From: a virus
Direction: 5' to 3' (one strand)
IMG/VR virus record: IMGVR_UViG_3300032240_002311
Location: 1 to 34,391 of that record
Length of the DNA: 34,391 nucleotides
The translations under genes and the position numbers were made by a program. Below are positions 1 to 34,391 of this stretch, piece by piece. Under the pieces are notes generated by a model. That model made no database searches. It had not been told where the DNA came from and saw nothing but the letters and a program-made list of their open reading frames with translations. Position 1 is the stretch's first letter. Each line of letters starts with the position of its first letter.

Positions 1-95
1 CACAAGCCCCACGGCCCCGAGACCGAAGAACCAGCGGAGATGTCGTTGCGCCGGACGTGCCACGGCGGGAGGTTGGCAATCGTGGCGGCGCTTTC
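1..95. other. Left host flank
   Basis: This DNA lies outside the left TG terminus of the element. All three minus-strand frames are open through it. One of them reads a basic stretch followed by a short hydrophobic run (WFFGLGAVGLV), which could be part of an interrupted host gene, but 95 bp is too little to decide. The five bases next to the element (91-95, CTTTC) would be one copy of a 5-bp target duplication. Only the first base of the other copy (C at 34391) is inside the window, and it agrees. Confidence 0.6.
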
Positions 96-184
96 TGTAA
101 CGCCGCGAAAATCGTGAAACACTTTCCGGCTTAAAGCCTGAAATGGGTCAGGTGTGGCGGGTAGGGTTCCGAGTGAAAAGGGTC
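96..184. repeat. attL: left end of Mu-like element with transposase-site motifs
   Basis: The end begins TG at 96. A first motif (GCGAAAATCGTGAAACACT, about 105-123) matches the right terminus (RC from 34390) at 21 of the first 28 positions and also shares the exact 10-mer GTGAAACACT with the second right-end motif (34284-34293). A second motif, CTGAAATGGGTC (138-149), is the inverted counterpart of 34260-34271. A third, AAAAGGGTC (176-184), is the inverted counterpart of 34225-34233, with an identical 26-bp spacing to the second. In Mu-like phages such repeated end sites bind the MuA transposase; that assignment here is inference from the symmetry and from the A and B genes. Confidence 0.88.
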
Positions 185-404
185 AGGTGGCCGGAGTGTC
201 GCCGGGGGCTGGCGAGGGTGTGGCGGGTGCCCGGCCGGGGCATGTTGGGCAGGGCTGGATAAGGGTCTGCCCGGCATAGGTGTCGCCCGATCCTACAGGT
301 GCCCCCTTCAACTTCCAAGTGACGACGGCCGCCTGGGCGATCCGGGGAAAGGTCCGCTTACCCTGGGATGAACGTGTCGCCGGTGTACTGGGGTTTGGCT
401 CCAT
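183..404 (-). CDS. Possible small proline-rich ORF at the end of the tail operon
   Basis: A 73-codon frame that begins inside the 3' end of the 306-aa tail gene and ends in a TGA inside attL. The portion beyond the upstream gene reads as plausible protein (WKLKGAPVGSGDTYAG) followed by a Pro/Ala/Thr-rich tail (PATPSPAPGD). No good ribosome site precedes the ATG and the overlap with the upstream gene is 47 bp, so it may be a chance frame. If real, it is the last gene of the leftward block and its stop codon is part of the attL motif CCTGACCC (minus strand). No function can be assigned. Confidence 0.28.
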   Translation of the reverse strand: MEPNPSTPATRSSQGKRTFPRIAQAAVVTWKLKGAPVGSGDTYAGQTLIQPCPTCPGRAPATPSPAPGDTPAT

Positions 405-1278
405 GGTGCGTGCCGTGATAGCAGGTGAAAGCGATGTTCCGGATCTGGATACTGCCTGGGTCGGTGGGGGCATCTACCTCGATCCAGTCGGTGAACCACG
501 ATGGGTCATCAGGCTCGCCCGATCCGGGGCCGGTCCATTCGATCGACTGCTCATTGACGATCGAGCGGAGCGTACCGCCTTCTTCCTCCCAATCGGCCGG
601 ATAGAGCACCTCATCCGCCTCGATCTTGAAATAGCTGCCGGTGTGGGAGCTGGGGATCTGGAAACGATAGCGGAAAAGGGTCTTGGTGAGGCTGGAGGGG
701 CATTCCGGCTCCAGATCCGCACTGCCGGCGCAGGAGTAGCTGGAAACAGCCAGCACGGCCGCGCAGCCACCGCTTTCCCAGTCCAGATCGGCGATCTTCG
801 CATCCACCACCGCTCCCAGGGTAGCGAGTGTTTCGGGATCGGTGAAAGCGGCCTCGGTGTGGATGGTGCCGTTGACGAAGGTTTCGTCTGCCGTGTAGGT
901 CGAGCCAGCCCATCCGGCCGTGAAGTCCGTGCGTGTGCCGAAGGCATCATCGCCCACCTCCCCATCGATCACTTCATCCGTGGTAGCCGAGTCGCAGTTC
1001 CCCTCTGCATCACGGGTGAAGAGGGTGGTGCTCCGCGTTGTCCACTCGCCGATGGGGGTCGAGGTTCGGGTGTAATGCTTGGTGATCACCCTCGATTTCC
1101 AGCGCTTGCAGTTGTCCGGGCAATCCGCGCCGGCGGGAGACATCACCACCCCGCAGGCATCGGCGCTGGCGGTCTTCACCTCGCAGATCAGCACGGGCGT
1201 AGGGCAGACCGGCATCTGGCAGCAGCCGCAGGCGGAAAGCCTGCTGTTCCATAGGTCGAGCGTATCGATCGGCGTCAT
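358..1278 (-). CDS. Unknown tail-module protein, 306 aa
   Basis: The start chosen is the ATG of MTPIDTLDLW at 1278, because it forms an ATGA overlap with the stop of the upstream gene; a longer frame starts at 1308. The product is acidic and Thr/Ser-rich with many cysteines, including a cluster near the N-terminus (CGCCQMPVC), and aromatic-rich beta-type segments. There is no signal peptide or membrane segment. I recognise no family. It is the third of three genes after the tape measure, where tail-tip or adsorption proteins are usually encoded, so a distal-tail or receptor-binding role is plausible. The paired cysteines could stabilise an exposed protein. Confidence 0.8.
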   Translation of the reverse strand: MTPIDTLDLWNSRLSACGCCQMPVCPTPVLICEVKTASADACGVVMSPAGADCPDNCKRWKSRVITKHYTRTSTPIGEWTTRSTTLFTRDAEGNCDSATTDEVIDGEVGDDAFGTRTDFTAGWAGSTYTADETFVNGTIHTEAAFTDPETLATLGAVVDAKIADLDWESGGCAAVLAVSSYSCAGSADLEPECPSSLTKTLFRYRFQIPSSHTGSYFKIEADEVLYPADWEEEGGTLRSIVNEQSIEWTGPGSGEPDDPSWFTDWIEVDAPTDPGSIQIRNIAFTCYHGTHHGAKPQYTGDTFIPG

Positions 1279-1856
1279 CCTCGGGTGTAGGAAAGGGAGC
1301 CTGGGCAATGGAAGATCTGGAGATTGCCACAGCCAGCTGGTCGGAAAGCGCCGTTCAGCCAGTCTCCCAGATCCACATAAAGGGTGCCAGTGGGCGAGCT
1401 GGCGGTGGGCACCGTGTTTGAGGGCACCGTGGTACCACTGCCGATGGTGGCGGTGGTCACATCACCACCAGGGAGAAGCACGTCATCCTCCACCGTCGCA
1501 GTGAAGCCGATTTCCAGCCAGACGTGGGTGCCATCGGCTGGTTCAGAACCCACGGTGCCAATGGTTTCGTCATCCACGGTGACCGTTCCTTCTCCGCCCA
1601 TCACGGTGCCGCCGCGCAGCTCGACACTGCCTTCGGACACGTAGGTATTCCCGAATGGGCAGTTGGCAGAGCCACCACCCTGAGCCGTGGCGGTCAGGAG
1701 AATTCCATCATCCTTCTCCTCGGAAAGCAGGCCTACACCCGCGATCGGACGGCCACGACGAATCCCACGGATCAGCTCATTGAGCAGCGCACCGGGGACC
1801 AGGTAGGCGCGGCCTGCCTCGTACTTCGGTTCCAGGGGTTCCTTAGCTTTCGGCAT
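1275..1856 (-). CDS. Unknown tail-module protein, 193 aa
   Basis: Starts MPKAKEPLEP, 3 bp after the upstream stop, and overlaps the next gene by ATGA, so the three distal tail genes form a tight translational cluster. The N-terminal 60 residues are charged and mixed alpha/beta. The remainder is Gly/Thr/Ser/Val-rich with alternating hydrophobic residues (GTVTVDDETIGTVG), as in beta-rich fibre or tip proteins. Cysteines occur in the last third. No catalytic motif is visible. Its position downstream of the tape measure supports a structural tail role, but the family is not recognised. Confidence 0.8.
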   Translation of the reverse strand: MPKAKEPLEPKYEAGRAYLVPGALLNELIRGIRRGRPIAGVGLLSEEKDDGILLTATAQGGGSANCPFGNTYVSEGSVELRGGTVMGGEGTVTVDDETIGTVGSEPADGTHVWLEIGFTATVEDDVLLPGGDVTTATIGSGTTVPSNTVPTASSPTGTLYVDLGDWLNGAFRPAGCGNLQIFHCPGSLSYTRG

Positions 1857-1859
1857 GGG

Positions 1860-2528
1860 TCAGAGGGACTTGGCGTAGACGTATTCGTAGCGCTCCCGGA
1901 CCAGCCAAGCGGTTTGCAGGCCGGGGAGATTTTCCATGCCCACACCAGTGAAGATCCAGCCGTTCGGAGCGTGGTAGGTGTACTCGGTGAGGAAGTCCCA
2001 GAAGGTATCCGGCACCACCGGCTTCCAGTCGGTAGGGGGATTGATCTGCTGGGCCGTGTTTTTCGTGAGGAAATCAGCGTGGCCGGGAACTACGCTGCCG
2101 ATCAGCACGTATTCGAGATCAGCGGTCACCTGGCTTTCGCGGGCGGCCACGTTCGCGTAAAGGGTGCTGCCGACTAGGATGTTCTGGCCCTGCTGGGTCG
2201 AACTGTTCGAATCATAGCGGACCTTGTAGCCACGCGCGGACAGCAGGCCCATGGAAACCACCTCGGCCACGAAGATCCCCTTCGCCTTGCACTTCGCCTG
2301 GCGGGAGACGATCCACATGTTCTTCCCGGAGATCTGGGCACCGCGCAGTAGGCGGCTGGCCAGGACGGCGTGGGGATCGTAGCCGGCGGAGTCATCGCGG
2401 ATGACGTAGGTATCCCGCATGGAGTCCCAGCCGGTTTCAGCTTCCTGCGGGAGTCGGTCAGCCAGCACCACGTCGCCGTCTTCCAGTGCGGTGATGACGA
2501 TGCTTTGAAACTTATCGGAAAAGGCCAT
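1860..2528 (-). CDS. Unknown tail-module protein just after tape measure, 222 aa
   Basis: Begins MAFSDKFQSIVITALED, 11 bp after the tape-measure stop. The sequence is soluble, mixed alpha/beta, with no signal or membrane segment. The C-terminal half is aromatic-rich (DFLTEYTYHAPNGW). In siphoviruses the gene after the tape measure usually encodes the distal tail protein, which joins the tube to the tip; that is the best positional guess. I cannot match it to a Dit or Mu gp43 family by eye, and confidence refers to the gene being real rather than to the role. Confidence 0.82.
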   Translation of the reverse strand: MAFSDKFQSIVITALEDGDVVLADRLPQEAETGWDSMRDTYVIRDDSAGYDPHAVLASRLLRGAQISGKNMWIVSRQAKCKAKGIFVAEVVSMGLLSARGYKVRYDSNSSTQQGQNILVGSTLYANVAARESQVTADLEYVLIGSVVPGHADFLTKNTAQQINPPTDWKPVVPDTFWDFLTEYTYHAPNGWIFTGVGMENLPGLQTAWLVRERYEYVYAKSL

Positions 2529-2539
2529 GGGTGGGAGGG

Positions 2540-4312
2540 TCAGGTGGGGGCGAGGCCCAGATCGGCGAGGCGGGAGTTGGTTTCCTGGGTGGCCTTCAGC
2601 TGCTCGCGGGCGGTCTTTTCCAGGTTGGTCAGGCCCTTTTCGCGAGTGGAGTTCAGTGCTCCGGGGTTGGACTTGGCGGCGGCATCCATCGCCTCGCGGG
2701 CACGCTGGCGGGCGGCAGCGCCCAAGCGATCGGTGGAGTTCCGGGCCTTGAACCCCTCGAAGTCCCCTACCTTTGCCTTGTCGGCATCGCTCAGGCGGTT
2801 GAAGCGCTTTTGCAGCGTGTCATCGGCGGAAAAGAGTCGGGAAGCACGCGGGCCACGCTCGCGCTTGTTCGCCAGCTTCTCCTCAGCGGTGATCTGGCGG
2901 GCGGCGAGGGCGGCAGCCTGCTCAGCGGTTACCCCCTGCTTCTCCATGATCGAGAGTTTCAAGGCTTCTAGCTTTGCCTGGCGTTCCAGGGAGGAAGCCA
3001 GGGCATCGTTGCCGGCGGCCTTCGCCTCTAGGATCTTCAGCTCGGTCTGGAATCCAGACTGGGCAGCCTGCTTCGCAGCGGCGGCTTTGAAAACGGCTTC
3101 ACCTTCTGTCTCTGCGGCTTTCACCGCCCGCTCAGCCTGATCAGCGGACTTTTGCTGTTCTTCGGCAGCCTGCTTGAGGGCGGATGCCACTCGATCGGCT
3201 TCACGGCCCTGAGCTCGAAGGGCTTCGATCTGATATTGCGCCTCAGCCCTTGTCTTTCCGGCCGCAGCTTCAGCGGCAGCGGTTTTGGCGTCGAGATTTG
3301 CCTGGATGGCTTTGCGTTCAGCCTCGGCAGCTTCCCTTACTGCATTTTTGTAGGCGGGTGTGGTCTTGTCCTGAGATCCAAAGGCATCCCGTTTCCCGAC
3401 TGCGGCACTGCGTTCATCATCGGCCTGAGTCGCCATCCGCGTCGCCAATTGAGCTCGCTCTTTGAGGGTCTGCTTCGTCTCTTCCAGCGTCTGCTTGGCC
3501 TTCTGAAGGTCGGCTTCGTATTGACCCATGGAGCCACTGGCCACGGCTTGATTGCGGGCGAGATCCGCGTTGGCAGCCGCCGCCGATCGATTGGCAGCTT
3601 CTTCCTGGGCAAGTCGGCGGCGGGCAGCGGTCTCATCCTCGATCACGGCGATCTGGCGGCGCTGGGCTTCCGTCTGCTCGTCAATGAACTTGGCCTTGCG
3701 CTTCCCTTCCAGTTCACCGGCATAGATCGCCAGGCTCCGTTCTGCACGAGCGGCTTCCTTCATTGCCTCACCCCAATCGGTGAAAGCGCGGGTCAGCTTC
3801 TCTCCGACCAGTCCGGACAATGCGCCAGCGGCCGCACCGAAGGGCCCACCGAGAGCGAAGCCTTGAGCGGCTCCGTTCAGAGTTGCTTCTGCCGTGGCGA
3901 TGGACTTCCCGGCCTTGATGAAGGATTCCGAAAGCTGGTCATCGTAGCCTTTGGCATCCTGACCCACCTGGGTGAAAATCGGGCCGAGCTTCCCCAACGC
4001 ACCGGCGAGATCGCGGACCACTTGAGCCCGCTGGATGTTGAGCATTTGATCGAGCTTGCCACTCGATTGACCGGCCTCATTGCCGATCTGCTTGATGGCT
4101 TCCGCCTGTTCCTTCAGGCCCCGCGCCTGTTCCTGCAGTTGGGCAATCTTGTCGAACGTGCCCTTCAGCGGGTTTTCTGCGGCAGCGCCGCCGTTTCCGG
4201 TGGAGGTCGCCCTAGAAACGGCAGCAAGTTGCTTGGTCAGGGCGATGGCATCCTTGATCCCGGTGACATACTCCTGGTTGTCGAGTCCAACGCTGAACTT
4301 CAGGTCACTCAT
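2540..4312 (-). CDS. Tail tape measure protein, 590 aa
   Basis: A long Ala/Glu/Lys/Gln-rich protein, mostly predicted helix and coiled coil from about residue 185 to the end, with one Gly/Ala-rich hydrophobic stretch at about 145-170 (GFALGGPFGAAAGALSGLVG). That hydrophobic island in a coiled-coil background is typical of tape measures. It directly follows the tail assembly chaperone pair, overlapping the T frame by ATGA. Tape-measure length sets tail length; at the usual 1.5 Angstrom per residue this predicts a tail near 90 nm. It carries no recognisable lytic domain. Confidence 0.88.
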   Translation of the reverse strand: MSDLKFSVGLDNQEYVTGIKDAIALTKQLAAVSRATSTGNGGAAAENPLKGTFDKIAQLQEQARGLKEQAEAIKQIGNEAGQSSGKLDQMLNIQRAQVVRDLAGALGKLGPIFTQVGQDAKGYDDQLSESFIKAGKSIATAEATLNGAAQGFALGGPFGAAAGALSGLVGEKLTRAFTDWGEAMKEAARAERSLAIYAGELEGKRKAKFIDEQTEAQRRQIAVIEDETAARRRLAQEEAANRSAAAANADLARNQAVASGSMGQYEADLQKAKQTLEETKQTLKERAQLATRMATQADDERSAAVGKRDAFGSQDKTTPAYKNAVREAAEAERKAIQANLDAKTAAAEAAAGKTRAEAQYQIEALRAQGREADRVASALKQAAEEQQKSADQAERAVKAAETEGEAVFKAAAAKQAAQSGFQTELKILEAKAAGNDALASSLERQAKLEALKLSIMEKQGVTAEQAAALAARQITAEEKLANKRERGPRASRLFSADDTLQKRFNRLSDADKAKVGDFEGFKARNSTDRLGAAARQRAREAMDAAAKSNPGALNSTREKGLTNLEKTAREQLKATQETNSRLADLGLAPT

Positions 4313-4503
4313 GGGGTCACGTTGAAATGGGTGGTGAGGTAGTCCCGGGCGGTCTTCCGCGCCTCACAGGCCGCGAGGTCGCCGGGGGTGGGCTGGCTGT
4401 CATCGCCATGGCGCTGGCGCAGCGCTGGCAGCAGGGCGAAGATGGCGGTGATCGGCAGCACCCAGACCACTTGGCGAAGGGTGTAGGGGTATTCCGCCAT
4501 CAT
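4309..4503 (-). CDS. Tail assembly chaperone, T part (expressed by -1 frameshift)
   Basis: A 64-aa frame from the first ATG (MMAEYPYTLRQ), ending in ATGA overlap with the tape measure. Its frame is open for 25 more codons upstream, back to the slippery run at 4578-4587, and there it is exactly the -1 frame of the upstream gene. In tailed phages the gene before the tape measure is often made as a G protein and a longer GT fusion by programmed -1 frameshifting. So this is probably the T domain of a fusion rather than a free protein, although internal initiation at the double ATG cannot be excluded. Confidence 0.8.
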   Translation of the reverse strand: MMAEYPYTLRQVVWVLPITAIFALLPALRQRHGDDSQPTPGDLAACEARKTARDYLTTHFNVTP

Positions 4504-5054
4504 GCGCTCGATCAGGGTGAGGGTCCATCCGGCCTGACTGCCCTTTCGCTTTACGAAGGACTCTGCCCGGCCGGGAACTTTTTTCCCGGCGTGTCGCCCT
4601 CTGCGCCTCCGGCGAGCTGTTTCAGGCGGGCCATCTCAGACTCGAACCACTGCTCGATCGCCAGGGATTCCTCGGCGGGGCGGGCGGCGGCTTCCAGCAT
4701 GCCGGCGCGGATGTCGACCAGATCCCCGGTCAGGTAGCTGGCCAGGGCACGCTCCGGCTGGGAAACGGTGAAGACCAGCAGCGCCTTGTCGGCGAACTCG
4801 CTGGCCCCGGTCAGGGCCACTCCATGGCGCTCGCTTTCCTCCACCGCCCACAGCGTGCCGATCGTGATCGGCGGTCGCAGTGGGTGGGGCGGCATGGAGG
4901 CGAAGGCCACGGCCTCCCGCGCGGCGGGCAGGCAGCCACGGGCGTCTGCTGCCTTCCGGGCCCGCATCCCGGCGATGGTCTCGTGCCAGGAAACTTCCTG
5001 GGCAGACATCGTCGGGCGCGGATCCGGCAGTGGCGGGAAGGGAGTGGGGTCCAT
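4309..5054 (-). CDS. Tail assembly chaperone GT fusion (predicted -1 frameshift product, about 248 aa)
   Basis: Predicted product of reading the G frame to Lys-Lys (residues 158-159), slipping back one base at GGGAAAAAAG (4578-4587), then reading 25 new codons and the 64-aa T frame. The minus-strand run offers two overlapping canonical heptamers in the zero frame, G-GGA-AAA and A-AAA-AAG, and the -1 frame is open to the tape measure. GT proteins guide tube assembly around the tape measure in lambda and relatives. The frameshift is inferred from sequence only. Confidence 0.7.
4551..5054 (-). CDS. Tail assembly chaperone, G part, 167 aa
   Basis: Starts MDPTPFPPLP with a GAGGACAC-type leader a few bases upstream. 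Pro-rich at the N-terminus, then helical, with conserved-looking segments such as ALLVFTVSQPERALASYLTG. It lies between the putative tube gene and the tape measure, the position of lambda G. It ends GKKFPAGQSPS eight codons after the slippery site, so ribosomes that do not slip make this short form. The family cannot be named from sequence; position plus frameshift site support the call. Confidence 0.8.
   Translation of the reverse strand: MDPTPFPPLPDPRPTMSAQEVSWHETIAGMRARKAADARGCLPAAREAVAFASMPPHPLRPPITIGTLWAVEESERHGVALTGASEFADKALLVFTVSQPERALASYLTGDLVDIRAGMLEAAARPAEESLAIEQWFESEMARLKQLAGGAEGDTPGKKFPAGQSPS
4578..4587 (-). promoter_or_regulatory. Programmed -1 frameshift slippery site in tail chaperone gene
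   Basis: Minus-strand GGGAAAAAAG in zero frame as CCG GGA AAA AAG. It gives two overlapping slippery heptamers (G-GGA-AAA and A-AAA-AAG). The run is embedded in an inverted repeat, CCGGGAA with TTCCCGG around a 5-nt loop (about 4571-4589). The -1 frame is the T frame. Such a site between tube and tape-measure genes is a hallmark of tail assembly chaperones. Confidence 0.78.
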
Positions 5055-5081
5055 GGGGGCGTGTCCTCAGTCGCGCGGGGC

Positions 5082-5507
5082 TTAGCTGATCGGCGTGGTG
5101 GTGCCGCTGAGATCCACCGAGAAGGCCGGGTTAGTGCCTTCCACATCCATGCTGTCCCAGTAGGCCGCCTTGATGGAAAGCATGCGGCTGCCCTTGTTGG
5201 TCCAGCCGGGCTTCACCGAAAGGATGCGGCCGGTCACACCCGCCAGCGGGAAGGTGATGGACTGGCCCAGCTCGGGCGGCGTCACGGCATCCGTGAAGAC
5301 GGTTTCCAGATCCAGGGCGAACTTGGGATTGGCGATGATCAGGGCCAGCAGGCCGCCGGTGCCCTTCTCGATCTCGATCTCGTTGCCGCTGCGATCGAGG
5401 TCGCACTTCATGATCTCACCGAAGACGGTGCCGAGCATGCAGGTGCCGAAGACGACGTCTTCATCACCGATCAGGACATGGTTGGGGATATTGGTATTGA
5501 AGCTCAT
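5082..5507 (-). CDS. Probable tail tube (major tail) protein, 141 aa
   Basis: Starts MSFNTNIPNHVLIGDEDVVF. The product is compact and beta-rich, with no signal peptide, and ends VDLSGTTTPIS. Size and place, directly before the G/GT chaperone pair and tape measure, match a tail tube subunit. The body (SIKAAYWDSMDVEGTNPAF) resembles the strand-rich fold of tube proteins only in general character. The neighbouring 169-aa gene is the alternative tube candidate. The gene is solid, the role is positional. Confidence 0.72.
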   Translation of the reverse strand: MSFNTNIPNHVLIGDEDVVFGTCMLGTVFGEIMKCDLDRSGNEIEIEKGTGGLLALIIANPKFALDLETVFTDAVTPPELGQSITFPLAGVTGRILSVKPGWTNKGSRMLSIKAAYWDSMDVEGTNPAFSVDLSGTTTPIS

Positions 5508-5546
5508 GATGGAGTCAGGTGGTTGGTTTCAGAGGGTGAGGTAGGA

Positions 5547-6056
5547 TCAGTCGAGAAGGGCGTAGACCAGGATGAAGATGTCCACCGAATCACCATCGGA
5601 GATGATCTTCGGTAGGACGTTGTTGGATGGGAGAAACTGCGACTGAACTGCATTCGGCCCGGAGAGGGTCAGCAGGGTTCCCGCTGGCAGCTCCATGGTC
5701 CAGTCGATGTCTGGATGGACCAGCTGGACGATGCCGCCCTCCACATACATGATCAGCGTCTGCGGATTGTAGGCGGAGACCGTCGCTCCATTGACGTCCT
5801 TGCCACCCCCGCCTTCCCAGGTGACGTTTCCGGTGAGGGAGTGCAGGGTGTTCTGGAGAAGATTGTATTCCACCTGGGCCCCGATGGCACCGAGGTGGAT
5901 CTTCACCGCATAGGCGATGCTGGCCTCCGGGAAACGCTGGGTCAGATCGAAGCCGATCTTCGCCGTGCTGCCGAGCTGGTTCTGGATCACTCCCGGAGTG
6001 GTCAGGGTGGCGATGGTCTGGGCAGTGACGCGGAATTGAGTGCCTTTGAGATTCAT
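5547..6056 (-). CDS. Tail structural protein, 169 aa (tube or tube-associated)
   Basis: Begins MNLKGTQFRVTAQTIATLTT. Beta-rich with a Gly-rich loop (TWEGGGGKDVNGATVSAYNP). It follows the putative tail terminator by 12 bp and precedes the 141-aa gene by 39 bp. In Mu this slot holds the sheath and tube genes; no contractile-sheath motif or length is present here, so a non-contractile tail component is more likely. No family recognised. Confidence 0.72.
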   Translation of the reverse strand: MNLKGTQFRVTAQTIATLTTPGVIQNQLGSTAKIGFDLTQRFPEASIAYAVKIHLGAIGAQVEYNLLQNTLHSLTGNVTWEGGGGKDVNGATVSAYNPQTLIMYVEGGIVQLVHPDIDWTMELPAGTLLTLSGPNAVQSQFLPSNNVLPKIISDGDSVDIFILVYALLD

Positions 6057-6068
6057 AGGGAAAAAGGG

Positions 6069-6566
6069 TCAGGAAAACGTGCAGGGGGTATTGATCGGCT
6101 CATCCAGGGCGAGGATGCAGCGGTGGGTCAGGGTGATCTGGCGGGTGGGCAGATTCTCCACCACCAACCAGGCTCCGGAGACGTAGCGGAAGCCATCGCA
6201 GTGGAGATCCTGATGGTCACCGGAGAAGCCACGGATCCAGCGGGAAACCTTTGACTTCAGAGTCATCAGCGGATCGCGACCGTTTGCCTTCACGCGATGG
6301 GCATCCGCGCCGGGATTGACGGCCAGACCACGTGCCGCCTGAATGGTGGCGGCGAGGGACCAGTAGACGATGCCGGGGCTGGTGGTTTCATCCACGGCCT
6401 CATCCCCGGCCCAGTTCAGGATCACGCGCCAGGACTTCGGGGCTTCACCCGCCAGGATCTCCAGAACGTGATCCGGATCCGTGGCCACTTCCAAACGGCC
6501 GCCGGCGGCTTCCACCTGGGGGCGGAGTCCGTCTTCAAGGGCCGTGAGGAATGCAGCGGAGTCCAT
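6069..6566 (-). CDS. Putative tail terminator / head-tail completion protein (gp37-like position), 165 aa
   Basis: Starts MDSAAFLTALEDGLRP. An N-terminal helix is followed by a segment APKSWRVILNWAGDE and alternating strands, the general pattern of tail terminator proteins (alpha helix plus beta sheet). It sits between the gp36-type adaptor and the tail structural genes, as Mu gp37 does. Start lies 3 bp after the upstream stop. Similarity is not strong enough by eye to name the family firmly. Confidence 0.65.
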   Translation of the reverse strand: MDSAAFLTALEDGLRPQVEAAGGRLEVATDPDHVLEILAGEAPKSWRVILNWAGDEAVDETTSPGIVYWSLAATIQAARGLAVNPGADAHRVKANGRDPLMTLKSKVSRWIRGFSGDHQDLHCDGFRYVSGAWLVVENLPTRQITLTHRCILALDEPINTPCTFS

Positions 6567-6569
6567 GAC

Positions 6570-7166
6570 TTAGGCGGCGGTGATGTCGGCGACGGCAGCC
6601 TGGACGGCGGCGAGGAACTTTTCGGCCTTGGCGAGGTCGAAGTGCTCGGTGGTCTGGGCCGTGTCGGCGGAGGGGCGGATGGCCTCGATCAGGGGCGGGC
6701 AGAGCTTGGTGGCCTGCTGGATCGAGTTGATGACCTGAAGCAGTGGCGAGCGGAGATCCGCCACCTGCTGGCGGAGGATCAGGTTTTCCCGGGGTGGGGC
6801 GAAGGTGGCATCCAGCGGGATGACGGGTGCGGCGGGCTGAGGTGGGGCGATGACATCCACCACACGGCTCCGGAGCTCCCGGCCGGAAAGGGTCACACCA
6901 GAGGTGATCGGCTCCGGCTGGCGCTCCTTGGAGGGGGCGGAGGTTTCCAGCGGTGTGGCGGTCTGGATCGGATTCGCCTCGCGCTGCTTCGGCTCGCGCG
7001 GGGCCTCGGCTGGATCAGCGGACTTGATCTGCATCGGGATCGGGGCACCACCGAGGGCGGCGGCGAGCTTTTCAGGATCCGGGGTCAGCGGCGGCACACC
7101 GGACGGGAGTTCGCCGGACTTCGGCGTGGGGCTGGCGGAGGGCGTTTCTGAGGTCTTGGTATTCAT
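6570..7166 (-). CDS. Unknown late protein with proline-rich N-terminus and helical C-terminus, 198 aa
   Basis: The first 110 residues are Pro/Ala/Ser/Glu-rich and look disordered (TPKSGELPSGVPPLTPDPEK). Residues about 120-198 are helical and probably coiled coil (ENLILRQQVADLRSPLLQVI). No signal or membrane segment. It lies between the gp36 type gene and the tail terminator candidate. An AAGTTCC heptad leader lies directly before its ATG. It could be an accessory head-tail protein; function unknown. Confidence 0.7.
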   Translation of the reverse strand: MNTKTSETPSASPTPKSGELPSGVPPLTPDPEKLAAALGGAPIPMQIKSADPAEAPREPKQREANPIQTATPLETSAPSKERQPEPITSGVTLSGRELRSRVVDVIAPPQPAAPVIPLDATFAPPRENLILRQQVADLRSPLLQVINSIQQATKLCPPLIEAIRPSADTAQTTEHFDLAKAEKFLAAVQAAVADITAA

Positions 7167-7190
7167 TGGAACTTGGCAGTTGGAACTTGG
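7167..7190 (-). repeat. Heptad repeat, AAGTTCC family (3 units)
   Basis: Read on the minus strand the units are AAGTTCC, AACTGCC, AAGTTCC, ending directly at the ATG of the 198-aa gene. Period is exactly 7 with consensus AAnnnCC. Confidence 0.85.
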
Positions 7191-7194
7191 ATCT

Positions 7195-7620
7195 TCAGGC
7201 GAGAAGAGAACCAGTGGAGCTGGTGGTGATGGCGGGTTCCGTCACGGCGGTGACAGAGGGCTTGGTGCGGTTGATCTCCGGGGTGAGGGGTTCTTCCCCA
7301 TTGGCGATCTTCGTGAGCTTTTCACGGAAGGTAGCGGCCTGTTTCGCCCAGGGATTCTGGGCTTCCGGAGTGCCCCGGCGGGCGTAGAGTTTTTCCAGGG
7401 AAAAGACCTTGGCGGCCTGTTTCACCAGGGCGGGGATGGGATCGGAAAAGGGGGTGGTGAAACGCTGGCCCAGGGTGCCGTCGATCTCGGTGGCCACACT
7501 CTCTGCCACCTTGTCCCAGAGGCCCCCGTCTGCCTCGCCATCGTTGTCGTCATCCAGGGCTTCCACCAGGAACGCCGGAGGGATATCGGCTTCGATTTCG
7601 GACTGGAAGACGTAGGGCAT
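7195..7620 (-). CDS. Mu gp36-like head-tail connector (DUF1320), 141 aa
   Basis: Starts MPYVFQSEIEADIPPAFLVE. It has the family pattern of an N-terminal segment with an acidic patch (DDDNDGEADGG), then helices with an Ala/Lys-rich stretch (ALVKQAAKVFSLEKLYARRG). Mu gp36 and DUF1320 proteins are about 140 residues and are encoded after the capsid gene as head completion/adaptor proteins; both length and position agree. A terminator separates it from the capsid gene upstream. Confidence 0.82.
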   Translation of the reverse strand: MPYVFQSEIEADIPPAFLVEALDDDNDGEADGGLWDKVAESVATEIDGTLGQRFTTPFSDPIPALVKQAAKVFSLEKLYARRGTPEAQNPWAKQAATFREKLTKIANGEEPLTPEINRTKPSVTAVTEPAITTSSTGSLLA

Positions 7621-7645
7621 GGGAGAGGTTCAGGCTTTGGAAAGA

Positions 7646-7680
7646 AAAGGCCCGGCGTGGAACTCCGCCGCCGGGCCTTT
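7646..7680 (-). terminator. Intrinsic terminator after the major capsid gene
   Basis: A perfect 12-bp stem (AAAGGCCCGGCG with CGCCGGGCCTTT) around an 11-nt loop, followed on the minus strand by a T-rich run (CTTTTCTTTCC). It lies between capsid and gp36 type genes, so it would let capsid mRNA be made in excess over the downstream tail genes. Confidence 0.82.
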
Positions 7681-7707
7681 GGGAATCTCAGTTCAGTTCA
7701 CTCAGGA

Positions 7708-8616
7708 TCAGGCGGCATCGGCACCGGTGGAACCCCAGGCGAGCTGTGGCAGGCCGTATCCGGCATTGTAGCGGCCGTAAGCCTGGAAGAGGAACTCGTC
7801 GTTCAGGAGAACGTAGGAGTCATCCAGACGGGTGAGGCTCTGGAGCTTCACCGGCACTTCATCCTGGAGGATGATGGAGCGGAATGGCAGACCGGCTTCC
7901 ATGAGGAACCACTTCGGCGAGTCGCCCAGGCGGTTGAAGACCACCAGCTCGGCGGTGTCCTGCTGGATGTTGGTTCCACCAGTGGTGACGGTGCCAGCCT
8001 TCAGGATCTGCTTGGCGGTGTCCTCATAGGCCGGGGAGACCACGAGCTGGAGCTTGCGGCCGAGGCCCATCGGGCGACCAGCTCCGTTCTTGAGTGCTTT
8101 GAAGGCCGCCTTCGCATCGGAGTAGGTGTTCGCCGCCAGCTTCTTGGTGCCCTTGTTGGTGAAGACACCGGCCTTGCTGTCATCCGGATTGTGCTTCTTG
8201 TCAGTGTCGAAGAAGTTCTTTCCGGTGTAGTCCTTCTGGGTGAAGCCGTTCAGGAGAAGATCGGCGATCAGTTCATCCGGATGCTCGGCAGCGGCCACGC
8301 CGATGGAGGCCATCAGCGGATTGTAGAAGCCGAGGTTGTCACGCTCGATGTCTTCCTTCTTGAGGCCCAGGGTATCATGCCACTTTTTGTTGGCGATCTG
8401 CCACTTGGTGGCACCGGCGTTGGCGATGTCCGCCTTGCCGATGAACTCGCGCATGCCAGGCAGCGCGGCCAGCCAGTGGTAGATCTCCACGGCAGAGTTG
8501 GAGCGGACCCGCATCGAGATTGAATCGCTCTGCGGAGTGGCACCCTGCATGGCATCCACGAAGACGACGCGGAGCGACTGATAGAGGGCGGTGAGGTTGG
8601 CGGCGTTGATTTGCAT
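7708..8616 (-). CDS. Major capsid protein, Mu gpT-like, 302 aa
   Basis: Starts MQINAANLTALYQSLRVVFV, the usual N-terminus of Mu gpT-type major head subunits, which are about 300 aa. It includes typical segments KKWHDTLGLKKEDIERDNLG and GRPMGLGRKLQLVVSPAYED, and ends near YNAGYGLPQLAWGSTGAD. It forms the icosahedral shell (HK97 fold). It follows the decoration gene and is followed by a strong terminator, consistent with high expression. Confidence 0.92.
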   Translation of the reverse strand: MQINAANLTALYQSLRVVFVDAMQGATPQSDSISMRVRSNSAVEIYHWLAALPGMREFIGKADIANAGATKWQIANKKWHDTLGLKKEDIERDNLGFYNPLMASIGVAAAEHPDELIADLLLNGFTQKDYTGKNFFDTDKKHNPDDSKAGVFTNKGTKKLAANTYSDAKAAFKALKNGAGRPMGLGRKLQLVVSPAYEDTAKQILKAGTVTTGGTNIQQDTAELVVFNRLGDSPKWFLMEAGLPFRSIILQDEVPVKLQSLTRLDDSYVLLNDEFLFQAYGRYNAGYGLPQLAWGSTGADAA

Positions 8617-8665
8617 GGCAGCTGTTAGTTAAAGGAAAATGGTCGGACAGTGATGGGGTGAGGGC

Positions 8666-9217
8666 TCAGTTGATGATGCCGCCCGCCTTCAGGTTGGTGA
8701 CCAGGGCGCGGAGGTCATCGCCGATCTTTTCCGTCTCGGCGGCGAGGTTCGCCAGGGAGGCAGAGGCGGCGGCAGCGGTGCCATCCGTGGAGGCCAGCGT
8801 GGGGGCCACGGCGGCGGGTGGGATGGTGCGGGTGGTGTCGACCCAGACGCCCACGGAATCGACCTCGATCACCAGACCGGCGACGATGCTGTTCGTGCCG
8901 GCAGCGCTCTGCACCTTGGTGGAATTTTCGATGAAACACGGGCGGTTGACGTGGGCGGCGGTGAGGGCGGCGGTGCCGTTGTCGTAGCGGAAGACGCCGC
9001 GCTTGATCAGCACGGTGACATCGCCAGCACTGCCGGAAGCATTGTTGGCATCCGCCTCGGCACGGCCGATCACGCGGAGGCCAGCGGTATCGGCAGCAGG
9101 GACCACGTTGCCGGCGGAATTGCGGGCGACCAGTTCACCGGCCTGGATCGTCGTGGCGGCGGCGAGGCCGAGGGTGACGTAGGAATTGGAAGGACGTTCG
9201 GGGGCGTTGAAGCTCAT
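8666..9217 (-). CDS. Head decoration/cement protein (DUF2190-like), 183 aa
   Basis: Starts MSFNAPERPSNSYVTLGLAA. The body is beta-rich with ITG-like features of capsid decoration proteins: TTIQAGELVARNSAGNVVPA, a GDVTVLIKRGVFRYDNG strand pair, and conversion to an Ala-rich helical tail. DUF2190 and related decoration proteins occupy the gap between protease/scaffold and capsid. The extra C-terminal 60 residues (helical) are longer than the minimal family. Confidence 0.7.
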   Translation of the reverse strand: MSFNAPERPSNSYVTLGLAAATTIQAGELVARNSAGNVVPAADTAGLRVIGRAEADANNASGSAGDVTVLIKRGVFRYDNGTAALTAAHVNRPCFIENSTKVQSAAGTNSIVAGLVIEVDSVGVWVDTTRTIPPAAVAPTLASTDGTAAAASASLANLAAETEKIGDDLRALVTNLKAGGIIN

Positions 9218-9263
9218 GTCAGTGGAGAGATGAAGTTAGAGATCAGGGTGGGACGGCGGCGGA

Positions 9264-9674
9264 TCAGGCGGGGTTCAGTTCGCGGAAGCGCTTCTCGGAA
9301 ACGCCGAGGAGTTCACAGGCGGTCTTCTCTTCCGCAGAGAGGGCTTTGATGCCGGCACCTTCCACGGTGTCACCGGTCTTCCCGACCAACGGCACGCTGC
9401 CAGGCGTGATGCCATCCACCAGGGTGCGGAGGGTGGAAAGTGGCAGGGCCTCGATCGCCTCGGCGCTGAGCGGGATGATCTTTCCGGCGGCAGTGGCACC
9501 GTCGAGAATCTGGCGGCGCTCGATCGCATCCAGACGCACATCCGCAGACATGGGAGTGGCGGGGGTCTCGGTTTCCACCTCGGTGGTGGTAGCGGTGAGC
9601 TTGGCGGTGATTTCCTCATCCGTCGCAGTGTCAGGAAGGCCGAGGAGTTTCAGGAGGGCGGTTTTGTAATCCAT
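9264..9674 (-). CDS. Possible internal scaffold protein (gpZ-like), 136 aa, in frame within the protease gene
   Basis: The in-frame ATG at 9672-9674 begins MDYKTALLKLLGLPDTATDE, right after a Ser/Asn/Thr linker. The product would be the acidic helical scaffold domain alone, parallel to Mu Z inside I. No good ribosome site is visible, but most genes of this block lack one too. Confidence 0.4.
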   Translation of the reverse strand: MDYKTALLKLLGLPDTATDEEITAKLTATTTEVETETPATPMSADVRLDAIERRQILDGATAAGKIIPLSAEAIEALPLSTLRTLVDGITPGSVPLVGKTGDTVEGAGIKALSAEEKTACELLGVSEKRFRELNPA

Positions 9675-10277
9675 GGTGTTAGATGAGGGTGTGGAGTTGG
9701 TGTGAAGATCCGATGAAAGGGCTTTGATCGATCCGAGCAGCCCCGCATCCGCCGAGAAGGCATGCAGGCCCGCGATCTGGCCGCTGCGCGTGAGGGCCAC
9801 GGAATGCAGGGCGATGACCTCACCCTTTTCATTCCGGATGACGGTCGGGGAGATGTCCGGATAGTGGCGGCCGGAGTAGTAGTGGCTTCCTTCCGGAGTC
9901 CAGTAACGCGGGGTGAACCAGAGACCCACGCCAGGCTCCACGGAAAGCGCACCCATCGCCGCGATCGGCGCGGGCAGCTTTGACTTCACCGGCTTGCCCT
10001 CGGCATCCACTTCGTACGTGTTGTGCTCGAAGTCCAGGGCCACTTCTTCGCGGCCGATCTTGAGTTGGTTCGCAGCCAGGCAGGCGGCGGTCTGTTCATT
10101 GACGATCACTGCAGAGCCATCCAGGGCGGTATCCTCTCCCCACTTGGCGATCAGGATCCGGGGAGGCAGTGGCAGGCGATCTTCTGCCGACCCATCCGCG
10201 CTGCCAGCCGCTGCCAAGGCCATCGGCACGCGAACGGCAGCGGGCTTGAGCGGTGACTTGGCAGCGACGGCAGGCAT
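9264..10277 (-). CDS. Mu gpI-like head maturation protease and scaffold, 337 aa
   Basis: Starts MPAVAAKSPLKPAAVRVPMA. The N-terminal 200 residues match the Mu protein I protease type: EEVALDFEHNTYEVDAEGKP, then GLWFTPRYWTPEGSHYYSGR and IALHSVALTRSGQIAGLHAF. The C-terminal third is acidic and helical, as in scaffold domains (Mu gpZ, translated from an internal start of I). Here an internal Met at residue 202 (9674) could start the scaffold. It lies downstream of G and upstream of decoration and capsid, as in Mu. Confidence 0.88.
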   Translation of the reverse strand: MPAVAAKSPLKPAAVRVPMALAAAGSADGSAEDRLPLPPRILIAKWGEDTALDGSAVIVNEQTAACLAANQLKIGREEVALDFEHNTYEVDAEGKPVKSKLPAPIAAMGALSVEPGVGLWFTPRYWTPEGSHYYSGRHYPDISPTVIRNEKGEVIALHSVALTRSGQIAGLHAFSADAGLLGSIKALSSDLHTNSTPSSNTMDYKTALLKLLGLPDTATDEEITAKLTATTTEVETETPATPMSADVRLDAIERRQILDGATAAGKIIPLSAEAIEALPLSTLRTLVDGITPGSVPLVGKTGDTVEGAGIKALSAEEKTACELLGVSEKRFRELNPA

Positions 10278-10318
10278 GAGGCCGCCACCATAGGAATCCT
10301 TTTCACCTTCGCCTCTTC

Positions 10319-10350
10319 ATCGGGGGGGATGGGGGCGATGGGGGGAAAAG
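10319..10350 (-). repeat. C-tract repeat, copy 1
   Basis: Minus-strand CTTTTCCCCCCATCGCCCCC followed by ATCCCCCCC. The same unit recurs at 25123-25151 with one internal change and one extra C. The plus strand here has G7, G5 and G6 runs. Confidence 0.85.
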
Positions 10351-10358
10351 TCCGCTGA

Positions 10359-10856
10359 TTACTTCAGCTTCAGTTCCACAACCCGCACCACCATGACAAT
10401 GGCGGGCTGGGTGAGTTTTCCCGTGGAAGTGAAGGGAAAGAACGGCCGCGCTGGAACATTGGATCCCGGATGCTTCACGCTCTTCCGTGGGCCGAAGGGA
10501 GTCTTCAGCGCCTTGGCATTCTTCGCTCGAATGATATGCGGGCGGGTCTTTCCACCGAGCTGGTGGATGGCGGCGTACTTCCGATCAGAGCCCACCACCA
10601 CCTCGGCCTCGCTGGCGCGGACCATGAAGGGAGACTTCGCCAGGGTGCCGCTTTTCCGCAGCGTGGCAGGCGTGCCATCCGCCTTGTCCTTCCACGGCGA
10701 CGGGCGCAGCGAGGGATCATTGATGGCCCGCTTCGTGATGCTCACCAGCCCGAGACCGATTGCCTGGTGAATTCCGCGCTTGTCCGAGGCCGCGCGGAAC
10801 TTCGCCTCCAGAGCGGGGCTGATCTGATCGGTGACCTGGCGAAGGCGGGCTTGCAT
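10359..10856 (-). CDS. Mu gpG-like virion morphogenesis protein, 165 aa
   Basis: Starts MQARLRQVTDQISPALEAKF. Features of the Mu G / phage virion morphogenesis family: helical N-terminus, KSGTLAKSPFMVRASEAEVV with the typical strand before it, AAIHQLGGKTRP (the 'A.IHQ.G' signature), and PARPFFPFT near the end (the 'PARPfl' signature). G is a tail completion/head assembly factor encoded between F and I; here three extra genes separate it from F. Confidence 0.88.
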   Translation of the reverse strand: MQARLRQVTDQISPALEAKFRAASDKRGIHQAIGLGLVSITKRAINDPSLRPSPWKDKADGTPATLRKSGTLAKSPFMVRASEAEVVVGSDRKYAAIHQLGGKTRPHIIRAKNAKALKTPFGPRKSVKHPGSNVPARPFFPFTSTGKLTQPAIVMVVRVVELKLK

Positions 10857-10862
10857 GGGATC

Positions 10863-11267
10863 TCAGTGGGATGACTCTAGCAGCATCGCCACGCGGTTGG
10901 CGAGATCAGGTTCAGCGGGCAGGCGATCGATCATCGCCCGATATCCGTGGATGATGGTGCCGTGGTCCCGCTGCATCGCCTCACCGATCTCCTGATAGGT
11001 GTAGTGGTAGCGGCTCCGCAGGACATACATCACCGCCTGGCGGGCCTCTGCGATGTTTCCCTGGCGCGTGGTATGGAAGATCCGGGCCGGGACCACGCCC
11101 CACACCGGCCCAGCCGCAGCCGCTAGACGATCGGCCTGCTCTTTGCAAGGCACGGGGCGCACCTGCATCGCCTCATCCAGGGCTGCCAGCTCAGACCGCA
11201 GCACGGCCTGGCGGGTCTTCAGCTCATCCAGCAGGACCGGAGTTGGAATGGTGGAAAGATCGATCAT
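10863..11267 (-). CDS. Stand-alone DnaA domain IV-like DNA-binding protein, 134 aa
   Basis: The N-terminal 40 residues are helical (LLDELKTRQAVLRSELAALD). Residues about 70-125 match the DnaA C-terminal duplex-DNA-binding domain: ARQAVMYVLRSRYHYTYQEI, then IGEAMQRDHGTIIHGYRAM, corresponding to the DnaA signature 'R.iamyl.r...s...IG..fgRDHsTv.ha'. No AAA+ ATPase domain is present. It could bind DnaA-box-like sites, modulate host replication, or have been recruited as a late regulator. It starts 1 bp after the recombinase fragment ends. Confidence 0.78.
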   Translation of the reverse strand: MIDLSTIPTPVLLDELKTRQAVLRSELAALDEAMQVRPVPCKEQADRLAAAAGPVWGVVPARIFHTTRQGNIAEARQAVMYVLRSRYHYTYQEIGEAMQRDHGTIIHGYRAMIDRLPAEPDLANRVAMLLESSH

Positions 11268-11268
11268 T

Positions 11269-11583
11269 TCACTGAGCCGTCAGGCCGTGACAGGCTGGGA
11301 GCGTGCGCAGTTGGAGGAAACCGGAAGTCAGCCGATCCAGCGGACTGACCATGTCCAGGCATTCCCGCCGGGCATATCCGGCCGTAGTGCGGACATCGGT
11401 ATGGCCCATCGCTTCCTGCACGCGACGGATGTTCTGCCCGCCATCCAGCAGGTGGGTGCAGAAGGAATGGCGGAGGCAATGCGGCGTCACCTTCCCTTCT
11501 ACTCCCGCCAGTTCAGCGGCCTTCTTGACGGCACGCATCCGACCCGCACTAGTAGCCTTGTTACGTTTTGGGGTATCAGTCAT
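11269..11583 (-). CDS. Truncated tyrosine recombinase (XerC/D-like catalytic C-terminus), 104 aa
   Basis: It retains H35-x-x-R38 (HCLRHSFCTHLLDGGQNI), GH61 (RRVQEAMGHTDVRTTAGY) and the nucleophile Y70, thus the second half of the catalytic site. The N-terminal core-binding domain and the first catalytic Arg are missing, and no remnant of them is visible upstream in the 99-aa gene. It therefore cannot be a normal integrase; the element already has a DDE transposase. It may be a decayed fragment or a repurposed small protein. It lies in the head operon, 51 bp downstream of the 99-aa gene. Confidence 0.8.
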   Translation of the reverse strand: MTDTPKRNKATSAGRMRAVKKAAELAGVEGKVTPHCLRHSFCTHLLDGGQNIRRVQEAMGHTDVRTTAGYARRECLDMVSPLDRLTSGFLQLRTLPACHGLTAQ

Positions 11584-11634
11584 TTTCTTGCTTCGTTGAT
11601 GTTTCCTCGTCGCGGGCCGGATGGCCTTGGACGT

Positions 11635-11934
11635 TCACTCGATCGCCCCTTCTGGCAGCGGCTCGTCTTTCAGAGGGAGGATTTTCACGATCTTGAAGGC
11701 CCCGGCATCGGGCGTGTCACGGAAGTAGGACTCAAGAATTGAGGTCGAGGGGACATGCACGCCGCCACGTTGCTCCTGGCGATAGGCCAGCTCATCCTGG
11801 ATGATGCGGGCTCCCATTTCCGCCAGCCACATTTCCCGGGTGGTGGAAACCACGTCCACCGCTCCGGTGATCGGGTTCCAGAGATACTCGGTGAAGTCAG
11901 TCTTGAACTGGATGGAATCGTGCTCTCGGCTCAT
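11635..11934 (-). CDS. Unknown small protein downstream of F, 99 aa
   Basis: The start MSREHDSIQFKTDFTEYLWN at 11934 is chosen for its ATGA overlap with the F gene stop; a longer frame runs inside F and is rejected. Acidic, mixed alpha/beta, no signal or membrane segment. Because it is translationally coupled to a MuF protein with a metalloprotease-like C-terminus, it could be a cognate partner or immunity factor, but nothing in its sequence proves that. Confidence 0.75.
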   Translation of the reverse strand: MSREHDSIQFKTDFTEYLWNPITGAVDVVSTTREMWLAEMGARIIQDELAYRQEQRGGVHVPSTSILESYFRDTPDAGAFKIVKILPLKDEPLPEGAIE

Positions 11935-13628
11935 AGCTTTTGGAGGGTGCGAAGGATGAAATCGAAGTACTCGGGATCCTTCTGATAGAAGGCCAGCGGG
12001 GTGCGATGTAGCCGCTCGATTCCCATAGTCAAGATCTCGGTGGCCCCTGAACCGTAGTCCTTGCCGCAGTAGTGCTCGCCGCCGCGCAAGAACCACTCAT
12101 CCTCCCAGGCGCGTTCATCGGCCGCGTAGTTGGGATTTCCGGTCAGGCGTCGCAACGCTTTCGTGGGTTCGCCCTTGGAGCGATTCATCAGGAACGCACG
12201 CGCGGCCTTCAGGACATCGTGCGTCTGCTGCTCGGTGGCGTGAGTGATCTCGTGCGCGATGGTGACCGAATTGGTGGTCTTCTTGATGTGGATGGTGCCG
12301 AGCTGATGATAGGCGCGATCTCCCTTCAGCGTGGCCACCTTCACCGATGGCAGCAGATCCTTGTGCGTGTATTGCTCCACCAGCCGGGCCCCAACCTCGG
12401 CGGCGCGGACCGTGGCCGGGTGTGTGGTGCGGATCCTGCCCTTGTAGGGCTTTGCCTCGGCAGTGAGTGTCACGCTGCCCCGCTCCGCCTGGGGAATGAT
12501 CACCTCCTGGCGGGCGATGTCTTCCAAACGGGCAAGCTCCTTTCGGGCCTCTTCCAGTGCCGCCTTCGCGGCCGTATCCCTGGCCACGAGCTCCTGATAG
12601 GACAAGCCCATGGAGTTCGATCGGATCTGCGTCAGCTCGGACGCCGCCAGCTTCTCGGCATACTGAGCCTTGGCGAGGTCCGGAACCAGGCTATCGAAGG
12701 TGGCATGGATAGCATCCACCGTGCGCGGCACCACCACGGCCGGAGCTGGGCCGGTGGGTGGCAGGGGCTTGGCCGGCGCAGCGCCGAAAGCCTCCGCCAC
12801 CGTGACGCCTGGCTCGATCTCGGTGGCCGCCGCCCATTTCCGGAAGGTGTCTGCCACCGGAGCATCGTAGCGATCCAGGACATCGTCAAAGGATAGGGCC
12901 AGATCATCCGGGCGAAACTCGTAGCCGCGCCCGGTCTTCTGGCGTGGCGTGCGCAGATCGAGCTTTCCGGTACCACCCGGAAGGATGAACTCCCCACGCT
13001 CGGCCAGATCGAGCATCGGCCCCTCGATCACATCCTGGACCTCGGGCGGCTTTGCCCGCTGATCATAGCGGATCTCATCCACCTCATCCGCCATCATCGG
13101 CACCTTGTCGCAACGGCAGCCATGCTCCCAGGGCGGTGTGTGGGTGTACCAGAAAACGGACGTGGTCGGGAAAATCTTCTTGTTTAGAGCGGCGTGTGCG
13201 GGCCGCACGCGGTTGTCTTCCGAACTGAGATACATGCAGTAGGTGAAGACGTCTGCCTGGCTCATGATCGCCCGGTGATTGGTCACCGAATAGGCGGCCC
13301 AGCCATTGTTCCGCAGGATCAGCTCGGCACGACGGGCAGCGGCCGTCACTTGCTTCGCCCGTTCTTCCGGATCTGTGGCGGTGATGATCCAGGGCGAGAT
13401 CTCATCCAGGATGCTTTCCTTCAGTTCATCAAAGTCTCCCCCCACCGGCAGCGTGGCCGCCAGATCTCGCACCCGCTGAAGGGTGGAAAGACACTCCACC
13501 CCCGTGACCGTGAAGGCCCGCTGCTGAAGCTCTGGCAGCAGCTTGTCGAAGATCGAGCGGGTGACCACCGGCTTTCCAGCCAGGACAGCAGCAGCCTCGG
13601 TGTGGGGAGTTGGATTGGTGAGAAGCAT
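11931..13628 (-). CDS. Mu F-like minor head protein with C-terminal zincin-like domain, 565 aa
   Basis: The MuF/SPP1 gp7 domain lies at about 60-180 and shows the family residues D138-x-R140-x-R142-x-x-H145 and the closing PPWEHGCRC (C171, C173). A linker with Pro-rich and coiled-coil parts follows (about 280-375). The C-terminal region (about 395-565) holds HEITH at 459-463 and GATEILTMGIE with E531, the arrangement of a gluzincin-like metalloprotease (HExxH plus downstream Glu). MuF proteins are minor head proteins ejected or involved in head assembly; C-terminal toxin or enzyme fusions to MuF are known. Mu F itself is shorter in this part. It is the first clear virion gene of the leftward block. 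Confidence 0.88.
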   Translation of the reverse strand: MLLTNPTPHTEAAAVLAGKPVVTRSIFDKLLPELQQRAFTVTGVECLSTLQRVRDLAATLPVGGDFDELKESILDEISPWIITATDPEERAKQVTAAARRAELILRNNGWAAYSVTNHRAIMSQADVFTYCMYLSSEDNRVRPAHAALNKKIFPTTSVFWYTHTPPWEHGCRCDKVPMMADEVDEIRYDQRAKPPEVQDVIEGPMLDLAERGEFILPGGTGKLDLRTPRQKTGRGYEFRPDDLALSFDDVLDRYDAPVADTFRKWAAATEIEPGVTVAEAFGAAPAKPLPPTGPAPAVVVPRTVDAIHATFDSLVPDLAKAQYAEKLAASELTQIRSNSMGLSYQELVARDTAAKAALEEARKELARLEDIARQEVIIPQAERGSVTLTAEAKPYKGRIRTTHPATVRAAEVGARLVEQYTHKDLLPSVKVATLKGDRAYHQLGTIHIKKTTNSVTIAHEITHATEQQTHDVLKAARAFLMNRSKGEPTKALRRLTGNPNYAADERAWEDEWFLRGGEHYCGKDYGSGATEILTMGIERLHRTPLAFYQKDPEYFDFILRTLQKL

Positions 13629-13669
13629 GGGTAAAAGTTAGATGTAATAAAACGACGGGTGTCGTTGAA

Positions 13670-13942
13670 TCAGTGGTTCGGCAGAGACTTCTTCGCGTTC
13701 TTCGTCTGCCACTTGAGCACATCATTTCGGATCAGTTCGTCGGTTTTCGGTAGGTAGGTGTAGCTTTCGCCGTTGTATTTGATCCCGCCGTAATGGCGAG
13801 CGATGGACAGTTGAGTCATGCTCACGTTCGTCATTCCGTAGGGCGTCTTCCGGTGGAGCGGGCATCCGTCCAAGCCGAACAAGCCAGTGGTGCGCAACCC
13901 GCTATCACTCGCTTCGTCGTCGTTTTCTTGTGGTTCAGTCAT
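13670..13942 (-). CDS. Unknown small accessory protein, 90 aa
   Basis: Starts MTEPQENDDEASDSGLRTTG: an acidic, probably disordered N-terminus, then a mixed region (SIARHYGGIKYNGESYTYLP) and a basic C-terminus ending KNAKKSLPNH. No known motif. The next gene upstream ends 2 bp before its start, so it is part of the small-gene run. It is AT-richer than the neighbouring structural genes, which suggests recent acquisition. Confidence 0.7.
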   Translation of the reverse strand: MTEPQENDDEASDSGLRTTGLFGLDGCPLHRKTPYGMTNVSMTQLSIARHYGGIKYNGESYTYLPKTDELIRNDVLKWQTKNAKKSLPNH

Positions 13943-13944
13943 TT

Positions 13945-14289
13945 TCAGTGGTCAGTTAGTTTTTCGTCGGCGGGTGGCACACTTTGGGCGTTCTGCCCAA
14001 GAGCCTTGCTGAGTGCGTTCCTGACTTTTTCAGCATCCAGTCTGCAAACTATCTCGCCAGTCATCCCGCTCTGGAACCAGTCGCGATCCGCGAGGTGGAT
14101 CAGGCAATCCAGCAGGTCGGGAGCGGCGGCGATCAGGCAGGCGTTCGCTTTGGATTCTCCCTCCACTGGCCCAACGCACGACGAACAGTCTGCGATCCCG
14201 ACCGCCTCCCCGGCAGCATCAAGTTGGATAACGTCTGTCGATATGTCAGGGTCCACGAGCCATGGCCCAGGCGTGTGATTGGTTTTCAT
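13945..14289 (-). CDS. HTPGPW-type phage accessory protein, 114 aa
   Basis: Starts MKTNHTPGPWLVDPDISTDV and contains ESKANACLIAAAPDLLDCL. The pair 'HTPGPW' near the N-terminus and 'ANA.LIAAAPdLL' in the middle is a widespread signature of small proteins in phages and prophages whose function is unknown to me. There is no signal or membrane segment. It is encoded within the accessory island between early and head genes. Confidence 0.8.
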   Translation of the reverse strand: MKTNHTPGPWLVDPDISTDVIQLDAAGEAVGIADCSSCVGPVEGESKANACLIAAAPDLLDCLIHLADRDWFQSGMTGEIVCRLDAEKVRNALSKALGQNAQSVPPADEKLTDH

Positions 14290-14298
14290 GTTATTGGG

Positions 14299-14541
14299 TT
14301 AGTGCGTATTCGGATATTTTTCAGAGGCAAAACCATGCGCGGCTGGCAACCCCGAGGGCTGTCCATCTCCTGCGTGCTTTTCGGACGCTGGCTCCAGCCC
14401 TCTGGTTGCCAGCGCTGGGTCGTTCTCGCTTTCGATCGATGCTGCCAGTGCTGGCAGATTCTCCGCGCACTTGGGATGGAGGCATGATTCACAGATCAGG
14501 CAGGGGCCGCTGTGACGCTCAAGGCATGAGGGGCAGATCAT
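14299..14541 (-). CDS. Small zinc-ribbon-like protein, 80 aa
   Basis: The first 25 residues hold three Cys pairs or singles: CPSC, CLICESC and HPKC, suitable for one or two zinc sites. The rest is polar and low in hydrophobics (SEKHAGDGQPSGLPAAHGF), probably disordered. Begins 3 bp after the stop of the upstream gene. Role unknown; such proteins often bind nucleic acid or protein. Confidence 0.68.
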   Translation of the reverse strand: MICPSCLERHSGPCLICESCLHPKCAENLPALAASIESENDPALATRGLEPASEKHAGDGQPSGLPAAHGFASEKYPNTH

Positions 14542-14544
14542 GAT

Positions 14545-14757
14545 TCAGGCGGTGGTTAGTTCGGCCAGCTTGGCGGTGGCGGTCTTCAGCTGGGATTCCC
14601 AGGCGAGGATCAGGGCACCGATGCGGACCTTGGAGACGTGGTTTTGCTCGGCATCGCGATGCTTCTTCATCGCGGCGAGGCGCTCTTTGATCTGAAGGAC
14701 TTTTCCCCGCGCGGCGGCGAGCTCCACCGCAGGATCAGGGGCGAGAATAGTGTGCAT
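14545..14757 (-). CDS. Small coiled-coil protein, 70 aa
   Basis: The start MHTILAPDPAVELAAARGKV at 14757 is chosen because the longer frame (from 14898) would overlap most of the upstream zinc-ribbon gene. After ten residues it is one long amphipathic helix (KVLQIKERLAAMKKHRDAEQ) and a second one at the C-terminus. No family recognised. Confidence 0.65.
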   Translation of the reverse strand: MHTILAPDPAVELAAARGKVLQIKERLAAMKKHRDAEQNHVSKVRIGALILAWESQLKTATAKLAELTTA

Positions 14758-14767
14758 GTGGGCCACC

Positions 14768-15127
14768 TTAGTCAGCGAGGTAGAGGCTTCCGCAGGCGGC
14801 ACACTTCTTTCCATTCGACACATCGGCCTGGTGGCACGATGGGCAGCGGACGGTATCAGCTTCCGGACTTGGGAGACCGGCAAGAGGTGTGGAGGCATAG
14901 ACCGGCTTGTTCATTTCCAAGGTCATTTTTGGAGGTTGGGTGTGGACGTAGTAGGATCCGTCACTGTTGGATTCATACTCCCACTCCAATGCTTGGAGCT
15001 TGGAGAGTTGGCCGAGGATCGTGAAAGCAGTGGCGGCGGAATCCGTGGCGAAGTAATAACTTCCGATCATCAGCACACATTTGCGCTTCGCCTGGGCGTG
15101 CTTCGTTTTCTTAGGTTCTCGTGGCAT
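14768..15127 (-). CDS. Protein with C-terminal zinc ribbon, 119 aa
   Basis: Basic N-terminus (MPREPKKTKHAQAKRKC), a central alpha/beta region that resembles a small SH3/RAGNYA-type module only loosely (ATAFTILGQLSKLQALEWEY, then YYVHTQPPKMTLEM), and a C-terminal CPSC-x10-CAAC zinc ribbon. It follows an AAGTTCC heptad leader. Probably nucleic-acid or protein binding; function unknown. Confidence 0.7.
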   Translation of the reverse strand: MPREPKKTKHAQAKRKCVLMIGSYYFATDSAATAFTILGQLSKLQALEWEYESNSDGSYYVHTQPPKMTLEMNKPVYASTPLAGLPSPEADTVRCPSCHQADVSNGKKCAACGSLYLAD

Positions 15128-15135
15128 GGCTTCTT

Positions 15136-15166
15136 AATTGGAACTTGGTGGTTGGCACTTGGAATT
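15136..15166 (-). repeat. Heptad repeat, AAGTTCC family (4 units, degenerate)
   Basis: Minus strand: AATTCC, AAGTGCC, AACCACC, AAGTTCC, then AATT. It lies between the stop of the 109-aa gene and the start of the 119-aa gene. Confidence 0.8.
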
Positions 15167-15496
15167 TCACAGATGCACGTCGAGCACCGCCTTGACCTCC
15201 ACCAGCCCCTTGACCGTGGCCCAGTCCCTGGCGGCGGGCATGATGTCTTCCAGGCGGCGGGGCCGCAGATAGTGAGGCGTACGGCGGGGCCGTGTGCGCT
15301 CGCCCAGGGCGAAAGCGCGTTCCTGAAGCCAGACCTTGTAGGCATAGCCCTCGCGATCGCTGGGATACTCAGCGAAGGCGGCGCGGATCCGGGCCCGGAC
15401 CTGCTTACGGGTTTCTCCCTGGCTGCTGATCAGAGCGGTGGCGATCAGGGCGCGGGCCGTGGTCCGCCAGTTGATCCGTGGAGCGGTGTCGATCAT
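15167..15496 (-). CDS. Unknown basic protein, 109 aa
   Basis: Starts MIDTAPRINWRTTARALIAT in ATGA overlap with the ASCH gene, so the two are co-translated. Arg-rich, mainly helical, with KQVRARIRAAFAEYPSDREG and a basic ERTRPRRTPHYLRPRR segment, suggesting nucleic-acid binding. No named family recognised. Confidence 0.72.
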   Translation of the reverse strand: MIDTAPRINWRTTARALIATALISSQGETRKQVRARIRAAFAEYPSDREGYAYKVWLQERAFALGERTRPRRTPHYLRPRRLEDIMPAARDWATVKGLVEVKAVLDVHL

Positions 15497-15876
15497 GACT
15501 GCGGCGTTTTGAGTTCGACGTTGAAGAAGTTGAGGCGGCCCGACATCGGCTGGAAGGGCACCAGGCGCGGATTCTTCAGCACAAAGCCGTAGTCTCCGAA
15601 GAACCAGGGGGAAGCATCCCGGTCGACACAGTCCACGATCTCGACGGTGCCCACGATGCCGCCGCGTTCCAGATCCTCGAAGGCTGGCAGCGTGACTCCC
15701 TGCTCTTCTGCCAGGACATCGGCGATGGCGTATTCATCCCGAGTCATGCCCTTGGAAGCATGCACCGCGATCCGGCCACGCTGGTGGGTCTTCCACTGGC
15801 GGTTCTCGATGTCCTTGTGACCGTTCACGATCAGCCAAGCCCAGGGCTGGCGAATGGAGAGTGCTTTAAAAGTCAT
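15493..15876 (-). CDS. ASCH-domain protein, 127 aa
   Basis: Starts MTFKALSIRQPWAWLIVNGH. Hallmarks of the ASCH/PUA-like fold: SIRQPWAWLIVNG, then GHKDIENRQW (the G-x-K-x-x-E-x-R type motif) and GRIAVHASKG; later GGIVGTVEIVDCV and WFFGDYGFVL. ASCH proteins bind RNA or modified nucleotides, and some are enzymes on modified cytidines. In phages they can recognise or edit modified nucleic acid. Family call is firm, substrate unknown. The GAGGACAC leader is directly adjacent to the ATG. Confidence 0.88.
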   Translation of the reverse strand: MTFKALSIRQPWAWLIVNGHKDIENRQWKTHQRGRIAVHASKGMTRDEYAIADVLAEEQGVTLPAFEDLERGGIVGTVEIVDCVDRDASPWFFGDYGFVLKNPRLVPFQPMSGRLNFFNVELKTPQS

Positions 15877-15883
15877 GTGTCCT

Positions 15884-15918
15884 CGTTTCGGATTTAGGAT
15901 TTAGTGCTTCGTGCTTTC
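15884..15918 (-). repeat. Heptad repeat, CTAAATC family (5 units)
   Basis: Minus strand: GAAAGCA, CGAAGCA, CTAAATC, CTAAATC, CGAAACG, in exact 7-bp phase, just before the ASCH start. Unit by unit it matches 16445-16479. Confidence 0.88.
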
Positions 15919-15959
15919 CCGAAATGGGTGTCCTCGGTGAGTGGGTTCGGAGGGAATTT

Positions 15960-16436
15960 TCAGCCCTCGGAATTTCCGCCCTGATCGTTGGAAATCGGGA
16001 CGGGCGGTTCATCGGGCGCGGATGGGGGTGATCCCGCCTCAGAGACCCCGGCGAGGCCCGGCGAGGGGGTGTTTTTCGGGGTCTCACCATCATTCGATCC
16101 CGATTGGCTGAAATTCGGCGGTGGAACGTCTCCGATTTCTTTCCGGAGCCAGAGGGCGGCACCCTCAAGCTGCTGGATGGCGAGGGAGCGTTCGCGGGTC
16201 TTCGCATCGCTCCGGAAAAGTCGTAAGGCCAGCCCCTCGATTTCGGCGATCATGACCTGATCCTGAAGAAGAGTCTCTTTGGTGAAGGCAATCTGCCCAT
16301 CCAGGGATTTCGCTTCCAATGCGGCAGCGTGAGCATCAGCCGGAAGTGTGGCGGGATGGTTGGCACGGTTGAAGGCCCGTGCGCGGCGGGAGTGGAAGCT
16401 GGCGAGGGCGTAGTGGAGTCCTTTGAGTGGGTTCAT
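15960..16436 (-). CDS. Possible Acb2/Tad1-like cyclic-nucleotide sponge, 158 aa
   Basis: Helical residues 35-75 are followed by RERSLAIQQLEGAALWLRKE (81-100). The pattern '(S/T)RExSLAxxxLExAxxWLxKxI' is what I associate with the Acb2/Tad1 hairpin family, phage proteins that sequester signalling nucleotides of CBASS and Thoeris defence. The C-terminal 50 residues are Pro/Ser/Gly-rich and disordered. Usual family members lack this tail. The position in the accessory island fits a counter-defence gene. The assignment is from motif memory only; another helical-hairpin phage family is the alternative. Confidence 0.5.
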   Translation of the reverse strand: MNPLKGLHYALASFHSRRARAFNRANHPATLPADAHAAALEAKSLDGQIAFTKETLLQDQVMIAEIEGLALRLFRSDAKTRERSLAIQQLEGAALWLRKEIGDVPPPNFSQSGSNDGETPKNTPSPGLAGVSEAGSPPSAPDEPPVPISNDQGGNSEG

Positions 16437-16444
16437 GGTAGTCT

Positions 16445-16479
16445 TGTTTCGAATTTAGAATTTAGTGCTTCGTGCTTTC
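16445..16479 (-). repeat. Heptad repeat, CTAAATC family (5 units)
   Basis: Minus strand: GAAAGCA, CGAAGCA, CTAAATT, CTAAATT, CGAAACA, just upstream of the 158-aa gene. Same five-unit order as 15884-15918, differing only by substitutions. Confidence 0.88.
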
Positions 16480-16484
16480 TTCCC

Positions 16485-16904
16485 TCACCTCACGGCCGCC
16501 GTGGCCTGCTTGTAGAGTTCGAGCCGCGCCGGGGTCCAAAACTCGGGATCCTTGGCGGCGTGCAGGTGTTTGAAGAAGGATTCCAGGTTCAGCAGCGTGG
16601 TGCCGGGGGTGAACTGGATGGTTTCAATGAAGCCGGCGAAGGCCAGGCGCTTCAGGATGCGGGGGTTCATCATGCCCAGGCCCAGCACCTCGGTGGCGTT
16701 CTCGGTGAGGCGGAGAAGGGCGGGCCAGATCTTCACCTTCGCCACGAACTTCTGATCGCCGATCGATTCCATGGAGATGAAGCCATAGATCGGGCACTCG
16801 TGGCTGTCCGGCAGATCCGCCACCAGGAAGCCTGGGGCGACTTCCACGGCGCGGAGCTTGGTGCCGTTTGGCAGGTTGACTTCAGTGGTGATGGGCTGGG
16901 ACAT
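16485..16904 (-). CDS. Unknown early protein, possible winged-helix/MerR-like DNA-binding end, 139 aa
   Basis: Starts MSQPITTEVNLPNGTKLRAV. The N-terminal half is beta-rich. Residues about 78-120 (MMNPRILKRLAFAGFIETIQ, then NLESFFKHLHAA) look like a small MerR/excisionase-type helix-turn-helix with a strand. It lies 2 bp after the gp16/GemA-position gene. It could be the activator of late genes (Mor/C position), but it does not resemble Mor or C directly. Confidence 0.6.
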   Translation of the reverse strand: MSQPITTEVNLPNGTKLRAVEVAPGFLVADLPDSHECPIYGFISMESIGDQKFVAKVKIWPALLRLTENATEVLGLGMMNPRILKRLAFAGFIETIQFTPGTTLLNLESFFKHLHAAKDPEFWTPARLELYKQATAAVR

Positions 16905-16906
16905 GG

Positions 16907-17608
16907 TCAGGCTTTCTTGGCGCGTTGCTTGTTATTCCGGCTCCACGTGGCTCCGCGACCTTCACGCGCGGCGATGCGATTCCGGATGGTGTAGAGGATC
17001 TGGCGCAGCTCGGTAGCGGTGAGGCTGTCCAGGCTGCGGCCCTTGCACTTCGACTTCGCGATGGCGATGACGTAGTTGGCGCAGATCAGGCCGCCCTTCT
17101 CGGTGACCTTGGCGGCGATGATGGGATCCCAGCCTTCCTTGCCGGGGCTGCACTTCGCCGCATGGGCGGTGAGTTCCTGGACGATCAGCGTGCGCTGGGT
17201 TTCCCGGTTCTCGTGGGTGTCATCCAGGGCACCGTGATCCTTCACGCGGCCCGTCTTCAGCTGATAATTGAAGGCCTGGTCATCGCGGCCAGCCAGGCAG
17301 AGGAAGTGGGCGAGGAGCGGACGGAAGTGCTGATTTCCGCAGTTCGTGAGGGACTCGATCCGCACGGCTCGGATCTGCTCTTTCCGACGCCAGGCGGTGA
17401 CGCGGGCGGAGTCGGAGGCTCCCTCGGTCTCGATTAGGCCCAGACGATCCTGGTGATCGAAGGCCTCCCGTGCCACCTGGGAGATCCGCGCCTTTTGCAG
17501 CTTGGAGAGCCCGGTGCCGGAGGTGGCCCGCATCGGCTGGGGGGAGGCGGCCGTGCGGCGGTTGACGGCCTTCCGGCCAGTGTCATCAGGTGTCCTCTTG
17601 ATGCTCAT
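16907..17608 (-). CDS. Early protein in gp16/GemA position, 233 aa
   Basis: The start MSIKRTPDDTGRKAVNRRTA at 17608 is preferred because a GATCAC heptad leader lies directly before it; a longer frame would read through that leader. The N-terminal basic region and helical body (KEQIRAVRIESLTNCGNQHF) are followed by a C-terminal SKCKGRSLDSLTATELRQIL, which resembles the 'S..dLt..EL..vl' part of GemA/DUF1018 proteins that modulate host functions in Mu-like phages. Match is partial, so the family is tentative. It ends Arg/Lys-rich. Confidence 0.55.
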   Translation of the reverse strand: MSIKRTPDDTGRKAVNRRTAASPQPMRATSGTGLSKLQKARISQVAREAFDHQDRLGLIETEGASDSARVTAWRRKEQIRAVRIESLTNCGNQHFRPLLAHFLCLAGRDDQAFNYQLKTGRVKDHGALDDTHENRETQRTLIVQELTAHAAKCSPGKEGWDPIIAAKVTEKGGLICANYVIAIAKSKCKGRSLDSLTATELRQILYTIRNRIAAREGRGATWSRNNKQRAKKA

Positions 17609-17612
17609 TTCA

Positions 17613-17633
17613 GTGACGGGTGATCGGTGATCG
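17613..17633 (-). repeat. Heptad repeat, CGATCAC family (3 units)
   Basis: Minus strand: CGATCAC, CGATCAC, CCGTCAC, then TGAAATG with the ATG of the 233-aa gene. Same word as 27243-27270 on the other strand. Confidence 0.85.
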
Positions 17634-17634
17634 G

Positions 17635-17808
17635 TTAGAGGCGGAGATCCGGAAGCGTGCGCTTCTGGAGGTCGATCGGGCGGCTGCCCCACTTCCGGCG
17701 CTGGTGCTGCTTCTGGCGGCGGCGGCGTTCATTGGCACGGATGGCCAAGACCGAGATTCCGAGCGGCGCGAAGAAGGTGAAGAGACAGCTGAGGATTTCA
17801 GTGATCAT
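17635..17808 (-). CDS. Small membrane protein, 57 aa
   Basis: A gene too short for usual cut-offs. It starts MITEILSCLFTFFAPLGISV, one transmembrane helix at residues about 4-23, then a strongly basic cytoplasmic tail (NERRRRQKQHQRRKWGSRP). The ATG overlaps the upstream stop by ATGA. The positive-inside pattern predicts N-out, C-in. Small membrane proteins in early phage operons may affect entry or host physiology; function unknown. Confidence 0.75.
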   Translation of the reverse strand: MITEILSCLFTFFAPLGISVLAIRANERRRRQKQHQRRKWGSRPIDLQKRTLPDLRL

Positions 17809-18314
17809 GCGCCCTCCTCTCCATCTCGCACGGCGGCGGGATCCTTGGTTTCATCCCAGGCGATCTGGACGGTGCTCTTGGCGATGCCCGCCTTGTCCCG
17901 CTGGGTGGCAGCTTCCACTACCAGGGCGAAGGTCTCCGGATCCAGATTGGTGCGGGCCAGCTCACGCCAGGCCTTGCCATCTTTCCCGAGGCGCTTGAAC
18001 CCGCGCTCTTCCTTGAAAAGAAGCGTGAGCTTTTCGCCGGTGAGTTCTGCCAGCCGCTGATGCAGCGGACCATCGAAGGGAAAGCTGGCCACGATAGCAT
18101 CCGCCGTGAAGCGGACCGGCAGCACGTAGCGCGGGGAGCGCAGCAGGCACTGGCGGCCCTCGCGGCCTTCATCCTTCAGCGGGATGTGCTCGCCACGCTC
18201 AGCAGCGAGTTCCAGACGGGCCTCGATCTGCTTCAGCTCGGCGACCAGGGCAGCGAGCTGGCCCTTGATCTCCTTGCCGCGTTCAATGTCGGCGGCGATT
18301 TGTTCCGGTGTCAT
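17805..18314 (-). CDS. Unknown early protein with coiled-coil N-terminus, 169 aa
   Basis: Starts MTPEQIAADIERGKEIKGQL. Residues 5-45 form a coiled coil (AALVAELKQIEARLELAAER). A beta-containing segment (CLLRSPRYVLPVRFTADAIV) and a helical C-terminus (AGIAKSTVQIAWDETKDP) follow. It sits where Mu-type phages often encode Gam, which also begins with a coiled coil, but I do not see Gam's conserved segments, so the name is not applied. Confidence 0.78.
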   Translation of the reverse strand: MTPEQIAADIERGKEIKGQLAALVAELKQIEARLELAAERGEHIPLKDEGREGRQCLLRSPRYVLPVRFTADAIVASFPFDGPLHQRLAELTGEKLTLLFKEERGFKRLGKDGKAWRELARTNLDPETFALVVEAATQRDKAGIAKSTVQIAWDETKDPAAVRDGEEGA

Positions 18315-18338
18315 CTTGGTGTCGGAATGAGTAGGAGG

Positions 18339-18611
18339 TTAGAGACCGAGACGGCCCTTCAGGACGGCAATCCGGGAGTCGAAGGACTTCAGGGCACGGG
18401 GTTCAGCCTTCTGATGACGGCCACGAATCCGGATGAAGTCAGCGTAAAGCTTGTCCGCTACTTTCTGAGCGTGGAACGAAGCCTTGGCGGCCTTGTCGCG
18501 CTCGGTCTTGAAGTCCTTCGCCACCTTCCGGCGGTTGGCTTCCAGCTGTTTGATTTCCGCTTTCCAGACTTTGCGCTGGGCGGCCTCGGGTGATGTCTTT
18601 TTAGCAGGCAT
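18339..18611 (-). CDS. Small basic coiled-coil protein, 90 aa
   Basis: Starts MPAKKTSPEAAQRKVWKAEI. Lys/Ala/Arg-rich, helical almost throughout (QLEANRRKVAKDFKTERDKA). No cysteine-based site, no signal peptide. A CTAAATC heptad leader lies just upstream. Possibly DNA binding by charge; function unknown. Confidence 0.72.
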   Translation of the reverse strand: MPAKKTSPEAAQRKVWKAEIKQLEANRRKVAKDFKTERDKAAKASFHAQKVADKLYADFIRIRGRHQKAEPRALKSFDSRIAVLKGRLGL

Positions 18612-18620
18612 GGTGATGTT

Positions 18621-18655
18621 CGTTTGGGATTTGAGATTTAGGATTTCGGGCTTTC
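18621..18655 (-). repeat. Heptad repeat, CTAAATC family (5 units, diverged)
   Basis: Minus strand in 7-bp phase: GAAAGCC, CGAAATC, CTAAATC, TCAAATC, CCAAACG. It lies between the 77-aa and the 90-aa genes and is the diverged relative of 15884-15918 and 16445-16479. Confidence 0.85.
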
Positions 18656-18871
18656 CGTCTTCAGCGGATCGATCTTCGCAGCGAGTTCATCCAGGCTCCG
18701 GGCGGCATCGCTCAGCACGTGGGTGAGGTTTTGCCTCATGGCAGCGGAGCTGGTCAGAGGGCTGGCGGGATCGCCGGAGATGCAGGATTCAATCGCGAAC
18801 TCGATCAGGCCGAGGCGGCCCAGCAGATCGAGACCGTCCTTGAAATCGATGGGTGGGAGGGCAGTGTTCAT
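18638..18871 (-). CDS. Small early protein after B, 77 aa
   Basis: Starts MNTALPPIDFKDGLDLLGRL in ATGA overlap with the B ATPase stop. Mostly helical, slightly acidic (LTHVLSDAARSLDELAAKID). The last codons read into the heptad repeat (TESPKS). No family recognised. Confidence 0.72.
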   Translation of the reverse strand: MNTALPPIDFKDGLDLLGRLGLIEFAIESCISGDPASPLTSSAAMRQNLTHVLSDAARSLDELAAKIDPLKTESPKS

Positions 18872-19902
18872 CGGGTCTTCAGGGTGAGTTCGAGTTCGGC
18901 GGCTTTCTTCGCCACGACATCGGCGGTCAGCTCGACGGTGGCCTTGTTGAGGTGCTCTGCCATGCGGCGGAGGAAGGCGAAGCCCCCATGGAAACGGGCG
19001 GACGCGACGATGGCGGAAATGGCCTTTTCCCAGGCGACGGTCTTCAGGGCCTCCACCCGGCGAGGGAGGAACATGAGCACGTCATCCGCAGACGGCGGAG
19101 CCAGGCGCACCCGCTCGAACATCCGGTTGAAGATGACCTGCATGGCCTCTTCCCAGTACTTCGCGGCGAGCTTCTTCCAAAGCGTGTCGATGCAGGCCAG
19201 CAGCACCCAGGACTCGGTCTTGTTGAGGATCGTCTTGATCAGGTTCAGCATGGCGGCACCGCCGTGGTGGCCTTCATCGATCGCCAACATCAGGCGCTTT
19301 GACGACATGCGGCCCGTGATCATGCCCAGGCGCTCTGCCAGAGTGCGCGGCAGCTCGCCATCGCGGGCCTGCTGCTCGGTGTAGATGCCGAGGGCCACCA
19401 GGATGTCAGCGGTCATCGCCATGGGACTGGCCCAGGTCTCATTCGCTTCCACCACGAAGACCTGACCCGGAAAGCGGGAGGCGATCACGGAAATGGCCGA
19501 GGATTTCCCGGATCCGGTAGGGCCTTCCACCAGGATGAAGCGTTCCTTCCCCCGCTGGGAGAAGACACCGCCGGCAGCCTGGAAGACTTCAAAGGTGGGA
19601 GTCAGATCGGCGTAGAGTTCCTCACGGCCATCGATCCCGGTGGCGGACTCGATCTGAGCCCAGACACCCCGGTATTTTTGCAGCTGGGTATCGATCACCA
19701 GGCTGCTGGTATCGCCATCGCGGAGGCGGCGATAGGTCTTCGTGCTGCCAAGGCCCGGGAAATGGCGGACCATGGCCTCATCACTCAGCCGTGGGCTGGT
19801 GCGGTCCTGGTAGGCGCGGATGTTCTGCGCCAGCTGGAGAAGCTCGGAGGTGGATTCTTCCACGTGCTCCGGATGGGAGGCTTCCATGAAGGAGACGCTC
19901 AT
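18868..19902 (-). CDS. B: MuB-like AAA+ ATPase, transposition target protein, 344 aa
   Basis: The start MSVSFMEASHPEHVEE at 19902 lies 1 bp after the upstream stop. The N-terminal 90 residues contain a helix-turn-helix-like stretch (LSDEAMVRHFPGLGSTKTYR), as in MuB. Walker A is GPTGSGKSS at 127-135 and Walker B LMLAIDEGHH at 204-213. In Mu, B forms ATP-dependent filaments on target DNA, delivers it to A and gives target immunity. Mu B has 312 residues, comparable. Its place close to A supports the role. A small secreted-protein gene separates the two here. Confidence 0.9.
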   Translation of the reverse strand: MSVSFMEASHPEHVEESTSELLQLAQNIRAYQDRTSPRLSDEAMVRHFPGLGSTKTYRRLRDGDTSSLVIDTQLQKYRGVWAQIESATGIDGREELYADLTPTFEVFQAAGGVFSQRGKERFILVEGPTGSGKSSAISVIASRFPGQVFVVEANETWASPMAMTADILVALGIYTEQQARDGELPRTLAERLGMITGRMSSKRLMLAIDEGHHGGAAMLNLIKTILNKTESWVLLACIDTLWKKLAAKYWEEAMQVIFNRMFERVRLAPPSADDVLMFLPRRVEALKTVAWEKAISAIVASARFHGGFAFLRRMAEHLNKATVELTADVVAKKAAELELTLKTR

Positions 19903-19903
19903 G

Positions 19904-20302
19904 TTAGAGGCCCCCCTTTCCATCCTTGGCGGCTTCCACGGCAAAGCGCTCCGCCGTGCCGATGTAGGGATGGATTCCCTCGGCGGTGGGCTGGAAGACG
20001 GTAGCCGTCTTCGGGAAGGCGCGGTTCACCATGACGGTGAAAGTGCGGCTGATCCCGTTGGTGGGGGCCACTTCCGGCAGCAGGTATTTCCAGATGCTGC
20101 GATCCGGCATGCGGACGTGCAGTTCCCGACCGACGAAGATGCCCTCGATCAGGATCGGGAGCGCATCCTGGACAGGTGCGGGGTAGGTGGAGGGATCCTC
20201 CTGGAGGCGGTGTCCCTGGTCTGCGGCTCCGGCGGTATGCGCGGAGGCCACGGCGGCGAGGCCCAGTGCGGCCTGCATCAGTGTCAGTTTCGATGTTTTC
20301 AT
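19904..20302 (-). CDS. Small secreted protein encoded between A and B, 132 aa
   Basis: The start MKTSKLTLMQAALGLAAVAS at 20302 has a GAGGACAC leader 4 bp upstream. It has a textbook signal peptide: KTSK, hydrophobic core, then SAHTAGA-AD with a likely cleavage after AGA (residue 26). The mature part is about 106 residues, mixed alpha/beta (LPILIEGIFVGRELHVRMPD), no Cys. Ends AKDGKGGL. A periplasmic or exported protein between the two transposition genes is odd; a role at the cell envelope, such as exclusion, is a guess. No family recognised. Confidence 0.78.
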   Translation of the reverse strand: MKTSKLTLMQAALGLAAVASAHTAGAADQGHRLQEDPSTYPAPVQDALPILIEGIFVGRELHVRMPDRSIWKYLLPEVAPTNGISRTFTVMVNRAFPKTATVFQPTAEGIHPYIGTAERFAVEAAKDGKGGL

Positions 20303-20334
20303 AGGTGTGTCCTCAATGTCCCGAGCCGGTGGGC

Positions 20335-22149
20335 TCAGAAATGGTTCTTCGCGGCCGCTTCCAGGGCGGCCAGCTGGGCAGCGCGATCGCTGCCGAAAAG
20401 GGCATTGCCATCCCCGGCCAGCTCCGGCCGGGTGGCGGCGAGCCCCACGCGACCCGCTGGCGCGGGCGTAGCCGAGGGGCGGGCCGGAGTCGTGGGGCGC
20501 TCGATCGGCGGCAGCGTGCCGGCCGTGGCGGCGCGGCCGGAGCCATCCATGGCCACGATCTCGCGGCGACCAGGTGCACCGGATTTCACGGCGCGGAACT
20601 CGGTGGCGGCGGCAGCGGAGGCGGCGCGGCGGAGATCGAGCGTGCCGTGGCGCTTTCCAGAGAGATTGATCTGCGGAGCCAGCTCGACGTGCGGAGCGGA
20701 GGCCAGCAGGCACTGGCCCATGGACCAGCCGTTGCGATTGCGCGGGGAGCGATCGGCATTGGCGATGTAGGCTCCCGCCGAGGGATCGAGCGGGTCACAG
20801 GCCACCAGGACGGCATGGCCGTTTTCCAGGGAAAGCCCGTCGATCCCATTCACGCAGAAAGTCATCTCCGGCCAGCCTCCGCCGGGGTTCACGCGGACCA
20901 TGCCGCCAGCGATCACGCGGCGCTGTTTCACAGGCAGCAGACGCCAGGCTTCATTCATGGGAAGGGGGGTGGTGTTCCAGCCATGGCGGGCCACCAGGTC
21001 ATCGGCGCTCACCCGCTCATTCAGGGCCTTTCGCTCACGCGGGCGGCTGTTCATGATCCGGGCGGCTTCCTCGTGGGCAGCAGCACACTCGCCTTGCTCC
21101 CAGAATCCCAGGGCACGCGGATCCGGACGGGAGGCGGCGTTCTTCGCCTGGCGCCACGCCTTGGCGCTTTCCTCGAACTCGCCGGCGTAGCGGCCCACGT
21201 CGCGGCCGGAGTGGGCCAGCCAGTTTTGCAGCGGGTTGAAGCTGCCTTCCAGGGTGCCCTTGCCCTTGGATTTCCACACGTGTTCGATGTGGCAAAAGTG
21301 GTCGAGGGCACCCCACGGCAGGGTAAGGCCCTCGACAGCTAGGCCGTGAATGTAGGAAGAATCCCAAGATCCCCGCTCCAGGCGGAGGAAGCGCGGCACG
21401 CCATGGGCGCGGAAGAGTCGGCCGATGAAACGGACGATGTCTTCGCCACGATAGGCATCCCGCTCGCGACCAATCAGGTCAAAGCCGAGCCAGCCCGCAC
21501 CACCGACATCCATGCCGGCGAGGATCTGGCGGCCCAGTTCCAGCTCGCCCGTTTCCGGGTTCAGGAAGGTGTAGGGCTGATTGCAGGAATAGTCGTCCAG
21601 CTCCCAGAGTTCACCGGGCAGAAGGTTGTGCATCTCTCCGGCCTCATCCATCCAGAGCAAGCCACGGCGGGTGACCATTTCGGTCTCCATGGTGGCCTTT
21701 TTGCCCCGGAAGCGGGCCCGCTCATCCTCGGTGACATGGAAGGCGCGGCACACCGAAGTGGGCCAGCTGGGGGACTTGCCAGATTCCAGGGCGCGTTCCT
21801 CGATCTTCCGCAGCGCGGCGACCGATTCAGCGGAAGCACCCGGATCCTGGCAGTAAAAGTGGATGGCGATGTCCAGGCTGGCCTTCGTAAGGCGGTGCCA
21901 GCGGGCGATCGCCAGATCAGATTCGGTGAACTCCGCAGAAGCCGGGCGGCCCGTGGGCTTTCCAGGGGTGAAGGCCTCCCATGCGTCGCCGCCCGCTTTC
22001 TCCAGATCCCGATTCCAGCGTGAGAAGCTGGCAGACGATACACCCGCAGCGGCACAGGCAGCGTTCTGCGAAAGGCCAGCGGCCATCGCGGAGCGCACCC
22101 GGTTCACCAGGGCGGATTTCTCAACGGGAGATAGAGAAGAGGGTTTCAT
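20335..22149 (-). CDS. A: MuA-like DDE transposase, 604 aa
   Basis: N-terminal helix-turn-helix at about 10-46 (LSQNAACAAAGVSSASFSRW). The integrase-core residues are read as D185 in LWELDDYSCNQP, D263 in LERGSWDSSYI, and E301 in KGTLEGSFNPLQNWL, in the correct order and spacing. A Mu-type C-terminal beta-barrel region follows (PVKQRRVIAGGMVRVNPGGG), then an Ala/Pro-rich tail (about 530-604), where MuA has the B-interacting domain. MuA is 663 aa. It cuts both ends and joins them to target DNA. Start overlaps the upstream HTH gene by ATGA. Confidence 0.92.
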   Translation of the reverse strand: MKPSSLSPVEKSALVNRVRSAMAAGLSQNAACAAAGVSSASFSRWNRDLEKAGGDAWEAFTPGKPTGRPASAEFTESDLAIARWHRLTKASLDIAIHFYCQDPGASAESVAALRKIEERALESGKSPSWPTSVCRAFHVTEDERARFRGKKATMETEMVTRRGLLWMDEAGEMHNLLPGELWELDDYSCNQPYTFLNPETGELELGRQILAGMDVGGAGWLGFDLIGRERDAYRGEDIVRFIGRLFRAHGVPRFLRLERGSWDSSYIHGLAVEGLTLPWGALDHFCHIEHVWKSKGKGTLEGSFNPLQNWLAHSGRDVGRYAGEFEESAKAWRQAKNAASRPDPRALGFWEQGECAAAHEEAARIMNSRPRERKALNERVSADDLVARHGWNTTPLPMNEAWRLLPVKQRRVIAGGMVRVNPGGGWPEMTFCVNGIDGLSLENGHAVLVACDPLDPSAGAYIANADRSPRNRNGWSMGQCLLASAPHVELAPQINLSGKRHGTLDLRRAASAAAATEFRAVKSGAPGRREIVAMDGSGRAATAGTLPPIERPTTPARPSATPAPAGRVGLAATRPELAGDGNALFGSDRAAQLAALEAAAKNHF

Positions 22150-22334
22150 TGAGCGGCGAGGCCTTTGCGAAGGTGGCGACGATCTGCCTGCTGGTTCTTC
22201 CAGCGGTTGACGGTGGGTTGAGGCACGCGGACTCGGCCACAGGCCCGGCGCTCGGAGTAGCCGTGGCCAACGAGCCGATAGACAGAGGCCAGGATTTCCA
22301 GCCGCTCCGATGCCGTGTAAGTCTTGCGGTCCAT
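22146..22334 (-). CDS. Small HTH protein coupled to transposase A, 62 aa
   Basis: A helix-turn-helix of the transposase type: SERLEILASVYRLVGHGYSE, then RRACGRVRVPQPTVNRWKNQ. It resembles the N-terminal HTH of A itself (GLSQNAACAAAGVSSASFSRW against GYSERRACGRVRVPQPTVNRW), so the two are probably paralogous. ATGA overlap with A suggests a stoichiometric partner, perhaps an end-binding or enhancer-binding co-factor. This is inference; it could also be a simple regulator. Confidence 0.78.
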   Translation of the reverse strand: MDRKTYTASERLEILASVYRLVGHGYSERRACGRVRVPQPTVNRWKNQQADRRHLRKGLAAQ

Positions 22335-22338
22335 GGCT

Positions 22339-23055
22339 TCAGGACTTGTTCAGGCCGAGCGCCTGGCGGACGGATGACGGCATGCTGGTCAAGAGGTCGC
22401 GGAGGGAAGAGACCATGCATTCCTGCTTGTCCTCTGGGATCGCATCCCACTTCGTGAACCCGTTCTTCAGCGTCGTGATCACACGCGGGATCAGTACGGC
22501 ATAGTCAGGATCGGCCCGCTTGTTTCCAAGTGTGGCGAGGCGGCCGGTGATGCCCCGACGTGCTTGGCACCAGTCCAGTTCACCGCTCAGAACACGGGGT
22601 TCCCATTCATCCTGAAGCGAAGGATCCTTAGCGAATTCCTCGTAGCACTTCCGCTTGGCTTCGGCTTCGGCTTCATCCTGGCGAAACTCTCTGACAGCGC
22701 CGAGAAGAGCGCGGATCGAATCCTTTCCCTCTACGATCGCGTGAATTTCAGGTGGGGATTCAAAAGCGAACCGCGGTTCGTATTTGATGCCGGTCACTTT
22801 GAGGAGCTCATCAACCGTCGATTTCGCGCTTTGCAGACGGCGGGGGCTTAGATCGTTGAGATGCTCACCACACCAAGCCAGGAAAGCTCCATGAGGAAGG
22901 CGCGACTTCACATCAATCAGTCTGAAGCCCATGCGGACAAATGCATGGACCCCCGTAGTGACGATCAGATAATCGGTGCGGATAGCAGCCGCCTCCTCTT
23001 TGCCAGGAAGATCGACAATCTCAACCGGGGCTGTGAGAAGTGCGGACTCAGACAC
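22339..23055 (-). CDS. Early protein, possible DUF3102-like, 238 aa
   Basis: The start is taken as GTG at 23055 (VSESALLTAP) because a perfect GGAGGTGG lies 5-6 nt upstream; an ATG-started frame 10 codons longer would read through that ribosome site. Residues about 40-85 (VRMGFRLIDVKSRLPHGAFL then LNDLSPRRLQSAKSTVDELL) resemble DUF3102-type segments ('l..aK..l.HG.f..wl...l..s.rta....'). A helical, charged middle and C-terminus follow. Likely DNA-related early function; name tentative. Confidence 0.72.
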   Translation of the reverse strand: MSESALLTAPVEIVDLPGKEEAAAIRTDYLIVTTGVHAFVRMGFRLIDVKSRLPHGAFLAWCGEHLNDLSPRRLQSAKSTVDELLKVTGIKYEPRFAFESPPEIHAIVEGKDSIRALLGAVREFRQDEAEAEAKRKCYEEFAKDPSLQDEWEPRVLSGELDWCQARRGITGRLATLGNKRADPDYAVLIPRVITTLKNGFTKWDAIPEDKQECMVSSLRDLLTSMPSSVRQALGLNKS

Positions 23056-23221
23056 TCGCCACCTCCTTTCCGAAGGTCGAATCAAGCAAATCGATCGCTA
23101 CCCACAGCTTGTGGGACTGAGCAATCAAAGCGCGCTTCTCAGCTCCGCTATGGAGACGGATCAGAAGATCACACATGAGAGCCTTGGAACTAAGTCCCAC
23201 AAGCAGATCGTAAGGATTCAC
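23048..23221 (-). CDS. Small early protein, 57 aa (GTG start)
   Basis: Begins GTG (MNPYDLLVGLSSKALMCDLL) with GGAGGT six bases upstream (23228-23233). The start overlaps the upstream stop (GTGA). The product is helical and ends FGKEVASV, where the codons for KEV form the ribosome site of the next gene. No membrane segment or known motif. It is short, but clean start signals and tight overlaps on both sides make it convincing. Confidence 0.75.
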   Translation of the reverse strand: MNPYDLLVGLSSKALMCDLLIRLHSGAEKRALIAQSHKLWVAIDLLDSTFGKEVASV

Positions 23222-23394
23222 TGTCCCACCTCCTTTTTGGCCAAGGCTTCCGCCTCGGCGATGTTCTCATAGGACATCCGGGCCTTGACGATCAGGATGG
23301 CATGGTCAATGCCCGCCGCCTGGCCACGGTTGAAGGGGCTGTCCGTCTTGGTGCCGTGCTTCAGCACCAGCAGATCCTTGAGTATCTGGATCAT
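23218..23394 (-). CDS. Small early protein, 58 aa
   Basis: Begins ATG (MIQILKDLLVLKHGTKTDSP) with GGAGGT six bases upstream and an ATGA overlap with the Ner-like gene. Helical, with FNRGQAAGIDHAILIVKARM in the middle and a C-terminus KKEVGQ whose codons contain the next ribosome site. No family recognised; gene order and signals support it. Confidence 0.75.
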   Translation of the reverse strand: MIQILKDLLVLKHGTKTDSPFNRGQAAGIDHAILIVKARMSYENIAEAEALAKKEVGQ

Positions 23395-23597
23395 GGTGCC
23401 ACCTCCTGCTGCTGGGCCTTCAGCTCGCGATAGCGGGCAGTCAGGCTTTTGCTGGTCCGCTCGCCAGTGAGCACGCGGAAGAGATGCGTGCGGTCACACT
23501 TCAGGGCCTCCGCGTCGGCAGTGATCCCGGGAAACTGGATACCGCGCAATTTGCGCGATCGCTTTCCGGGCTTGGCTTTGAATCGTTTGGTGTCCAT
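23391..23597 (-). CDS. Ner-like small DNA-binding regulator, 68 aa
   Basis: Lys/Arg-rich N-terminus (MDTKRFKAKPGKRSRKLRG), then an HTH-like part: ITADAEALKCDRTHLFRVLT, GERTSKSLTARYRELKAQ. The motif 'C.R.HL..VL.GER.S..L..RY' is common in small phage repressor-like proteins. It is the first gene of the leftward block, diverging from the repressor, the place of ner in Mu (which shuts off early and repressor transcription). The start at 23597 has no strong ribosome site. Confidence 0.78.
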   Translation of the reverse strand: MDTKRFKAKPGKRSRKLRGIQFPGITADAEALKCDRTHLFRVLTGERTSKSLTARYRELKAQQQEVAP

Positions 23598-23704
23598 CTT
23601 TCGTCGCGTGCAACATCACGCTTGCGGCAAAAGAATCACGCAACGCATAAAATGACAACAGAAAAATCACGCAACGCGGATAATTTCGCAGATCGATTGC
23701 GTGA
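23598..23704. promoter_or_regulatory. Divergent switch region with operator array
   Basis: It lies between the Ner-like gene (minus) and the repressor (plus). Two identical 13-mers AATCACGCAACGC are at 23634-23646 and 23665-23677 (31 bp apart). A variant ATCACGC lies at 23615-23621 (20 bp before the first), and an inverted copy ATTGCGTGA at 23696-23704. The second identical copy is inside the first codons of the repressor gene. Spacing near multiples of a helical turn suggests cooperative binding by the repressor, the Ner-like protein, or both. Promoter boxes could not be assigned with confidence. Confidence 0.75.
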
Positions 23705-24176
23705 AGCCATGGAGCTTCGAAAAATCACCCAATCTGAGCTGGCAAGGGATCTAGGCACTGCTTGGAGCACAGTCGCGCGCTGGTTGGAAGGGTCAGTTCC
23801 GAGACGAAAGACACTTCTCGAAATTTCTGAAACGCTCAGCGTTGCGTCACGCTGGTTGGAGGAAGGAGAAGGGCCGATGGAGAAGCCAGGCTGGGGCCAA
23901 GAAAGCAGTTCCCTTAAAGAACCTGAAGTTTCCTATGGGTCTAAAACGAAAGCGACTTTGGAACAGGAGGCTGCTGAGCAAGATGCCATCGCTAGATCTG
24001 CCAAAGGAATCGGCCTCGGGCTTGATGCCGAGCTGAGCGTGGCCCTGACTGATATCCGCATTCGACTTCAACAGCTTCACCTAGCCAGCAAGCAAACGAG
24101 AGCCCGCTACATCGCGGAATGCCACCAGCAAATCGACCGCTATGCCGCCAGCGTGGCGGAGAAATTCAAAGATTAA
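23652..24176 (+). CDS. Prophage repressor, HTH_3 (cI/XRE) type, 174 aa
   Basis: The start MTTEKSRNADNFADRLREAM is preferred over a longer upstream frame that would read through the operator region. The XRE helix-turn-helix spans about residues 12-70 (LRKITQSELARDLGTAWSTV, then ARWLEGSVPRRKTLLEISET). The C-terminus is helical (AELSVALTDIRIRLQQLHLA) and may dimerise. No LexA-like Ser/Lys self-cleavage motif is evident, unlike lambda cI. It is likely the lysogenic repressor acting on the neighbouring operators. It is AT-richer than the head genes. Confidence 0.85.
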   Translation: MTTEKSRNADNFADRLREAMELRKITQSELARDLGTAWSTVARWLEGSVPRRKTLLEISETLSVASRWLEEGEGPMEKPGWGQESSSLKEPEVSYGSKTKATLEQEAAEQDAIARSAKGIGLGLDAELSVALTDIRIRLQQLHLASKQTRARYIAECHQQIDRYAASVAEKFKD

Positions 24177-24219
24177 AACTCATCCTTGAATCCTTTAGGG
24201 AAATTGACTCAAAAGCGTT

Positions 24220-24723
24220 ATGGGACAACGATCAAAACTCATCAAAGAAGCAGCAGGAAGCTACCTCGCCAAAAGTCTTCAGCCTGGTGAAATCATTCTT
24301 CGGGTTGGTCGAATGAATGGGGCATTCATGATTGCCCCAACGATCTTCACTCTTGTCGCGATCATCGCGATGGCCTACCTGGTGTTCGCCCTGGATCTGA
24401 CTGCATTGGGACCTGTAGCATGGATCACACTGGTATTGCCTCTTACCTACTTTTTGCAGAGATTCATTCTATTTTCTACGTCAGAAGCTGCCCTCACCAA
24501 CCGGCGAGTTCTTGTCAAAAAGGGTGGTATCGCGACTTCTATTTCTGAAGTGCTACTGATGCAGGTGGAATCCGTAACCATTGAGCAGTCGTTCTTTGGA
24601 AAGATCTTTTCTTTTGGAACGCTGAAAGTCCGTGGAACTGGTGGCGCAGTTGTCGATGCTCCGGCGCTTGTCGATTTCATGGGGTTCCGGGCAGCCATTC
24701 AGAATGCCAGCAATCGTAACTGA
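24220..24723 (+). CDS. PH-domain membrane protein (YdbS/bPH2-like), 167 aa; lysogeny moron
   Basis: Two membrane helices at about 36-58 (MIAPTIFTLVAIIAMAYLVF) and 63-86, followed by a bacterial PH-like domain: TNRRVLVKKGGIATSISEVL, LLMQVESVTIEQSFFGKIFS, FGTLKVRGTGGAV. The 'LTNrRvi...g.....i.l..I..v...qs..gki...G.i.i' pattern is clear. Located just after the repressor on the same strand, probably expressed in the lysogen; a host-modifying or superinfection-exclusion role is possible. Confidence 0.85.
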   Translation: MGQRSKLIKEAAGSYLAKSLQPGEIILRVGRMNGAFMIAPTIFTLVAIIAMAYLVFALDLTALGPVAWITLVLPLTYFLQRFILFSTSEAALTNRRVLVKKGGIATSISEVLLMQVESVTIEQSFFGKIFSFGTLKVRGTGGAVVDAPALVDFMGFRAAIQNASNRN

Positions 24724-24731
24724 ATTTTCCC

Positions 24732-25109
24732 ATGATCAAGCCTACTCTCGCACCACCCGCTGCCAAACGAAAGCACCGCATCATTACTCCTGGCTTCGCC
24801 TGCATCATGCTGCTGATGTTTTGTGGCATCGGCGCGGTGGTGTGGGTGGCTGTGATGTCGAGAGATTACGTGCCCGAGCACAATTCGAAAATTGAGGACG
24901 TGAGCCAGGCATTTTCCAGTCATGGAGTGATCGTGGAGAAGTCCAGGGATGGAAGTACGGTTAACCTCGTGATCCCAATCGATCAGGCCATGGTCATCAC
25001 GGAACGTGAGGCAAACGAGCTGGCTCTGAACACTCGATCTAGGCTCGGCAGCTGGGCAATCGTAAAAGTGAAAAGTCCGGCGGGCCAGACTCTCGGATCT
25101 GCGCCCTGA
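24732..25109 (+). CDS. Single-pass membrane protein, 125 aa; lysogeny moron
   Basis: Starts MIKPTLAPPAAKRKHRIITP, then one transmembrane helix at about 21-42 (GFACIMLLMFCGIGAVVWVA), then an external domain of about 80 residues, mixed alpha/beta (HGVIVEKSRDGSTVNLVIPI). It lies 8 bp after the PH-domain gene and ends before a strong terminator, so repressor, PH protein and this one form a likely three-gene lysogeny transcript. Function unknown. Confidence 0.78.
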   Translation: MIKPTLAPPAAKRKHRIITPGFACIMLLMFCGIGAVVWVAVMSRDYVPEHNSKIEDVSQAFSSHGVIVEKSRDGSTVNLVIPIDQAMVITEREANELALNTRSRLGSWAIVKVKSPAGQTLGSAP

Positions 25110-25122
25110 TCTGGTCCCCGCG

Positions 25123-25151
25123 TTTTCCCCCCATAGCCCCCATCCCCCCCC
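25123..25151 (+). repeat. C-tract repeat, copy 2
   Basis: Plus-strand TTTTCCCCCCATAGCCCCCA followed by TCCCCCCCC, matching 10319-10350 in the same transcript sense. The last C run forms the 5' arm of the terminator that follows. Confidence 0.85.
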
Positions 25152-25176
25152 ATGCGTGAGCGTGCGGGGGTTTTTT
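25144..25176 (+). terminator. Intrinsic terminator ending the lysogeny transcript
   Basis: A C-run followed by ATGC-GTGA-GCGT and a GCGGGGG arm gives a GC-rich hairpin, then TTTTTT at 25171-25176. It separates the repressor/moron transcript from the rightward late block, which therefore needs its own promoter between here and 25196 or readthrough. Confidence 0.82.
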
Positions 25177-25195
25177 GTTCCTAGCGTGGCGGTGC

Positions 25196-25549
25196 ATGCT
25201 GCCCACCGCGCCCTTCCTTCTCGCTGCTGCTGATGCTGTCTCCACCGGTCCTCTTCCGGCGAACACTGTCTGGGTAGGATTACTAGCCCTCGGATGTTAC
25301 TCCATCCTGCTCGCTGCGGATAAGGCGATCTCGATTTGGAAGAATGTCAAAAAAACGCCAGCCGATCACGAGACCTACGCCACAAAATCCGAGATGCGTG
25401 AATTCGAGTCCCGCGTGGAAGGGAAGCTGAACCGCATGGATGGCTCCATCGCCACTCGCTTGGAACGGATGGAAAACACGATCGGGGCCGAGCTTCGCAG
25501 CATCCACCGCAGCCTCGGCCGCCTCGAAGGCCATAACGAAGAAGGCTAA
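25196..25549 (+). CDS. Putative holin-like membrane protein with coiled coil, 117 aa
   Basis: Start MLPTAPFLLAAADAVSTGPL at 25196 (a TTG start 7 codons upstream would read out of the terminator). One transmembrane helix at about 25-43 (VWVGLLALGCYSILLAADKA), then a long charged coiled coil (FESRVEGKLNRMDGSIATRL). First gene of the lysis/packaging block. Similar proteins with one helix and a coiled coil occur beside phage endolysins; the holin role is positional. Confidence 0.68.
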   Translation: MLPTAPFLLAAADAVSTGPLPANTVWVGLLALGCYSILLAADKAISIWKNVKKTPADHETYATKSEMREFESRVEGKLNRMDGSIATRLERMENTIGAELRSIHRSLGRLEGHNEEG

Positions 25550-25561
25550 CCCTTTTCCCCA

Positions 25562-25831
25562 ATGGCACATCAGGACACATCAGACATCGCGGAGATCCGC
25601 CGCACCGTTCGCGGCTACCTCGCCGAGCGCCCATCCGTCGCACAGTCGCCAGAGACCATCGCGGCCCGGCTGAAGCGTGAACATGGATTCACCGAGGATG
25701 AAGTGTCCGCCGCCTGCGTGGTGCTCACTGCCCTCCGCCACCTTTCCGAGACTACCGATCCGCTCGGTGGCTCCATCCGTTACTACCGCGCCACGGCTGA
25801 AGGCATCCTCGCCCATGAAGCCGGGTTCTGA
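25562..25831 (+). CDS. Small protein with winged-helix-like fold, 89 aa
   Basis: Starts MAHQDTSDIAEIRRTVRGYL. It has the helix pattern of a small winged helix: ETIAARLKREHGFTEDEVSA, then helix (AACVVLTALRHLSE) and a wing (PLGGSIRYYRATAEG). Between a holin-like and a lysis gene, it may regulate the late block or act in packaging; no family name. Confidence 0.72.
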   Translation: MAHQDTSDIAEIRRTVRGYLAERPSVAQSPETIAARLKREHGFTEDEVSAACVVLTALRHLSETTDPLGGSIRYYRATAEGILAHEAGF

Positions 25832-25860
25832 AGTTCCAAGTTCCAACAACCAAGTTCCAA
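25831..25860 (+). repeat. Heptad repeat, AAGTTCC family (4 units)
   Basis: Plus strand: AAGTTCC, AAGTTCC, AACAACC, AAGTTCC, then AATG with the start of the next gene. Confidence 0.9.
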
Positions 25861-26246
25861 TGAAGACTCCACTCCTCAAATTCCTCGCTGGTCTCGCCGC
25901 CCTCGGTTCCACCCTCGGCGTCCTGGACCTTTCCAAGGTCACCAACATCCTCCCTCCGAAGGTGGCCTTCTGGGTGGCCCTTCTGCCACCGATCGGCGCG
26001 GCCATCGTCCATTTCGCCCTGGCATGGGGAGACAACCTGGATGACGGCCAAGCCAATGATTCCTTCAAGGTGAAGTGCTCGGCCCTCGTCCTCCTCGGTG
26101 CGATCTTCATCGCCCTGGCATGCACCAGCTGCCAGGTGCCGCTCTCCATCTCCCTGGCGGATGCCCGCTCCGGTATCGCCGGCACGTACAGCAGCAAGGG
26201 CGGTCTGGGCCTTTCCTACACCCGCCCGATCCAAGCGACGAAATGA
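25860..26246 (+). CDS. Membrane lysis protein with internal lipobox (holin/spanin candidate), 128 aa
   Basis: Start MKTPLLKFLAGLAALGSTLG at 25860, directly after the heptad leader. Hydrophobic segments lie at about 5-20, 34-55 (KVAFWVALLPPIGAAIVHFA) and 74-87, and the third ends in a lipobox-like LACTSCQ. A beta-like tail follows (GTYSSKGGLGLSYTRP). It may be a holin fused to, or containing, an outer-membrane lipoprotein. Overlap ATGA with the endolysin gene fits a lysis cassette. Confidence 0.72.
   Translation: MKTPLLKFLAGLAALGSTLGVLDLSKVTNILPPKVAFWVALLPPIGAAIVHFALAWGDNLDDGQANDSFKVKCSALVLLGAIFIALACTSCQVPLSISLADARSGIAGTYSSKGGLGLSYTRPIQATK
26070..26246 (+). CDS. Possible embedded lipoprotein (o-spanin-like), 58 aa, in frame in the lysis gene
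   Basis: An in-frame GTG at 26070 would start VKCSALVLLGAIFIALACTS, a short positive start, hydrophobic core and lipobox Cys, typical of phage outer-membrane lipoproteins. Whether it is made separately cannot be told from sequence; no ribosome site is evident. Confidence 0.3.
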   Translation: MKCSALVLLGAIFIALACTSCQVPLSISLADARSGIAGTYSSKGGLGLSYTRPIQATK

Positions 26247-26824
26247 ATCCCTTCGCCTGGATCGCGAACCTTTTCCGCAAGGAAACGAGCGGAAGCATTG
26301 GTGGGGCCGTGTCCTCCCCTGCGAGTGCTTCCGCTCGATCCTCTTCCACTCTCATGCAAAATCTCCCCTACGACATCGCCAAGCAATACCTCGGCCAATC
26401 GGAAATTCCCGGCGTGAAGGACAATCCCTTCATCCTCCGCGTGCTTCGTGCCTTGGACAGCTCGATCCGCTCTGAGGAAACCGCCTGGTGCTCTGCTTTC
26501 GTGAACTTCTGCGCCCGTGAGGCCGGATACGAATCGACCGGGAAACTCAATGCCCGGTCCTGGTTGACCGTGGGCGACAAGATCCCGCTCGAACTCGCGA
26601 AGCTCGGCGACGTCGTCATCCTCTGGCGCGGAATTAAGGACGGCTGGATGGGCCACGTGGCCTTCCTCGATCACTACAACGCCAAGCGCGGCCTCCTCTA
26701 TCTCCTCGGCGGCAATCAGTCCGATGCCGTGAACATCAGCAGCTACGGCACTGATCGCCTGCTTGGCATCCGCCGCCTCCGCTCGCTCGATCGCCTGCAA
26801 GGGAACACCAGCCGACAGGTCTGA
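26243..26824 (+). CDS. Endolysin, TIGR02594/CHAP-NlpC-type peptidase, 193 aa
   Basis: Start MNPFAWIANLFRKETSGSIG at 26243 in ATGA overlap. The catalytic Cys is C83 in ETAWCSAFVNFCAREAG; the His is H138 in GHVAFLDHYNA; a polar residue N158 in YLLGGNQSDAVNISSY completes the pattern of the TIGR02594 family. These enzymes cut peptide bonds in peptidoglycan. No export signal, so it needs a holin, which neighbours supply. Confidence 0.86.
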   Translation: MNPFAWIANLFRKETSGSIGGAVSSPASASARSSSTLMQNLPYDIAKQYLGQSEIPGVKDNPFILRVLRALDSSIRSEETAWCSAFVNFCAREAGYESTGKLNARSWLTVGDKIPLELAKLGDVVILWRGIKDGWMGHVAFLDHYNAKRGLLYLLGGNQSDAVNISSYGTDRLLGIRRLRSLDRLQGNTSRQV

Positions 26825-26853
26825 AGTTCCAAGTTCCAATCACCAAGTTCCAA
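26824..26853 (+). repeat. Heptad repeat, AAGTTCC family (4 units)
   Basis: Plus strand: AAGTTCC, AAGTTCC, AATCACC, AAGTTCC, then AAC, directly after the endolysin stop and 14 bp before the next start. Confidence 0.9.
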
Positions 26854-26867
26854 CCCGAAGACCTATC

Positions 26868-27011
26868 ATGAGCTACTTCCTTCCTCCCGCACCGATTGAA
26901 CCAAAGCGCCTCTACTATCTGCCGAGCCGCGAACGCTTCGGCCTGAACCAACGCCAGAAGCGCAAGCGTGCCCGCCACGCCGCTGCTGGGATGAAGAACG
27001 CCTTCGCCTGA
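26868..27011 (+). CDS. Very small basic protein, 47 aa
   Basis: Start MSYFLPPAPIEPKRLYYLPS after the heptad repeat; the longer frame through the repeat is rejected. Basic and Arg/Lys-rich at the C-terminus (NQRQKRKRARHAAAG). No membrane helix. It lies between two repeat leaders, so it is a defined cistron. Function unknown. Confidence 0.6.
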   Translation: MSYFLPPAPIEPKRLYYLPSRERFGLNQRQKRKRARHAAAGMKNAFA

Positions 27012-27012
27012 T

Positions 27013-27047
27013 CTTCGTCATTCGGAAATTCGTCCTTCGTCATTTCC
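27013..27047 (+). repeat. Heptad repeat, CATTCGT family (5 units)
   Basis: Plus strand: CTTCGTC, ATTCGGA, AATTCGT, CCTTCGT, CATTTCC, then T and the GTG start. Same five-unit frame as 29076-29110. Confidence 0.9.
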
Positions 27048-27048
27048 T

Positions 27049-27252
27049 GTGAAGCACCTCTCGACCATCGCCCTGATCCTCTTCCTGCTGCTCATCTCCG
27101 GCGTGGCCGGATGGCTGATGCACGGGGTCTGGTCTTGGCTCCCGATGCCTCTCCCACCGGTGGCGATGCAGTTCATCGCCGCCGCGTGGTTCGGCGGGGT
27201 CTTCTTCGGCGTCATCCAATACGCCAAGCATCGCCTCCATCCGGATCACTGA
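27049..27252 (+). CDS. Small membrane protein, 67 aa (second holin candidate)
   Basis: GTG start (MKHLSTIALILFLLLISGVA) one base after a heptad repeat. Two transmembrane helices at about 5-22 and 38-58 (MQFIAAAWFGGVFFGVIQYA) with a short Pro-rich loop and a basic C-terminus (KHRLHPDH). The two-helix layout and the place near the endolysin suit a holin or anti-holin. Confidence 0.7.
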   Translation: MKHLSTIALILFLLLISGVAGWLMHGVWSWLPMPLPPVAMQFIAAAWFGGVFFGVIQYAKHRLHPDH

Positions 27253-27270
27253 TCACCGATCACCCGGCAC
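27243..27270 (+). repeat. Heptad repeat, CGATCAC family (4 units)
   Basis: Plus strand: GGATCAC, TGATCAC, CGATCAC, CCGGCAC. It overlaps the last codons of the membrane protein and lies 9 bp before the small terminase start. Confidence 0.85.
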
Positions 27271-27279
27271 CCTTTTCCA

Positions 27280-27966
27280 ATGTCCACACGCACCCGCCAA
27301 GGCAAGATCGCCCGCCTCCCTCACCACCTTCGTGAGGAAGTGAACCGGCGCTTGCTCGACGGACAGACCAGCAAGCAGATCCTCACTTGGCTGAACAAGA
27401 ACCCGGATGCCAAGTCAGTCTGGGAAGCACACTTCGAAGGCGCGGAAGCCACTGCTCAGAACCTCTCCGAATGGCGTGCCGGCGGCTATCGGGATTGGAC
27501 CGGCCGCCGCGAAAAAGCGGATGCCCTCAAGACCCTTTCCGCCTTCGCCCGTGATCTCGCCGAGGCCTCCGGCGGCACGCTGGCCGATGGTGCCGCTGCC
27601 ATCCTCGGTGGCCACATCCTCGAAGCCCTGGAAGAAAGCGCCAACCTCGTGGTGACCGGCGGCAGCGACGATGCCGAGAAGGATCCCAACGATGGCCTGG
27701 TGAAAATGGCCCAGGCCGTGGCCTCCCTGCAAAAGGGCAGCGTGGCCCGTGACAAGCTGAACCTGGACAAGCGGAAGACCGATCAGAAGGACCGCCAGCT
27801 TCAGCTCGATCGCGAAAAGTTCGAGGCCCAGACCGTGGCCAAGTTCCTCGAATGGGCGAAGTCTCCCGAGGCCATCGCCATCCTGGATTCCGGGAAGCCG
27901 AAACACGTCCAGATGGATGCCCTTCGCGCCCTCATGTTCGGACCTGAAAAGGAGGGAGCGAAGTGA
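27280..27966 (+). CDS. Small terminase subunit, Mu gp27-like (DUF3486), 228 aa
   Basis: Starts MSTRTRQGKIARLPHHLREE. Family signature at the N-terminus: GKIARLPHHLREEVNRRLLD, then GQTSKQILTWLNKN and SVWEAHFEGAEATAQNLSEW, the HTH that recognises packaging DNA. The rest is helical (KTDQKDRQLQLDREKFEAQT). Length matches DUF3486. Overlaps the large terminase by GTGA-type junction. It chooses the cut site at the element end during headful packaging. Confidence 0.9.
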   Translation: MSTRTRQGKIARLPHHLREEVNRRLLDGQTSKQILTWLNKNPDAKSVWEAHFEGAEATAQNLSEWRAGGYRDWTGRREKADALKTLSAFARDLAEASGGTLADGAAAILGGHILEALEESANLVVTGGSDDAEKDPNDGLVKMAQAVASLQKGSVARDKLNLDKRKTDQKDRQLQLDREKFEAQTVAKFLEWAKSPEAIAILDSGKPKHVQMDALRALMFGPEKEGAK

Positions 27967-28883
27967 GCCAGCCCCTCGTCAATCTCCGCGCCTATCAGCA
28001 GGAAGCCTTCCGCCACCCGGCGGGCCTTCTGGCCTGGCTCTATCGCCGCCAGTCTGGAAAGTCATACGGCCTCGGCGTGACGGCGCTCGATTGGATGATG
28101 GAATCCGTCTGCACCGTGGTCTTCGCCTCTGCCGCGCTTCGCCTCGGGATGGAAAACATCCTGAAGGAAGCCGAGATCTGGCGACAGGTCACCGGCCAGC
28201 TGCGCGAAGCGGCCAAGGCCGCCGGCTACTCCCTCACCAGCTCCGCCGATGACAACAAGGGCCAGCTGCTCGACGTCGATGCCATTGCCGATCTTTTCGA
28301 GCACCAGAAGCTGGAAACGAAGCTCTGGCATTCCCGCACCACTTACTCGCGATCGATGGTGGTCGCCCCGAATCCAGACACCGCAGTGGGATGGACCGGT
28401 CACGTGATCCTGGATGAAGTGGGCCGCATGCCGGAATTCCAGGAAGTCTTCGAAGCGATGGAACCCATCGTTTCCTCTTCCTCCAAGTATCGGGTCCGCA
28501 TGGCCACCACGCCGCCACCGGATGATGGCCACTACTCCTACGAGCTGCTGGCCCCGCCACCCGAGCTGGAAGGCACCTTCCCGGTCAACCCTCGTGGCAA
28601 CTGGTACACCAGCCGCCTCGGCATCCTGGTGCATCGTGTGGACGCCTGGGACGGCGATGCCGCCGGTGTGCCTCTCTACGATCTGAAGTCCCGGGAAAAG
28701 CTCACCCCGGAAGAGCACCGCGCCCGCTCAGTCGATAAGACCGCCTGGGATCGGAACTACGGCATCAAGTTCATCAAGGGAGGCACCACCGCGCTTTCCC
28801 TCGCCGCCCTCACTCACGCCCAGATCGCCGGCCAGCACGAAGGCACCGGCATCCACATCACCGAGTCACTGACCGCTGCATGA
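27963..28883 (+). CDS. Large terminase, ATPase part (split Mu gp28), 306 aa
   Basis: The GTG-start frame reads MSQPLVNLRAYQQEAFRHPA. Walker A is RRQSGKS (28-34), Walker B HVILDEVGRM with D151-E152; coupling segments include YRVRMATTPPPDDGHYSYEL. It stops at IHITESLTAA, exactly where an intact large terminase goes on into its nuclease domain. Together with the nuclease gene at 29117 the total (306 plus 241 aa) equals one Mu gp28-sized protein. The ATPase pumps DNA into the head. Confidence 0.88.
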   Translation: MSQPLVNLRAYQQEAFRHPAGLLAWLYRRQSGKSYGLGVTALDWMMESVCTVVFASAALRLGMENILKEAEIWRQVTGQLREAAKAAGYSLTSSADDNKGQLLDVDAIADLFEHQKLETKLWHSRTTYSRSMVVAPNPDTAVGWTGHVILDEVGRMPEFQEVFEAMEPIVSSSSKYRVRMATTPPPDDGHYSYELLAPPPELEGTFPVNPRGNWYTSRLGILVHRVDAWDGDAAGVPLYDLKSREKLTPEEHRARSVDKTAWDRNYGIKFIKGGTTALSLAALTHAQIAGQHEGTGIHITESLTAA

Positions 28884-29074
28884 AATTCTTCCTCGGCTTC
28901 TTCTCCACTCCAGATCGCTTCTCGATCCTGCCCGCCCTCACGCTCCGCGTGATGCGTTGCGAGGATCCGAACTGCGGGGCCATCCACGGCTACGAACTCG
29001 GCCTTCATTGGGCCGAGTGGGGCATTGGTGGGGGAGTCGAGTTTCACCCCGACGAACCCGACATCGAATTCTAA
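28880..29074 (+). CDS. Small protein between the terminase halves, 64 aa
   Basis: Starts MKFFLGFFSTPDRFSILPAL in ATGA overlap with the ATPase. Contains one CEDPNC pair and an aromatic C-terminal half (YELGLHWAEWGIGGGVEF). Not a homing endonuclease or intein by sequence. It sits in the gap that splits the large terminase, so it may bridge the two halves or be an inserted cargo. Family not recognised. Confidence 0.68.
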   Translation: MKFFLGFFSTPDRFSILPALTLRVMRCEDPNCGAIHGYELGLHWAEWGIGGGVEFHPDEPDIEF

Positions 29075-29075
29075 C

Positions 29076-29110
29076 CGTCGTCATTCGGAAATTCCTCATT
29101 CGTCATTTCC
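29076..29110 (+). repeat. Heptad repeat, CATTCGT family (5 units)
   Basis: Plus strand: CGTCGTC, ATTCGGA, AATTCCT, CATTCGT, CATTTCC, then TCTCCC and the ATG of the nuclease gene. Confidence 0.9.
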
Positions 29111-29116
29111 TCTCCC

Positions 29117-29842
29117 ATGACTCCCCGCGCCGCCATTCCTTCCAGCTGGGCAGACCGTCTCACCGATGGTCCGATCTCGCTTGGGCAGGACTTGGCGACG
29201 ACTGAGCGCGGAACCTCGAACCCCTCGGGCCTCGCTGTCCAGCAGCGTGTCGGCCGCCAGGTGATGACGCGGCTGATGGTGTCCTGGAAGACCGCCGATC
29301 CCTCGGTGACCCGCCAGGTGCTCGCCGCTGTCCTGGATGACATCGAAGCGAAGCGGATGAAGCCGCGGCGCTTGGTGGTGGATGCCTCGAATGAAAAGTT
29401 CTTCGCCTCCGATCTGCGGAAACAATTCGGCGGTCGCGTGGCCGTCGAGCTGATCGGCGGAAACAACAAGATCAAGTTCCGTGGCGAGGATCTGGATGCC
29501 AAGACCCTGCTCGGGAATCTCTACGTTTCCGCCATTGAAGACGGCTTCCTGCTGCTGCCCGCCGGTGAGTGGATCATGCTTGATCATCGCCTGGTCAAAC
29601 GGGAGGCCGGTGGCTTCCAGACCGATACCGGCCCGAATGGTGAGCACGGCGATACCTTCGATGCCGGAAAGCTCGCCTACTACGGCCTGCAATCCACCTC
29701 GGGCACCGTCCGCGCCGAGGCCCTGCAGGTCGGCAACTTCGGAGGGATGAACTCCGACTCCAAGCGGCCCGTTTTCACCGATCCCTGGATGGATGGGATC
29801 GCCCGTCAAAACCTTGAGGAAATGTCCTCGCACCTCGCATGA
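29117..29842 (+). CDS. Large terminase, nuclease part (split Mu gp28), 241 aa
   Basis: Starts MTPRAAIPSSWADRLTDGPI. RNase H-like acidic residues are D25 in SLGQDLATTE, D89 in RRLVVDASNE, and D179/D182 in EHGDTFDAGKLAYYG, the usual order for a terminase nuclease. It cleaves concatemeric or host-joined DNA at packaging. It has its own start and a heptad leader, so it is expressed as a separate polypeptide. Overlaps the portal by ATGA. Confidence 0.86.
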   Translation: MTPRAAIPSSWADRLTDGPISLGQDLATTERGTSNPSGLAVQQRVGRQVMTRLMVSWKTADPSVTRQVLAAVLDDIEAKRMKPRRLVVDASNEKFFASDLRKQFGGRVAVELIGGNNKIKFRGEDLDAKTLLGNLYVSAIEDGFLLLPAGEWIMLDHRLVKREAGGFQTDTGPNGEHGDTFDAGKLAYYGLQSTSGTVRAEALQVGNFGGMNSDSKRPVFTDPWMDGIARQNLEEMSSHLA

Positions 29843-31410
29843 AAATTCCCCTTCCGAAATGGGTCTACGCCCTCTTGCCAACGACGACGAAGGTTGTCGT
29901 GGATGACGCACGTTTCGAAACGCCCGCCATCGCCCACACGCTGGATGCTGATCGGCTCAGCTCCATCCTTCGCAGCGCCGAGGGTGGAAACATGGAAGAC
30001 TATTTCGGCCTCTGCCGTGATGTCATCGGTGGCCACACCCACGCCCAGGCGGAGTTCGGAAAGCGGAAGCTGGCGGTGATCGGGAAGGACGCTGTCTTTT
30101 CGCCCGATGATGAAAACCGGCCCGCCGCCGTGGCCCTCGCCGAGGAGATCGAGCGACAGGTGACCCAGCTTCCGAACTGGATGGACATCGAGCTCCACCT
30201 TCTCGACTCGACCCTTTACCCGCTTTCGATCGTTGAGAAAATCTATCGCCCTTCGGATCGTCCCGGCGTGCGCTACGAACTCGCCGAGCTGCGGGCCGTG
30301 CCCTATCGCCTGATCGACTACACCACCGGCCGCCTGATGCTCTGGGATGTCGATGATCAGGGCCAGCGCCTCGCGACTCGTCATTGCCCGGATCCCACTC
30401 GCTACATCATCCACCGTGGCCACGCCCTCACCAGCCTCCCGGACACTTGGGGCGGCCCGATGCGTGCCGTGTTGTTCTGGTACTTCTTCAGCGTGGCGGA
30501 TCGCTCATGGTGGGCTCGCTTCCTCGATCGCTTCGGCGCGCCCTTCATGGAGGCCAGCTATGACGAGTCCGACGATGCTGCCCGCCTGACCCTTTCCCGG
30601 GCCTTCAGTGCCGCCACGAAGCTCTTCGGCATCGCCGTGCCGAAGTCCGTCGAGCTGAAGATGCACCAGGCCAACAGCAGCCAGGGAGGCGATGCCTTTG
30701 AAAAGTTCCATGCCGTCGCGAATCAGGAAATGTCGAAGGCCATCGTCGGCCAGACCCTTTCCGCAACCGGCCAGAACCTTGGCCTCGGTGGTGGCCAGGC
30801 CGCCGTGCAGGAAAACGTCCGGGATGACATCCGGGAGTTCGATAGCAAGCGCCTTGCCCACACGCTGAAGACTCAGCTCTTCGTGCCGATCTGCCAGATG
30901 AACGGCTGGTTTGAAAAGCCGCCGGAGATCCAATGGGGTGGCGAGTCCTCCGATGATCTCGCAATCACGAGCGACTTCCTGACTGCTCTGGCCCCTGCTG
31001 GCCTCCAGATCACAGACGAATGGATCAAGATCCTTTCGAAGCGCTCCGGCCTGCCCTTGGAACGCATGGCGGCCGGTGCCCCGCCACTGACCGGCCTGCC
31101 CCTGGCCGCCGGCGTGCCGCGCCTCCGCGATCTGAAGACCAGCGCCGAGCTGCGCACCGATCGCCTCCGCGATGCCAACGATGCCATCGCCCGATCCGGC
31201 GCGGAAGAGTTCGCCCAGGCCATGCACGATTCCCTGGCACCGGTCCGCTCGATCCTCGCAGCCTCATCCTCCATGGATGACTTCGAACGCCGCCTCCGGG
31301 ATGAATTCCCCGGCATTCCCTCCCGCAAGGCCGCCGAGATCCTCGCCGCCGCCATGATTTCCAACGCCGCCAACGCTATCCTCGAATTCCCAACCCCTGC
31401 ACAATCATGA
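29839..31410 (+). CDS. Portal protein, Mu gp29-like (DUF935), 523 aa
   Basis: Starts MKIPLPKWVYALLPTTTKVV. Matches the DUF935 portal pattern: LRSAEGGNMEDYFGLCRDVI, HAQAEFGKRKLAVIGKDAVF, then WYFFSVADRSWWARFLDRFG, and later SKAIVGQTLSATGQNLGLGG. Length is typical (Mu gp29 about 512). It forms the 12-subunit ring through which DNA enters and leaves. In Mu it is followed by F on the same strand; here F is about 16 kb away and on the other strand. Confidence 0.93.
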   Translation: MKIPLPKWVYALLPTTTKVVVDDARFETPAIAHTLDADRLSSILRSAEGGNMEDYFGLCRDVIGGHTHAQAEFGKRKLAVIGKDAVFSPDDENRPAAVALAEEIERQVTQLPNWMDIELHLLDSTLYPLSIVEKIYRPSDRPGVRYELAELRAVPYRLIDYTTGRLMLWDVDDQGQRLATRHCPDPTRYIIHRGHALTSLPDTWGGPMRAVLFWYFFSVADRSWWARFLDRFGAPFMEASYDESDDAARLTLSRAFSAATKLFGIAVPKSVELKMHQANSSQGGDAFEKFHAVANQEMSKAIVGQTLSATGQNLGLGGGQAAVQENVRDDIREFDSKRLAHTLKTQLFVPICQMNGWFEKPPEIQWGGESSDDLAITSDFLTALAPAGLQITDEWIKILSKRSGLPLERMAAGAPPLTGLPLAAGVPRLRDLKTSAELRTDRLRDANDAIARSGAEEFAQAMHDSLAPVRSILAASSSMDDFERRLRDEFPGIPSRKAAEILAAAMISNAANAILEFPTPAQS

Positions 31411-31751
31411 TCCCCGCCGATCCCGTCTTTGCCTCCAAGGTGACCATCGCCAACGGTGCCACCGCCTCTTCCGCTGCCATTTCCCAGGGCTATGGCCTGG
31501 TTGGCATCGCCACGCCCGCCGCCCTCACCAGCACCACCACCGGATTGGAGCTTTCCTTCGATCAGGGTGCCACCTGGCTGCCCGTGAAGGATCAGGATGG
31601 GAATGCGATCGCCATCGCCCTGGGAACCAGCCGCTACGTGGCCCTCTCCCTCGCTGGCATGCCCGGTCTCCCCGGCCAGATCCGCCTCGCCGCCGGCAGC
31701 GCCGAAGGCGGAGACCGCACCCTCACCCTTTTCTTCCGTCAACTCCACTGA
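31407..31751 (+). CDS. Small beta-rich protein, 114 aa
   Basis: Starts MIPADPVFASKVTIANGATA in ATGA overlap with the portal. Gly/Ala/Thr-rich with alternating hydrophobics (GLELSFDQGATWLPVKDQDG), like a small beta-sandwich domain. No signal, no Cys. It lies between the portal and the tail spike. It may cap or attach the spike or decorate the head; function unknown. Confidence 0.74.
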   Translation: MIPADPVFASKVTIANGATASSAAISQGYGLVGIATPAALTSTTTGLELSFDQGATWLPVKDQDGNAIAIALGTSRYVALSLAGMPGLPGQIRLAAGSAEGGDRTLTLFFRQLH

Positions 31752-31754
31752 TCC

Positions 31755-34226
31755 ATGAATCCACTGCTTGGAATGATGGGGCAGCAAGACGTATCACGTC
31801 TGGCTCTTTGGTCCCTGGATGCCACCCGCGATTTCAGCGGCGTGGGGGACGGTTCTTCCGTTTCCCAGTGGTCAGGCCGGGGCATCACTTCCAGCACACA
31901 GAGCACCAGTGCTGCCCGTCCAACCTATTCAGGACAGGCGGTGACCTTCGATGGCGGCGATTTCCTCTCATTCCCCATGTGGACCGGTGGAATCGGAACC
32001 TCTTGGACGCTGACCGCTCTGATCAAATTTGACGCCGGGCTTGCAAATTATCAGACCTTCTGGGGAACGAATGGTCGCGTGCTGGAAACCTACTGGTTCA
32101 ACCATGGGGCGTGGTGCATCAATGGGACCGGGACCGAGGCCGTGCTGATCACGGACAAGAACTCCTACACAACCCCGAATTCCAACTGGCGGCGTCTCAT
32201 CATCACCAGCAATGGAACAACAACGACCGTCTATCTCGATGGCGTGGTTTTGCAGCAAACGCTGGCCATGGGGGTTGTTACCTCGCTTTCAGGTAGCTGG
32301 AGAATCGGGAAATCAAGTGACGGCGCAACCCCGGCAAAGTTCACGCTTCGTTACATGTCGTTCTATCCCCGAGTTCTCAATGCCGGGGAGATCAATCGGC
32401 TCAAAGTCTTCCTACGTTCCAAAAAGAAAGCTGAGGCTCCATCAACAACGGCATTGATCGGTGGAGGCCAAAGCAACTGGGTTTACTCCCATCGGAATAC
32501 CGATCCAATCTTGGCCGCCGGAATTTCCAACCCGACGTTCGCCAACCACGGGGGTGTTGGCGGGACGCCGCTGTATTACTGGTGGCGCTTCAAGAACAAT
32601 GACTCGGCCCAAGGTATGGAAGTCTGCCCGGTATTCGATGTTTCCGGCGCGACCCCAGGCAGCGCCGCCAGCTTCCAGGTCGGAAAATTTCAGGGACAGG
32701 CGACTCTCGACTATTGGGATTCGGCGATGGACGCGATCGTGGATAACACGCGCGCCGACACCTTCATCCGCTGGATCGAGGGTGAGACTATGTCAGGCGA
32801 TAGCCGCGACATGTGGCTGCCAAACAATAGCTCGAATTGGAACTCGGTCCCGACCGATCCCTACTGGAATGCCGACAACTACGGCACGCTCGCGGCGGGA
32901 TGGAATGCCTACCTGCGCGGTCGATACGGCTCCGGGGCTTACATGCTCTATCATTTCATCTCCCTGGCCTATGATCCCGGAGCGGTGACTACTGAAGGCA
33001 TGGCGCGGCGGAACTGGAATGTCCGCCAGGCAATGCGCTCCGATCCCAAATGGCTTGCCAATGACATCACCGATTTCCCCCGGGAACCTGACAATATCCA
33101 CCTAACCAACACGGATTCATCCGGTGGTGGCGGAACCCCGAATAGCGGTAGCGAAGCGCTGGGGCGTGCTCAGTTGCGCCTGATCAATGCAGCGGCCAAG
33201 CTCTCGACTCTTGGCTACGAGGCTCGAATGCTGGCCATGCGGGCGATCGACGTGGGCTCCGAACTGACGAATGCGCAGATGGATGCCTGCACGACTTTTG
33301 CGGCCTCCACTGGATATTCGGACATCTACTCGCTGGTGATCCCGGTGCTGCCTGCCACCAACACTGCATTCGATCGGCCTCGGGCTCGCCGCTGCAACCT
33401 CATGGTGCATGCAAAGGCCCGCTACAACACGAAGTTCGTGACCTCGGCTCCTGCCAATACGACGGTCCTTTGTGGTGTGGGGGCCAACACTTCTGCGATT
33501 TCTACGGCGGTCACAGCGTTGCTGACAGCGTGGGGTCTCAGTGACACGGTCACTGTCACCGCCGATCTTCCTCCGTTCAGCATGGCGACCTACGGACCGG
33601 TGCTGTCACTTGATGCCTCAGTCACCTCGTCGCTCCTTGATGCGGCCGATGCTCCGGCCGCAGATGCGGCGGCAATCAAAACTTGGCAGGATCAGTCTGG
33701 AAACAACCGGCATGCCACCCAATCATCCTCGACGTTGCGGCCAGTTCGTCGCGCTGCGGATGGTTCCGTCCGATTTGATGGATCCAATGACTACCTCTCA
33801 GCGGTGTTTCCAAATATCGGCAACCAGTTCACTGTCATCTTTGTCGGCAGCCGGGTTGGCGGCACCAATTATTCGACCGTCTTCGCCTTCGACACGAACA
33901 TGCTTTGTGGATGGTATGGGGGAACGAATTTCACGTTGATGAACAACACCTACAGGGAGTTTTCAATTCCGGCTCCTGGTTCCAAAAAGGTGCATATCGC
34001 TCGATTTGACCCCACTGACGGAGGATTATGGGTCAACAGCACTCGATATTTCACCGGCGGCACCGGTAGCGTCACACGCACCACTCCAACGGGCCAGATC
34101 GGCGCTCGCGTCGGGGCAATTCCAGCGAACATGGATCTGTGCGAAATTTATGTGATCAACCGAGCTATCAGTGATGCGGAGGTCGCCGAAATCTACACCG
34201 GCCTCATGGCCAAGCATAGTCTGTGA
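31755..34226 (+). CDS. Tail spike/fibre: LamG - SGNH esterase - LamG, 823 aa
   Basis: Three domains. Residues about 15-220: concanavalin/LamG-like (LALWSLDATRDFSGVGDGSS, VTFDGGDFLSF, VYLDGVVLQQTL). About 230-490: an SGNH/sialate-O-acetylesterase-type hydrolase with GGGQSNW (nucleophile S240), WIEGET (340-345) and DNIHLT (D446, H449). About 590-823: a second LamG (LSLDASV, IKTWQDQSGNNRHATQ, VRFDGSNDYLS). Such a layout suits a receptor-binding protein that binds and deacetylates surface polysaccharide. Last gene of the rightward block; its TGA stop lies inside the attR motif. Confidence 0.85.
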   Translation: MNPLLGMMGQQDVSRLALWSLDATRDFSGVGDGSSVSQWSGRGITSSTQSTSAARPTYSGQAVTFDGGDFLSFPMWTGGIGTSWTLTALIKFDAGLANYQTFWGTNGRVLETYWFNHGAWCINGTGTEAVLITDKNSYTTPNSNWRRLIITSNGTTTTVYLDGVVLQQTLAMGVVTSLSGSWRIGKSSDGATPAKFTLRYMSFYPRVLNAGEINRLKVFLRSKKKAEAPSTTALIGGGQSNWVYSHRNTDPILAAGISNPTFANHGGVGGTPLYYWWRFKNNDSAQGMEVCPVFDVSGATPGSAASFQVGKFQGQATLDYWDSAMDAIVDNTRADTFIRWIEGETMSGDSRDMWLPNNSSNWNSVPTDPYWNADNYGTLAAGWNAYLRGRYGSGAYMLYHFISLAYDPGAVTTEGMARRNWNVRQAMRSDPKWLANDITDFPREPDNIHLTNTDSSGGGGTPNSGSEALGRAQLRLINAAAKLSTLGYEARMLAMRAIDVGSELTNAQMDACTTFAASTGYSDIYSLVIPVLPATNTAFDRPRARRCNLMVHAKARYNTKFVTSAPANTTVLCGVGANTSAISTAVTALLTAWGLSDTVTVTADLPPFSMATYGPVLSLDASVTSSLLDAADAPAADAAAIKTWQDQSGNNRHATQSSSTLRPVRRAADGSVRFDGSNDYLSAVFPNIGNQFTVIFVGSRVGGTNYSTVFAFDTNMLCGWYGGTNFTLMNNTYREFSIPAPGSKKVHIARFDPTDGGLWVNSTRYFTGGTGSVTRTTPTGQIGARVGAIPANMDLCEIYVINRAISDAEVAEIYTGLMAKHSL

Positions 34227-34390
34227 CCCTTTTTGCCAGTTGATCTGCTGAATTCGTTCGACCCGTTTCAGAGTTTCGCTGCCAGTGTTTCACAGTTTCT
34301 GGATCCGAGATCATCTATTTCCCCCGAACCTAGCCTATTCCAAGGCTTCCCGATCTAATCCGACTGTTTCAAGCCTTTCGCGGGTTCTCA
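34225..34390. repeat. attR: right end of Mu-like element with transposase-site motifs
   Basis: It ends CA at 34389-34390. Read inward from 34390: a terminal site (TGAGAACCCGCGAAAGGCTT, then GAAACAG) matching the left terminus; a second site, RC of AGTGTTTCACAGTTTCTGG (34284-34302); a third, RC of GACCCGTTTCAG with AGTTTCGCT (34260-34280); and GACCCTTTT (34225-34233). The inner two line up with attL in inverted orientation at identical 26-bp spacing. Compared with attL there is an extra 77 bp between terminus and inner sites, so the right end has one more copy of the motif. Confidence 0.88.
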
Positions 34391-34391
34391 C

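Follow-up and report, generated by a model that had tools for sequence, protein, structure and literature searches.

A transposable phage with two diverging arms

The window, by which we mean the whole stretch of DNA analysed, is a complete metagenomic IMG/VR record of 34,391 bases, close to the two ends of which lie TGTAACGCCGCGAAAATCGTGAAACA (start 96) and TGTTTCAAGCCTTTCGCGGGTTCTCA (end 34390), inverted copies of each other and MuA-type end sites. The left terminus (TG...CGCGAAAATCGTGAAACA; 96-121, minus strand) is an inverted match to the right terminus (34265-34390, plus strand), which carries end-type sites at 34265, 34287 and 34366 and closes with the final CA at 34390. Inverted TG...CA termini with multiple transposase sites are characteristic of transposable phages of the Mu/B3 type and, because they lie at 96 and 34390, the window contains an essentially complete transposable phage of 34,295 bp. 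Bases 1-95 probably represent flanking host DNA, and the right flank is a single base after the terminal CA. The core of the end site, GTTTCANNNNTTTCG, is found as an exact match once at each end (left copy, 106-120) and once more at 23819-23833 (minus strand), within the repressor gene. In Mu, an enhancer to which the transposase binds lies within the genome close to the repressor, but the sequence of this enhancer differs from GTTTCANNNNTTTCG.

Gene identity and direction were checked by HMM searches. The minus strand, read leftward, carries the genes for a Ner-like protein, the transposition proteins A and B, a set of early genes, the head genes F, G, I and T, and the tail; the plus strand, read rightward, carries the genes for the repressor, lysis, the small and large terminase subunits (TerS and TerL), the portal and a lectin-domain spike. 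The two arms diverge from a switch gap at 23598-23651, which is 23,502 bp and 10,739 bp away from the termini. Thus, the two blocks diverging from an internal switch, 23.5 kb from one end and 10.7 kb from the other, that had been proposed from the DNA alone (hereafter, the original prediction) are real: their genes are named by HMM and recur in the same order in three bacterial contigs (see below). The break between portal and F, and the rearrangement relative to Mu that it implies, were also correctly predicted.

At the switch, the first gene of the transposase arm (23391-23597, minus strand) codes for a small protein of 68 aa that had no match in HMM searches; it is referred to as Ner-like because of its position and of a 49% match to the protein that starts the transposase arm of a relative (G182; see below). 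The first gene of the packaging arm codes for a helix-turn-helix (HTH) repressor (23652-24176, plus strand; phrog_2328, E = 6e-14; PF01381); its start is most likely the ATG at 23652 and not that at 23484, since the HTH domain begins at about residue 70 of the longer ORF. An operator-like cluster of ATCACGCAA sites (23551-23732, unstranded) spans the gap, with sites at 23635, 23666 and 23697 (the latter on the minus strand) spaced by exactly 31 bp. Five of the ten genome-wide matches to the ATCACGCAA-like pattern fall within these 182 bp, a clustering whose statistics are indicative, the pattern having been picked from the switch region itself. The cluster is a plausible candidate for the operator of the repressor. 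A scan of the switch region for sigma-70 promoters gave matches that were not above chance.

Genes of the transposase arm

All the genes of this arm are on the minus strand. The Ner-like gene is followed by A, the transposase (20335-22149; phrog_310, E = 8e-5), homologues of which adjoin B in relatives, and by B, an AAA transposition protein (18868-19944; phrog_296, E = 4e-15; PF13401); a DDE transposase with an adjacent AAA partner is a further trait of transposable phages. A is named more weakly by HMM than B, F, G, I, T and the head-tail adaptor. Comparison by hhalign of the transposase of the window and its relatives with A of B3, Mu, KS10 and Mushu gave low probabilities, and homology to a known A was not established by these pairwise profile comparisons; AlphaFold, run on A without an alignment, returned a pLDDT of 38. 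In a distant alignment with the catalytic triads of the same four phages, the middle acidic residue, Asp in Mu, B3, KS10 and Mushu, aligns as Glu (E258), within motifs that read RLERGSW, VVEGGTW, RIERGVW, RWERGTW and RLERGIW in the window and in the relatives G045, G100, G001 and G182. The active site of this transposase is possibly, to judge from the alignment, D-E-E.

Small early and middle genes occupy 13670-18871 as a series of ORFs, including one for an ASCH protein (15493-15876; PF04266); homologues of two early genes, 16485 and 16907, are found between B and F in relatives. F, the minor head/DNA pilot protein, has a C-terminal extension (11931-13628; PF04233 (Phage_Mu_F), E = 1e-12; phrog_220, E = 4e-29). 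G (Neck1/tail completion; 10359-10856; phrog_26, E = 1e-13), I (head maturation protease/scaffold; 9264-10277; phrog_328, E = 8e-27), T (major head protein; 7708-8616; PF10124 (Mu-like_gpT), E = 3e-64) and the head-tail adaptor (7195-7620; phrog_195, E = 7e-9) follow in this order, and the block extending to the left end (358-7620) is assigned to the tail by position, with ORFs at 358, 1275, 1860, 2540, 4551, 5082, 5547, 6069 and 6570, of which ORF 2540 (590 aa) is tape-measure-like by its length. Two genes lie between F and G. One is a C-terminal fragment of a tyrosine recombinase (11269-11583; PF00589, E = 7e-16), odd for a transposing phage, which adjoins F in the window; in G001, a homologue (L247:12158-12391) immediately precedes F. 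The other codes for an HTH protein resembling domain IV of DnaA (10863-11267; PF08299, E = 3e-13), a possible candidate for a late regulator.

Genes of the packaging arm

On the plus strand, the repressor is followed by a lysis block (25175-26824) with a CHAP-like endolysin (26246-26824; phrog_1259, E = 2e-29), and by TerS (27280-27966; phrog_426, E = 1e-7). TerL (27963-29842) is formed by two ORFs, an ATPase (27963-28883; phrog_2, E = 8e-11) and a nuclease (29117-29842) that has no family match and is named through its match to the TerL of relatives, to which both halves are similar; a 64-aa ORF (28880-29074) lies between them. TerL is likewise split in G045 and G100 and is a single ORF in G182, G287, G290, G361 and G220; the TerL of the window had no match in our phage collection. 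The portal gene (29839-31410; PF06074 (Portal_Mu), E = 2e-60) completes, together with F (PF04233) and T (PF10124), the Mu-type head proteins expected of a transposable phage. The last gene before the right end codes for a spike/virion protein with a Laminin_G_3 domain (31755-34226; PF13385, E = 1e-9; phrog_10356).

The divided layout in relatives from Verrucomicrobiota

Searching across the phylum, in 388 Verrucomicrobiota genomes, we found ten portals that are 36-44% identical to that of the window, far above all other matches; viral contigs scanned with A and with the portal singly yielded no relatives. The layout that the original prediction proposed to look for in this phylum, with terminase and portal opposite the head genes around the switch, is present on three bacterial contigs of 100-270 kb (G045 C19, G100 C11 and G287 C3), with portal-TerL-TerS on the minus strand and A-B-F-G-I-adaptor on the plus strand. 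In G045 and G100, genes for HTH repressors are found on the strand of the portal, just before the A arm. In G182, portal-TerL-TerS and ner-A are also on opposite strands, and the contig then ends. In the loci with the closest relatives of T (L009-L013), the portal is absent before F, and early gene 16485 is found there in L009, L011 and L013. From where the relatives lie, we infer that the host phylum is Verrucomicrobiota. In the literature, covered through titles, abstracts and selected papers, we came across no description of such phages from this phylum. The best inverted matches sought as ends of the G045, G100 and G287 prophages were no better than chance, and the placement of the phage ends relative to the portal comes, among these phages, from the window alone.

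A metagenomic record, the right end of which stops one base past the terminal CA, could be a chimera of two prophages joined at the switch. However, the same order is carried by three independent bacterial contigs, which refutes a misassembly; moreover, the window has one matching terminus per end and an ordinary length of 34.3 kb. We therefore regard a chimera as scarcely credible.

In a portal tree of 75 rows, the window groups with the ten Verrucomicrobiota rows in a single clade (SH-aLRT 100, stem 2.0); KS10, B3, L207 and CAM-P21 are on very long branches, and their positions are unsure. Divided layouts occur in both main branches of the 11-member clade, seven members of which are on short or partly degenerate contigs where both arms are not visible. 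Because both branches contain divided layouts, the split of the head module is most likely older than their divergence.

We also surveyed 215 loci or records in which the portal is accompanied by one or more of F, I and T, assembled from portal and head-protein searches; as related and overlapping records are included, the counts are a description and not a frequency. The genes are co-oriented in 209 of them. In the window, G045, G100 and G287, by contrast, F, G and I (and T, where recognised) are opposite the portal; KS10 and L207 are the other exceptions. F itself is opposite the portal, among these mixed Mu-type loci, only in the window, G045, G100 and G287.

A linker shared by the two arms

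The sequence CAAGTTCCAA occurs in exactly seven copies in the window, all within four stop-to-start gaps (7166-7190 and 15138-15165 on the minus strand; 25830-25860 and 26823-26853 on the plus strand), each in the sense of its own arm. In these four cases, found in both arms, the intercistronic linker has the form TGA-AGTTCCAAGTTCCAAC-ACCAAGTTCCA-ATG, with 28-43 nt from the stop to the next start. With one mismatch allowed, CAAGTTCCAA has 13 sites, against 1.7 expected. A 16-base form is present in ten of the 388 Verrucomicrobiota genomes, and the heptad repeat of the linker is sparse in a few genomes of this phylum. We considered the linker as a late promoter, a role that is disfavoured by the way it fills the stop-to-start gap and by the presence of the heptad repeat in few Verrucomicrobiota genomes. 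Its position, directly next to or very close to the start codon, also counts against promoter activity and points to a role in translation or at the mRNA level, or to a spacer that has been copied. A different repeat, ACAGCAAGCGTACNACAGCAAG, is present in about ten copies in the prophage region of G287 C3 (L290/L297), several of them just before start codons.

The near-identical linkers are inverted between the two arms (7166 and 15138, minus; 25837 and 26830, plus) and could recombine, which would allow the layout to have arisen by an independent, recent inversion private to the window phage. However, the layout is common to relatives with portals about 37-42% identical to that of the window and occurs in each of the clade's two main branches, and none of the fetched relative loci contains repeated copies of the exact 10-base linker. 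A private inversion is thus highly improbable.

Origin and expression of the divided head module

Pseudomonas phage B3 (NC_006548) is organised on a similar plan. In both B3 and the window, arms diverge from a central switch, with Ner, a DUF3102 protein, A and B leftward and the repressor, lysis, TerS, TerL and portal rightward. In B3, the repressor is at 9,990-10,400 of 38,439 bp, Mor, GemA, B, A and Ner run left, with Mor/GemA ending the leftward arm, and repressor-lysis-TerS-TerL-portal-F-G-I-T-tail run right. The window has this central switch and differs in that F-G-I-T-tail is not on the repressor arm. The original prediction had assigned to Mu and to B3/D3112-type phages alike a repressor next to the left end and one-way transcription; this is right for Mu and wrong for B3, with its central repressor and diverging arms.

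We consider it very probable that the window phage represents an undescribed Mu/B3-type lineage associated with Verrucomicrobiota, with a B3-like central switch and with the F-to-tail block relocated to the transposase arm. Descent from a B3-like plan is suggested by the layout. The F-G-I-T-tail block would have left its place after the portal, where the repressor arm ends, and moved to the far end of the transposase arm, dividing the head module, and a single inversion on the circle of joined ends could turn the B3-like plan into that of the window. The relocation is most likely a single event that preceded the separation of the two main branches and has persisted in the lineage.

As to expression, the genes for the repressor and the Ner-like protein, facing each other on opposite strands across a short operator region, would start the two arms. 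The repressor is predicted to bind the operator cluster and to shut the leftward early promoter; upon induction, Ner, A and B would drive replicative transposition. A putative phage activator may then switch on the late promoters in both arms, by analogy with Mu C at its four late operons. In Mu, one activator, C, drives four late promoters, and two late arms are therefore no problem in themselves; the special coordination of two late transcripts that the original prediction called for was overstated. No match to the Mor/C family (PF08765) was detected in the window at E ≤ 1. Because Mor/C is also reported to be absent from transposable prophages of Leptospira (PMC8705779), we have not treated it as obligatory for transposable phages. 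That the late arms are timed without Mor/C through the linker, which a phage protein that binds RNA or DNA would recognise, in combination with a D-E-E transposase, strikes us as very unlikely.

Comparison with known transposable phages

Enterobacteria phage Mu (NC_000929) has a homologous portal, F and T, the A/B transposition pair and MuA-type end sites; unlike in the window, its repressor is at the left end, its other main operons all run in one direction and the portal directly precedes F. The canonical Mu/D3112 order, portal then F on one strand, is not that of the window. L207, a Campylobacterales prophage locus, also has a divided head module, in which G-F-portal-TerL-TerS are on one strand and I-T on the other, so that F and G, unlike in the window, stay with the portal. 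In Campylobacter phage CAM-P21, portal, F and protease are together but opposite A. In L168, a Mu-like prophage of Bacteroidetes, A and B are on the strand opposite I and T.

The Burkholderia phage KS10 (NC_011216), described in 2008, has a capsid module that its authors termed divided and unique (PMC2628397). As in the window, a central repressor/Ner switch separates an arm with the repressor, lysis, TerS, TerL and portal from an opposite arm that carries A, B, the early genes, protease, major head and tail. The window thus shares the KS10-type split of terminase and portal from protease, major head protein and tail, but its F is with G-I-T, whereas in KS10 F stays with the portal, and homologues of Mor and GemA are present. 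Of KS10-like TerL matches on enterobacterial plasmids, the one case examined has the canonical Mu order. The likeness of both arms could mean that the divided layout was inherited jointly with KS10 from one ancestral split, F having changed arm later, and the G045 major head protein does match T of KS10 better than T of the window. However, similarity between the proteins of KS10 and the window is weak or absent, the KS10 portal is only about 22% identical and far off on a very long branch, and T of the window is near the D3112/Mushu type and not near that of KS10. We therefore find common descent of the two divided layouts unlikely, and favour a relocation within the Verrucomicrobiota-associated lineage.

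The TG1 transposable prophages of Leptospira also have two arms diverging around regulators (PMC8705779); they differ in their spirochaete hosts, and their layout is known from a text that omits the exact strands and the position of F. A match on a Leptospira plasmid comprises terminase and portal, without transposase or head block. Divided head modules of this kind are thus already in the literature, in KS10 and Leptospira TG1, and the novelty lies in the host phylum and in how deeply the layout is conserved. Mu-type head genes usually form one operon, as the theory of modular evolution expects, and here a phylum-wide lineage keeps the module divided, which suggests that the constraint on the head module can be broken once and the new arrangement then held. 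Together, the window lineage, KS10 and Leptospira TG1 provide a testable set for the timing of two late arms without Mor/C.
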